Assembly (NCBI GenBank): GCA_018287875.1
Contig: JAGVVL010000001.1
Span: 9,176,001-9,240,000 of the forward strand
Direction: 5' to 3'
DNA from: Nigrospora sphaerica
Taxonomy: Eukaryota > Ascomycota > Sordariomycetes > Amphisphaeriales > Apiosporaceae
DNA length: 64,000 nucleotides
The position numbers and the translations under genes were made by a program. Shown here in pieces: positions 1 to 64,000 of this stretch (within the stretch, counting starts at the first letter, position 1; each line of letters starts with the position of its first letter). A model generated the notes under the pieces. That model saw only the letters and a program-made list of their open reading frames with translations, was not told the DNA's origin and made no database searches.

Positions 1-3000
1 TGTGATTATGCAACAGTGGAAGTAGTGGGGCTAGAAGTGATCGGGCTCCTTATCCAAGACTGCTATAGAGTCTCTATCATCAGTCCGGGAAAGCCAACGA
101 GTACCAACATCTTATACAACATGAAGCTATCCAGAGACGTCCGAGGTGGGGATCCCTCTCGGTGCAATCCCAGAAAAGCCGTTAGAAAATACACCACATA
201 TTGGTCTAACCTTTGCGGTTCCAGAGGCTGGCTGCCCTTGTAGCCGCAGCAATATCGAAGCTATGCAAGGGCCAGAACACCCAGCCCCTCCGAGACGGCC
301 ACTGCTCCAACCAGGCAAACGGGCAATCGAGTTCAGCTAGACAAGTCTCCTCATTTCCACGTTCTCTTATCTCTACGGCAGTGGCATACACATCACTCTC
401 CCTTCAACTCTTAGCTCCGCTCCTAGCAAGCTTAGCAAGAAATAAGCTTCTGTCAGATACAACAAGAGGCCATCGATGTAAAAGACACGTGTCCGATTGC
501 CTTTCTCACATGTCTATCGGCGTCGCCCCGGGAGGGTCATGACAAAAGGCAAAGTACTTGAAAGTTGGATCGCCATAGGGTACATGCCCTGTACCTCCCG
601 GACCATAAAGACTAGCCGTCAAAGTCTCAGATGGATTCGACAGTCTATAGACATCCTGTTGAAGAGAAGTAGTACGCACGCCACCCACCAATACCAGTAC
701 AAACCTCAATGCACAACCCTGCATGTAGGTTTCGACTGAGCAGTGCCATGTGCCGGGGATTCTCGCTAAGTCAACAGGTTCACGGGGCGGAGGGTACGCG
801 CCATCCTGAAATTAGCCTAAATTAGTCCATCTGCCATCGGCATTGCGCGGCCCATCCACCCACGATGCGAATCCACGTAACCCTCGTCGATTCCCATGAG
901 ACCGCAGGGCTAAGGATTTTGAGTTGCACGTAGCTAGTTTCATCCGCTTACCCCTTTCCGAACAACCTCCCCCGAGCCCCTCACTTCCAAGTCTAGCGCG
1001 GGTCTCGAGCTGGGGCCTAGGTCTCAGAGCCCAATAATGCCCCGAAGACCAGACCGGTATTAACCTTTAGTGTTCAGATTGTTCGAGGCTGAAGTGATAA
1101 CCCCGCCTTTGCTACGTACTTGCCGGAAGACACTGGCTGACTGACTATCGGCGCTATGTACCGTACAATGGCTTGAGATGCTGGATGCGCTCGTATTACA
1201 ACTTTTAGATTCACCCCTACGTCCGAAAGGATAAGGGTTGGCTCCGGTGTGGATAGGTCTACCCTTAGTGAAAGCAATTCCTCCCTGATCAGTCCCTGCT
1301 TAGGATACACCTTGACGTGCTTCTGTTGCGCTGTTCCCATTAGCACGGAGCAGCTGTTATGGCAATGCTACTTAGCGGCTCATCCGTCCCAAAGTCTTTA
1401 GATTTTCTGGCTAATGAACAAGTCAGCCGCATCTATTGGAGACTCGATGGGCCGTGGCCATGAATGACAGATGCTGGCCAACAGGATATCTCTTAAAAGG
1501 ATATATTGGTTGAGACGTAAGTATCTGGTCCTACCAATTGAACCAATAAAACATTCGCCTGACACATTATCTAAGAAGAGACGGAGAATTCCCATATAGG
1601 CGTTTAGCATGGATCCAGGGTCCAATTCCGTGGCCACCGCAAGTCTGCGAATTATGCGGGTCCGTCCACTGCCATCTGCCTGCCGCGAGACCCATTTTAT
1701 TAGGGCAGAGAGTGATGTGGGATACTAACGTACGCAGAACTGGACCTTTCCGCCGCTTTCGCTGGCGGGGCCAATAAACTTACCTAAACACCAATGACTC
1801 GCGCCAACATGAGGATTCCCAGGCACCAAGAGATCCTTAGCTACCAGGAGGAGTTCAGCGACTTTAGAAATGCGATGGAAGGGACAACCTGTGTGATACT
1901 GCCAAGTGTACCCATAGATATAGATCCCTCGTATACAACTTGACAAATGCAACCTTTGAGGCATTGTGGCCGGTGTAAGGATAAGTAAAATTCGCATACG
2001 AAGCCCTGCCATAAAGTAAGAGAAAGCCGCTCACGCGTCAGGGGTTGTGTATGAAGTACAAAGGCGCACGATTAACTTCTTGGTTTAATATCCCATGTCC
2101 AAAGAGTGGTCGGAAAACCAGATCGACCGTATGAGGCAGCAAGACGTCATCTGTAGCCAGCCCGAGTTATTGCAGAAGGTCCGGGAAGCTCTAGTGGGGC
2201 TGATCCAAGCGACAATATAAATTGAGCAACCCGCTTTCGTTTTAACTCGACACGGTGGAAAACAACTTTTCGTCGCAAGAACGAAAGGGTTTAACTCTTA
2301 GAACTATCGCTTCAGCGGCAACGGCTTGAGTCATGTCAACGGTCTTTTGGAGTCCATGGGCCTCGAACCGACCGACTCTCTTCCTGGATGTGCAGCCGCA
2401 TGGGAGAGGATCACGATAGCTGCCGGTCAGTTCTTCTTGTTTGCACCCATCTGTATGGTCTGCTCTATAAGGTTTGCCTGGCTGCAACCCTCACGACGGA
2501 AATATGTCCCAGTAAATTTCATCATGGTCAATTATTTATTCAGCCGCAAAGGTGGCCCGGGTGGTCAGTTACTGGTCTAGACTTGGTCAAGTGCCTGGCA
2601 GGAGCTTCCCCGTACCCTGTCACAGGCGCGGGGTTACCAAAAAGAAACCTTGACAACTTTTGTAGTCCAGATGCCATGTGATTGGCTTGACTCAGTGTTC
2701 ATGTTGTCCAATTTGGCTTCGAACAGGCTGCTTGAATAGCATTTTAGCGGCCCAGCTAGCCCCAACGTCTAAATTGCAAGCCAAAGAGTAAAATTGAGGA
2801 GCTGAAGGCAGCCAAGGCATTAAAACACATCTTGCAGCCTTAGCAGTCGTTTATTGTTGCAGCAAACATCAGCCCAGAGCCCTTGTCTTCCCCACGCCGT
2901 CCAATATGGTGCGCTAGCAACCACGCAAACTTTCTTCCCACCACACCCTAAGCTATCAGCAAGCTTATTTCAGCAGTGTCTACTAGATCGGCAATGACAG

Positions 3001-3290
3001 AGCCAAGTACACTCACTCCACGGCCGTGACAGCTGTACTATTCAGGCTGCAGTTATGTTACCAGCTGAGCAGCGTGCAATCCACGGCTTTTGCTAGCGAA
3101 TTGAGTACTGGGTACGGAATAGAAGGCCTGTGGATATGACACGGCTCAGTTGGGGTGCCGCCTTTAAGACAGCGAGAGTTTCAGACGTATTCAATTCCAC
3201 TAATGTAGTAGCCCCCTCGTATGACAGGCAGAATACTTCCTGCAGAGCAAATCTAGATCCATGACTAAAATAGATACATCTTACTCCTTG
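1..3290. other. Gene-free stretch
   Basis: I find no convincing gene here. Short reading frames exist on both strands but none has a recognisable domain, signal peptide or plausible splice structure. The stretch from about 411 to 1090 is a diverged copy of a repeat seen again near 18.5-19.2 kb. Base composition is mixed and less AT-rich than the degraded transposons further on. Confidence 0.5.
411..1090 (+). repeat. Dispersed repeat, copy 1 (diverged)
   Basis: Blocks of this segment match blocks at about 18499-19230 in the same order and orientation. Shared strings include TTAGCTCCGCTC, AGAAATAAGCTTCTGT, CTATCGGCGT and CCTTTAGTGTTCAG. The copies differ by many transitions and indels, as expected for an old repeat mutated by RIP. 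No coding capacity was recognised, so the family is unknown. Confidence 0.5.
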
Positions 3291-3311
3291 ACATGCACGG
3301 CAAATAACGGG

Positions 3312-3318
3312 TATATAA
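3312..3318 (+). promoter_or_regulatory. Probable TATA box
   Basis: TATATAA about 135 bp before the ATG of the His-rich secreted protein gene, followed by a pyrimidine-rich leader (3410-3440) of the kind common upstream of highly expressed fungal genes. Confidence 0.45.
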
Positions 3319-3452
3319 GCTACATATAACCTAGGTGTTCATCTATTTCTTGTACTCACTTCAAACCCTCTCAGTCTTGAAGAGAATCCAGTTTTACTAC
3401 ACTTACTCTCCATTAAACTCTTTTTTTCTTCTTTACAAAAGAAGAAGCAAAC

Positions 3453-3808
3453 ATGCGCTTCGGTCTTGTCACTATCTCCGCTCTTGCAGCATGTGCTTTG
3501 GCCCTCCCACAGGGTCCGGGATCTCCTGATCCCAATGTTGCTCGCCGCAATAATGGCGGAGGCCATTCTGGAGGCGGTTCTGGCGACTCCCATCATGGAG
3601 ACCCCCATCATGAAGACCCCCATCATGGAGACCCCCATCATGAAGACCCCCATCATAGCGGCCCTCACAGGCGCAATCTGATGGCCCGAGGTAAGGGAGG
3701 ATTTCTTGGTGGGAAAACATGATGTGAATAGCGAACTGACTGTGTATGCTCCTACTAGAGGCGCATAGCAACCCACCGCCAGTACCAACTCTCAGTTTGA
3801 AGGCCTAA
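3453..3808 (+). CDS. Small secreted His-rich repeat protein (spliced)
   Basis: The first 238 nt encode a hydrophobic signal peptide (MRFGLVTISALAACALA, probable cleavage near residues 17-18), a Gly/Asn spacer, then a run of five-residue repeats of type HHGDP/HHEDP. Unspliced, the frame stops at 3722. A better model has an intron at 3691-3758 (68 bp) with GTAAGG donor, a CTGAC branch-point-like site and a CTACTAG acceptor, joining to an exon that adds about 16 residues, rich in proline at its start, and stops at 3806-3808. The intron length is not a multiple of three, so the two models give different C termini. Product about 95 residues, with no known family. His/Asp-rich repeats could bind divalent metals, but that is inference. 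A TATA box and CT-rich leader precede it. Confidence 0.65.
3591..3665 (+). repeat. 15-bp coding tandem repeat
   Basis: Four near-perfect units of CATCATGRAGACCCC and one degenerate unit, alternating GGA/GAA. Each unit codes for HHGDP or HHEDP. The repeat is a likely site of unit-number variation between strains. Confidence 0.85.
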
Positions 3809-4743
3809 AGTAAGTAAGGTTTATCAGCTTAGTTGGAATACGCAGTGCGCCGCGAACTAATTCTGAGTGCTTTTACCAGTGCCCAAAGCATTTGGGGCCT
3901 CGAAGAAAAGCTCCTGCTCGGCCTAGAAGGTATCATGTTAAATGACGCTGAGCCAGATGATGCTGGGGAACCAGCAGAACCGGAAGTACCTTCTCGTACC
4001 ACCCCACAGGGTTGCTAAGGCACGGGAGTTCCGGACTTACGGTTGAAAGTCAAGGGTGAATTGATTAAAGAGGCGGGAAAAGGTACTTGGAGGGCAATCT
4101 TCCATGTCTTTAGCAAGTGGTGTGCTGCATCGAGGCAACGTAGGATGTGCCCCGCATGCTGAAAGAAGGGCCCCACCACGGTTTTCCCTAGTATGTAGGT
4201 TTTCGTCCAGGTTGCTGGACCTTTCTTTCTCACGCTCTTTACTGGTGGCGACAGTTCCATAACTGGAGCGTTCTTTTATATAATATAACTCTTCAATTTC
4301 TTAATAACTGAAATTATATCACCTTCTGGTGTCTCAGCTAGCCGCTGGCTCCCACACGGAGTAAATAATCCAAGCAATGATTTGCGCTGAGGAGTTATTT
4401 TATAACCTGCTCTATCTTCCACTGCGCATTGTCTGATGATAGCAACTCTCTATACTCCAAGCTAACGACGCTTGCGTTTTACGGCTGTCTTGAGGAGCGC
4501 TTAGCGAAAAGATGAGGGGGAAGTGACGCGAGTCTAGATGGTCTAGATTCCGTTTATGTGGAGTCGTACGAGAAAGCTGAAGAGAGCTGAGCCCCCATTA
4601 CAATGACCACAGGGCAGCATAAATACTTGCTCGGTATCCATCCAGCTTCCACCGTAGCAAGTTATTTACACACCCATCTCAGTCCACAGGCAACATTCCC
4701 TAACTAAACCCAACATATTCTTGCCCCGATTCGCAATCTTATA

Positions 4744-6033
4744 ATGCTTCCCATCCTTCTTATAACGGCTGTCGCCCCTCTGGCTACCATCGTTACTGGT
4801 ATGCCTATGACGCTTGATCGTCGTGGCAAGCCTAGTCCATGGACTTGCAAAAATGGTGTCATCGTCTACAACGGCCAACCCGCAGACCCTGGTGTCATTA
4901 TTTTTAATATATACTACCAAAAGACGGCCCTCAGTCCGACTTCCATTGGGTGGCCTGGCACTGAAAGCGATGGTCCCCCTAGCGGCGGCGGCGGTGGTGG
5001 TGGAGGCGGTGGTGGTGGAGGCGGTGGTGGTGGAGGCGGTGGTGGTGGAGGCGGTGGTGGTGGAGGCGGTGGTGGTGGCCAGCCTGGCGGTGATGGCCAG
5101 CCTGGCGGTGATGGCCAGCCTGGTGGTGATGGCCAGCCCGGCGGTGATGGCCAGCCTGGTGGTGATGGCCAGCCCGGCGGTGATGGCCAGCCCGGCGGTG
5201 ATGGCCAGCCCGGTGGTGGTGGAGGCGGTGGTGATGGCCAGCCTGGTGGTGATGGCCAGCCTGATGGTGATGGCCAGCCCGGCGGTGGTGGAGGCGGTGA
5301 TGGTGGCCAGCCTGGTGGTGGTGGTGGTGGTGGAGGCGGTGATGGTGGCCAGCCCGGCGGTGATGGCCAGCCTGGCGGTGATGGCCAGCCTGGTGGTGAT
5401 GGCCAGCCCGGTGGTGATGGCCAGCCCGGTGATGATGGCCAGCCTGGTGGTGATGGCCAGCCTGGTGGTGATGGCCAGCCTGGTGGTGATGGCCAGCCCG
5501 GCGGTGATGGCCAGCCCGGCGGTGATGGTCAGCCCGGCGGTGATGGCCAGCCCGGCGGTGGTGGAGGCGGTGATGGTGGCCAGCCTGGCGGTGATGGCCA
5601 GCCCGGCGGTGATGGCCAGCCTGGTGGTGATGGCCAGCCCGGTGATGATGGCGGTGAAAATGGCGAGCTTAACGGACGGAGTCTCTGCAGCAACGATCCT
5701 ACTGATTACCACTTGCCGTATTGCGGCTCGGGTGGCTCAGCCGGCGGAGGCGGTGGTGGTGGTGGAGGGGGCGGAGGTGGCGCCGGTGGCGGAGGGGGCA
5801 CCGGTGGTGGAGGGGGCGCCGGTGGCGTAGGCGGTGTGGACGGTGCAGACGGCCAGGACGGTGCAGACGGCCAGGACGGTGCAGACGGTGAAGATGGAGC
5901 CGGTGGTGATGGCGGGGACGGAGGCGACGGAGGCGACGGAAGCGACGGAGGCGACGGAGGTGATGAAGACGCCGGCGGGGACGGAGGCGATGAAGAAGGC
6001 GACAGCGGGGCCGATGACGGCGGCGACGAGTAA
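4744..6033 (+). CDS. Secreted glycine-rich, collagen-like repeat protein
   Basis: An open frame of 429 residues starts with a signal peptide (residues 1 to about 19) and a dibasic RR at 26-27 that could be a Kex2 site. Residues about 28-80 are non-repetitive with one cysteine. Next comes a poly-Gly tract (about 81-111), then about 35 copies of GQPGGD or variants, which keep the Gly-X-Y periodicity of collagen (GQP-GGD) and are interrupted by GGGG runs. A short non-repeat island with two cysteines (about 315-330) follows, then more Gly, then an acidic tail of GGDGGD/GADGQD type ending in E. No proline hydroxylation or triple helix can be inferred from sequence alone. A cell-wall or extracellular matrix role is plausible. 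An imperfect TATA-like CATAAATA lies near 4618. No intron is needed. The product has no recognised named family. Confidence 0.7.
   Translation: MLPILLITAVAPLATIVTGMPMTLDRRGKPSPWTCKNGVIVYNGQPADPGVIIFNIYYQKTALSPTSIGWPGTESDGPPSGGGGGGGGGGGGGGGGGGGGGGGGGGGGGGGGQPGGDGQPGGDGQPGGDGQPGGDGQPGGDGQPGGDGQPGGDGQPGGGGGGGDGQPGGDGQPDGDGQPGGGGGGDGGQPGGGGGGGGGDGGQPGGDGQPGGDGQPGGDGQPGGDGQPGDDGQPGGDGQPGGDGQPGGDGQPGGDGQPGGDGQPGGDGQPGGGGGGDGGQPGGDGQPGGDGQPGGDGQPGDDGGENGELNGRSLCSNDPTDYHLPYCGSGGSAGGGGGGGGGGGGGAGGGGGTGGGGGAGGVGGVDGADGQDGADGQDGADGEDGAGGDGGDGGDGGDGSDGGDGGDEDAGGDGGDEEGDSGADDGGDE
4984..5650 (+). repeat. Gly-rich minisatellite (mainly 18-bp units)
   Basis: 4984-5076 is a GGYGGT/GGA run, then from about 5077 come tandem 18-bp units GGCCAGCCYGGYGGTGAT with interspersed GGTGGTGGAGGC blocks. 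The third-base C/T differences between units show the array is not freshly amplified. Because the unit is a multiple of three without stop codons, other frames and the opposite strand are also open across the array. Confidence 0.9.
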
Positions 6034-6624
6034 AGGGCGTGGTCTTTCTGTCTATATATTCAAAGCTGGTAAGTCATTCAACAATCAATCGCCTGTACGG
6101 CCGCGTCAGACACCCGAGTTTGAGGATTCAAGTGGACAACAAGCTGATTATTCATTAACATAAGATTCTCGAGCTGCAGCTTCAAACCTTTTAGGGGCAT
6201 CAACTCCAAACATGTGGACATTGGTCGTGGTCATAATCTGGTGGACTTCGGAGCTAATATTGTGTCTTCCTAGGCAGTGCTTTCGGCCAGATGCTCCCGT
6301 AGTCTGCCTACATACTTTCCTTCCTAAGATCTCATAATCACATCGATTTCTATACCAGAAAGCCCTCTTCAGAGGTCACATGCTGAGACCAGCAGATCCT
6401 AGAAAGAACACTGTTGAACACGTAGTCCGCACTGGAGTTTCTTAAGTTAATCGCCATGGGCATTGGGCACAGCGTTCGTACCCCCGGCATGTCTAGCTTT
6501 TCACTGGAAAACAACTATGTGTTGCCGCTTTTAGGTGTGCGTGTCGGTCCGAAAGAAAGTGATACGTGGAAGGTCTAGAACTGTATGTGTATCTATATTT
6601 ATGTGAATGTGTTTATTTATTTAT
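6034..6624. other. Intergenic, no feature seen
   Basis: This is the spacer between the Gly-rich gene and the first transposon remnant. I see no ORF with support. The DNA becomes AT-rich towards 6600. Confidence 0.4.
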
Positions 6625-6820
6625 TGTGGCAATATGAGGCTATCGCTAATTTTGCCTATCAGGTCACGTGAAGAGCTATTAGGACTTATAGTAGGCTCTA
6701 TAGAGCATGTAGGGAACGATTCCTAGCTATGAGTATATAGTCTGCTATATCTAACCCTGTCTTTTATTCTTTTTAATAAATAATCTTAAACCTTTCGCTT
6801 CCCACGCCTCGTTTAATACA
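6625..6820 (+). repeat. Solo LTR, about 195-bp family (copia-like)
   Basis: It begins TGTGGCAATATGAGGC, contains AGGTCACGTGA, and ends in a segment matching the 3' part of the 17981-18179 copy. The same family occurs inverted at 8412-8606 and at 17638-17827 and 17981-18179. The copy is AT-enriched by RIP-type changes. No clear target duplication is visible here, and the exact 3' end is uncertain. The copia assignment rests only on the short LTR length. Confidence 0.65.
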
Positions 6821-7814
6821 CCAGTTATAAGCCCAGCTTATATACCTATCTTTACTTCATAATAAAGACGTTATATAAGACTTGTAAGGAGTATAGTAAG
6901 TACCTTCTATTTACTTTTCTTATTATTTAACTCACTTATTTAACTATTTCTCATTGCTTAAGTAATTTATCTAGCTTAATAAGCTATGTCTATTTAGCCG
7001 ACTTTAAGATTTAATAAGTCGCTTTAATTATAAGGTACGACTAGCTTAAATAGCATAATACGCTTTACATAACGTGGGTGTTGGGTGAGTGGCGCACTTC
7101 CAGCTAAAATTCGTTACTTCAACTTTAAGACACTATATCTCCACAAATAAACATAGAGAACGTATCTAAAGAGGGTTAGATGGTTCTTGCTATTCAAGCA
7201 CTCCAGAAAAACCCTCATTTAACTCGCTAAGCCGCTGCAATAATCTATAACGTCCCGGAAACTACCCTACGTTGAAGAATAGCCGGCACACACGCTAGGC
7301 AAGATACCCGCCCGAAGTCAGCTCGATTAACCGAACTGGAAGAGAAGACGCTTGTCAAATATATACTGGACCTAGATACGCGAGGGTTTGCGCCGCGACT
7401 TCGTGATATAGAAGATATGGCTAATGTTATTGCCGAGTCGCGCGACGCGTCACGCGTTAGCACACGTTAAGCCTTAAGCTTCGTTAAGCGATAACCGGAC
7501 CTCCAAACGCGTTTCTCTTACGTATACGATTACTAGAGGGCCCTCTACGAAGATCTTAAGAAAATCACGGGCTAGTTCGCGCTTTTTGCGAACCTAAAGG
7601 CTAAGTACAGTATCTAAGATAAGGATATCTACAACTTCGACGAGACCGGCTTCACGATAGGCCAAATCACGTCCTTAATAATTATAACCGGTACTGATTA
7701 AGCGGAAAGCGAAAAAAAGTCTAGCTTAGTAATCGCGAATAGATTACCGTGATCTAGGGCGTCTGTTCCGATAGTTGGTGTGTCCCGCTATTCATCGTAG
7801 TAAAGGGCGCCTAC

Positions 7815-8130
7815 TGTTACAGGTTGAGACCTGGGAGATAGGCTCAGGCGCACCTGGCCTGAGCGTCTCACGAACCCCTCACATGAGGCTCCGAGTAGGT
7901 AGCTCTATTCGGACGCCAGACTATTGGTCAAGACCTAGGAGGGGGGAGCTGAGCAGCGATCCGAACGTTCCGATCCGAACGTTCCGATCCGAACGTTCCG
8001 GTCCAGTCTTGCAAGACTTCACGAGACGCTGCGCCCGGCCTCCTGAGGTCGATTCTCTTCTCTTTTCCCTATCTAGAAAATAAACAGCATTTGGCCCCTT
8101 CGATAGTGCTTCAAGGCTCAGCCTCTCACA
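7815..8130 (+). repeat. Solo LTR of gypsy-1 family, with TSD
   Basis: TGTTACAGG to CTCTCACA, the same LTR as at 9622-9950 and 15059-15390 but in the opposite orientation on this strand. It is flanked by perfect 5-bp duplications CCTAC (7810-7814 and 8131-8135). Removing the LTR and one CCTAC restores the transposase reading frame of pogo copy B, which confirms both ends. It holds three to four copies of the GAACGTTCC-type motif. Confidence 0.95.
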
Positions 8131-8411
8131 CCTACCACCTTACTAATTAGTACACTAATAGCACTCTCCTACACGACTAGGTAATTAAACCGACTTGGAA
8201 TAGATGAACCGATAACGAGACCAGCCTAGACTGGATTTGGTATTTTAATAAACACACCTTATTATATATAATAGGCCGATATTGTCTGTTAGTAATCGAT
8301 AGGTATAAGAGCTATGTTTCGACCGAATTCTAAGCTTTCTATAAATAGAAGGATATTGTGGCAGTCTTTATACATTTACACTCGTCGTATCTACTTTAGC
8401 TACTTAATATT

Positions 8412-8606
8412 TGTCGCACTGCAGAGATCGTGGAAAGCGAGGTTCAAGTTATCCATTAGAAGGAAACAAAGGAAATCTGTCTGTAGGTGCAGTAGTACAT
8501 ATAGTAGCTCAGGACCCCTGTCACCATGTGAATCCTGGCATGTGAAGAGGAGCCACGTGACCTGGTAGGAGAGGCTAAGCCACGTGAATAGCCTCATATT
8601 GCAACA
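8412..8606 (-). repeat. Solo LTR (195-bp family), with TSD
   Basis: On the minus strand it reads TGTTGCAATATGAGGC to CAGTGCGACA. The flanking 5-bp duplication ATATT is perfect (8407-8411 and 8607-8611). It interrupts pogo copy B between the HSSYLL region and the QPLDVG-equivalent region of the transposase. Confidence 0.9.
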
Positions 8607-8999
8607 ATATTAAATATTTCAACCTATTAAAGTGGGTATATAGTTGCGAAATCAAAAGGTTTATAAAGTCACTTATTAACTATATTACTAAGGCCGAGTT
8701 TTTAATCGCTTTCTAAGCCGCATTTATAAAGGTTTTTATATTAAACAACATTAAAGCTGGATTCTTAAAAGCCAGCTTAGTGCTTCTAAATCCAGAAAGA
8801 GTGCTCGTAAAGCTGGATATAAAGTTATTGACACCTTTGCTTACTGGAAGGATTCTAGCCACGAGTATCCTATAAGCCTCTTAAACACCGTATAACTTAA
8901 TTAAAGCGACTTTGTAAAGTGATTTTATTAAGAATCGAGTCCGCTATCACTGAAGAAGCTCTCTGACACCGATTCTATCGGCAGTTGACTAGTGTAAGG

Positions 9000-9212
9000 A
9001 TCCAAAGAAATCACAATGGCACCGTTAGGTATAGGGTAGCGAAGGGCAGGCTCAATTCTACTGCAAGACTGATTCTTGCAGAATCTAAGTCCAGGTCGGG
9101 CGCCAGCGGTGCGCCCGCTCCTCGCTGGTAGGCCGCCGGTGGGTCTGTGTCGCAGATCAGGTGACCAGCCTGCTGATGCACCTCTCCAGCGTCTTCTCCC
9201 TTACAACTAGTT
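9000..9212. other. GC-richer block of unknown origin inside pogo B
   Basis: About 210 bp with a more GC-rich composition than the AT-rich transposon around it. Copy A has no equivalent at this point in the C-terminal region of the transposase. No ends, duplications or coding sequence were recognised. It may be an inserted fragment or a family-specific spacer. Confidence 0.3.
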
Positions 9213-9621
9213 TGCGAAGGGTGCGATAGCGATAATACATAAAGTCGCTCTTTTATAGGCGGAGGTTAAGACTTTTCAAGAGACGAATTCCAGCCTTGTA
9301 AAACATTAGAGAGTAAAAAAGACCCGTCTATAGCAAGGAGAAACACTCGAGATTGGCGAGGCCTAAGATCTTCTAGATTAAAAGGACATCGATACGTAGT
9401 TAAGAGAGAAAACGCGTATAAGAAGCGGTCGGGCAACGAGGTTAGAACCGCGTGGGCGGCGATATAGCATCTACGGAACAGCCGGACATAATATGCGAAT
9501 ATGTGAAATGAATACAGAAACATCTGAAGAGCCAGAATTTAATTAGTTTGAATTGATTTAAGATGTTATAGTTAGGTAATTGATTGATTTGTCGTGAAGA
9601 TTCCCTTTAAGTGCGCCACTC

Positions 9622-9950
9622 TGTGAGAGGCTGAGCCTTAAAGCACTATCGAAGGGGCCAAATGCTGTTTATTTTCTAGATAGGAAAGAGAGAGAGAACC
9701 GTCTTCAGGAGGCCGGGCGCAGCGTCTCGTTAAATCTTGCGAGACTGGACCGGAACGTTCGGATAGGAACGTTCGGACCGGAACGTTCGGATCGGAACGT
9801 TCGGATCGCTGCTCAGCTCCCCCCTCCTAGGTCTTGACCACTAGCCTGGCGTTCGAATGGAGAGACCTACTCGGAGCCTCATATAAGGGGTTCGTGAGGC
9901 GCTCAGGCCAGGTGCGCCTGAGCCTATCTCCCAGGTCCCAATCTGTAACA
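9622..9950 (-). repeat. Gypsy-1 LTR (3' LTR of the minus-strand element)
   Basis: TGTGAGAGG to CTGTAACA, 329 bp. It differs from 15059-15390 at only about ten positions, mostly transitions and single-base indels. It carries four tandem copies of a GGAACGTTCGGAYM motif. Confidence 0.93.
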
Positions 9951-10799
9951 TCACCCCCCTTCTCCCCTCCCCTTTTCCTTTCTGTAGCCCCCTATACGTC
10001 TCCTCTTATACGTCTCCTCCCGTACGTCTCCTCTTCCTAACCTTTCAGTTCCCTACTTATGCTCTTTTCGGCTTTCGGCTAGCTTAGTTCTTCTTTGGCT
10101 AGCGGGTTTTTCGCTATCGAAATCCGTCGCTGGTCCGTATTTTGCTTCGAATTCGTTTAACGCTTAAGTATCTTTTAAGTTCTCTAGAGGCTCCCAAGTT
10201 GGTTCCGCGTAGCCTCTCTATTTAACTAGGACTTATCGGTATAAGCCCCTTCCGCGTCTCTTTATATAGGCTCTTATAATACTCTCGACTTCCCACTCGT
10301 TGTTATCTGGGTTACTATTATCCGTAAAAGCTGGTGGCGGTTAATAGTCCGTTATCTTCTAGGAAGGTAAAGGATCCTTATATGCAGGTCTTATAAGGTC
10401 CACATAGAACCTTAGCTATACTCCTTATAGAACGTCTAGTTCGTAAACGTGAGAGCTAATAACCTTTATAACAGTGTATTTCGCGTGTAACCAGGCTAGC
10501 TTTTTCGATAAACGTCTAAGTTAAAGTTCTTAAAGGAAAGCCAAACCTTATCCTCTACTTGGTATTCGCGTGCGGCGGTCCTTTTTCGGTTTGCGAGGTC
10601 CTCTTAAGCTTGTTAGGCGGCTATTATAGCGGCTTAGGCGAAATCTTTAGTGTCCTTTAGTCTCTAAACAAAGTATTCGGCTTTAATATATAGATCCCTC
10701 GAACTTTATGGCGACCTCTCGATAACTTGAATTGGTTCGATATAGTATCCGTGTAAGAGAAAGAACGGACTAACCTTAGTAGCTCTTAAGTCTCTGTTG

Positions 10800-13300
10800 T
10801 TAATTGCTAGCTGAGCTCCTAAGAGTAGCTTAGCCTAGTTATGCTAGGTTAGAGCTATATAAGAGCGTAAGTACACGAGAACCTCTTAATTAGCTCGTTT
10901 AGTTGCTCTATTAGTGTTAAGGTAGAAGGCGGTACTTAGCCTCTGATCTATTAATGTAAGCTAGCAAAGTCGCGTTCAAAATCGGCCAGTCCAGTTAGAG
11001 CCCCTATCACTTGTGATGGCTCTTAGGAATCCGTGGAACCGTTAAAAGGCTCTCATAAAGGTCTCGGCGTAGGCTTCCGCTTCCATTGTTATCATGGCCT
11101 CTAAGGTTACCTCTTTAAATAGCCTATTAGTGATCACTATTAGGAAGCTCGGGTCGGTCTCGTATATAGTTAGTAAATCCGTCATAAAGTCGATCGAGAT
11201 CTCTATATAGAACCTATCCGGGACCGGTAGCAGCTTAAGAAGCCCTTACTTCGCGTCTCTCTAGACTCTCTTTTTACTGCAGGTGTCGCAGTTCCTTAGG
11301 AATTAACGAACTGCCAGTGTAAGGCCAGGCCAGAAGAAGCTTCGGTTTAGGATACTAATTGTTCTGTCCCTTCCTAGGTGTCCTGAAGTGTGCGAGTTGT
11401 GGGCGTTCTAGATTAAGGCTGTCTTAAGGGGCTCGTACGCTGGTATCCAGATTCTGTTACGAAACCTAACTCTTCCTTCCGGGTCTAGCTTATATTCCGA
11501 TATCGATACGACGCCTTTTAAGCTAGGACTAAAAGACTGCTGCTTTATACGGAGGTCTGCCACTATAGTTCGGTAATCGGGATCCTTCTCGATAGCTTGG
11601 TTCTAAAGCGTCTGAAGGTCTTTATAGGCGAAGCACTCGTCTCCTAATAGGAATTGCTAGCTATCGATATTTAGGACTCCAACACCGAGGTCCTCACTCT
11701 CCTCCTTATCCGCTAGTTGCCTCTTGTGAGGATCTCCCTTGTCCTTAAGGAGCTGTTGGTAACGGCCTTTCGTTCTCTCGTTATCGTACCTATCCGGTTT
11801 GTTTTGCTCTCTTCTAGACAGCGTATCGGGCCTGTCTGCTAGCCTCCCCAGTCAGTAATAGAGCTTATAAGAGTACCTCTTGAGCTTGACTACCTAGCGA
11901 GCTTGTCTCTGTGAGGTATCTTGCCTTTCGAAAGTATTCGAGGTTCTTATAGTCCGTTAGGATCTCGAAGGGCTCTCGTATGCTCCTTAGTATCCCGTCC
12001 CACGCGTTAAGGCAGTCTATCACTGCTAAGAGTTCTTTATTGTGGATCTCGTAGTTGAACTCTGCTAGGGAGAGCTTCCGGGAGTGGTATGCTATTAAGT
12101 GTAGTAGATTGTCTTCGCCGTACTATAATAAACAGCCTCCAAGGCTATGTCCTGAGCAGTCTATCTCGACTACCGTTTATCAGTCTGCGTCCTATTAGGC
12201 TAGGACTAGAGCTTCGATAAAACGTCTCTTAAGGTGCTCGAAAGCGCCCTGTTACTCTCGTTCCCATTAAAACGGGGTTCCTTTCTTAGTTAAGGCGGTT
12301 AGCAGCTGTGCGATCGCTGAATACTCAAGTATGAACGTTCGGTAAAAGTTTGCGAATCCTAGGAAGCTGCGTACTCCTTTAAGCGTCTTAAGAGCTTCCC
12401 ACTCTTAAATCGCGAGTACTTTCTAAAGGTCTATTCGTACTCCTTTACCTGCTTCGATAATAAACCCTAGGTATTTAATTTCCTTTACTACGAACTCGCA
12501 TTTGCTAAAGTCGAGACCTAAGCTAGCGTTTTATAAGCAGCTTAGGACCTTCTCGACTTCTTTTATATAGTCCTCCCTACTCCCTAAAAAGTAAATAAGG
12601 ATATCGTCTATATAAGCTAAATAGGAATAGTTTAGTAAATCTTTTAAAGTGTAGTTGATATACTGTTAGAATATAGCTGGCGCCCTAGCTAATCCGAATA
12701 GTGTCACGAGCCACTTGTATAGGCCGAACCTGGTCTTAAAGGCTGTCTTCTATTCCTCGCCTGCAGCGATTTGGATCTTATAAAACGCTACTCGGATATC
12801 GAGCTTCGTAAGCTAGCGTGCTCCCAAGAGCATCGTGAGTGTCTCTCGGATTAGCGGCAGAGGGTAGCTGTCTCTCTTTGTAATCGCGTTAAGCGCTCTA
12901 AAATCGCAGTAAAAGCGTAGTCCGCCTCCCGGCTTTTTCACAAACAGCACGGGAGCTCCTCTACCGGAGCTGCTCGCTCGGATATAGTTCTTATCTAGTA
13001 GGTCCGTTAAAGTCTTCCGTAGCACTAAGAGCTCTTCGCGTGACATTCTATATAGGGGGCCTTAAGGAACCTCTAGTTCCTTACTATCGGTTCCCTTCGT
13101 TAAAGGGATCGTGTAGTTTACCCTTAATCGGTGTGGTAGTAAGCAGTTGTCGGCTGCTGGGTTAAATAGGTCCTTCCACTTTCGTAACTCCTTTGGGAGT
13201 CTCTTATACTGTACTTGTTTAGCCTTAGGTTCGAGGGCCTTTTTAATGTCCGATAATAAGGCTGCGAACACCTGTATCTCGCGTGAGCTTTATAAGCGTC
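10800..13300 (-). pseudogene. Gypsy-1 pol: RT, RNase H, integrase (decayed)
   Basis: The minus strand shows [39 protein letters not shown] (about 12813-13046) and the RT catalytic box AYIDDILIYFLGS near 12600. RNase H follows with IDCSGHSLGGCLLQYG and HSRKLSLAEFNYEIHNKEL (about 12170-11990), then integrase with IDFMTDLLTIYETD and ITSDRGSNWTGRF (about 11200-11000). Stops and a few frame breaks separate the domains, so no functional polyprotein can be made. Confidence 0.88.
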
Positions 13301-13849
13301 TTACTTGTCTTATAAGCGTTCTAATAAAGGCCGCTCCTATCTCTTTAGGCGGTTTAATAAAAGAGCTCTTCGTAGCTTCTATATCTTATATACGAAACTC
13401 TCCTTAAGACCTTATAAGGAGTTCGCGCGCTACTACATTATACACTACCCGATATTTCTCGAACTAGGGCTTCCTAAGTATAAGGGAATAGTTTAAGCTT
13501 AGTACCACGTATCTATAGATTCTCTAAGAGAACCCTTCGAGGTCGATCTCTAAGTAAGCGATCTCCGAGATACGAGGGTCTTATTTTTGAGAGCTTTTTA
13601 TAAAGGTAGCTTCGCGTAATACTCAAGGTCGTGTTAGGATCCTTAGTAGGTCTAGCTATCGAGCTAGCTTTTCGCTAATCGCTATATAGCAGTTGTATCC
13701 AGTGTCGGCCAGGATAGGAATAAACTTCTCATTATTCACGAGGCCCTCAATAGTAAGTGCCAAACTATTTATAAGCTTCTCTATCTTCGGTAGCGACAGG
13801 GTGGCTGCTGTTGACCTCTAAGGACGACTTCCCTTAGAGGTTACTTTTT

Positions 13850-14990
13850 TTCCGAATCCGATATCTTAACTCCGCTACTCTCGCTAGCGTCTTACTTGGC
13901 CTTTATACTGTGCACTTGTATGCTAGGGCGTTTCGTAAGCCTTAGTTTACACGTTATTATTCTATACCCTTGCTTCCTATATCTTAAGTATAAGCCGTCG
14001 TCTCTTCGCTTTTGTATCTCTTTAAGGGAGGCCTATACAGCCCTTATATAAAACGACCTGCTCTGGCCTTGTCCTTTAAGCTTTTTTTTATCGAGGGGGT
14101 TTATTCTAGTTATAACTGTGTCTTCCCCTTTATCTTACTTCCATGCTTTGTAGGAGGGGCTCGAGAGCTCCGTGGGGGGCTTAGTTAAGCTCGGATACCG
14201 CCAAGGAGTAAGAGACTCCAGTTTCGAGGCCGTTAGCATAATCTAGTCAACCGCTTAAACGTAGTTTATCGAGATCGTGACCGCTACTAGGCTTCTCGTG
14301 AGCTGGTCGTTTAAGGCTCCCTTAAAGAAGGCGAGCTTAACTTAGTCGGCCCAGTCTGTCCCTTCTGCTTCCGCTAGCGTCTTTTCGAAGTCCATATAAA
14401 AAGCGTCGAACGTCTATCCTCGAGCTTACTTAAGCTCTTTAAGCTTTAAGGTGGCGGTCTTCTAGTTGTTCCTATCTGTGTACCTATTTACGAGGTACTC
14501 AAGAAGGTCTTTCGGGTTGTACGCTTTATTGCTTCCTCTAGATAGGAAGTAGGAGCTTGCGAGCGCTTTAAGACCGTCTCCTAAGTATAAGTAGACTACG
14601 AACTATCTGTCCTTTTATATGCCGATTATCGCTACGTCGGCATTTAGCTTGTGGCTTATTAAGGCCTTCTATGCTGGGAATTAAGTTCGCTCCCCTTCGA
14701 ACTTAGGGGGCCAGGGGAAGGCTTTCTACTTTAGCTGCGGTTTGTATGCAGGCCTCATAAGGGCCTCGCTCGACTCGGCTTACGTCGACGGTGGGGTTAA
14801 CGTGGCTTGGTCCCGCTGCTGTTGGACCTCCGCAAGCCTTTTCTCGAAGTGCGCTGTTATTTCTCGCGACTGTCTAGCGAACAGGTTTTCGAGGAGATCG
14901 AGCGTCGGTTATGGAATGCCTGCTGCTAAGTCTCGCAGGTCCCTATCTCCTCTACCCTTATCCGTTGTGTCGTGGCGTTGCATCTTAGGG
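13850..14990 (-). pseudogene. Gypsy-1 gag-like region (decayed)
   Basis: Minus-strand translation starts near 14983 with a charged N terminus, then FEKRLAEVQQQ. Further on come gag-type helices ending in FYMDFEKTLAEAEGTDWAD and VKLAFFKGALNDQLTRSLV (about 14420-14290). There are frequent in-frame stops. The position next to the 5' LTR and the Retrotrans_gag-like pattern support the call. No zinc knuckle was found. Confidence 0.7.
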
Positions 14991-15058
14991 AAGCTCTTAA
15001 GTCGCGTACACGCGGCTCTCGGGAGATATAAGATACGAATAAATTGATCTAGAAAATA

Positions 15059-15390
15059 TATGAGAGGCTGAGCCTTGAAGCACTATCGAAGGGGCCAAAT
15101 GCTGTTTATTTTCTAGATAGGAAAGAGAGAAGAGAACCGTCTTCAGGAGGCCGGGCGCAGCGTCTCGTTAAATCTTGCGAGACTGGACCGGAACGTTCGG
15201 ATAGGAACGTTCGGACTGGAACGTTCGGATCGGAACGTTCGGATCGCTTGCTCAGCTCCCCCCCTCCTAGGTCTTGACCACTAGCCTGGCGTTCGAATGG
15301 AGAGACCTACTCGGAGCCACATGTGAGGGGTTCGTGAGACGCTCAGGCCAGGTGCGCCTGAGCCTATCTCCCAGGTCCCAACCTGTAACA
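15059..15390 (-). repeat. Gypsy-1 LTR (5' LTR), inversion breakpoint
   Basis: TATGAGAGG to CTGTAACA, 332 bp. The DNA directly right of it (CCTTCGCC, copia relic) is not the expected pogo B end. Together with the opposed LTR at 34888-35216 this marks one end of an inversion. Confidence 0.9.
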
Positions 15391-16060
15391 CCTTCGCCTG
15401 CTTACAGCTATCTCGCTTCCTCACGAATCTAAGTTAAGAGCATCTTAAGGCAGCTAACTGGTGTATACGGTACGCGTTTAGCACTAGATATATGTCGATA
15501 CGCTACGGAATAAAGAAACCAGTGCAGTCTATCCCACAGGCGCTAGTTATCTTAACGGATGCTTCATTTGCAGACGATCCGGAGACGCGTCGTTCTTCCT
15601 AGGGATACCTTATCTAGCTATTCGGAGGACCAGTAGCTTAAAAGGCCAGCCGATAAACGACAGTTACTACTTCCACCACGGAGGCAGAGCTTCTGGCGCT
15701 TAGCGAGACAGCTAAGGAGACCATAGCACTTCAGAGGCTATTCAGAGATATCTAACTCGTTCTAGACGTGCCTTTTAACATCTCCTGCGATAACCAGCAG
15801 ACGATACGCCTTGTTATTAGCAATCAGGAGAGGGTATTTATAAAGTTAAGGCACGTTAATATACACAACCTCTGGCTCCGCTAAAAATACTCTAGGGGCT
15901 CATTTTAATTGATCTATCTCGCTATAAAGGACATACCAGCCGACGGACTAACGAAGAATCTACCACGGGCGAGATTTGAGCAATTTAGAGCGACTCTCAA
16001 CCTTTAGGATATCCGATAAACGATTAAGGAAGCAGAGAATGGAAAACAACGTATATAGAT
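15391..16060 (+). pseudogene. Ty1/copia RNase H fragment (relic)
   Basis: The plus strand encodes, with stops, ADASFADDPETRRSS, GYLI.LFGGPVA.KASR, TTVTTSTTEAELLALSETAK, PFNISCDNQQTIRLV, FIKLRHVNIHNLWLR and DIPADGLTKNLPRARFEQF. This is the copia-type RNase H with its DQQ/DN-T and ADGLTK signatures. The element is cut off on the left exactly at the gypsy-1 LTR, so everything upstream (gag, INT, RT) is missing. The stops are of CAG/TGG-to-TAG type. Confidence 0.85.
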
Positions 16061-16274
16061 TGAAGAATCTTAAAGCATCGTAGATAAGATACTACCTGCT
16101 GCTAAGAGCAGGGCGTTAGTATTTATAAACGCACCGACCCTGCTTTCCCTTCCTTTAAGCCTCCTTTATATGGTACTGCATATAAGGAACGCGCTCCCTA
16201 AGCTCCATAATAGGGCCAAGCTCCGTAGGATTGTCGCCGGAAACACTGAAGGAACTGGAGCTCGAGTTTAAGTC

Positions 16275-17052
16275 CTACTTTCTCCGTTTGCCACGCCTCT
16301 CAGGCAGCTTAGTACGCGCACTAGGGCTAGGCGTAGGCGTCTCGGGCGCTAGAGAAGACTTAAAAGGTGGAGGGGAAGAGAGCGGCGAAGAGCTGTCGGA
16401 TATAGGAGCGCTGCGAGGCTTAAGAGAGCCCACGTCGCCTCCAAGAAGCGTGTGGTCATCAGGAAGGCCATGCAGGTCGCGCAAGCCCTTCACAGTTGCT
16501 CTTATACGACGAATCTAAGGCTTCAAGCCTATCAGAACAGCCAGCAGGAGAATCAGCAGCAAAAAGGTACTCACAACGTTCTAAACTAGGCTGTTTAGCT
16601 TACGTAACAGGGAACGAGCAGCTAAGGCAAGCCACTTGGGCACCTCCTCGCACTGATGGTTATTTAAAGTGCACTCGTAGTACTTCAAGGCACCTAGTAA
16701 GCAAGTATTGTGGTAATAGCCATAAGAATAACGCTCAGTACCACGCAAATAGGGGAGACAGGGTGTGAAGCGCAAGTCACCTTTTTGGCGCCGCAGAATA
16801 GCCATCTCAGTGCGAGACAGGCTGGCGGCCTTGCGAGCCTTATCCTTAGCCCTGGCGCGCTTAATAAGCTCTCTGGTACGCTTAAGCTCCTCGGGGTCTA
16901 TATCGGACTCGCTATCCTCGTGATCGCGACTAGGCTTGCCGCTGCCCTAGAAAGGCGCACGCCCGCCACTGCCCTAGCCAACCGCTATGAAGCGAAAAGT
17001 TAGCAAAATGAGCACCAGAGAACAGGCGAGGTGCGAACAAACCAGCAGACAT
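16275..17052 (-). CDS. Candidate spliced gene of unknown function, one premature stop
   Basis: On the minus strand a TATAAA (17183-17188) lies about 130 bp before an ATG (17050-17052) and is followed by a CT-rich leader. The first frame reads about 24 good codons. A long open stretch then runs from 16946 to about 16575 (charged region with PEELKRTRELIKRARAKDKA, then a Cys/Tyr/His-containing part). It has one TAG near its end that could be a RIP-mutated CAG. A clean intron follows (16515-16574, GTGAGT donor, CTTAG acceptor, phase 0), leading to a Ser/Pro-rich C terminus that stops at 16275. The first intron boundaries are unresolved. No known domain was seen. Composition is unlike the RIPed elements around it. 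It may be an orphan host gene or a gene once carried by a transposon. Confidence 0.4.
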
Positions 17053-17182
17053 TGCTGATGATACTGGAAAATAGCGAGAAGAAGCTAGATAGATGGCCTG
17101 AAAGGCAAGAGAAGAAGTGCAGAAGACAGTGGGAAGCGCAATAATGATAATAAGGGGAAGAAGAAGCCGGGGGAGGGCTTCC

Positions 17183-17188
17183 TTTATA
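17183..17188 (-). promoter_or_regulatory. TATA box for the 16.3-17.1 kb candidate gene
   Basis: GGGTATAAAGG on the minus strand, followed by about 130 bp of CT-rich leader before the ATG at 17052. Confidence 0.45.
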
Positions 17189-17637
17189 CCCTTAAGCCTC
17201 TAAAGACACGCCCCATTCGAAGTTGCTCACCGAAGCTGCCAGACTCGCGATAAATCCACCTGGGCAGCGAGTGACGGGACACTGACTCACTCAGAAGCAG
17301 CGCGAGAGTTTAGATGACTAAGATATCGCTAAGCAACGCGTGCAGTGAAGCAGCACAGCGGCTCTCACCGACAAGAGGAGTCAAGATACAGACGTGCCGC
17401 ATTTAAAGAGAGGAGTTGTGATTTCGTATGAGTTGCGGCTGCGAGGAGTTCTGACGTGCTATTAATTAGAACAACTCATCGTCTGATCTCAATGCGCGGC
17501 TGTTACTTACAACAACTCATCGTCCGATCTTAGGGATGATCGCAGCCCGCAAGCGAAAACTCAAAAGGATCGCTTCATAGGACCCTTACTAAGCGATTTT
17601 CAGCCACACCGAGCGGATCGGTTCGGCTGAGGGGGTG

Positions 17638-17827
17638 TGTCGCGAGACGAGCCTATTGTCACTAACAAGCCTACCAGGTCACGTGACTTTATGTAAGCTC
17701 AAGAGCCTAGCCTGTCAGGCAGGCTACGGAACTACTATATCTACGTCTGGATCCTCAGATAGTTTTCCTTTGTTTTTCCTAATAGAACAACTAGAACCTC
17801 GTTCCTCACGTCCCCTGAAGTGCGACA
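17638..17827 (+). repeat. Solo LTR-like copy, about 190-bp family
   Basis: TGTCGCGAGACG to GTGCGACA with TGTCGC/GCGACA inverted ends and an internal CCAGGTCACGTGA shared with the copies at 6625, 8412 and 17981. No matching flanking duplication was found. Confidence 0.65.
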
Positions 17828-17980
17828 ACTATATATCGCGACTTTTCGCTAGCGTTATTCTTATTATATAAGTAATTACGAATTTAAATAACATGTATCT
17901 AATGATTTTCCATTTTTTATATGCTATTTATAAGTCCTCACCTCTGACTCTGTTTTTCTACAAGCTCAGTATAAAGTAGC

Positions 17981-18179
17981 TGTGGCAATATGAGGCTATC
18001 ACCAGTTTCGCTTATTAGGTCACGTGAGGAGCTACAGGGACCTGATGTAGGTCCTATGGAGCACGTGGGTAGCGATCCCCCGCTACGAGTATATAGTCTG
18101 CCATGGGTGGCCCTTTCTTTTGTCCTTTCTAATGGATAGCCTTGAACCTATCGCTTGCCACGCCTCCCCCAGTGCGACA
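17981..18179 (+). repeat. Solo LTR, about 199 bp, same family
   Basis: TGTGGCAATATGAGGC to CAGTGCGACA. It is less AT-shifted than the 6625 copy and so is the better reference for this LTR family. No internal retroelement sequence adjoins it. Confidence 0.75.
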
Positions 18180-20590
18180 GTAGCGTACCCATCTCCTTGA
18201 AGTACCCTAGGTGTAATTTAAGAGCGCTGGTGATTAGGTACCACTTAAATCGTATGAGCTAAACCGCTAGAAAGAGTACTATAGGCTAGTCCGTTCTTCG
18301 TAGTTTTAGAGGCTGGTGGCCTTCGAAGCAGCGGTAAGAGGGGTGGTAGCCATGCGGAGGCCAGACCGCCTACGCCCTTAAAGACGACCGCAGCTCGCGC
18401 CTAGCATATAGAGCAAGGCATTCGGCTAGGTGAGCCTCCTCATTGTGACGATTATTAGACTCAATGGCCATGGCTAGAGCATCGCTCTACTTTGGGCCTT
18501 TAGCTCCGCTCTTAGCAACCGAATAAGAAATAAGCTTCTGTTAAAGACGGCTAGTGAGCATTCAATAGTAAAGACAGGTGTTTAATGGCCCGCTAAAATG
18601 CCTATCGGCGTGGCATTCAGAGGAGCCATGCCATTAGAAAGTACATGCTAAAGCATAATACTAAATATATATTATATCCCCGTAGCCATAGGGCTAGCTA
18701 CTATAAATTTTAGTGGATGTGGCATGCGTATATATCAATGAGTTAGCTTTAAGGAGTTAGGAGTGCGTGCCCCTCCTTATAATACACCTCAAGTGCTTAA
18801 TATAAAGCGCTACATAGAAATTTCGCTTGAAGAGTGGCTACACCGTAAAGTCTCGCTGATTAAACTAATTTCGGTGGCGAAATGTGTACGACTTTGTAAC
18901 TCAGCTTTGATTGTTATGGTTGCTAGCCGCATTTCACTGTCCGTCCCCCGACGGTGCGGATCTACCGTAACACTTGTGGACTATAAAGAGGCCTCATCGG
19001 CCGCGGGGTGGGAACTTTAAGTTGCCCTCAGCTAGCGTCACCTACGTGCCGCTGATACGCATCAGCCGCTCTCTAAATCTCCCTTCTCATATGGCCGGCG
19101 TCCTAACTCTTTAGGCTGGTTGTCGGGGGCTACCCCGCGATTTCGGGCCAGGGTCTAGGCCACAGAGCCCGGCAACTCCCCAGTGTTAAGGCGGGCCTTG
19201 GCCTTTAGTGTTCAGCATGCTTAATGCTGAACCTAAGGCCTTAAGCTGATACGTTCACGTTCGATGCTGGCTAAGTACGTACCATGGCTTCACATGCGGG
19301 TTGTGGGTGCATCGTAAAAATAAGCTTTTCGCCATTGCGTTCAGCCCGCTGTGCCCACCGCCACCGTCTTTGCGCTACTTTCTGAACTAGCAAGCACACC
19401 TGGAGGCGGCAGCACGTAGTTGCATTCTAGGGAAAGGCCAGACACACTAAGGCTTGGGAGGTCATACCAAATGCCCGTGACGACTAACGCAAGACACTCC
19501 AGTCCAGACCCTCTACTCCATAGTTGTCTTTAAAGGTCTGCTTGTCTTAGCATGTCCTCTCCTAAGAGGGCTGGCTGGCATGGGGCTCGATATGAATATA
19601 GAATATTAGAACGGGGAGTAGCTATTCTTTTCATGCCGTGATCGGTTGTACCGTGAACCCATCCGTGTTTCCATGCAGTCCTTACATGCGATTCCCCTGT
19701 CCGCTAAGCCTTTATCCTTTGTTTCCAGCGCCGCGCCAACCCTAAGCCAACCTTCTGCGCTCCGATCACCACAGCCTTAAAAGTCGGAGAGGTCCCACCT
19801 CTAGTTGCGTAGGATAACCTGTGTTCCAGAGCCCTATAGATAGGACCTCGAAAGGCAGAACCTCTAAAGCTGGCGACAGAGCCTCCAGGGCTCCTAGAGG
19901 TTGGACATACAGCCAAACGCCTCTAAGGCTCCTTGAGTACGTATAGAAACAAGTCACTTTCGCACTTCGCCCAGTAGTACTGGCGGCCACCACATAGGTT
20001 AGTGCACACTAACTCCGCTAGCGTTCTCGACGCGGATTAGCTGCCGAGGTTGTGAGTTCACTCGGCGAGGTGAACTGCCTCGGCGCCGTGCAGCGCTAAC
20101 TGAGTTCTGGCACATCTGCTGACTCGCGAGGTTAAGAGGATAAGGCTATCGCGAGCCTCGTCGGCGCTAGAGGGAACGTCAGCGACAAAAGACGGGTACG
20201 CTTTTAGCGAGCCTCGCTAGCATACGGTGCGGCGGGGGTGACGGAGCACTGACTCGAGGAGAGGCGAGATGAGAGTGATTTTAGCCTCACCTCGACGGTG
20301 AAGACCCTGTAAAAGAGCGTTCGCGCTATACGTCAAGTCGGTTCGAGGCTCGGTGTGAGACTTAGCGCGCAACGTCACGATGATCCGCCGTTCTGGACAC
20401 GCAACAGCTTCTTTTCTCAGCTTTCCCTGTACGTACACGTAGGACGCTGGCGAAAAGCGGGCGTTGAGAAGCCCGGCTAAATGCATGGGTATCACGGATT
20501 AACAAGAACAGTCCGACGCTGACCTCCCCACACAGAACAGAACATGGCCTTACATACAGGTAGGTGGCCTAGATGAATCTATTGGAATGC
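18180..20590. other. Gene-free stretch with dispersed repeat copy 2
   Basis: I recognise no coding gene. 18499-19230 repeats 411-1090. From about 20000 to 20560 the composition is GC-richer, with CTCGCGAGG/GCGAGCCTCG motifs recurring on both strands, but no family was recognised. Confidence 0.4.
18499..19230 (+). repeat. Dispersed repeat, copy 2 (diverged)
   Basis: Matches 411-1090 in order: TTAGCTCCGCTC, AGAAATAAGCTTCTGT, CTATCGGCGT and GCCTTTAGTGTTCAG. Spacing differs between copies, and the middle is poorly alignable by eye. Confidence 0.5.
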
Positions 20591-20622
20591 AACTCGGTCT
20601 CACCCTTAAGCACACACTTGTG

Positions 20623-20630
20623 TATAAAAG
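20623..20630 (+). promoter_or_regulatory. TATA box of the cysteine-rich peptide gene
   Basis: TATAAAAG about 165 bp upstream of the ATG at 20795, followed by a C/T-rich leader. Confidence 0.55.
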
Positions 20631-20794
20631 GGAGTCTCCTCTCCCCTCCGGTTCTCATGCTCTATTTAAACCACCACTCTTCTACCCACACCTAAGGGAG
20701 TCCAACCCAGCTTCAGACACCATCCTTCCAAATATCACAGCTTTTGATAACATCAATCCCTTACTTTCCAATTTTGAACAATTGTCCCATCACA

Positions 20795-21013
20795 ATGCAG
20801 TTCTCCATGATCTTCTTACTCGGTCTTGCTGGCTGCACCATGGCTGCACCTAGCCTCCTCAATGAACGGGTGCGTATGCAATCTCCTTAATACGTGCTGT
20901 AATCTAAAGACCTGGCTTTTCTAATCTTAACGTTAAAGCAAACGACGATATGCGGCACTTGCGCCCTAGGATGTTGCGGTAGCGATTTGTGTGTCGAAGG
21001 AGTGTGCACGTAG
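20795..21013 (+). CDS. Small secreted six-cysteine peptide (spliced)
   Basis: Exon 1 (20795-20869, 25 codons) encodes a signal peptide of about 17-18 residues. A 69-bp intron (20870-20938) has GTGCGT donor, CTAAT/CTTAAC branch-like sites and TTAAAG acceptor, phase 0. Exon 2 (20939-21010) encodes 24 residues with six cysteines spaced C-x2-C-x3-CC-x4-C-x4-C, then TAG at 21011. The precursor is about 49 residues. The C-C-CC-C-C order is the one seen in inhibitor-cystine-knot and other small disulfide-rich folds, but spacing alone does not prove that fold or any activity. An effector, antimicrobial or signalling role is possible. It is too short and too split to appear as a long ORF. The TATA box, signal peptide, intron and Cys pattern together support a real gene within a repeat-rich region. 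Confidence 0.7.
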
Positions 21014-22229
21014 TGTACGTGATACAGCAGGTGCAAGTCTATTTCATTACTAACTAGTAATTTATATATATAGACTAAAAGTAGTACAAAAGAATAACTA
21101 TAGCATTGATGGAGAAATTACTATATTAGGGGCTGTCCTTATTACTTTTAAGAACTCTACACTTTTAAACGAAACGTTATATTTTAAAGTTTTACGGGAC
21201 TGCACACTAGGTAGCTTTGATAGGTAGTGCCAGCCCGTGAAACGTCTGCTAGCTAAAAGTCTGGCCTCTATAGTAGATAGCTCATACGCTAAAGGGCTTG
21301 TTAACATAGCGCGCTTCCCCCGCTATCCTTATACATAGACTTCTTCTCTGCTTCAGCTTATTCTTATAGCTTAGCTAATTATTAATAGCTATTACATAGC
21401 CTTGTAAATCCGTATAACATATAATTATACATAAGTCATTTTCATTCTAAAATGACATTCTACATTATTATAAAGGTGATGTATAGAAGGTAAAGGGCAT
21501 ACTATTTTATAAATCCTACTCTTTATAGCTTATATATACCCACGATATCTAGTTAAATAACCTAAGTTATTACTCCTCTCTCTTTAATAGCTTGCATTAA
21601 TTTTAATTATGGGTAGTTTTAAGGTGCCTAGTTAATCACAAATATAGTAACTATAAAGAACATTGTTATTTTAATATAAGATATAATAATATGCTTAAGA
21701 GGTAGATTAAAGTCATTATATAGATGTCATTATCACGGGGCTAATAAAAGCACATCCTAATAAACTACACCACGACACCTTTGTAGAGAATTATAGAAAA
21801 GGATTAGGATACGAAAGCTAAGAGACTTAAAATCTCTTAGGGTCGTATTTATTAGTTAGCCACAGCCGGGACTTCGCTCCGGTCCTATCCGAATGCCTAC
21901 CACTAAGGCCGCTTTAATAGGATCGGCGAAGGCCAATTGGCCTCCGTCGTCGTCCTCGTCGAAGGGGCCAGAACCCTTTATAATCGACTTTAAGAGATGT
22001 AGTTCTCTAATAATGAATTTGAAAAATTGTCGCTTAATAATGACTCCACTTGAATAAAACACTAATAGAGCGATATTATCATCGTTCCTGTTACTGTTCT
22101 TATTATCGTTTTTATTGTCGTTCTTATCATCGTCTTATTATCTTTCTTATGATAAAGAAAGAATACATAAGTAAGTCTTTTATAGATTTTAACTTTGAAT
22201 GTGGTCATTATTAATTGATATTAAACTTA
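21014..22229. other. AT-rich gene-free stretch
   Basis: Strongly AT-rich, TpA-dense sequence with no supported gene, consistent with an old RIPed repeat whose identity is lost. A few simple repeats occur near 22080-22150 (TTATCGTTNTTATCGT type). Confidence 0.5.
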
Positions 22230-24089
22230 ACGTAGGTGCCATCCATGTGGCGCATCTAACCAAGTGGCGCACCTCAGAGCACTCTCGCGACTAATCAATC
22301 GATTACTCAACCAAACCGCCTTAAATCAATCCAAACTGATCGGAATCCTACTCTTCGGATGTTTCTTCAACCATTACACAGGTGCGCGTATTATGACCGG
22401 TCTTTCCGCAGATGCCACAGCGCCTTTCGCGCGGCTGCGCTATCCTTACACGACTACTACCCGCATGCGTTTCCTCCCTTAACTGTGTATCCGTATCCAT
22501 TTGATCTATAAGATCTTATCTTTCGGCGATAGTAAGTGTTCCCCCTTGCCTTATATGTGTTTTCTTTGCCCTGCGACGTTTAGCGAGGCCGATATTTGCT
22601 TCTCGAAGGTAACGGATCTCAGCTTTTAAGAGGGCATTCTCGTGCATAATCGCCATCGTACCCTTCGCAATCTGGTCAACTGCTGATAAAATCGGTGTCG
22701 GTGAGCTTCCCTAATGACGGCGGACTCGGCTTTTAATAAAGTCCGTCTGTGAAGTCGCCTCGGTCGGGTTATGCGGCGTCTGAGAGGCCCATGGGATGGT
22801 CGCGGCTGGGAGGCTCCTTATCGGCGAAGGCGTCGACAACTTCACATCGAGCTTCGATATGACCCTATCCGGGTTGAGAGGAACTATACCGGCTCCTTTA
22901 AATCCGGCCTTGACATTGTCGGGTGTAAAGACCTTTGAAAATGCGGCCTGGAAAGCGATAAGGAACTCAGCCTTCGTGATGTGGTTTACATGCGATTTCA
23001 TAAACCCTTCGATCTCGCGACCGTACGCCCGCTTTAGTGGACCAAAACACCCAACGTCAAGTGGCTGGAGAAGATACGACGAGTGCGGAGGTATAGAGAT
23101 CGTGATGATGTTCTTCTCCCTACAGAAAGCCTGGAAATCGGCCGAAACGTGGCTCTCGTGCCCGTCGATCACTAATAACCGATATTAACCTTTTACGCGC
23201 GACGCTGTGTGTTTATCGAAATGCCAAACCCAGTCCAAGCCTGTCTCGTTGCTGGTCTATCTATTCAAGGTCGGTTTGATTACCTAATCGCGTGGTAGGG
23301 TGCTGTCGGCGTACCAGTTCGCGAGATAAGTCCTGCCCTTTACCGCTATAAACGGCGGGACGCACCAGCTATCCGCACACACGCCTTAGATCGCGGTAGC
23401 CCATTCCCGGTTGCCAGGCTGGATCTTTTTTCGTTTCCCGCCGCAATCAGCACCCGTAACGACCATAGAGGACGCGATCTGGCCCATCATAAAGCCGGTC
23501 TTGTCGAAGTTGTACAGATCGTTGTCGAGGATACCGAACTTTGCTTTCATGCTGCGGAAAAGCTCGAACTAAGCCGCAATCTTTTCAGGATCCTCGCAGA
23601 GGGCCCTCTGGTAATCGTACACACGCGAAAGACGCGTTTTCAGCTGTGGTTGTCGCTTGATGAAGTTCGAGGCCTAATGCGTTCCGACGCGTGACGCGTC
23701 ACGCGCCTCGGCAATAACATTGGCCATATCTTCCACGTCGCGCAGCCGGGGTGAGAACCCTTGCGAATCCAGGTCAATTATGTATTCAACAATCACCCTT
23801 TCTTTTAGTCTCGTTAATCGAGAAGTTGCGCTGCCTTGCTCGGCCTTCGAAGGCGTGCCGGCCATTCTTCGACGTAGGGTGGTTTCTGGGATGTTGTAGA
23901 TCTTCGCAGTCGCTCGGCGGCTACTTTAAGGGTTATTTTTAAGAGATTGGATAGCAAGGATTAATTGAGCTTCTTGAGAAGAGGCAGCCATTTTTATTTG
24001 TGGATGTGTAATGTCGTGAAGTTGATCGATCGCGATTTAGCAGTAGGTGCGCCACTTGGTTAGGTGCGCCACATAGGTGGCACCTACGT
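22230..24089 (-). mobile_element. Fot1/pogo DNA transposon copy A (complete ends, dead transposase)
   Basis: Inverted repeats of 45 bp start ACGTAGGTGCCA at 22230 and end TGGCACCTACGT at 24089, with three mismatches, all C/T-type. Each repeat holds two GTGGCGCACCT-like sub-repeats. TA dinucleotides flank both ends. The element is 1860 bp, the usual size for Fot1-like elements. The minus strand carries a transposase relic from about 23990 to 22560. Elements A and B share one family. Confidence 0.93.
22560..23990 (-). pseudogene. Pogo A transposase (RIP-inactivated)
   Basis: Start ATG near 23990 (MAASSQEAQLILAIQSL). It shows a helix-turn-helix region, a CENP-B-like region with PRLRDVEDMANVI, a DDE core with YNFDKTGFMMGQI (the usual NFDETGF with E changed to K, consistent with G-to-A), and LLVIDGHESHVSADFQAFC with HSSYLLQPLDVGCFGPLKRAY (about 23190-23000). 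Near the C terminus is a CGICGKTGHNTRTC zinc-knuckle-like motif (about 22430-22390). Several stops interrupt the frame; the longest clean part is 22711-23172. Confidence 0.88.
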
Positions 24090-26920
24090 TAATTAAAGAA
24101 AGTTTAATTTATACTATATATTAACGAATGCAACTTTTCTTTACAGACTTTAAATAAAGGTGGAATTTAAAAATAATAATTGCGGTTAATATCGAGTTAA
24201 TATATAATACAAAAAGAGAAGTTTAATGTTTAAAAAGATAAAACAGGATTCATTAAAAATAAAACGGTGAGGAGGGAGGGAGAGAAATAGTACTTATAAT
24301 ATGAGGTGTGAGAGGTAAAGAAAACTAAATTAATTAATTACAAGCTATACTTATAGATAAGTTCAGTATATGAGGTAAGTTTTTAAGTCACGTGATTAAA
24401 TAGTCCGTGTGTGATGCGTGCCACCACAGGGGGAACAATAACCTAGTCTGCTAAACTGGATACCGTGGACATACATAGGCTATTAAGAGCAGAATCTGTC
24501 AACAGGTAGGTCCCCTGGCTTTTACGCATCAGTGCGTTTTCCGGTCTCGATAGACAGCGTTCACAGCATTTCGGGCCGCTCATTAAAAGGACCGCGATAG
24601 CGGCCCTATTGCTTAAATAGCTTGCGGTCTAGCAAATCCATCACGTGACGTTTAATGCTCCTTAATTCGGTAACATTCCCTTCTTATCTCTAGTAACGCC
24701 CTTTCTCTACCTTTGGGAATATTTCCTTAAGTCTAAAGGAATTTCTCTTGTCGTTTCCTTCTTAGTTTGATTTCCTTTTATGGCTGGTGTGGTGCGTTGG
24801 TGGCTGGTGCGGGTTTCTTAGCCACCTTTCTTATCTTGAGTTCTTAAGGTCTTAACACTTCACCCGCGCGTAGCAGTTGGACGATGACTTAAATTTGTTG
24901 TGCTTCAGTCGCATGCGTCTCTTAAGGTTGCCACTACAGGACACCAACTACCGCGCCGAAGTCTATAGCACAGCTAAGAGGGCTACGGCGAACTAAATAA
25001 AGAGTCGCATCATTCCCAGCGCTGGCGAGGCTGTCATTACATGGTTTACGCTGTACTGCTTCTTCTTACTAGGCGTTTATATGTTTGTGGTTATACGTCT
25101 ACTGCTGCTTTTAGTTAGAGGAAAGTCTCGACGCGGGTAAAGTGTCACGTACCTAGAAACAAGCCAGTGGTCGTTTATGACTCGTCTTCATCATTCACTA
25201 CTCATTTTTCGACATTGTACCTCGTCGCTTGCCATTCCTAATTTTCTTTCTCTAAGGATGTAAAATAACCTTGAGTTCTTAGGGAGTGGTTTCATGAGGC
25301 AGCCCCGTCATCTATTGGACTTCACAGTGGCTTTTAAACATTGGGACACTGAGTGGTAAGGATTCGAGACGTGTTATATACACACCCTATCCCTATTCGT
25401 ACCGGGTCCTAATTACGACAACAGTCTAGAATTTATTTTCGTAGGGAATCCGGGAAGGAGTAACTAGCTATAGTAACGTCCTCGATTTAAGGGAGTGGGG
25501 GTTAAATAAAGTGCCCTAATTTACCGAAAGCTTCACTTTTAACACCTCCTCGTTTACTTATTAAGATGCTATTTTTAATTATTATGCCGGCGAAAGAAGC
25601 TCAGTTAAAGGATTATAACAATATAAAGCGAATTTATAAGCTGTATAGAATAATTCGTTATGAGGAGTTCCTAAAGACGAGGGGTTAATTAAATATCTAG
25701 GTAAGTGAGGCAGTGGACTAAGTCTTTTTTTGCCCTCCCCCTCCCCTCCCCCCGGCGCTATCGATAGTAATATGCCGCTCTTATAAGATTTCAGCAGCTG
25801 AATGAACATGGTGCCCTTAGTTTTAGGTAAGTACAATAGATACGTACTAGCTCAGCTCGCGGTCTAAGACACCAAGATGTATTATGACACTGTAACGCTA
25901 AGGGAGGAGGCCCTAGGTGAACTAAGGTTAAGCAGCTTCAAACCTTGATTTCTAAATGGGATTTTTATGTTCTAAGGAATATTCCGCGCTCCATAGGAGG
26001 TAAGTACGTCAAACGCGCATCACTTCTAACGATGCCCACATGCATCTGCTGTATGACCTGAGCGTCCACTAGAACGCTATGCGAACAAGACGATGGTAGT
26101 TTCCACCTAGTCTAGGGCATTGTCTAACAGGTGCGATCCGACAATCGATGCCTTACACGAGTAGATGGAGGAGAGGAGCAGCAGAGTTGACCTAGTCAGC
26201 GACAAATGATGTACTTTGTACATGGCTGTTAGGTTTCAGCTGAAAGACCGTGAAATTTAAAATTGTGCGTGTTAAGCCTAGTACAAGTCATGTATACTGT
26301 AGGCATAACGTCTTTCCTCTGGTATGTGCTTTTATTGCTCGAAAATTCTTCACTAACCGTCCGTGGTCACCAGTTTTAGATGCATCTAGATCGTTTTCAC
26401 ACTATAAGGTCTAGACACGTCTAGATAAGTTTATTTACGCGTCTTACTAACCCTAAATTCGCAGCTTGAAAGTATGAATGTAAGTTAAAAAGATAGCGGA
26501 GAACAACCAAATATATAGCTACTTCAAATGTTGAGGACTCCCTTTTTCTTTTCCTATATCGACTCTGTATCCGCATCACAAGGAGAATTAAACAGATACC
26601 TGTCTTCTATGCCCCTAACCTTTCATTTAATAGTTTCAATCCTAATTCCGACATGATGTTCATTTCTTCACCCGCTGCTGCCCTTCGCTGGCTACTCCAC
26701 TGACCCCCGATTCTAACACTGAGGAACACCTACTTGCCACAAGGCAAAATTCCAGCAGCATGCTGGTCAATTTTCGCGCTTGGCCCATGGTGAATTGCAG
26801 CGGAGTGTCCCGCACTTTCAATGTTACGCCTATCAGTTGCCGGGCGATTTCAGATCCTGGTATTGAAATCATCGCGCCATTTTCTAAGTGCATCGGTATA
26901 TGAGAATTAAATGCACTCTG
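24090..26920. other. AT-rich gene-free stretch
   Basis: No supported gene. The composition is mostly AT-rich with TpA enrichment and a few less degraded islands (about 24480-25250 and 25950-26220) in which no domain, LTR or inverted repeat was recognised. Confidence 0.45.
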
Positions 26921-26925
26921 GAGAC

Positions 26926-27327
26926 TGTTACAGCATGGGTACATAGGTACAAGGGCATGGGAACGCATGGACGACTTACCGCTGCCTGGCGGTACGTACC
27001 GCCGCTGGCTGGATATATTCCTGCCAAACAGTGACTGAGAGGAGCCTGTTCCTCTTCTTTTCCTCTTCACCTGTAGTTTTCGCATCTCAATAGAACCCTT
27101 GGGTCATCAACGGTGATATGGTGTAGACTGGGGTGAAGGGGAAAGATGATGTATTCCGTCCGCCGGCCACGAAGTGCCTGTCAGGGCAGGAAACTATCTA
27201 TGGTGCGATATCCCAACTAGGTAGGTGGGGTAGCAGGACCCCTCCTTGACAAGGATACCGCACCTTATTAGTGTTTACCTACCCCCGCCACGTATCAAAC
27301 AGATTCTTCGTTCCTTGAACCGTGACA
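26926..27327 (+). repeat. Solo LTR H1 (213-bp family) with nested LTR
   Basis: TGTTACAGCATGGG to CGTGACA, flanked by perfect GAGAC duplications (26921-26925 and 27328-27332). A second solo LTR (27114-27297) is inserted in it. Without that insertion it is 213 bp, the same as the 5' LTR at 38229-38441, which serves as the empty site for the nested one. Confidence 0.9.
27114..27297 (-). repeat. Solo LTR D1 (184 bp), nested in H1
   Basis: On the minus strand it reads TGATACGTGGCGGGGG to CACCATATCA. The flanking pentamers are AACGG and AACAG, a target duplication with one G/A change. The same LTR ends the chromodomain retroelement at 40610-42728, where a pogo element sits at the TA that is still empty here (about 27231, GGGGTAGCAGG). 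Confidence 0.9.
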
Positions 27328-27364
27328 GAGACGATCTAAACACTAATCTTAATCATAACAGTTA

Positions 27365-29297
27365 AGGTAGTGTACCCACCACGGGACCGACCTATCAAAC
27401 CGCCACCAGTTTCGGAGACCTCATAATGTGAGAAAAAAACAATACAAATCAATTATCTCAACAACCAGAGTAGGTACGGACAAACCGATTAGTTTCAAGA
27501 AATGATGATTACCTCCTCTACCTTTAACTCGCTTTCTTCTATAGAACTGTCTGTTATAATCGATAGAGAACACGCAGTGACTGTAGCCCTTTTATTACTA
27601 GAGGTCGCTATCTCTGCTTTCGTATTACAGACGTCTAATATACTCACGAACCTCTCCTGGGCAGTTTAATTGACTTTACGGCGCTTCTGAGGCTTTTGGT
27701 GCTCTAGCGCTGCTGCAAATTGGTCTCGTTCGTGCTTAAGGCTGGAGATCTAAGCGGCTGCTTGGTTCAAGGCCTTGCCAGTCTTCCAGAATACTTAGCG
27801 TAGCGTGGCGTTATTATAAACTGTATCGACACTACGCAGTTCTCGATGGATATCCTGGACCTGCCTTAAAGACCTTGGTGTTCTGACGTCTAGAGCAGAT
27901 ATCTAAGACAGCAGAGGGTCCTCTGTTAGCTGTGGAACGCTCTAAGTTGCCCCCTCTGGCCTATCTCGCTCTCTTTGTCTCGCTAGTCGGCTGTTGAGAG
28001 GCTTAGAAGCGTCCCTTGGATAGATTCCGGTTGCTTTCCAGCCTGTGGCTATATGGACTGGATTTATAGCAACCTTCCGAGCCTTATTCCAGGCCTCTAG
28101 GAACTCTAGCTTCTTCGGAGTCATCGTCAAGCTGGATACGCAGGCTTAACAAAGGAACTTCCAGTACACACGCTTTAATACGCTGAAGGGACCAAGGTCC
28201 AGAGGCTGGAGAACTTATAAGGTATACACCGGAAGGAAGTTTAACCAGACTTTCGATTCAAAGCAGGTTAACATGAACTCTTCGCTACAGTGGCTTACGT
28301 GGCCATCGAGGATAAGGTGTCGCCACTATTCAGGGTCTTCTGGAGCAATCCAGGGTAGGAATAACTGCTGTAGCCAGCGTAGTCCAATTGATTTGCTAGT
28401 CCAGCCAGCCTCCGAGGCTTCGAAGCGCTAATCTGCGAAGTCCTCTTCGTCTGACTGTGTTGAGAACCACTGCTATTAGACCGCCTTGCCCTTAAAGGTC
28501 ACCAGCAGCGGCAGTGCTTTGCTATCAGCAGAGATAGCCTCTAAAGAGGTCGACCACTCGCCTTTGGCTGTATCCATAGTAAAGACCTTGTTAAGAGAAG
28601 CCGGCCTAATAACGAAGGGACAGTCTCCAAGGCCAATCTAAGCCCCAATCTTATCGAAGTTCTAGGTGTGCTCTAATGGTATACTGGCGAGGCGGTCCTC
28701 GGTTAACCTTGAGAAGAACTCCTCAATGTTATCACGAGAGGCTCCGTTAATACGATGGAAATCGATCCCAGTGGACATCATGGTCTTCAGCTACGGCTAG
28801 CGCTTAAAGAAACGTATATGCTAGCGCTTTCCGATAAAGTAGCTGTTGCCAGACTAGCTGATAATTAATTGAGCATATAAACGAAAGCGGTTATATTAAG
28901 GAGCCCAGCTAAGTCTGGCTTAGAGTAACACCCACTGGACCAGCCAGAACTCCTGCTCCTCACTAAGGGCTTGACGGTGCTTCTGAGCGCTTCTTTTAAT
29001 AGGTTTGCTCTCGAAACGACACGTTCAATAGTGTCTAGAGACTCGATATCGCTTGGCGACCGACCGAATTCATTCACCGTGGCAGATGCAGTAGAGAGTG
29101 GCAGCTGGCTGCACTTTATCTATATTTGTTGGTATCGAAAGAAAGATAAAAGCATAATGATTTGATTAAATCTGGTTTCCTTGCGATACGACTAGTGATT
29201 GTTAAAATATTTGCTGTTGAAACGCCGAGAACAGCCTCAAACTGTCTCAAAACTGGTGGCGGTTTGATAGGTCGGTTCCTTGATGGGTACACTACCT
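27365..29297 (-). mobile_element. Pogo-type DNA transposon F (RIPed)
   Basis: Inverted repeats of about 49 bp begin AGGTAGTGTACCCA at 27365 and end in the complement at 29297, with three mismatches. TA is on both sides. The length is 1933 bp, identical to element C. The minus strand carries a decayed transposase: MTPKKLEFLEAWNKARKV and HIATGWKATGIYPRD (27942-28130), helix-turn-helix part near 29080-28865. Stops are much more frequent than in C or G, so this is an older copy. Confidence 0.9.
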
Positions 29298-29764
29298 TAG
29301 CTCACGGTCATGATACGCCTACAAGTGCGCGAATTTTAAGGGGTCAGGTGAGATTAGGCGCCAACAATTTGGATCTTCCCAAGCAGTCGGTAACCAATCA
29401 TGTCTCCTGTGGTGCTCTGTGTAGCGCCGTTTCCTAGTAGCCAGCAGGACATTATCTCAGCGCTGGGGGATAGCCCGCATAAAGAGAAAAGTTGCCGTTT
29501 CTCAAGCCTATCAAGAGCATGAAAAGCTTACAGTAGGTTGGTTAGCCTACGGACAGTGGAAAAACAGAGTAGGGTGGAAGCAGTTAAACTAGTCCTCTCT
29601 GCCAGTAACAGTTGTGAGCCTCGCGGCTGAACACGGGCAAAGCTTCCCGAACAATCCGTACGTGGTCCAACGCTAATAGGCCACGGTTGAATACAAGCTA
29701 CTAACGAGCTGTTGTAATGCTACCTTGGCGCGCGACTGGCAGGCTGGGTCGGGCCGACTTAGTA
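29298..29764. other. Spacer between two pogo elements
   Basis: 467 bp without recognised features. Composition is near 50 percent GC by eye. Confidence 0.4.
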
Positions 29765-31694
29765 AGCTCGAGCACCCCTTCGAGCGCCAGCCCCTTCGCG
29801 CGCCACCGGTTTCAGCCATGCCTCACGACGACCCCTGCAGACAAAAACACGAATATCTCGGGCGCCAGGATAGATATGAGCAAGCAGTTTAGCTTTAAGA
29901 GATCACGATACACTCTTCTACCTCTTCATCATCATCTTCATCCTAATCCTCCAGGTCTATCCAGTCCCCTTAGCCTACAGGCTCGTCCGAGCTATCTAGC
30001 AGCACCCCCATCTCCCTTTTGACCCTCCTGACGTCTGACATCTACACGAAGCGCTCCTGAGCGGTCGGCCTTACTCTACGACGCTTCTAGGGCCTCTGCC
30101 GTTCTAGGGCAGCCGCCAATTAGTCTCGTTCGTGCGTAAGGCTGGCGATCTGAGCGCAACTATTGTCAAGGGCCTTGCAGAGCTTCCTCGTGAGGAACCG
30201 GAAAGTCGGCTTGCTATAGGCTGGCTCCATCCCACGCAGGTCTCTAACGATGCCATTCAATTAACGTGCGCTCCTTGGGGTCTGGAACACCACCGCAGAT
30301 ATCGCAGCCAGCGTATCGACCTCTGGATCCCTTAGTTCTGGTATTCTGGGTCGTTCTTTAAGGTCCTGGTCTCGCTGCCGCGCTAGTCGGCTGTTGAGGG
30401 CCTTAAACCGGTCCCTAGGAAAGATACCAGTTGTAATCCAGCCTGCTGCGATATTTGAAGGCGTGAAGGCCTCTTTCCTGGCCTTATTCCAGGCCTCCAG
30501 GAACTCTGGCTTGTTTAAAGTTATCGTGAGGCTGGAGGCGCACGCCTCACGTAGCTTAGTGCGGTATGCCCTCTTCAATACCGAAAAGGAGCCCAGATCT
30601 AGGGGCTGAAGTACCTGGGAGGTGTGCGCTAGCAGGAAATCCAGCCAGACCTTCGCCTTAAGGCAAGTTAACATGAAGGCCTCGTTAACGTGGCTCCCAT
30701 AGCCGTCCAGGATAAGATGCCTCCAGCCACTATAGCGGGGCCTCGTTTCTGGCAGAAACACCTCCTTCAGCCAGCGCAGGGCTATTGAATTGTTGGTCCA
30801 GCTGCTTTTCGAGGTGCAGAAATGCCAGTCCACGAAGTCCTCGTCGTTTACTTAGTTTACGAACTATTGCTGTTGGACCTCAGCGCCCTTAAAGATGACC
30901 AGGGGCGGCAGAACGCGGCTATCAGCGCTAACGCACTCCAGGATCGTCACCCACTCCCGATTTCCAGGATCCATAGTGTAGATTTTCCTCACGGTAGCTG
31001 GGCCGATAACCAAAGGGTTATCTTCAAGCCCAATCATGCTGCCAATCTCGTCCACGTTGTAGGTGTCCTCTAGCAACACCTCCGCGAGCTTAGGGTGGTC
31101 TAGACGATCGAAAAACTCCACGATATTAGTGCGCGAAGCGCCGTTAACGCGCAGAAAGTCGATGCCGGTGGCTCGGATAAACCTGACCTCTAGATGGCGG
31201 CGAAAAAACGCAACGTGCTAATGTTTACCAAGGTGATTTTGGCCTCCAGACTGACGATAGATCCATAGCGCGTATAAGCGAAAACGGCTATATAGTAGTG
31301 CCCAGCCTAGTCTGGCTTATAACAACACCTAGTCGACTAGTTGTTATTCCTGGATTGGTGATAGGGACTGCCTCTCGGCGTTGAACTCCTTTCGAGTTAT
31401 CGTGCCCTTAATGCGGCGCCTCAAATAGTCCTCGGAGACATGGAACTGCTTGGCGGTGGCTCTGATGGACTTGCCGGCGGTGATCTCCGCCAAGGCAAGC
31501 TCCAGCTGGTCTGGATCCATTTCGATACCTTCACGAGAAAGAGCAGAAGATAACGATTCTATCGAACTATCCACTATGGCTGTAGGCTAAGTATGTGGCT
31601 AAATATCGTGGAGTGACATGGACGGAAGCATCGTGAGGCATGGCTGAAACCGGTGGCGCGCGAAGGGGCTGGCGCTCGAAGGGGTGCTCGAGCT
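29765..31694 (-). mobile_element. Pogo-type DNA transposon G (64-bp perfect TIRs)
   Basis: Inverted repeats begin AGCTCGAGCACCCCTTCGAG at 29765 and match the complement ending at 31694 without any mismatch for 64 bp. TA flanks both ends (29763-64 and 31695-96). The length is 1930 bp. The transposase on the minus strand starts at ATG 31572-31574 and is broken by only a few TAG/TAA codons, so this is a young copy that has just been hit by RIP. Confidence 0.94.
30080..31574 (-). pseudogene. Pogo G transposase, a few stops
   Basis: It starts MDSSIESLSSALSREGIEMD (31574), with an HTH (AGKSIRATAKQFHVSEDYLR). Stops come between about 31344 and 31121. The DDE superfamily core has NVDEIGSMIGL (31000s), PGNREWVTILECVSADS, LILDGYGSHVNEAF and TSQVLQPLDLGSFSVLKRAY, and the third acidic residue lies in TTGIFPRD. 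The main gaps in the frame are TAG codons where relatives have Gln or Trp. A transposase from this copy would need readthrough, so it is scored as a pseudogene. Confidence 0.88.
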
Positions 31695-31696
31695 TA

Positions 31697-32183
31697 TGGA
31701 GTACAATCTCCACTTTTGGGCCCCGAAGTGGGGACACTCACGGCGCTTTTTCCATTTTCCATCTTTGAAATCCACCTCCATAGCCTCTTCTCCTTGTTCT
31801 TTCCTGTCCGTTCCCCGTGGGTGAGTCTTTTAGGGTCCAGGCGGCTGTGGGGTGAGGCGCTAACCGAGCCCTGTGCTGTTCAATGTACGCCCGCATGACC
31901 GTAGGGGTCCTCGAGCGGGAACGTTTTGACTTACGGTGAGTAGTCACGGTCCCCCTCACCCAAACCCTTTAGTTTCCCGAGTACAAGCCTGGACGCCGGT
32001 CTTGGCTGCTGCGAAAGGGGACGGTCCTTTAAAACTGTGAAGCTCTTGAGCAATCTCCCTCTTTTTGCATCAGAACACTACCTCCTGCTCTCCTCACCCT
32101 GATTCTCACTTGACCTAAGCACTCCCCCATACTTTACTTTTCGTCGATATCTTTCCATCTACGCACCTTTCAACACTGTCAAC
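31697..32183. other. Upstream region of the 32.2 kb gene
   Basis: No further element was recognised. CT-rich DNA from about 32040 to 32180 forms the likely promoter and leader of the gene that begins at 32184. Confidence 0.35.
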
Positions 32184-32549
32184 ATGAACGAGCCTATTCT
32201 CGCGGCGAACTGCACCAATTCTTTGCCCGGGAGAGACAATCTTCGTCTGCCCAAGGATATACACTGGTTTGTGCGACCAGGGAGCAACGTGACGGCCGAG
32301 ATGGCCGAGTGCTGCCGCAACCACCCGCCCCAGATCGCCGACGGGTGCATTGAGTGGTGCCAGGTCGACGATCGTCAAGCTTATACCAACCTCTTGACGT
32401 GTTTGAGAAGGAACAACGGCACCACCACTGGTCCAAATGGCTCTGACCTAGACATCTCCAACTGTACGCCGGCACGCAGTGGTACTGTCGGAGTCGTAGG
32501 GCTCGGTATTTGGGCATTACTTATGTCCGGGTTGGTTGGCACATTCTAA
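32184..32549 (+). CDS. Small Cys-rich protein with GPI-type C-terminal tail
   Basis: The frame codes for 121 residues with seven cysteines (10, 43, 44, 55, 59, 73, 94), including MAECC and GCIEWC. Five N-glycosylation sequons occur (N9, N35, N78, N85, N93). Residues 101-121 are a hydrophobic tail (VGVVGLGIWALLMSGLVGTF) after Ser/Gly, as in GPI-attachment signals. No N-terminal signal peptide is visible, which is unexpected for a GPI protein; an upstream exon or a misjudged start is possible. The CC...GCxxWC pattern resembles a group of fungal small secreted proteins without known function. No RIP-type stops occur even though transposons lie on both sides. It is probably a surface or effector-like protein, but this is inference. 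Confidence 0.65.
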   Translation: MNEPILAANCTNSLPGRDNLRLPKDIHWFVRPGSNVTAEMAECCRNHPPQIADGCIEWCQVDDRQAYTNLLTCLRRNNGTTTGPNGSDLDISNCTPARSGTVGVVGLGIWALLMSGLVGTF

Positions 32550-32686
32550 AAGTAAGGAGTGTGTTAGGGGACTGTGTTATCAGCGGGCTATAACGACGTT
32601 TTAAAAAAAGAAGCCTCAATAGAGCTTTCTAAGCCTTTTAAGATAACTTAACATAGTTATATAAAACTCCTAGCTATTTTATAAAG

Positions 32687-33551
32687 TGTTAAAAGTGGTG
32701 GTTCGATCGAAAAGAGAAAGCAACCCCTTTATAAGAGCTCTTTCGATCTTGGGGGCCGTTCCTTAAGAATAAAGAAACATAGAAGAGTAGGAACTTCTCT
32801 TAAGAGGGGTCAAGAGTGAAATCTCTAAGTTGCTTGCTTATGTCCGAAACTATGTACACGAGGAGGGAAGATTTATCTTTTATTTATATTCTTTTAACCC
32901 TTTATTGGAACTCAGAAACCCCGAGCTGTAGGGAGTCTGGTAGAAAGACACGGTTGTGAGATCGATCCTAAGGGACAATTAGGTGAGGATATCGTTGATC
33001 AAGATGATCCTTAATGTAGAGAAGTAAAAGAAGCTCATAATAGCCACGAAAAATGAGCGTGAAGTATCGTACTAAGAGTAGCAGTGTATTAAAAGGAGGG
33101 AAAAAGCGCGCTCTGTCTCCAGCTATGAACTGGACTACCGAAGCCTAACTTATACTTGTGTAAACCCTTGATCAAGGCTTACGTAAGAGCCCTGGCCCGG
33201 TCTCATTATCCTCTTAATAATACGAAGAGGGGACGCGTAAGTAGACGCGTAAGCGGTGACATAGCTGAGAAGCACGTAAACACTTGTGAAACCTCGCGGG
33301 ACTATGTGGAGGCTTGTGGGACCTTGTAGAAGTACGTGGAAACCCGTAAAAACTCGTAGAAGGTTCTGAGTGGCATAGGCCACATATACGGAAAAAATAG
33401 CCCTAGCTTTAGGGTAAGGTGGCCCGTGCTCTCGGGTAAGGTGGTCCGAGCTCTATGGCAGTCTCAGTTAAAGGACTAGCTTTTTGGTAAGTACATAGCT
33501 AAGTCTTTAACAAAGGATAACGGTATAGGAGTAAGCTCTATTCTTTTAACA
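32687..33551 (+). repeat. Solo LTR E1 (long family, with internal extra DNA)
   Basis: TGTTAAAAGTGGTGG to CTTTTAACA, 865 bp. It shares both ends and large internal blocks with E2 but carries about 290 bp more near 32910-33200. Flanking pentamers TAAAG/TAAGG differ by one transition, a likely mutated target duplication. Confidence 0.75.
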
Positions 33552-33696
33552 TAAGGTAATTACCGTAAGCGTAATAATACAGAGTGTAAAAGATATAAAT
33601 AAAGAACGGAAGCATGTCTTAACTGTTCTTGGAGTTCGAGCCGCGTAATAACCGCTTGTTATAAGAGTAAGGGAAAAGGTTTTGCTTTTTAACTAC

Positions 33697-34272
33697 TGTT
33701 GAGAGTGGTGGTTCGATTGGAAGAGGAAGCAACCCTTTATAAGGGCTCTTTCGATCTCGGAGGTCGTTTCTTATAAAGAAACACGGAAGAATAAGGAACT
33801 TCTCTTCAAGAGGAACAAGAGTGTATTGTGTGTTTGCTTGCTTGCTTGCTTGCTTCAGGACAGACTAGATACACGAAGAGGGGAGATTCAGCCTTTACTT
33901 ATACCCGTTAAACCCTTATCCTCTTAGTAATACAGAGAAGAGGACGCGTAAGTGATTGCGTAAGTGATTACGTGGCTTAGAAGCATATGAAACCTTATAG
34001 AGGTTCGTGGAGCCTCATAGGGGCTCGTGGGAGCTTCAGGGAGCCACGTAGAAACTCGTGGAAACTCGTGGAAACTTGCAGAAGCTTCCGCGTGGCGTAC
34101 GCCACGCTTGTAGGTAAAGCGGGCCATGCTTGCGGGTAAGCTGGCCCGTGCTCCAGGGTAGGCTGGCCCGAGCTTTAGGATAGGCTCGGTTAAAGGACTA
34201 GCTTCCCGTTAAGTGCATAGCTTAGTCCGTAGTGATAGAGAACGGTATAGGATAAGTCCTATACCTGCAACA
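33697..34272 (+). repeat. Solo LTR E2 with perfect TSD
   Basis: TGTTGAGAGTGGTGG to CCTGCAACA, 576 bp, with ACTAC on both sides (33692-33696 and 34273-34277). It contains short direct repeats of GTGGAAACTC type near 34050-34080. An end fragment of the same family lies at 35217-35271. Confidence 0.92.
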
Positions 34273-34850
34273 ACTACTTATATAAGCATTACAACCGGGA
34301 TTTTCTTACGGCTTATCATCTTTTATAGCGTGTTATTAAAAGGACCACCGTTTAAGGCTTTGATAAAGAGAGGCGGAAGTTTCCTACTAGTCTTCATCTT
34401 ATTAAGAATTACTACAATAGCCGCCTTCAAGTTAAATATGAAAACATTTATTACGACTTTAAAAGGTCTAAGCTAAAAAAAGATGGCTAAGCATTACACT
34501 AGCCACTTAAAACCTCTTTAGCTATAAATACAACAATAGGAAAAAGCCTTAAAAAGAGAGGTCACGTAACGGATTATAGCTAAGACTATATACTCTAAGG
34601 TGAATCGATAGATCAAATGGTCGAGCTATTAGAACAGATAAACACTAAAGAAAGTGCAGTGCCTAGTGGAAAGACGCGGCCGTAAGGTCAATTTCAAATA
34701 ATGTAATAAAAATGCCCTCAATTTTAAACCTGTAAGTCCTTAATTTAAAGTACGTTTACCACCTAAGTAAAAGTGAAGTCTAATTAAGATAATATCCAAG
34801 ATAAAAACGGTTATATACGGTGGTTTTAAAAGATGAAAAGGAGGTGGATA
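34273..34850. other. AT-rich gene-free stretch
   Basis: No gene or element was identified. The sequence is AT-rich and TpA-dense, probably decayed retroelement DNA. Confidence 0.4.
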
Positions 34851-34887
34851 ACGTGGGTGTTGGGTAAGTGGCGCAAGCGGGTGAGTG
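34851..34887 (+). repeat. Displaced right inverted repeat of pogo B
   Basis: TA followed by ACGTGGGTGTTGGGTAAGTG, nearly identical to the left end of pogo B at 7072, and ended by GTGAGTG at a gypsy-1 LTR. No pogo body lies next to it. It is the partner end of pogo B moved here by the inversion. Confidence 0.88.
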
Positions 34888-35216
34888 TGTTACAGGTTGG
34901 GACCTGGGAGATAGGCTCAGGCGCACCTGGTCTGAGCGCCTCACGAACCCCTTATATGAGGCTCCGAGTAGGTCTCTCCATTCGAACGCCAGGCTAGTGG
35001 TCAAGACCTAGGAGGGGGGAGCTGAGCAGCGATCCGAACATTCCGATCCGAACGTTCCGGTCCGAACGTTCCTATCCGAACGTTCCGGTCCAGTCTCGCA
35101 AGATTTAACGAGACGCTGCGCCCGGCCTCCTGAAGACGGTTCTCTCTCTCTTTCCTATCTAGAAAATAAACAGCATTTGGCCCCTTCGATAGTGCTTCAA
35201 GGCTCAGCCTTTCACA
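34888..35216 (+). repeat. Gypsy-1 LTR at the second inversion breakpoint
   Basis: TGTTACAGG to CTTTCACA, 329 bp, opposite in orientation to 15059-15390. The flanks GAGTG and AGCTA are not a target duplication. GAGTG is the complement of CACTC at 9617-9621. Confidence 0.92.
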
Positions 35217-35271
35217 AGCTAAGTCCTTAACGAAGGATAACGGTATAGGGGTAAGCCCTATACTTTTAACA
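35217..35271 (+). repeat. End fragment of an E-family LTR
   Basis: AGCTAAGTCCTTAACG to CTTTTAACA, matching the last 55 bp or so of E1 and E2. It is truncated on the left by the gypsy-1 LTR. Confidence 0.75.
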
Positions 35272-38200
35272 AGTATACTAAGTAGAAATTATCTAGATAG
35301 TCTATTAAGGTGTTATTTATAAAGTGCTAAACGGTTGCGGGTCCGTTCGTTAATTTAAATAGGAGTACATTGTATTAAAAGGTGCTATAGTAAGTATAAA
35401 ACAATGTTAACTCTTTTAATCCTGGCGCTATTTGGATCCGGTAAAATATATATTGGATATTTAAATTTGTGAAAACCTTTGCCTTAAAGATCCAGGCTAT
35501 AGTCTCCTCAATTAAGGGAAGTAAGTGTTAGTCCTTATAAGTAACAGATTTAAGCTTTCTAAAGTCTATATAAAAGCGTAGTCCTCTATTCTCTTTAAGC
35601 GCGAAAAGGATTGGTGCCACTTAAGGCGCTTCACTTAGCTTAATAAATCCCTTTGCTAGGTTCTTAGTTACGTACTTCTAGTATATCTCTATTTCCTTTA
35701 ACGATATCTTCTATAAGCCGAAGTATCCTAAAAGCTTATCTGGCTTAGTATTACTATTTAAGATAATTTTATAGTTGTAGGTGCAATATAGTGGTAACTT
35801 ATTAAACTTAAACTTGCTCAATATATTTAACTACTTATTATATTATTTTAGTACTATTTATAATACTTTTTTACAAAGAGTATCAGAGTTTAAAGGTAAC
35901 ACATCCCCTTATAACGTTTGCTTCTCAAGGATAATCTTGTTTATCGCGTGGAGGTTAATAACGTGCTAATCTTAAGGGTTTCGGTAGTAGGATATTTCTA
36001 TCGCCGGTGTGGAGATAAAAGCAATGTCGATACGTTCTTTAAAACTTTCTACCGAGCTCTAGCGTTGGATAAAGGGTCCTTAAGAGTCGCGTTCTATCGG
36101 GGACGACGGTGCCCTCGATAGCGGTGTTAACAACAGTGGAGGCATGTCAGTTAGTTCAGCTAACATGCATTTTATCTTCACGATACCTTCATTGTTTCGT
36201 TATCTTTATGTATAAGTGGCTATAAGTTGTGTTAGGATTTTCTTATATCGAATTATCGGTGGCAACTTCTCGCGATCAGTGTCGGTCGTATATAGACTAC
36301 GGATAACTAAAGGATCCGGACGTTGTAATCTTTGGCCTGCTAAGCGTTACTGGTCTTCTATAGCTATCTTTTGCTTATAGCGTTAGGCGTCTGTATTAAA
36401 GGTAGGGTTCTATAGAAGCTATTTAGCTTAGTCTAGCGATATAATGTTCCATACACTAGTAAGTCCATTCCTTAAGGAAGAAAAGACGATAACGACGAAT
36501 ATCTAGTGTTATATTATATGTTTCTAACTATTTACGACCGACTATTATGTTGTAGCGTATATTAAGGACTAGAAAATGGGTTCGGGCTATAAAACAGCTC
36601 TAGATTTAAAAGTGTCCTAGTAAGGCAATGTTCACTAATTATAATAGCGTACTATCGAATCCGCCAATAAGTTAAGGATAAAAGTTACGAATAATAAGAA
36701 GATATAAATATTAGAGGAGCCTTTATATAAAGGCCACGCTTATAAACAGGTATCCACTTACTCTAGTGTTAATAAGGGTATAGGTAGAGAGAGATAATTT
36801 ATTATAAGCTATAGTATAGAGGAAAGTAAACGGTCTTCCCTTTAAGTGCTTGCTTAAAAAATTAAAGGATCGCTTATCTTATATGTTCTTAATATCGACG
36901 ACTTCCTTTAGATCGGAGTCTACTTATTTAAGGGTATCTAGTTTTCCGAGTCTATAATATCTTCGATTTAGTCGGAGTTAAGAATCTCGGTTGTAAGATT
37001 ATCGGCGTTCGAATAAGGATAGGGAGTTCCTATCCACTGGCTAACTAAAGCTTTAATACAGTTTAAACAGTCGATATTAACTCGCTTCTCTAGGCAGTTA
37101 TTAACATAATAGCTAAGCTTTTTATAGTTAAGATAAAGTCGGTTCTTTAAAAGGCGTTAGAGTTTATCTAGTCTATATTAATATACCAGGGTTAAAGTAA
37201 TGTAACGCTTCTCTAATAGCTTAGCAAACTCCAATTAGTCAACAGTAGAGATAAGGGTTCGGCAAGTGCTGCTATAGTTTCCGCGGTTTATACAACGTTT
37301 AAGGTCGTCACTCTTAGTAAACTAAAGGACTAAAGCGATTTAAGCGGCCTCGGTTATAAACATATTAAATCTAATGCTACTTTTAATATAAGAGGAGGTA
37401 AGGGCTATTTATAACTCTATTGTAAACTTTCGGTTAAAGAGGCGCTTCCAATTTGTTTTAGCTTAGCCTGTTTCGCCAGCGGGTTAAAGAAACTTGTTTT
37501 TAAAAACCTGAAAATCTATTCACGCGGTCATATAAAGGTTTTTAAATTTTAAAGAGGCAGCCTTTATTTAGTTGGGGTCATAGTACTGTTATTAAAGATA
37601 CGTTATTAAGGCCTTATACGACTAGATCGGACTAGGGTGCGTCTATTAAAGGTAGGGCTAGAGATTATTGCTGGCCTCTCCGTTAAGGCGGCTTTCAATA
37701 TAGGCCTGCTTAAAGAGGTCTGTGGGGAAATGGGAAGCGTTTACTAGGATCTTATTCTTAACCTAATAGAACCAAGTCTTAAACTTGACGATATCCTTAA
37801 ACTTCTAATTATAGAAAACCGGGGGGTTAGGGAAGCGCTTAACTTTTAGTCGGGAGCCCTCAATATCGGGAAGTATAAGCGGTGGTGTGCCTTAGGTACT
37901 TCCTGCTATCTGCCGGATTAAGGCAGCTATCTGCTATTGGAGATCCTTTATCTGTCTCTCTAGCTTAAGGCGTCTATGGCGCTCTTAGACGAATCTGGAC
38001 TTAGTGTTGTCAACGTCGCTGGTGTTATTTGTATCGGCGGAACCCTCACGGGTATTGTCGAAGTCATCCTTGTGAGTTTCTGTGATCCGGTGGAGGGATC
38101 CACCCTGTTTAGCTGGCATCTCAGCGGTGTGTGTGGGTCGCGCTTGCAGCTGCGTACCTGTCGGAATGTCTGTAGGGTTTGGGATATTAATAGAAGCCTT

Positions 38201-38441
38201 CCTAGGCGGATAAGGAGACTTGTAGTTATATCACGGTTTAAGGAACGAAGGATCTGTTGATGACCCAAAGGTTCTATTAAGATGCGAAAACTACAGGTGA
38301 AGAGGAAAAGAAGAGGAACAGGCTCCTCTCAGTCACTGTTTGGCAGGAATATATCCAGCCAGCGGCGGTACGTACCGCCAGGCAGCGGTAAGTCGTCCAT
38401 GCGTTCCCATGCCCTTGTACCTATGTACCCATGCCGTAACA
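35272..38441 (-). mobile_element. Gypsy-2 fragment: 5' LTR, gag, RT (3' truncated)
   Basis: On the minus strand the 213-bp LTR (38441-38229) is followed by a gag frame beginning near MPAKQGGSLHRITETHKDD (about 38120). It continues with ERHRRLKLERQIKDLQ and a Retrotrans_gag-like core with FKTWFYQVKNKILVNASHF-type sequence, SHFPTDLFKQAYIESRLNG and SYKALITYL (about 37800-37500). RT motifs VAPILFALKENRGLRFYIDF and YIFYRIQIAPGLKELTLF lie at about 35650-35430, and VLLFKLTNGPAT near 35340. The sequence ends just before the YLDD box at about 35272. RNase H, integrase and the 3' LTR are missing. Heavily RIPed. Confidence 0.82.
38229..38441 (-). repeat. LTR H2 (213 bp), 5' LTR of gypsy-2
   Basis: On the minus strand it reads TGTTACGGCATGGG to CGTGATA, the same length and sequence family as H1. 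It lacks the D-type LTR found in H1, so it preserves that empty site (GATCTGTTGATGACCC, about 38248-38263). Confidence 0.88.
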
Positions 38442-40676
38442 TTAATATTATACTATTCCACACCACACTGTCTTACCGCTGGACACTTAAAACACCTATT
38501 CCGTCGATAGAGGTCCAACCTATTATATTTATAAATCGAAGCTTAACGCCTGCTAAGTAACGATATAGCCTATCGGAGCTTAAAATAGCAGTATTAGTTT
38601 AGGCCTCTAAAAAGGCTAGAACAGTTATTTAATCCTATAATAAGCCACCAGTCGTTTTAATAGACCACTCCGCTACAAAAGGCATTGTCGAGTAGACATC
38701 GCTGAATATAACCAGTATAAATCGCGTTAATAGATATTTAGTTAACGCGTTTATTTATTTATCGCAATACTAGTACCGTGTCTTCTATCTAGTAGGATGT
38801 CCCAATTTAGTACCGGACACGTTATCGCACCTGAAGATAAAAGACGACTAGCCTAAGGACGACAGGGTGATCCTTAACGACATTTAGCTAACAACCGAGG
38901 CCTTAATAGACGACAATCTCCAACGTAGGATAGCTAAGGCTTATAACAAAGACATACATTAGCGTCCTATTCTAAACGAACTGCGACAACTAGTAAAAGA
39001 GGTCGTTAGTAAAGACACTAACTAGATTTTCCGTCGCTCCAGATATATATTTAAGATTGTTAACAGACTCTTATACTATATTAGATAACACTTTTAAAGT
39101 AGACGCCTTTATATTCTATAGGCAATAGTTTAGCAATTCCTGGAGGCTGCGTACAATAATAAGCATTATTTCGGATAAAACCGAATACCTAAGGAACTAG
39201 ACAGACTGGCCATTTTTAGGAAGACGTATATAGTTAAGAAATATATCCAGCACTGTCTTATTTATAAAGTTAATTAAACCGATCGGAACAGATTAGTAGG
39301 CAATTATTACCTAATTCGATATAAGCCTATGCTTATAAAGACTATCGCAATCGATTTTATTATTGGATTACCTAGTATAGACAATAAGGGCACACCCTGG
39401 CAGTTAAAGACAGACCATACTTAATACGACCAGCTAATAACGGTGTCCTACCCTGTTTTTAAGCAAATAGCCTTAATCCTTAAATATGCTACCTATACTG
39501 CGAGGGACTAAGGAACCGCACTTACGCAGTTCCAGGTGCTGGCAGATTAGGAGATCCTTTTGGGCATCGTATCCAACTAAAACCGGAAGTTCACGTTAAA
39601 GTTCTGAAAATGATTATAGTCCTTATCAAAAACTAAGCTTTTAATAATAACAGTATATTACCTATAACCTGACGGCTTATCGGAATAGAAGAACTAGATA
39701 GTCGAGATTACTATCCGCTACTATTAATTTAAACACCTAGATAAGCCTTAAATTAACGTTATCTTTAACCTTTAATAAAACCTTAACAATACTTATAATA
39801 GTAGCACTATAAGTATATCCGCTTATAAGTACCTTTTTGGATATAAGCTACTTAGGCTATTAAACGTAGTTATTAAGATTAGTAATAATACACCGTTACT
39901 TGAAGTTTGCTTTTTAAGACCATATATTTGGTAGGATACTTAATTAGTAATGGATTTTGTAGCAGTATAAGCTAAGTTAAGGTATAATAACCGGCACTAA
40001 CTGTTGAAATTCGACATCGGCAAAATAGTTTTCCTTTATCTTTATTATGGATACCACTTATTAGAACGCCCGTTTAAAGCCTACTCTTAGCAACGTGCTG
40101 GCCTATATAAGGTGCTGGAGCGCGTCGGGCGGCTAGCGTATCGACTCGACATTCCGCCTAACTCTCGGATCTATCCGGTTATCTCCATTGCCCACTTGTT
40201 GCTTAGCGCCGAAGGCGAAGACCCTTTCTAGCGAACGACGCCTCCCCCGGGTCCCGTCCGAGACAACCAGCCCCGCGCTAACGATGAATACAAAGTGGAG
40301 GCAATCCTTAAGCATCGCTAAAGCAAGCGAAAGGGAGGCCTAAAGTATCTCTTAAAGTGGCTTAACTATAGCTATAAGTATAATGTCTGGCAATATAAGA
40401 CGGACCTTGTTAGGGCCACTAAGCTGATCGGCGAATACTGGGAGCGCCACGGAGGTGCAGAGGCCCACCGATAAGAGCGAGGATTGGAGACGCTGCGACG
40501 TCGCGGCCGACAGCGCGAGGCGAAGGCTTGAGGCCTCCATGGACTTTGAATTATATAATACGGAGGATCGTTGAGGACAGCGACATGCTTTGCTTTGGAG
40601 GCCGGCATTTGATACGTGGCGGGGGTAGGTAAACAGTAATAAGGTGCGATATCCTTGTCAAGGAGGGGTCCTGCTA

Positions 40677-42609
40677 AGCTAGGGGGTCGATCAAGGGACA
40701 GGCCCATCAAACCGCCACGCGTTTTAAGACATCGCCATGTAACATTAAAGCAAACAAAACCAATTATCTTAACAACCACAATAGATACAGACAGACCGAT
40801 TAGCTCAAAGAGACTGTTATCTCCTCCTCTATGTCAGAAATGCTTTCTGCAACCGAACTTCCCGACGCGATCGATGGCGACTGCGTAGTGACCGCACCAG
40901 TCTCACCACCAGGTGTCGCCAAGTCCTCCTTGACTTTGCGAACGTCTAGCATAGTCACGAATCGCTCTTGAGCAGTTTTCTAAACCTTGCGACGTTTTTG
41001 GGGCTTCTGGAGATCCAGCGCAGCAGCCAATTGGTCGCGTTCATGCTTAAGGCTGGAGATCTCGGCGCTTGCAAGGTCTAAGGCCTTTCCAGTCTTCCTG
41101 AAGACCTGGCGTAAGGTGGCATTGCTGTATACTGAGTTAACCACACGCAATTCGCGATGGATGTGCTGTATCTGCCTTGAAGACCTTAGGGTCTTAACGT
41201 CTATAGCGGACATCTCCGATAGCAGGGGGTCCTCTGGCAGCTGCAGAACGCTCCAAGTTGACCCCTCCGGCCTTTCCTGGTCCCTTTGCCTTGCCAGTCG
41301 GCTGTTAATGGCCTTGAGGGGGTCCCTTGGATAGATACCGGTCGCTTTCCAGCCTGTGGCAATGTGCTCTGGAGTCAGGGCTTCCTTCCGAGCCTTTTTC
41401 CAGGCCTCCAGGAACTCCGGTTTCTTTGGCGTCATTGTTAGACTAGACACGCAGGCCTGGCGAAGGTGTTTCCGGTACGCGCGCTTCAACACCGAAAAGG
41501 GGCCAAGGTCTAGAGGCTGGAGGACCTGCGAGGTGTGTGCTGGAAGGAAGTTTAGCTAGACCTTAACCTTAAAACACTCCAATATGAACTCCTCGCTGCA
41601 GTGGCTGGCATGGCCGTCGAGTATAAGGTGGCGCCACTGCTTGGGGTCGTCTGGAGTAGTCTGTGGTAAGAACACCTGTCTTAGCCAGCGCAGGGCAATT
41701 AAATTGGAGGTCCAGCCGGCCTCTAAGGCTTTAAATTGCCAGTCTGCGAAGTCCTTGTCGTCTGATTGAGTGGTAAACCATTGCTGTTAGACCTGCCTTC
41801 CCTTAAAGATAACTAGGGGAGACAGGGCTTGGCCAGCTGCAGAGACAGACTCCAGAGACGTCGTCCACTCGCCTCTCGTGGTGTCTAAAGTGAAGACCTT
41901 CGTGAGAGCAGATGGTCCGATAACAAAAGGGCAGTCTCCAAGGCCGATCTAAGCTCCAACCTCGTCAAAGTTCCATATGTGCTCCTTAAGGATATCGCGG
42001 ATGCGCTCCTCGTTCAGCCTCGAGAAGAACTCCTCGATGTTTTCGCGTGTGGCGCCGTTGACGCGCTGGAAATCCATTCCCCTTGAGAGCATAGTCTTTA
42101 GCTGCGGCCAGCGCCTAAAAAAACGGCGATGCCACCTATCTCCGATAGTGTGGCTGCTGCCGGACTGACAGATAATTGACTGCGCGAAGAGCTTGAAGCG
42201 GTTGTGCTGAGGAGCCCAGCCAAGTCTGACCTGGAGCAACACCCACTGGATTAGCCAGTGCTCCTGGACCTCACTGAGGGCTTGACGATGCCTTTGAGCA
42301 GTGCGTTTAAGAGGCTTACACTCGAAACGAGACGTGAGGTAGTATCTAGAGACTCTGTATTGCTTGGCGACAGACCGGATAGAATCTCCTTGGCAGACTT
42401 GGAGGAGAGCGGCAGCCAGCTGCAATTCATCCATAATAATAGATATCAAACGAAAGAACAGAATGTGGCAATTCGAATGGTATGACTTCTAAATAAATGT
42501 AACCGTAGGTGGTTGATATATTCGGTGTTGAAGCAAAAAAGAAACACCTTAAACTGTCGCCAGACGCGTGGCGGTTTGATGGGCCTGTCCCTTGATCGAC
42601 CCCCTAGCT
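40677..42609 (-). mobile_element. Pogo-type DNA transposon C (46-bp perfect TIRs)
   Basis: Inverted repeats begin AGCTAGGGGGTCGATCAAGG at 40677 and are perfect for 46 bp at the other end (42609). TA flanks both sides, and the length is 1933 bp. The empty target is preserved in D1. The transposase on the minus strand is nearly whole. Closest relative in this window is element F, then G. Confidence 0.95.
40980..42449 (-). pseudogene. Pogo C transposase, about three stops
   Basis: Starts at 42449 or 42431 (MDELQLAAALLQVCQGDS). It has an HTH with SIRSVAKQYRVSRYYLTSRF, a CENP-B-like region with WHRRFFRRWPQLKTML, and a DDE core with IWNFDEVGA, ending at a TAG (41949). The frame continues IGLGDCPFVIGPSALTKVFT, LILDGHASHCSEEFILECF, TSQVLQPLDLGPFSVLKRAY and GWKATGIYPRDPLKAINS, with two further TAGs. 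It ends at 40980 after a Lys/Arg-rich tail (QKPQKRRKV). All three stops are at places where relatives have Gln or Trp. This is the best preserved transposase in the window. Confidence 0.9.
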
Positions 42610-42859
42610 TACCCCACCTACCTAGTTGGGATATCGCACCATAGATAGTTTCCTGCCCTGACAGGCACTTCGTGGCCGGCGGACGGAATACATCATCTTT
42701 CCCCTTCACCCCAGTCTACACCATATCAGCCGCCTTCACTTGCTACTACGAGCGCAGCCACACCGACGAACCCTTTACCTTCTAGCGTAGGCTGTTATGT
42801 GGGGCCGCTATAACAGCGATTCCACACTACAAACAACTGTCACTGCCACCCTCATAAAG

Positions 42860-43470
42860 GTTACGGCCTATGCCAGTCTACCTCCGCTGCCGCCGGGCAT
42901 CACAGCAGCTATAGTGTTTAAGGCCGTATAGGCGCTAGCGCTTACACAAGCCCTGCTTAGAAGACCGATGGACCTTATATTCGGGCAGCTAGTGAGCGGG
43001 CGCAGCGGCGCCGAAAACAGCCTGGCGGCTATAGTCAGGCCGTGCTTAAACCTAGTGCCGGTGAGAGTACGACTTCGGGATAACAGAGTCGCCGAAGACG
43101 ACAGCATAGCGGCCACGCTTTTGCGTCGTGTGCAGGACCAACACGGCGCCGCCGCTACCTTCGAGACGGTGGCCCTGGGCCTGCTGGCGGCCCTCTGCAC
43201 CCAGCCCCTATAGCTTCGCGCTACCGAATCCGGCTCTATCGTGCATCACCGGTCGGGCCCAGACCAGCGGCACCTTTCCAGGCCCGGGGTGAAGCTGGAA
43301 GCCCAGGTTAACGGCTGGTCGCTCGTGTTATTGCCGGCCGCAACCTGTGGCTTTTGAGCCTTGTGGCTACAGACGGGCAGTTAGCTCTTGACCTTTATAC
43401 GCGAAGCGACTTCGCGAGGCGCGAGCTACTGAACCGCCCGCTCGCCGCCCTGTGCTGCGCGTGCTTAATA
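42860..43470 (+). pseudogene. NRPS condensation-domain fragment (relic)
   Basis: The plus strand reads IVFKAV-stop-ALALTQALLRRP, DLIFGQLVSGRSGAENSLAA, IVRPCLNLVPVRVRL, AATLLRRVQDQHGAAATFET and LLAALCTQPL (up to 43213). In shifted frames come SGSIVHHRS and LALDLYTRSDFARRELLNRP (about 43380-43450). This is the order of a fungal condensation domain: FGxVVSGR, GPCxNxxPVRV, LLRxVQDQHxxxxxHET, CTxWP. The stop in KAV*AL stands where a Trp is usual (TGG to TAG), as RIP would give. At least two frame shifts also exist. No adenylation or carrier domain was recognised next to it. It may be a remnant of a deleted biosynthetic gene or cluster. Confidence 0.72.
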
Positions 43471-46083
43471 ACGACGTCGTTCTTCTTAGGCAGGCGTGCC
43501 ATCGCTTCATCGCGCTCGTCCTAAGGGGCTCCGGATGGGGGAGACGGTGCGGGGCGGGGCCAGGGCGACGCTCGAGAGGCTGGCGAGCGGGCCCGGTTGA
43601 GCGCCGGCCCGGCCGGCCCTTCTCTGGTGGAACGGCGACTTGTTGGCCCCGCGCGCGTCCGCATGGGTCCGGGTTCGCCCTTCAGCCGGCGGTGTAGCGT
43701 GGAATAAGGTGGGTCACGCCGTAATAGAGGGCCGGTAGGTTCCCGCAGGCGACGAAAGCTGTTCGATAAGGGACTAGATACCGATAGGATCGCTGTCCCC
43801 TGTTGATTGTTAGTCAGTAGGTGGATTTTTATCCCCTCGAGCAGCGGTTTAGGGTGGAGGCGGGAGGGGAGACACTCGTGAAAAGCGGGAGAGGATGAGA
43901 CTTATAGGTTGAGTCGTAGGTGGTATTGAACATGACGAAGCGAAGATCGAGAACGCTCGTGACGCTGGTGGGGGAGGTGAGTGGGAGCAGGACCGTAGCA
44001 GCGAGGCGACGGTGTGGGGGGGAGAAGGTAACTGGAGGCGACGCAGGTCGGGCAGGGGCAGAAGAACGAGGACGGCGTCCCAGGCGATAGAGAGGGCGGC
44101 GCCGTCGTCGGCGGGCGCCTTGCCCCAGGGCCGCCGCGCCGACCCGGAACGCCCGCCACGACTACGGCGTGCAGCCAAAGATACACCCGTATATCGCTAG
44201 CACCGCGAGCTTAGAAAAGTACTGCATTAGCGGGTAGAAGCGCTACACTAACCAGAAGGTCTGTCTTTTTCACGTGATTCCCACTAAAAATCCCTTTCCC
44301 CGTAAGCCACTCGGCCCCCAAGGCTTTTTCCAAGCAAGGGGGGACTTAATACACCATCCACAGCAGCATCTTGTTCGCCGGATCGATATTCCAGTAGTGA
44401 AACCTCAGGAAGCAAGCACAGAACCACTAATAAAACTAGCCCACACTTCCCAAGAGCAGGCGACGCGTCGGACTAAAGTATCCTCGCCCTTAAGCACGTG
44501 GTTTCGTCCCTCCCCAGGCGTGAACACCCCACACACAGATATTAGGCTGTCCATCTAGATTTTTAGCCACGGCTAGCCGGGACCGCACGGAAGCGGAGGA
44601 CGAAGAACCGGCGGTCCCTCGCCTTTGCTTTGGTCGCCAGAACGGTCAAGTTGCCAACACATGGGGGTCACCCTTGACGCCCGGCCGCTAGCGACTTGAT
44701 TAAAGCGATGGGTGCAGCAATCGTCGTCGATCCTACTTGGGTGCCAACCCGAATTTGGAAATTGCCTGCCAATGGTCACGAGACAGGATACGTGTATGTC
44801 TTTACTAATTGATGCGTGGATGGCATCCAGGGTGCAGAACTGGAGGGGTCCTACGTGGTAGACTAGGCCTAATCCGGCAGATAATAGAACAACATATCTG
44901 CTGCCCCTCGCTGCCAGTCCTGGCAGTGAGGCACGCCTTCTTCTACACATCACTTTGACCCCATGCTTCACCTCATAACTGATATACGAACCCTAGATGC
45001 GCTAGAGGGACAATAGAAAAGAACGACGTGGGGGAGAGGTGGAATAATCGGCGTCGCGGAAAGCTGGTTAGGCCATATCCTGTCAAGGGACCCTCCGAAC
45101 CTGTTTAACCTCGTGGCGGGACAGTCCAAAGTGGCAGGGGCAGGGGTTCTGGTACCTACATCACTATCAACCCTTGTGCTTCCCAGTCGCTGTTCAGCAC
45201 CACTCGCAACGCCAGTAGGGCCAGCAATATTTAGGGTAGCGAGTACTGCGGCGCTAAGTCTAGCAGCAAGGCCCAAGTTTAGCAGCGGCGCCAGGGTCTA
45301 GCAGTAGCGGCGCCAGCAGCGGCGCCAACTACCAGCTGCCTGTATCAACCCCCCTTCCAATCGCACTCAGACGCGACTCGGTGCACTCCGTCGTCGTAGC
45401 AGGGACACCGAGGCAGAATAGCGCCTTTCTTTTCTGGGCTCCGGATGGGACAGCGGGTCTTGGTCCTGGGCGGGGAGCCTTGGAAAGGTGGCTGACTTCC
45501 GCGTTTACCAGCAGTAACGACACAGACACGTCATTTGTGCTGTCCCGGCCAAGAATCAATCACCCCATGAAGTGGCGATGGCATCTTTCTGCATGTTCGT
45601 GGTATATCTACCGGCTTGCACGCCGAGGCCACGGGAGGCACCATTGGTTTGAATACACTTACTTCCTGGCATGGTCATGTCACGGCGACGAGTCCCGCGT
45701 ACCGAGGCAAACGCATAAAAGTGTCGCCAACCTCCCTGGTACGGAAGAAGAAGGTTGTCTGCGCTATCCGGTACGGCGGTCAAAATGGAGTACTACAAGC
45801 ACGGGACTGGACGCTCTGCTGAAATATGCGACCGTTCACCCTCAGGAGCTTACACGGGCAGAAGCGGCCTGTAGAACCCCATTTCCGGCGGCCGTTTATG
45901 AAGTGGGCTTGGGGGCGGTGTCTCGAGCCGTGCCTAGTCTGGGTCAAGCTTACTTCAACTACATCAATGACAGCAATGGCGGGAGACGGCGGGTGGAGGG
46001 AAGACGTCCACGGCTTAACCTTGGTAGCCGGCGAAAAGGGTATATTACCTTGATCCAATATGGGTGTGCACACTGACCCGCAC
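43471..46083. other. GC-rich stretch without supported gene
   Basis: Reading frames of 60-230 codons exist (for example 45381-46076 plus) but have no domain, signal peptide or splice support, and part of that one overlaps the 3' end of the Mre11-Rad50 fusion. 43500-44200 is very GC-rich and could hold more of the decayed NRPS. Nothing further was recognised. Confidence 0.45.
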
Positions 46084-46084
46084 A

Positions 46085-49000
46085 TCACAAATCCATCTTG
46101 ACGACGATCTCGGTGCTGCGGCCCTCGCGGCGCGCCTCGAGGATGACATGGGCCGGGGCCCCCTCGGTGGCGTCGCCCTCCTCGGCCTGGGCAATCTTGA
46201 CCATGAGCTCGCTGTGTGTGACGACGGCGACAAAGTCCATACTGCCCATGAGGTGCCGGCACCAGCGCACGACGACGGCCTGGCCCGCAGAGTCGAGGCT
46301 GTCAAAAACCTCGTCCACCAGGATGTAGCGGGCCCGGTGCGCCCCGCGCGCCTGGCTGACCTGGAGCAGGGCGAAGAACAGCGCGAGGTCGATGCGCTTG
46401 CGCTCTCCGCCGCTGCGCTTCGCATATGCCAGCGAGGACCCGACGCCCAGCGAACCGTCGAGCAGCGGCGCTGTCTTCTCCCGGCCCGACGGCGGCAACA
46501 TCGCGTCAGAGCCCGCGTCGGACGGCAAATTGGCGGCAAAGAGAGACCGCAGCATCCCCGACGCCACCTCGCGCGTGTGACGCGTGTCTTCATACAACAC
46601 CGCCAAGATCTGCGTCGCGATGGCATTCACCTCCTCGAGGCTCTGCTCCAACACGTAGCCGCGGAAATTGGTGCTGCTCTCCTTGGAACGACGCTTCGAG
46701 AAGGCCGATTCCCAAAAGGCAAACAGCTCGCGCGCCGACGCCAAGCTTTCTGCCATGTCGTCCAGCGCCGCCAATTGGTCCGCCAACTTCTTGCGCGATG
46801 AAATCTCTTCCTCGATGAGCCTTTTGTACGTCGCCATGTCGTTTTGTGTGCTGTTCCGGGAATCCTGCAGCTGCCGCAAGCTTTGTGTAAAGGCCAGGGT
46901 GGTCTTCTCCTGTTCTTTCTTGAGCTCCTGCCACCGCCTGTTGGCCTCATCGAGCTTTTGCTGGTACCGCGCCAGCTTGCCTTGCCACGCTGCCTGTTCC
47001 GACGTAGTCTTCGCCAGTTGCTGTGCTGCCACGCCAAACTCTGCCTTGATAGCGTCGGCCCTGTCCGAAGGAATCTCCTTCAAGGTGTCAGTGGCGTGCT
47101 GCTCTGACACGCCATGTCGCTCGGCCACCACCGTCGTTACTTTGTCAAGCAACTGCGTGGCCTCATCGAGGTTGCCGCTGCTAGTAGCGACGGCCTTCTG
47201 CAGAGCCTCCGATTCATCCTGGTGACGCTGCTGTTGTTGTCGATCTTCAAAGGCCGCGCGGGTAGCGTGAATCCGGGTGTTGAACCATTCTACGCACCCA
47301 AAGCAGAAGTACCCGAGGCTCGTCATGACTCGACGATACCACGGGCTCGCATTGGACCGGTCTGCACAGTCGGACTGACTACCCCCCTTAGTGGAAAGCC
47401 GGAGCCGGTGTTGTATGGGGTCCAAATGGCCGATGATTCGTGAAACCAGACGACCCTGCCAAGTGGAGGGTTGAGGTGCCGCATTCATGTTGCGCACCAG
47501 GGCGGCCTGGGCGTCTCGCATCCGATGCTTCTTTTCGAGGATTTTGGTTTCAGCCAACAGGCGCTCACGGTCGACAGCGATCCGCAGGTCAGCTCCCCGT
47601 GCGAGTTCTGCCAGCACAGCCATTTGGTCCCGCTGTTCGCGACAAACCTTATCTAAGCGGAAAAGGTTTGCCTCGATCTCGTACTTGATCATCGGATCCT
47701 CTCGGTCCTTCTGTAATTTGTCCCGCTCCGCGGCCATCCGCCTCTCGGCTTTTTCTTGGTTGCCTTGCACCATCACGAGGCCCTTGGAAATCTTTTCGTC
47801 TTCGCGTCGCAGGGTATTCTGCTTCTCTTTGAAGCCGTCAACCCTCGTGTCAATGTGTTTCATGGTGCGCTTGAGTGCTTCGCGTTCATTTTCCAGCGGA
47901 GTCTTATCCGAGTCGAGCTCCTTTAGCATCTGCCGCGACGCGTTCCCGTAGTGCTCGACTGCCGAAAGGCCCAGCGTGGATTCAATCAGATCCCTGCGCT
48001 GGATGGGCGTGGCGCCAAGAAAACCCGCCGCGCTCTCGGGGCCAAGAATGACGGTCCTCACATAGGTATCGTAATCCGTGCCAAGAAGGTCGTCGAGAGC
48101 TTCCTGTGTGGCTCGGGCGTCGCCTTTCTCGAGCTGCGGCTGGATTTTCCCATGGCGCGACACGACGACACGGTTTGCAAACTCGCGATGTTTCCGATAC
48201 CGCGTAATGCTGTAGCCGTTCTCGAACGTGACGCTGACGCAGCAATCCCGACCCGCATCGTCGTTGACGACGTCATTGACTGAGAGGCCTGCTCGCATAC
48301 AGCGACCGAACTGACTCCAGACCAAAGCCTCGAAGATCGTGCTCTTTCCCGCGCCATTGGCCCCGATGACAAAGGCTAGTCCGTGAGGCAAGGCTTGGAA
48401 GTCCAGGGTGACGGTCTCGCGGATGCCAAGAAAGTTGGTAATGGTTAGCGTCTGCAGCTTGGCATTGAAAACGTGCCTCGCATCTGTACCGGCTTCCGGC
48501 GCAACGGTGGCTGATGTAGTAGGAGTTGCCGCTGAAGCCAAAACCTGGTTGTACCCCATGGAAAAGTCCCCGTCGGTCGAATGTTGAATCAAGGTATGTC
48601 CGATGCGGAGCAGCACGTCACGACGGTCTTCTAAAGTCTCGCCGAGTGTCAAGTTGGACAGGAACTGTTCGGCGAGGCCTGTAAAATCCAGAGGCTGAAC
48701 CCGCTCGACCTGTTCGTCTGACACGCTCGCAGTCGCGGCAGGTTCGTCGACGTACCCGCAAGGGTCTTTCCGATCCGAGGCCGAGGTCTCTGGCGCCGCC
48801 GCCGCCTCGGTGTCTTGGGCCGGCATGGTGGCACCCAGCCCTCGGATGATTTGGGGGTTGGCCGCGCTTCGAGACGGGGCCATGGGGTTCCAGTTCCGTA
48901 CACTGCGGGTGCCCAGAGAGAGTAGCGCGTCGCGTGCGGATGCGTGTTGGAACGTCGAGCGATGACCGAGCAGCATGACATCCTTGCCCTCCACGGCGGC

Positions 49001-49873
49001 CGGCTCGACGCGGCCGCGGAGGACATCGTCGATTGGGACCGTGATGAAATGGACGCCATGCGGGTTCAAAATGAGCTCATGGCTGAGAGTTTCGGGGTCC
49101 AGCAGCACGACTCCGCGCTTTTCGTCGCAGGCGTCGGACCAGGTCAACTGATGGGGTGCGCCGAGGTAGGTGACGCTCCCGTCAAGACGGGAGGCGTCAT
49201 CGGCGGGGAGCTTCTTCCTGGCGTCCTGCAACATGGTCTGGTGGCTGTGGAAGTGGCCGGTAAAGGTTCTCGCCAAGGAAGCAAAGTTGGCGGGGCCGGT
49301 CAAGCCTCGGTAGGTGAAGGGAAAGTTGGTTTGGCCAAGCAGGGGATCGATGACATGGCGCTGCATGACGGCTTTGTGGAGGGCGAGGTGGGCAAAGCCG
49401 ACGGTCTCGCGGGCGTCGGTGGGGTCGAGACGAGACACGGCGGCCGTCAGCTCCCGCTGGTCCTCGCGGAAGGGCAGGGTCAGCACGCGGCGGCCGTCCC
49501 AATCGTGCGTCGCCACATCGGCGTGAAGCGTGACAAAGGGGGCCAGGCGGCGCATATGCAAGGCATCGAGGGCCGAGGTGGCATACTCGCGCTTGTAAGC
49601 CAGGTCATGGTTGCCCAGGATGACATTGACGTGCGGCACTTGGTCGCTCAACTGGCCCAGGAAGCGGTAGCAGGCCGACAACACTTGGGTGGACTGGGTG
49701 GTGCGGCTGGTGAGCAGGTCGCCGCAGATGACGACGCGGCGAATGTCGTAGCGCTGGGGCAACGAGGCAATCCACTGCGTCGTTTGCGTGATGCGGTCCA
49801 GGTCACGCGGGCGGAAGTGGACGTCGCTGAGGAGCAGCCATCGTGCCGTCGACGACGCCAGGTTCGCGCGCAT
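46085..49873 (-). CDS. Mre11/SbcD nuclease - Rad50/SbcC ATPase fusion protein
   Basis: One intronless frame of 1262 residues. Residues 1 to about 290 are a calcineurin-like phosphoesterase with the Mre11/SbcD motifs DVH (17-19), GD (51-52), GNHD (87-90), a His in the FAHLALH segment (160-166) and GHFH (206-209). These are expected to bind two Mn ions for exo/endonuclease action on DNA ends. About 396-430 may be the helical part that clasps the ATPase coil; 431-470 is a linker. The Rad50/SbcC ATPase follows: Walker A GANGAGKST (504-512), coiled coil about 655-795, a CFGC CXXC motif (857-860, 47294-47305) at the turn, returning coil about 866-1060, signature SGGERKR (1154-1160), Walker B YILVDE (1183-1188), D-loop SLD (1192-1194) and H-loop His1220. 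Eukaryotic Mre11 and Rad50 are normally separate proteins; this one is shorter, without the Mre11 C-terminal DNA-binding arms, and looks closer to SbcCD or phage gp46/gp47. No localisation signal was identified. The TauD gene lies 388 bp upstream on the same strand. I am confident of the domains; the cellular role (DNA end processing, mitochondrial or nuclear) is inferred. Confidence 0.93.
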   Translation of the reverse strand: MRANLASSTARWLLLSDVHFRPRDLDRITQTTQWIASLPQRYDIRRVVICGDLLTSRTTQSTQVLSACYRFLGQLSDQVPHVNVILGNHDLAYKREYATSALDALHMRRLAPFVTLHADVATHDWDGRRVLTLPFREDQRELTAAVSRLDPTDARETVGFAHLALHKAVMQRHVIDPLLGQTNFPFTYRGLTGPANFASLARTFTGHFHSHQTMLQDARKKLPADDASRLDGSVTYLGAPHQLTWSDACDEKRGVVLLDPETLSHELILNPHGVHFITVPIDDVLRGRVEPAAVEGKDVMLLGHRSTFQHASARDALLSLGTRSVRNWNPMAPSRSAANPQIIRGLGATMPAQDTEAAAAPETSASDRKDPCGYVDEPAATASVSDEQVERVQPLDFTGLAEQFLSNLTLGETLEDRRDVLLRIGHTLIQHSTDGDFSMGYNQVLASAATPTTSATVAPEAGTDARHVFNAKLQTLTITNFLGIRETVTLDFQALPHGLAFVIGANGAGKSTIFEALVWSQFGRCMRAGLSVNDVVNDDAGRDCCVSVTFENGYSITRYRKHREFANRVVVSRHGKIQPQLEKGDARATQEALDDLLGTDYDTYVRTVILGPESAAGFLGATPIQRRDLIESTLGLSAVEHYGNASRQMLKELDSDKTPLENEREALKRTMKHIDTRVDGFKEKQNTLRREDEKISKGLVMVQGNQEKAERRMAAERDKLQKDREDPMIKYEIEANLFRLDKVCREQRDQMAVLAELARGADLRIAVDRERLLAETKILEKKHRMRDAQAALVRNMNAAPQPSTWQGRLVSRIIGHLDPIQHRLRLSTKGGSQSDCADRSNASPWYRRVMTSLGYFCFGCVEWFNTRIHATRAAFEDRQQQQRHQDESEALQKAVATSSGNLDEATQLLDKVTTVVAERHGVSEQHATDTLKEIPSDRADAIKAEFGVAAQQLAKTTSEQAAWQGKLARYQQKLDEANRRWQELKKEQEKTTLAFTQSLRQLQDSRNSTQNDMATYKRLIEEEISSRKKLADQLAALDDMAESLASARELFAFWESAFSKRRSKESSTNFRGYVLEQSLEEVNAIATQILAVLYEDTRHTREVASGMLRSLFAANLPSDAGSDAMLPPSGREKTAPLLDGSLGVGSSLAYAKRSGGERKRIDLALFFALLQVSQARGAHRARYILVDEVFDSLDSAGQAVVVRWCRHLMGSMDFVAVVTHSELMVKIAQAEEGDATEGAPAHVILEARREGRSTEIVVKMDL

Positions 49874-50260
49874 TGATAGAGGAAACCCGGGGCGATGGCA
49901 GCGACGGAATGGGGAGTCGTGACAAGCCCGTTTTGGTTGGCTGTGCCGTCATTGATTCCACGTGAAGATTCGGTGCAGAAATGTGCTGTGGCTCAGCATG
50001 GCTTGGTGCCGGATAGTGCTTGCCCGGTTACTGCCCACGCCGGTCGTGGTTATTCCTTCCCGCGTCCCCCACCCCCGCGTTTTAGAGCACTTGGGTACCC
50101 ATAAGTGGTACCTAAGCTTGCCCCGGACGTAGGAAGTCAGCAAGTTCCCTGACGACCCTAGGTACTTTTACCTTGCCGTGCCACCGCGCTGATTATAATG
50201 AAAACCAGTATAATTGTTTCTGTCAATCGCTACTTCCATCCGTACAACGCTTTCATGACC

Positions 50261-51593
50261 CTACGCCTTAAAGGACGTCTCGTACGGCGGCTCCGCCTGC
50301 GGTGTGATGCGCGCCAGGTGCCTTCGCTGCCCGCTCTGCCAGTCGACCAGGGCCGAATGCTGGGTGACGCGGTTATCCCACACGACGACGGTGCCCTCCT
50401 CCCACTTTACGCGCGCCTGGAAATCCGCACCGTAGGCGAGGTGGTCGTACAGGAACTTGAGGAGGGCATCCGACTCCTCTTTTTTCATGCCCACGATGTC
50501 GCGCGTGACTGCGAAGGCGGCGTGTGAATAGGACTTCTTCGCCGTCTCCGGTCGGCGGGGGAAAGAGGGGGGGGGGGGGAGAGGGGGATGCATAGGTATG
50601 AGGTAGGTACCTAGGTACCTAGGTATGTGGGGAAAGAGGGCTGTACTCACATTGCGGATTCACGTAGAGGGCCTTCTCGCCCGTCACGGGATGCGTGCGC
50701 ACGATGGGGTGCGCGTGGGTGACGGGGGCGCGTCGCACGATGCCGCCGCGGGCCAGCGAGGCGGCGGCCTGTTCGTGCCCCGAGTGCGTCGCGCGGAGCC
50801 CGTGCAGACGCTCGCGGAAGAGCGGGCTCAGGCGGTTGTAGGCCTCGGCGGCGTTGACGAACAGCGTGTCGCCGCCCGCGTCGGGCTTGTCGAAGATGTA
50901 CAGGAAGGTCGTGCCCGGCGGCTGCGCCTCGTACGACACGTCCGAGTGCCACGCCACCGAGCTCGTCCGCGTCGCGAAGAACTCTTCGGCGCTCTTGTCG
51001 CCCTCGCCGCGGTGCACCAGGTGGATTTCGGGGTAGCCCGCCGGCGCCCCCGACGCCGGGTGGCAGTGGTGCCGTCCGAAGTACGCGCCGAAGTCGAGCG
51101 CCTCTGGAATCGGCAGCTCCTTGAAGTCCTGGTCCCGGAACGCCACCACCTTGCGCTCCGCTACGAAGCGGGCCAGCTGATCCTTGCCCGCGTTGCTCAG
51201 TGAGCTGAGCTGGACGCCTCGGACTTCGGTTCCGATAGACGGCGTGAGGTCGCTTCTTCTCACTCCCTGGCCCAGGAGCTCGGGAAAGGACGGGTCGGCA
51301 TCATTGCCGTGGTCGTAGTGCTCAAAGGGCTCGAGAGGGGGAAACTTCTGCTCGGGGTCCCATGTCGGGAGGTAGTGAGGGTACTGTGTTACGATCCCTA
51401 CTGTCAGCATCCCCTCGTCCTCGGCTGTTCCGCCTCTGCTCCCGCACCGCCACATCCATACCTTGGCCCCGTTCTTACCCTCCTCCACCTCCTTCGAGTA
51501 TTTTGTGGGGGAGAGCTCTTTGTAAGCACCGAATTGCTTGGGCGCCTGCAGCGTCAGCTGGGGCTCAACCAGTGTGGTCGTCGTTGATGACAT
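50261..51593 (-). CDS. TauD/TfdA-family Fe(II)/2-oxoglutarate dioxygenase (3 exons)
   Basis: Joining 51593-51462, 51383-50651 and 50508-50261 gives 370 residues. Intron 1 (51384-51461, 78 bp, GTATGG...ACACAG) is a multiple of three without a stop, so unspliced it would only add 26 residues; splicing joins GKNGAK to YPHYLPTW, as in fungal relatives. Intron 2 (50509-50650, 142 bp, GTGAGT...GCAG) holds a run of G on the plus strand and is required to reach the last exon. Iron ligands: the HxD in VAWHSDVSYE and the distal His in VTQHSALVDW; RRHLARITPQ supplies the 2-oxoglutarate-binding Arg. The family uses 2-oxoglutarate and O2 to oxidise sulfonates such as taurine, or related small acids, in the cytosol; the substrate here is unknown. 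ATG 51593 is preferred over 51653 because a TATA box lies only about 30 bp upstream of the latter. Confidence 0.9.
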
Positions 51594-51683
51594 GTTGCGT
51601 GCTGGGTCTTGTGTGGTGCTTGATATCGCTTGTCCCGGGGCCGATTGGGGCATTTCCTCGCAGCGTTGGGGTCTTGCACCGCA

Positions 51684-51693
51684 TTTATTTATA
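51684..51693 (-). promoter_or_regulatory. TATA box of the TauD-type gene
   Basis: TATAAATAAA on the minus strand. The expected transcription start would fall about 25-35 bp downstream, near 51655, which favours the ATG at 51593 as the translation start. Confidence 0.6.
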
Positions 51694-51699
51694 TCCAGC

Positions 51700-54600
51700 C
51701 CTGCTCCCCTGTCCCCGATTCGATTCCGTCATAGTGCCACGCGTGCGGCATCGGGCCCGAGGCCGCCGCAGAACCATACCTATTAGCCGGGCCACCCATC
51801 AGTGCTCAAGCGTCGGTGCAATTGCGACACGACTCGACACTGCCTCAAGTCTCCACAGGAATCTACCAGCAAATCGGGGCATGTCGACGATCCTATCATG
51901 CTCAGACGCCCAGCACGCCATATCAGCACATCAAGGCGTCGTACTCCTACCCCTCCTGGTTGTGGCGGGGTTGATAAGACGATGGCCGTGACGCATTGGC
52001 CGCCTCGACGGAATGTTGTTATTGGAGTCGCAAAGCACGCCATGCGCGGATCCGGCCAACGGCACATGGCCGACGCGTTGTTGCCGACAAAGCTAAATCT
52101 CTTGCTCAAAAGCTGCCGGATTAATCTTGACCTTCATATTCTCGACCCTCCTAGCATTCCATCCACCCGTGCCATAATTGGAACACATGGCTTACATTAA
52201 TTAGCCCAAGCTGGGCTTGCCGAATAACGCAACCTTAGCCCAACCACGAGCCGTCGTGGAGTTGGCAAACATCGAAATGTATGAGCCTCTGTTGCTAAAA
52301 AGAATCCGTTCTGCGGCAAATGTATCCACTTCAATTGTCAGCGTAGTGAAGCTATGATATCGCAGATACACTACCACCTGCCATCCACTCATCTCCGGCC
52401 ATACGCGAGCAAGAAGAACACTGATAGTACGAAATCCCTACTTGCTGCCACGTTGCTGCATATCGTGGCAACAATTATATGGGATACTGACGAGCCTCGA
52501 TGATGTCGTACCTAGGTCGAGACGATTGTGGCGCACGGAACAGGATGTATATACAAGAAAGCAGCTGCCGCATCTATGCATGAGCGAGAAGTGATCGGAG
52601 CTACGACACTGGACTTCTACCTACTTTCTAGGTAGGACTTCAAGTATCATGGCTCCTTCGGCTGCTGGAATTTCCATGGTACCCATGCGCAGAAGTTCAG
52701 CAGCAACTCACGGGAGGGATTTTCGAAGTCCTTCACTATCTAATCGCTTTTTTCTTCCCAAGCAACTTCTTCACCTACCCTTCGACACCCAAGTCCGTTC
52801 TTCCACATACGGAAAGGAACTGAACTCGAGGTAGGAAGGCCTTAAGGGACTTGTCTCTATTTTCTAAACAGAGCTAGGTAGATAGCATCAGTGATGTCTA
52901 GGTATCCTCTCTACCTCTCAGGTCCACCAGTCCTCTTTTATGCCCAAGTCTTCTAGCTCGGGCCGTCCCTCGGATCCTTCTGGAGACGCCAAAGTCCCAC
53001 GCACAATCCAATGTGGCAGATATTGGTGGGTTTATGTCATCTGCCACATCCTTTGGGGTCGATTTCCCAAATGAGACACACCAAGCTCCCTTTTCGGTTT
53101 AGCAAACCATCTCTCGGTACCACAGCTACCATTTTGCACCTGTTTTGAGTGATTACCTATGTCCTTATATTCTCTCTTAAATTAATATCCGTTCAGTGGA
53201 AGAGCAAGCGGAAAGTGCCCTCCTTCACATCAACCTGATGGATACTCTATTAAATGATTCTGCTGCGGCTATGGGTGATGACCGACACTCGCAGCAGGTA
53301 CGGTATACATGGTGCGTACGACGGTTCCGTCGTAATCCCTGCGCCGCTATGCGGGCCGCTTAGATCGAACGGTGGAACGTTCAATGTGGGCCCTTAAGTC
53401 TACCCCCCCTCCCCTTTAAGTGAGGGTGTTACCGCAAGTATTTTGAGCTGAACAGTAGGCAGTCTTAGTGGTGGGGGATATACGCGGGGGGGTCCCTCAT
53501 TTTGGCAGAGCGGTTCGTACAGGTGCCATTAATACCACCGGTAGGCTTCCAAGGTGTCTAGAGGCGTGGGTACTTGAGCCATATTGGCAGCACGCAGGAC
53601 CGAGACGAAATGACTAAGAAGGACCACTGACGTCGTCCGGCTCCGCAGCTTTTGGGCAGATGCGCATTCCGGAATAAATTCCGGCGCCCTCGCCGAGATC
53701 GAAACCCGTACCTTGTCATAATAGCTTGGATATGAAATCGTTCTCGCAAACATCGCCCCTTGACGCGCCGTCTTGTCGGCAGCGCGACTCGGTACTAGAC
53801 CGTAGCGCCAAGTCGGACGAAGATCGGAAGGCATAAGCCCAACTAGACCAAGATCTAGGGCACGTAATGCCCTGGGCAATCGAAAGTCGGCTACGCGGCT
53901 GGCCCACAAGCTGGCCAGGCAGGTCTGACTGGACAAGCATAGGGGTCGAGCCATGAGTGGAGGCTGAGTGAAGGATTGCCATGGTTGTTGTTATCGCGCT
54001 ATCGCGTCGGGACCAGTGAGAATTATCGAATTCGTCTAGAACACAAACCGGCCCTTCACCAGGCCAAATGTTTTCAACGGCCTCCCCACTAGGCGGCCGT
54101 GGGGCAGCGGGGGTGTGGGAGCTCTGGAAGGGGCGTCGGGTAGAGGTTATTGAGTGGATTCGTGATGCAGCACGGTTCTCACAACTGTCGATAGATATCG
54201 GCCGCTCCCCCCGTCTCTCTAGATACAAGCTACGGAGCCCGCGAGGCTCAGTTTTCGTTCAGAATGAGCCCATACTGCCCAGCCACGGGTCTGGATCGTG
54301 CCAAGCGGCTGAGACGCCCGCCCTGGGCTGAATAAGCTCGCAACCCCTGGGCCGGATCGGCTTCGGATGGACCTAGCAAGTCGGTCGTTCCGCAAACGAA
54401 ACACGAGGGAAAAAAAGGTAGCGACGCCCTTTCGCAACCGGTAAAGCGATATTCCGGCGGGGAGACGACGGTACGGCCGTCCGATCCCCCGATCTGACTT
54501 GCCAAAGTACGCTAGGAAGACCAGCGACCGGGCTCAAGACGGACGAAGCGACCTGCCACGCACTGCGTTGCACCCCCCTGCGAATTCCGCCCTTTTCAGC

Positions 54601-55177
54601 AGCGAACGGGTTGAGTCAGGATGCGGCCAAGATGGGAGGCACTGGACTCAAGCTGTGCAATGGTCCATCGTACGGTCTTTAGCCTCTCGGCCAAGGCGAC
54701 GGAGGGGCGGGCAGCTAATGCCGAAACAGTAAAGGGGCCACGCAGCCAAGTGAGCTATGCGTTTAAACTTTGGCTATCCTTCAGCCTTACCCCAGTCAGT
54801 GCCAGTCCAACCGGTTCTGGGGCAGGATTTTCACGTCGGGCCCAGAGTCCCGATACGACTCCCGTCCAGCGACCGCTGTGCCCATATGATGCAACATGAC
54901 GCTCGGGACTTCTCTCCGACCGTGGCGGGTGTGCCCACCGAATGACTCGATCCCTTTTGTACGATCCCGTCGACACGAGGGGTTGGGCAACTAACGGTGA
55001 GGTCGGGCAGGACCCCAATTGAGCGAAACAAGGCTTCGGCTCCGTCGCATCCCATAAGAATTCAGGCCCTGCCAAGTCCCGGCCCCTTCCCTCCATTCTG
55101 ACCTCTTGGCCCCCCGCTCTTGTGGTTGATCTCGCGGTCCCGGCCCCCAACCAGATCCAACGCCCTCACAGACCATC
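51700..55177. other. Intergenic stretch, no supported gene
   Basis: Frames of up to 170 codons occur on both strands but none shows a domain, signal peptide or intron pattern. The DNA is not visibly RIPed (no dense TpA), so ordinary but unrecognised short genes or ncRNA cannot be excluded, especially at 53500-55000, which is GC-rich with overlapping open frames. Confidence 0.4.
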
Positions 55178-56203
55178 ATGACGGGCGAGACGGGAGCAAT
55201 CATCGACACCGTGCCCCTATCGCGGGCCATGCTGATGGCCAGCTTCCTGGCCGTCGCCTGCTACAACTCGGTGGAGATTCTCATCGCCACTCTCGGCACC
55301 TTCAAGCGCCGTCGCGGCCTCTACTTTTGGAGCCTCATCGCGGCAACGGTCGGCATACCCGTCCACGCCATCGCCTCGGTCCTGCGCTACTTCGCCCTCG
55401 CGCCCAACGTGCCCATGGCCGTTTTCGTCGACCTCGGCTGGTATCTTATGGTGACGGGCCAGTCCCTTGTGCTGTATTCGCGGCTGCACCTCGTCATGGG
55501 CGACATTCGTAAGCTGCGCTGGGTCTTCGCTATGATCGTTGCCACCTTCTCCCTCATGCAACTGCCGACGTCGGCCCTATTCCTCGCCTCCAACGTGCGG
55601 CCCGACGATGGCGGCGTGCTCCGCGCCTTCCAGATCTTCGAGCACACGCAGCTGGCCTGCTTCGCCGTTCAAGAGACGGTCCTGTCTGGCCTCTACGTCT
55701 GGGAGGCCTCGAAGCTGCTGAACCGGCTCAAGATCACCAAGGGCGTGCGCGTCCGCACCGTCTTCCGCGAGCTCGTCGCCCTCTTCGTCGTCGTCGTTGC
55801 CTTTGACGTCACCCTCCTGTCGACCGAGTACGCCGGCTACTTTGACATCGAAACCACCTACAAGCCCGTCGTCTACGGCATCAAGCTCAAGGTCGAGATG
55901 ATCGTCCTCAATCACCTCGTCACCCTCGTGCGCTCCGGCACCTGCAGCTGCCAGGACTTCGCCACCGACGAGTACACCCTCGGAACCAACGCCCAGTCCA
56001 TGCTGCAGTCGTCCGACCAGCACCCGCTGCAGCTCGTCCACTCGGCCAGTGCCCAGGACGTTATTTATCAGGGCCGCCCCCGAAAGCAGAGTCAACAGGG
56101 ACCCCCCCCGGCGGGCGCGACGTTCCTGGCCCGGCCTGAAAGCATATTTCAGGGGAGAGTAAGGAAAACGGGGAAGCATGCTCGTTCTATGAGTTTCAGC
56201 TGA
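55178..56203 (+). CDS. Seven-transmembrane fungal integral membrane protein
   Basis: A single 341-residue frame. Hydrophobic segments are at about 15-39, 48-72, 80-104, 114-138, 157-178, 196-220 and 230-251, giving seven helices, a very short N terminus and a cytoplasmic-type polar C tail of 90 residues with basic clusters. The layout matches the fungus-specific DUF7703-like / rhodopsin-like integral membrane proteins, whose function is unknown. Conserved-looking elements are YNSVEI in helix 1, DLGWYLMVTGQSLVLYSRLH in helix 3, and the ELVALFVVVVAFD and YGIKLKVEMIVLNHL segments in helices 6-7. It has no introns and GC-rich third positions, like the fusion gene. It could be a G-protein-coupled-like receptor, but no ligand or G-protein motif was seen. 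Confidence 0.82.
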   Translation: MTGETGAIIDTVPLSRAMLMASFLAVACYNSVEILIATLGTFKRRRGLYFWSLIAATVGIPVHAIASVLRYFALAPNVPMAVFVDLGWYLMVTGQSLVLYSRLHLVMGDIRKLRWVFAMIVATFSLMQLPTSALFLASNVRPDDGGVLRAFQIFEHTQLACFAVQETVLSGLYVWEASKLLNRLKITKGVRVRTVFRELVALFVVVVAFDVTLLSTEYAGYFDIETTYKPVVYGIKLKVEMIVLNHLVTLVRSGTCSCQDFATDEYTLGTNAQSMLQSSDQHPLQLVHSASAQDVIYQGRPRKQSQQGPPPAGATFLARPESIFQGRVRKTGKHARSMSFS

Positions 56204-56597
56204 CATTTGCCCCCTACTTGCTTAAGTAGACAAAATAAAAAACTTAAACAAGCCTAATCGCCCCAATAACAATGCCAAATGATTACCGTGGCCGTGAGCG
56301 AAAAGGATAAAGGGGACAGAAAGCTATGGGAGAATCTTGACAGCATCGCCAAGATAAGGGCAAGGTGGAACTGGATCTTAAGGTCATTCCACCTAGCACT
56401 TCAGAGTTCATTCCCCGGGCATCAAGCGAAGGGTTCAATGCTTTTGGGGCACAATGAGGTTGGTAATTCTTGTTGAGAGGGTCGTGGTCCATTTGGATGT
56501 TGATCGTCTTATCGCAGTATTCCTTCCTCGCACTGCCACACGAATACTGCCACAACATTACCCACCCGGTGGCTTGACCGTGGCTGGAAATTTTCGA
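56204..56597. other. Downstream spacer
   Basis: AT-rich just after the stop codon (AATAAAAAACTTAAAC near 56233, a possible poly(A) signal region), then unannotated DNA to the LINE 3' end. Confidence 0.4.
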
Positions 56598-56699
56598 CCA
56601 TATTATTATTATTCTTACACCTAGCGACCTATTTAGGTCATGAGGACCCCCTGCGCATCTTGGCCTAGGAAAACCGTTCCGGGCTAACGTCCGGCCGGG

Positions 56700-59600
56700 T
56701 AAAAAACTTAGGTTCCGCTGCGTCGTACCGCTTCTATCTACTCTTTAACCTGCCATACCGAGATCGGGCTTAGCGCGCCCGCTTCCTAGCTGATAAGTTG
56801 ATTTGCTAGCTGGAACATATCCAGCCTTCCGGAGCGGAGTAGCTATCTCGCGATAATTCCTGCTTTTCCTAGGGTGTCGAGTATCTTATCTATGTTTATT
56901 CGTCCTCTTATAGCTTAAACGAGATACTCTCGTCTTTCTCTTTCTTGTGGGCAAAAAACAAGGATATACCAGACGGTCTCCTTACCCTGACTGCAGACAT
57001 ACTAGGGGCTGTCGAAGCCTGGGACCCTACGTTTAAAAAGGAAGTCTCGTAGCCTAATTTTGCTAATCCTTGCTTAAACAAAGATAGAGCTCTCGGCTTT
57101 ATAGAGTCCTTTATAAAGCTTAAGGACGTGTTTATCTAGCGGTATCTTAGTTGCTGCTAGGGTTCGTGCTATTCGATTTTGCTACGCTTATTACTATCTT
57201 TAAAGCTAGTCTCTCTCCTTAGCCTTATATACGGAGTCTTTAGCTAGCTATTTGTTTAGCCACCTTTTGTAATCGGGAGCGTCGGGGCTTTTTAGTTTAC
57301 ATTAGCAAGTCGGTCTTGTTAGGATCTATCTAGCTGCGTTATCGTATCTCGCTTAGATAAGTGATGCGATATGCGGCTGTTAAAGCCTCTCTTCCGATGC
57401 CGTCACCTTTCTATTAAGCCACGTGTTTAAGGGGGATACGTAAGCTTCTGTTTCTAGTACTGCAGTGGCCGTGGCTTTGAAAGCATCTATAACCTTTCGA
57501 AGGCACTCTATTTAAACGTTGTTAAGTGCCTTAGCTCTATATTTTGAGATCTGGCGTTGCCACTCTAAAGCTCCATAGCTTATCGTAGACTATACGACAG
57601 CTATATAGACTTAGCGGGCTTGCTAGAGAGACGCGCCCTATATCGAGCTGGCTATCCGGTTTAGGGCATAGACCTGCATCGCTATCTTCTTCGATATCAA
57701 CTGGATATAGACGTCCTAGCGGAGATGTTTATTTATCTGGATGCCAAGGACGCGGCAGGAGTCTTCTAGTTTGATTTCGTGACCTTCTAAAGCTATCTTC
57801 GTGTTCGGACCTTTCTATCTTCAAGAGAAGTGGACTAGGTGATATTTCTAGACTGCGAAGGTTATACCGTAGCTAACTACCTATTCTTTATAGATCCTGT
57901 AAATAGCTTCCAGCTGCTTGCAAGTTTGCTTAGGGTTTAAACTAAAGCTTATAAGGTTCGTGTTATCTATAAAGGCTATAGTAGCTATCCTTAGTACAGC
58001 GTAGAGAGTCTTATAAAGACCAGCTGTATAAAGATAAAAAGAGGATAGACGATAAGGGTGAGCTTTATAAGACGCCTGCTAAGACTAAGATCTCGTCCGA
58101 TTCCTAGCTGTCGAAGAATAGTGTTATAGATCGGTTAAATAGGAAGCTTTGGATCTAGCTAATAGTCTATATAAGGACCCTTAGTATATATAGGTTAATA
58201 AAGAGCCTTCTATAGTCGACAAAGTCGAAAGCGCCTGAGATATCCAGTGATAAAAAGGTTGCTGCGCCTTTATACTTCTAAGCTATACAGACTAGGTCCG
58301 TTAGCAGCTATAAGGCCGTTTTTATAGAGCGGCCCTTTCGGTTCCCTATTTATTCGTTTAGGAGCAGCCTGTTCTTCTCGGCAAAGTTAGCTAGCTGTTA
58401 CGTTAGCAGGCTCTTGATTACTTTCCCTATAATGTTAAGTAGGGCGATAGGTCTCTATCCGCCGGCTTAGTAGTACTCTCTTAGCTACTTTCCTGGTTTC
58501 CGGAGGATAACGGTCACTGCTTTACAGAACGCTGTTAAGTAGTATCCTATACGCCAATATGCTTCCGCTAGGGAGGCTAAGGCTTAGAAGAGGGGCTTTC
58601 TTAAGCGTTTAAAGAATCCGTTTAGAAGCTAGTTTAACCTAGGCGCCTTCCATTGGCTTACTTTAGTGAGGACGTCTTAGACTTATTTTGCTATCACCTT
58701 GTTGTCTATATCGAGAGGCGCTATAAGCCGGTGTACTATTCGGAAGCCAGTGTACATAGCTTTAAGGAGGGGATAGAACCTCTCTTAAAAGGCCTCTGTT
58801 TTCTCTTTCTAGGTCGTTGCTTCGCTACGCGGTATATAGAGCGTAGGGACTGCTAGGTGTAACGGCTATGCTGCTCCTTCCATTCTCGCCTATCTTGCAA
58901 TATTCCAGACACTAGCTGGCTGACTAGAAGCCTTATAGAGTATATATCTCTAGGACGCTATCTTAGTTTCTCGGATCGTTTTCTTTTTCGCAAGGGATGC
59001 TTACCGAAGGGCTTGCTAAATTGCGTCTGTCTTATCGGATAGCTATACTCGCTAAGCTCGTCTCTCCTCCTTTATAGCTCTTTTTATATTGTGGTTCTAC
59101 TAAGCCTTGCCTCTCCCCTTAAAGTGGCGGAGGGAGGCAACCAGGTCGGCTATTCGAGTTAGCTCCTTATTTAACGTCTCGGTATAGCTATCGATTTCTT
59201 CTAGTGTCTCGAGTTACCCTAGCTATAGTCGGTACGCCGCTTCTACTTTTATCTAGTTATAGTTAGCTGTTTTCTAACTACGTTGTGGTCTATTTTAGCA
59301 TTCTATATAAAGTCTAGCTATATGTATCACCTAAGGGAGGTGATCGGATTCTATATATAGTGCGTATTTATTATAAGCGACCTAGAGATTATCTATAGCC
59401 TAAGCTAAGTCGATTATAAAGTCTGCGTATCCTTTTTATATCTACATCAGTGTTTTAAGGGGTATAATTAGCTGGTGTCTTCAGGATTCCACTAGTTAGA
59501 GTAGCTTGTTAGCTGCCTTATAAAGTCGGACGTTGTATCCTCCTTAAATAGGGTGGTGGATATTAAAGTCTCTTATAAAGACTGTTTATTTTAGCTAGGG

Positions 59601-59990
59601 TTCGTTATAAAGGGCTTCGATAGCTAGTAGGTCCGATTTACTAATAGACTTAAGGGGAGGCGAGTATATATAGATAACCATTATAAGACTGTCTAGTATT
59701 TAAATTATAATACGATACCTATTTAACTACGCCTTATATATCCACTACATTAAGATGTACTTCTTGTTAATATAGATATATACTTTACTTCCCTTAATTA
59801 CGTAAAGTAGGTAGTATAGAGAGGATCTCGGGTAGTAGGTGGTCGGTATATATAGGTTTCACTAGCGCTCTTAAATAGCTAGGACATTGTACTCTTCAGA
59901 GATAGCATCGACTGCTAGGATCTATACTTTCTTACTTTTCTACGTGTTTTAATATAGGATCCTTAGCGCTGTTATAATCGAGCATGGATG
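56700..59990 (-). pseudogene. LINE ORF2 endonuclease-reverse transcriptase (decayed)
   Basis: Minus-strand translation gives RT motif A AFDFVDYRRLF and motif C AFIDNTNLIS. The second catalytic Asp of the usual FIDD box reads Asn here (GAC/GAT to AAC), which would kill the enzyme and fits a G-to-A RIP change. Endonuclease motifs upstream are not clearly readable because of frequent stops. Confidence 0.75.
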
Positions 59991-59999
59991 CTATTTAAC

Positions 60000-61066
60000 G
60001 TTAACTCCGGTGTTTCGACGTCTATATCGTCTATCTCTTCGTGGGTTCTACTACGGGCTCTGCCAGTGCTTCTAGTACAGCAGCTGGTTGCTCGACGCTT
60101 CCGCGGCTGTACTGTCTGCTAGTCCTTAGCTATTGGCTTAGGGGGTTCTTATAAGGGTAGTGCGAATCCCTTCGGTCTCGTGACATAAGCAGCCTCAGCG
60201 ATCTGGACCTGCTCTTAGCGGACTAGACACTCCTTAGACCACGTAGTGTGTGGTCCTCAGCATACTGGACAGCAGTACCGGCTCTTGTTCTCGGTTTCTA
60301 GGCATTCTTTATTGTTATACTTTGTTGAAGAGCAAAGCCCGCACCTACGTGCGTGGCGGCAGGCACGGGCGATATGTCCATAACGGTAGCAATGGTAGCA
60401 CTGCTTAAGCTGGGCTCCTTCGGCGAAGGGCTCGTATAGATAGTAGCTATACTGCTATATAAGGCCGTCTCGGTATAGCTGTTCCGCTTGTTGAACTGTG
60501 GGTACTGCAATATATAAGGCCGTGACCTTCCTAGACGAGGTCTTAGCGTTGCGAGGGAGCTTGGCCTCTAGGATGTCGATAGGGCCGCCGGGCTGGTTCC
60601 GGAGTTGGACTCCTAGCTGCCCTTGGTTCGTCTCTATGGCCTCCTTATTAATGCTATGGGCCACTACTATGATCTTTCTCTTCTGAATGGAGGCACTCTC
60701 TCCGAAGGCCTCGGCGGTCCAGTTTAGGTCGGCTTCTAGGGCTTGTTTCTCCGCCGCTGTCTTGCATGTGATGGCGTAGTCTCCGCTAGGGAGTTTACGT
60801 ACTGCTACTGCTGCCTCTCTCCCTGCGGCGGCGTTAATCTTGCGAACGATCTCTGCGTAGGTACGTCCTTCTGTCTCTGTAGCCTTGACGGTGATCTCTC
60901 GTTCCTGACGGGGAGGTAGCGCCTTGGCTATCTGAGGGGCTCTAGGTGAGGGAGCGGCGTTTATGGCGGTGGCAGCGGCAGCGTATGTCTTGGGGGCCTT
61001 AATATGCTTGTGGATGGCCTGAAGCGTGTTCTCGATGGCGTCGATGCGGTTTTTTTTTTCGACCAT
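60000..61066 (-). pseudogene. LINE ORF1 (nucleic-acid-binding protein with zinc knuckle), stops present
   Basis: Starts at ATG 61066 (MVEKKNRIDAIENTLQAIHK). It is a basic, Ala-rich protein with a helix-rich N-terminal half. After a stop at 60455 the same frame continues with YEPFAEGAQLKQ and a CCHC zinc knuckle CYHCYRYGHIARAC (about 60404-60363), then a further Cys/His cluster (RRCGLCSS, RYCCPVC, WSKEC). This is typical of Tad/I-clade LINE ORF1. The stop at 60455 is TAG-type. Confidence 0.82.
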
Positions 61067-61100
61067 AACAATGCTCCTTTCGGCCTGTATAAGGACAAAA

Positions 61101-62840
61101 GCTCAGAATACTTCACCTGACAACCCCATCTCCAATATAGGGACTATTGGAGCGACTTGGCATTGGCACTGTTTGAGAAGTCCAGTCTCCTCGCCCGGGA
61201 CGTGCCGTCCGACTCCCAGCCCCGTTCAGGGATACAGGAACCGATAAGGGGCGTCGTCACGTCGCCCTTAACCACGGTGCGTGGGAAAGCTCAGTATGAC
61301 ATAACCCCTGACCTTGGCTCTCACGCCGCTCGGTCGTGCAGTGGTTCGTTCTGTCCAAACACCAAGACCTCTGGCTCAGGGATTATATACAGTGTTTGAC
61401 GCACTTTGCTGAATTTTTAGCTACGCTTCGTTTCTGGGACCAGAATCTGGCTGCGGGCAGGGAAATCACCAACTACTGCACCCTTGGCCGGCGGCATTTG
61501 CACCACCTACATGACCGAATCAAGACCCAATTGAGAGATACGGGAGTCTATGGTAGGCTCAACTAGCATGGTTCCAAGCAAGACGGCCAACTTTACGCCG
61601 GAAAGGCTCTGGGACAGATTCTCGACCTCTGACTTCTTCGAACTCGGGGTGGGGTCTACGCGTTCCTTTCCATGGCATCCGACAACGGTGTGATAGAATG
61701 GCTCCCAGAATACTCAGATACTAATCTAAGTAAGCAGTGAAATATATGAAAGCCGTTTTCTATATTACGCGCACCTCACAATCCACCGACATTATCTACA
61801 ACGGAACCCAAGACCCTGAATTCGCCGCGGCAATTACCCATCACTGCACCTTGATTCCGTGGTTTGGCTTACAGACGGTTCGCTTCACATCATCCTGCGA
61901 CAATGAGAAGCAACACCCTCCCGAGTCCGAGAGCAAATTCCCGTGTTCTAAGTATACACCTGCAACCAAACCGTTGACAGCACACGGCTAGTCATCAAGG
62001 CGGTTGATAGAGGGAGAGTCAGGTTAATGAAGCCTCCCTATCTGCTACGACTATGGGAAGTGCATCCATGGCAGTGCTGGCGTCAGATGCCATGACTGCG
62101 CTTAATTCAGCTACTGCTATATTTCCGCCAAAGGCCTGCCTTGGCATACGACCCTGACCACCTGTTCGAACTTCATAATGGGGCAGTTGGTTTTGCCTCT
62201 CCATTGACTCCTGCTAAGCTACAACGGAATGAGCGGCGAACTAACGGCCTCCTCTTCCGTGGCTGCGTAGTAGAAACGCCATGCGACACCTGGCGTTAGG
62301 GGTTCCGAAAGTAAGCGGCAAAAGGGGCCTGCCAGCACCACCCTCCTACTTTCGGAATGAATCCGGCTAGTTATCCGGTATGTGGAAACACGTCGACAAA
62401 TATGGCGTTCCCGATGAGGCTTCTGCTGCACCGTTACGGGCAACAGAAGGGTGGTGCGCTACGCGATTGAGTCTTGGATCCACGCGGCACGGAAATCCCT
62501 GGCATCCGTAACCGCCGGCATCCAAGCGCACGAGCTAGGAGTGGGACGGCGACAGTAGCTTGCAACCCATACGGACATGGGAGTCCACAGCTCGGTCGAC
62601 CCAATGGGCCTCAAACCAACGTTTACTGGGAACTAGAAAGAAAGTTTTTGGGCATGGTCCCTGTGAGATCATAGCCGGAAGATTGCATGGCAAAGTATGT
62701 AATTAGTTTAAGTATTATAATATTTAGACAGTATTCAGTCCTACTGGACTGTTTTTAACGAAACCCCGCCCGTTCGTATCCCACCCTCGTACTGCTGCCC
62801 ATAGTAGCAGTTGTCAATTAGTGTGGTCTCCACCGTGAGC
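61101..62840. other. Intergenic stretch, no supported gene
   Basis: Several 60-85 codon frames occur in the plus direction (61157-61566, 61737-61991) with some protein-like composition but no family match, possibly a decayed gene. 62300-62600 is ordinary unique DNA. Nothing else was recognised. Confidence 0.4.
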
Positions 62841-62844
62841 ATGC

Positions 62845-62935
62845 GTGGCGAGCGTCATGTCGACCGAATCAATCCTTGGCGGGCGTCATGTCGACCGAAT
62901 ATATTCTTGACGAAGACGATGTGCATCGGATCAGT
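62845..62935 (+). repeat. Degenerate tandem repeat at the 3' end of the WSC gene
   Basis: About three units of 29-31 bp (TGGCGRGCGTCATGTCGACC, then ATGTCGACC-like, then TGACGAAGACGATGTGCATC). The third and the following copy merge with the end of the WSC-gene coding sequence (TTGACGAGGGTAATGTCGTC). It probably arose by local duplication of the last codons of the gene. Confidence 0.5.
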
Positions 62936-64000
62936 GCTTGACGAGGGTAATGTCGTCGATGTAGATGGTGTTAGGCGACTCCACGTTGCAGTAGCCGTCG
63001 ATGCTGATGCTGGTGAAACTGGCGCTCGCCGTGAAGGTGACGGAAGATTGCATCCATTCGCCCTGCGGGGCATCGTGTAGGGACAGTTGCGTGTACTGGA
63101 CGTAACCCCAGTCGGCCTTGACGGGATACGCGTTGACGGTGAGTCCGCACCAGGCCTTGTTGTTGGTCTGCTTGGTCCAGTACGAAAGAGTGTAGGTGGC
63201 GCGGGGCTCGACGGCTAGCGAGTTCAGGACGAGCTCGTTGCTGCCGCCGTTCGCGTTGGTGTAGGTGATCTCCAAGCCGTAGTTGCCACTGCGGGCGGCC
63301 GCACCCCCAGCGACGGCGTCGAACATGATGGTATTACCCGTTGACGACCACTGCGACCGGGTCCAAGGGGCCTTGACGCCCGTCTCGAAGTCGCCGTTGC
63401 TGAAGGGGATCGATCCCGTGGCCGCCGGGGCCGCCGGGGGGATCTTGTCGGCAGGGTACGTCTCGGTGACGCAGTCGTTACGCTTATCGGCATCACACCA
63501 GATAGGCGCCGCCTCGAGACACTTGCGAGCATCTTCGAGCGTCCATTCCCAGTTGTTGAGGTCGATGCACTTATCGACGGCCTCGGGGGCAGTCTGGTCC
63601 ATACCCCTCAGGGACGACAGGCAATCCCACTTGGAGTCCCAGTCGTTCCACGCCCATCCATTGCTTTCCTTGCAGTAATTGGGCATCTCGACGTAGCACG
63701 TCGGGATGGGTGGGCAGCTTGTGACGGTGACCATCTCGACCGCCGGCGCAGTGGGCGTGGGCTCGGTCGTGTACACATTTAGCCGGTTAGGACCGCCGCA
63801 CCACTCGGTAGCATCGCCCACGCACAGCTCGGTGCATTCGGTTTCGGCGACGGCGGCGCCGCCGAGCGTGTTGCCGCAGAAGCACTCAGTCGAGTACTCG
63901 ACGCCGAAGTACTTGAAGCCCTCGCAGAAGGCGGCGCAGGTCTCGAGCGTCATGGCGTCGCTTGCCGTGGTCTTGTCCGTCAGTGAGCGCTGGCCGATGG
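62931..64000 (-). CDS. WSC-domain, carbohydrate-binding secreted protein (5' end outside window)
   Basis: The frame is open from 64000 to the stop at 62931-62933, so the start lies beyond the window. The ATG at 63951-63953 is internal: upstream codons read RSLTDKTTASDAMTLETCAA, the usual beginning of a WSC domain. The WSC domain (cysteines in AAFC, ECFCGN, ECTELC, EWCGG) is followed by a Pro/Thr linker, a Cys/Trp-rich region with two CIDLNNWEW/CYVEMPNYC-type units, and a C-terminal beta-sandwich of CBM4/9 type (NGDFETG to YIDDITLVKH, about 160 residues). WSC domains bind glycans of the cell wall or plant polysaccharides, so this is a secreted or cell-wall protein that binds carbohydrate. No catalytic domain was seen in this part; one could be located further upstream. 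GC-rich codon use, no RIP. Confidence 0.88.
   Translation of the reverse strand, partial: IGQRSLTDKTTASDAMTLETCAAFCEGFKYFGVEYSTECFCGNTLGGAAVAETECTELCVGDATEWCGGPNRLNVYTTEPTPTAPAVEMVTVTSCPPIPTCYVEMPNYCKESNGWAWNDWDSKWDCLSSLRGMDQTAPEAVDKCIDLNNWEWTLEDARKCLEAAPIWCDADKRNDCVTETYPADKIPPAAPAATGSIPFSNGDFETGVKAPWTRSQWSSTGNTIMFDAVAGGAAARSGNYGLEITYTNANGGSNELVLNSLAVEPRATYTLSYWTKQTNNKAWCGLTVNAYPVKADWGYVQYTQLSLHDAPQGEWMQSSVTFTASASFTSISIDGYCNVESPNTIYIDDITLVKH

What the first reader, a model, noticed from the sequence alone, without database searches (positions are those of the whole stretch)
46085..49873. Single-polypeptide Mre11-Rad50 (SbcD-SbcC) fusion in a fungus
The frame shows a full phosphoesterase set (DVH, GD, GNHD, GHFH) followed by a full Rad50 ABC-ATPase (Walker A, coiled coils, CXXC, signature, Walker B, H-loop) with no stop or intron between. 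Mre11 and Rad50 are separate genes in eukaryotes and SbcC/SbcD are separate in bacteria. A fusion fixes a 1:1 ratio and suggests an independent DNA-end-processing enzyme, perhaps for defence against foreign DNA, for organelle DNA, or acquired from phage/bacteria. All parts are in the sequence; the role is inference.
Basis: partly seen in the sequence, partly recalled or inferred. Interest (0 to 1): 0.87.

Follow-up and report, generated by a model that had tools for sequence, protein, structure and literature searches.

The report
Fused Mre11-Rad50-type nuclease in fungi
This fungus carries, besides its two normal DNA-break repair genes, an extra gene that joins both enzyme parts into one protein; one half looks more like the version carried by bacterial viruses, relatives occur in many moulds and may have passed between distantly related ones, but its job is untested.

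Summary
One intron-free 1262-aa frame (46085-49873, minus strand) holds an Mre11-type nuclease, capping domain, helix-loop-helix and Rad50-type ATPase. The nuclease, Walker, signature and H-loop residues are kept in at least 119 of 121 aligned proteins. Relatives at 81-85% and at 38-49% identity share the whole architecture, so it is no assembly artefact. The genome has separate MRE11 and RAD50.

The kind is known: Yoshida et al. 2011 (PMC3175470) described 13 Mre11/Rad50 fusions, none fungal. New here: a large fungal clade; an ATPase half that resembles tailed-phage gp46 proteins (signature motif; tree support 87/88), while grouping with R555-like viral fusions is rejected (p-AU 0.009); no zinc hook; and sequence identities partly at odds with species relationships, suggesting transfer between fungi. 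The nuclease-half tree is unresolved, and descent of the ATPase half from RAD50 is not rejected (p-AU 0.096).

Most likely an accessory ATP-dependent DNA-end or hairpin nuclease of phage gp47/gp46 type. Few homologues leave room for a mitochondrial presequence. Activity and role are untested.

The parts
46085..49873 (-). Whole fused gene, 1262 aa plus stop, one open frame
   Evidence: full-length homologues
49154..49846 (-). Mre11/SbcD-type phosphoesterase (residues 10-240): D17-H19, G51-D52, GNHD 87-90, H162, GHFH 206-209
48893..49126 (-). Capping domain (residues about 250-327)
48695..48889 (-). Low-confidence linker (residues 329-393), variable in the family
   Evidence: pLDDT under 50; alignment
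48578..48685 (-). Helix-loop-helix (residues 397-432), candidate Rad50-binding domain
   Evidence: helices 397-407, 412-415, 418-432, ten-residue mean pLDDT 62-81; chain A of the E. coli complex 7yzp aligned over 10-433, rmsd 5.7
47954..48460 (-). Rad50/SbcC-type ATPase N-lobe (residues 472-640) with Walker A GANGAGKS 504-511 and Q-loop lacking Gln
   Evidence: Pfam AAA_23; phrog_77 E 2.7e-53
46724..47956 (-). Short coiled-coil arms (residues about 640-1050), no conserved zinc hook
47294..47305 (-).
   Evidence: 0 of 120 homologues
46088..46723 (-). ATPase C-lobe (residues 1051-1262): signature SGGERKRIDLA from 1154, Walker B/D-loop ILVDEVFDSLD 1184-1194, H-loop H1220
46394..46417 (-). ABC signature RSGGERKR (1153-1160), phage gp46-like form

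Best explanation
The gene encodes a single-chain version of an Mre11-Rad50 (SbcD-SbcC, gp47-gp46) nuclease: a metal-dependent phosphoesterase nuclease, a capping domain and a candidate Rad50-binding helix-loop-helix, then a Rad50/SMC-type ATPase with a short, hookless coiled coil. It most likely works as a homodimer in which two ATPase halves clamp DNA on ATP binding and the tethered nuclease halves cut at blocked ends or hairpins. It is accessory to the fungus's own MRE11/RAD50. The ATPase half most likely descends from the gp46 lineage of tailed phages and phage-plasmids, and the gene has probably moved sideways among Sordariomycetes and into Phyllosticta. Shown by sequence: fusion, catalytic motifs, canonical genes elsewhere in the genome, lack of the hook, phage-like ABC signature. 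Inferred: activity, dimerisation, DNA substrate, phage ancestry, transfer. Guess: biological role.
Against: The phosphoesterase tree does not resolve an origin: fungal+viral fusions p-AU 0.362, fungal+own MRE11 0.139, fungal+phage pairs 0.300, none rejected. In the ATPase tree, fungal+own RAD50 (0.096), fungal+E. coli SbcC (0.068) and the phage rows alone as one group (0.057) are not rejected at 0.05; the canonical side held two sequences, several branches are long, and most fungal rows were flagged for unusual composition. The missing Q-loop glutamine is shared with T4-type gp46 but not with the SPO1/phage-plasmid rows, which keep it and are the nearer ones in the tree. All 21 two-gene phage or plasmid rows keep a CXXC in the coil, which this family lacks. 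No close donor: 45 pattern matches, 0 confirmed in genome contigs; other non-fungal relatives at 35% or less. F. solani with F. globosum is 90%, as plain descent would give; unequal loss of old paralogues could mimic transfer, and no housekeeping control gene was compared. No expression, biochemical or genetic data.
Confidence: 0.67

Rival explanations
1. It is an old eukaryotic Mre11/Rad50 fusion, shared with the moss, diatom, prasinophyte and Dictyostelium fusions of Yoshida 2011, inherited vertically and lost in most fungi.
For: Such eukaryotic fusions exist; the fungal clade is diverse, 38-49% identity between the query and most rows.
Against: The named homologues among the 240 rows listed are Ascomycota, Sordariomycetes apart from Phyllosticta (six species looked up; the rest recalled; unlisted rows not seen). 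Some identities are at odds with taxonomy. The other eukaryotic fusions were not obtained here, so this is not excluded.
Confidence: 0.15
2. It came from a giant-virus (Mimivirus R555-type) fusion.
For: Same domain order; giant-virus proteins (Tupanvirus, Yasminevirus, Harvfovirus) among the best BFVD fold matches.
Against: ATPase half: held together with the viral fusions the tree is rejected, p-AU 0.0089; 0 of 17 viral fusion frames carry the phage-type signature. Those 17 come from environmental viral contigs fetched by similarity, not Mimivirus itself, and the phosphoesterase half does not reject the union (0.362).
Confidence: 0.08
3. It arose inside fungi by duplication and fusion of canonical MRE11 and RAD50.
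For: Held together with own RAD50 the ATPase tree is not rejected (p-AU 0.096); with own MRE11 0.139.
Against: No Mre11_DNA_bind hit at E up to 1, while the own MRE11 has one; a short hookless coil, against about 956 coil residues by the script's cut and CLLC in own RAD50; a different ABC signature and Q-loop.
Confidence: 0.05
4. It serves mitochondrial DNA.
For: This protein's first 16 residues hold R2, R11 and no acidic residue.
Against: Those residues run straight into the first strand of the nuclease. Its motif starts at position 10 or earlier in 124 and 16 or earlier in 145 of 155 homologues; 8 have more than 30 residues before it, and 15 in which the motif was not found were not counted. 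Internal targeting signals were not tested.
Confidence: 0.06
5. Assembly or annotation artefact.
For: None found.
Against: Full-length homologues at 81-85% and 38-49% in other assemblies; one match in the own genome, this gene.
Confidence: 0.01

Closest known systems
Mre11/Rad50 fusion proteins (Mimivirus R555, Dictyostelium, moss, diatom, Micromonas, Clostridium plasmid, Deferribacter megaplasmid, Bacillus phage 0305phi8-36), Yoshida et al. 2011, PMC3175470
   Same: Mre11-like half first, Rad50-like half second in one chain; capping/HLH-length region between in most; present beside canonical genes in most cellular cases
   Different: No fungus listed; R555-like viral frames fetched here lack the ABC signature (0 of 17) and do not group with the fungal ATPase (p-AU 0.009)
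T4 gp47/gp46 and SPO1-type SbcD/SbcC-like phage nucleases (phrog_100, phrog_77)
   Same: Best PHROG matches of both halves; SxGE[KR]xRIDLA-type signature; Q-loop Gln missing in T4-type; short coil
   Different: Two genes in 20422-1, S-BM1 and T4; CXXC in the coil of 21 of 21 two-gene rows; SPO1-type and phage-plasmid rows keep the Q-loop Gln; 21-24% identity over the ATPase half
Listeria phage LMTA-57 recombination exonuclease (1009 aa)
   Same: SPO1-type gp47 and gp46 annotated as one protein; best BFVD fold match, E 9e-39
   Different: A close relative, phage 20422-1, has two genes there, and the two matches differ by one base in length, so this fusion may be recent or a sequencing error; not examined further
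E. coli SbcCD
   Same: Fold of both halves; NCBIfam SbcC best hit E 3.9e-31
   Different: 107.8 bits, far under the family cut-off of 478.5; separate genes, hook and Q-loop Gln present
Fungal MRE11/RAD50 (this genome's own)
   Same: Motif order of each half
   Different: Separate genes on other contigs, long coil with CLLC hook, different signature CSAGQ

Membership tests
Mre11/Rad50 fusion proteins (Yoshida 2011) | One frame with N-terminal Mre11-like and C-terminal Rad50-like domains | tested here: met
Mre11/Rad50 fusion proteins (Yoshida 2011) | Capping and HLH region plus linker between the halves | tested here: met
   for capping and the helices; docking of the HLH on the coil not tested
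Mre11/Rad50 fusion proteins (Yoshida 2011) | Canonical separate genes in the same genome (seen in most cellular cases) | tested here: met
Mre11/Rad50 fusion proteins (Yoshida 2011) | Lies outside the canonical clades | tested here: inconclusive
   favoured; union with own RAD50 p-AU 0.096 and own MRE11 0.139; only two canonical rows in each tree
R555-type viral fusions as a lineage | Common ancestry of the ATPase half | tested here: not met
   p-AU 0.0089; signature 0 of 17
R555-type viral fusions as a lineage | Common ancestry of the phosphoesterase half | tested here: inconclusive
   p-AU 0.362
T4/SPO1-type gp46 ATPase lineage | SxGE[KR]x[RK][ILV][DN] ABC signature | tested here: met
   159 of 170 fungal proteins; the query
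T4/SPO1-type gp46 ATPase lineage | Phylogenetic grouping with phage gp46 | tested here: inconclusive
   support 87/88 and 91/93, bootstrap under 95
T4/SPO1-type gp46 ATPase lineage | CXXC zinc hook in the coil | tested here: not met
   0 of 120 at the site and 4 of 170 anywhere in the coil, against 21 of 21 two-gene rows
Canonical SbcC (NCBIfam TIGR00618) | Score over the curated cut-off | tested here: not met
   107.8 against 478.5 bits
Canonical eukaryotic MRE11 | Mre11_DNA_bind domain PF04152 | tested here: not met
   not listed at E up to 1; present in own MRE11
Mre11-Rad50 nucleases by activity | ATP- and Mn-dependent end or hairpin cleavage | not testable with these tools
   needs purified protein

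The most novel reading that the evidence does not exclude
A phage recombination nuclease pair was captured by filamentous ascomycetes as, or then turned into, one chain without a zinc hook, and now spreads laterally as an accessory gene that attacks foreign or aberrant DNA (transposon intermediates, linear plasmids, incoming DNA) beside the fungus's own MRE11/RAD50.
Probability: 0.12. Interest if true: 0.85.

Novelty: new variant of a known kind. Interest (0 to 1): 0.52.

Why it matters
A second Mre11-Rad50-like enzyme in many common moulds would mean that end processing in these fungi cannot be read from MRE11/RAD50 alone. A natural single chain without a zinc hook is also a handy object: it would show which parts of the Mre11-Rad50 machine (hook tethering, separate subunits, Q-loop glutamine) are dispensable for cutting. 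If the phage ancestry holds, it adds a DNA-processing machine to the phage-type enzymes taken up by eukaryotes.

Tried and rejected
Zinc hook: rejected, 0 of 120 at the site and 4 of 170 in the coil. Mitochondrial presequence: not supported. Starship cargo: no DUF3435 match on contig C1 among 31 matches; this does not exclude a decayed element. Defence families: the PADLOC hits shown (mad3, LmuB, AriA and others, best 25 of 33) fall in the ATPase part or the coil and were read as generic Rad50/SMC-like similarity. Bacterial donor: genome-contig scan gave 45 pattern matches, 0 confirmed. The family-wide Metallophos search of the own genome (22 places) did not list the fusion; its domain scores only 25.7 bits. 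Search for relatives of shorter length: a 596-aa piece was used so that the candidate length limits leave out most full-length fusions. It gave 14 proteins among 973 candidates: 6 of fungal type at 57-68% (5 with fungal names), at least 2 of which still hold the GNHD motif and so are shortened fusions or gene models, then 8 others at 26-35%. First ATPase tree left out 12 rows and three fungal rows were under half filled; replaced. First phosphoesterase tree replaced. Membrane segment at the coil apex: best 19-residue hydropathy at or over 1.6 in 15 of 168 homologues, 0.62 in the query; not pursued. Literature: nine searches listed nothing on a fungal fusion; the library holds open-licence papers only. 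For PMC3175470 I read parts 1-3 of 5 and searched the main text for six terms (0 for 'fung'); the other papers were seen as listings with abstract starts only.
Full report
WHAT IS THERE. The frame 46085-49873 (minus strand) is open for 1262 codons from ATG, 1287 from stop to stop. The window is positions 9,176,001-9,240,000 of contig C1 (9,288,021 bases) of a 51.6-Mb genome in 33 contigs; the gene's nearer edge, its start, lies 62,148 bases from the contig end. Pfam gives Metallophos at residues 13-103, AAA_23 at 476-705, SMC_N at 473-1229 and a sub-threshold SbcC_Walker_B at 1150-1203. NCBIfam's best is SbcC at 3.9e-31, 107.8 bits against a cut-off of 478.5. PHROGs' best are SbcC-like phrog_77 (2.7e-53) and SbcD-like phrog_100 (1.9e-20).

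CONSERVATION. A search of 5.8 billion proteins gave 239 proteins at E up to 1e-3 among 7990 scored candidates; the best 120 were listed. A second search from a Phyllosticta member gave 229 among 7995, 120 listed. The two lists hold 170 distinct proteins. Those with organism names come from Sordariomycetes, plus Phyllosticta (Dothideomycetes); lineage was looked up for six species and otherwise recalled. The unlisted rows were not seen, so the range may be wider. In query plus the 120 homologues the nuclease and ATPase motif residues are kept in 119 to 121 of 121; the Q-loop glutamine is not. Nor is the zinc hook: 0 of 120 at the aligned place, 4 of 170 anywhere in the coil. All 21 two-gene phage or plasmid rows have a CXXC in the coil, 17 of them CPxC, and so do both canonical proteins; of the viral fusion frames 6 of 17 do.

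OWN GENOME. A search with the whole protein finds this gene only. Canonical MRE11 lies on C12 (Mre11_DNA_bind hit; two frames), and canonical RAD50 on C33 as a 1307-aa frame with a CLLC hook. Codon position-three GC is 0.755 for the fusion, 0.717 for RAD50 and 0.815 for the main MRE11 frame, so base composition shows no sign of recent arrival.

ANCESTRY. The ABC signature of the fungal proteins (SGGERKRIDLA and variants, 159 of 170 by a strict pattern) is the tailed-phage gp46 form; a looser pattern finds it in 58 of 66 phage ATPase frames and in 0 of 17 viral fusion frames. Both sets of viral contigs were fetched by patterns from alignments that include fungal proteins, so they are not a neutral sample. 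T4-type gp46 also lacks the Q-loop glutamine, but the SPO1-type and phage-plasmid rows keep it. In a 58-row ATPase tree the 11 fungal rows form a clade (100/100), join the 30 phage rows with 87/88, and within them an 8-row group that holds the SPO1-type and phage-plasmid rows with 91/93. Forcing them together with the viral fusions is rejected (p-AU 0.0089); forcing them with own RAD50 (0.096), with E. coli SbcC (0.068), or holding the phage rows alone as one group (0.057) is not rejected at 0.05. The phosphoesterase tree (57 rows) supports the fungal clade (100/100) but no partner (0.362, 0.139, 0.300). So phage-type ancestry is favoured for the ATPase half and open for the nuclease half. No close donor was found: the 20 best-ranked phage records matched at 23-27%, one rhizobial plasmid ATPase at 36% over residues 470-650, and the genome-contig scan confirmed none of 45. 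No frame fused in the second viral scan (0 in 80 loci). One SPO1-type phage record, Listeria phage LMTA-57, does annotate gp47 and gp46 as a single 1009-aa protein and is the best BFVD fold match; its relative 20422-1 has two genes there.

SPREAD AMONG FUNGI. Phyllosticta citribraziliensis is 75% identical to Discula copy A, which is 61% to Cryphonectria and 58% to Coniella of its own order; Discula also holds copy B at 46%. F. solani is 86% to Chaetomium strumarium (another order) but 64% to F. culmorum, and C. strumarium is 77% to C. fimeti; against this, F. solani is 90% to F. globosum and 83% to Ilyonectria. A 47-row tree joins the two Phyllosticta proteins and three unnamed ones to Discula A with SH-aLRT 100. 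Lateral transfer is the simplest reading of the Phyllosticta case; old paralogues lost unevenly could explain part of the rest, and no control gene was compared.

WHAT IS KNOWN. Yoshida et al. 2011 described 13 Mre11/Rad50 fusions in Mimivirus, five bacteria (some on plasmids), a phage and six eukaryotes, with no fungus among them. Nine searches of an open-licence library listed no paper on a fungal one. The kind is therefore known; the fungal clade, its phage-like ATPase and its missing hook are the new part.

VERDICT. A real, conserved, accessory single-chain Mre11-Rad50-type protein. A nuclease mechanism is likely by homology; activity and role are untested.

Noticed in passing
window 34001-40000: AT-rich block (38-40% GC) in a window otherwise at 40-63% GC, lying between two DDE_1 transposase pieces; looks like decayed transposon sequence.
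   Followed up: no
window 30264-30851 and 40983-41555, minus strand: Two DDE_1 transposase pieces (E 8e-19 and 6.6e-9).
   Followed up: no
window 50622-51728, minus strand: TauD/TfdA dioxygenase frame (E 6.9e-39) upstream of the fusion on the same strand.
   Followed up: no
window 55130-56200, plus strand: DUF7703 protein (E 3.4e-61).
   Followed up: no
window 4666-6033: Long overlapping open frames on both strands in a 60% GC stretch; the two longest have no Pfam match at E up to 0.001.
   Followed up: no
own genome, contigs C11, C13, C18, C33 and others: 31 DUF3435 (Starship captain-type, name recalled) matches, several with stops, none on C1.
   Followed up: no
homologues P0012 and P0125: Discula destructiva carries two copies of the fusion only 46% identical, in different clades.
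   Followed up: partly
coil apex of the family: In part of the family the most hydrophobic stretch of the coil lies near the place where a hook would be (best 19-residue hydropathy 1.6 or more in 15 of 168).
   Followed up: no
L195 1393-4422 (Listeria phage LMTA-57): gp47 and gp46 annotated as one 1009-aa protein in one phage record, two genes in its relative 20422-1; real fusion or sequencing error not settled.
   Followed up: partly
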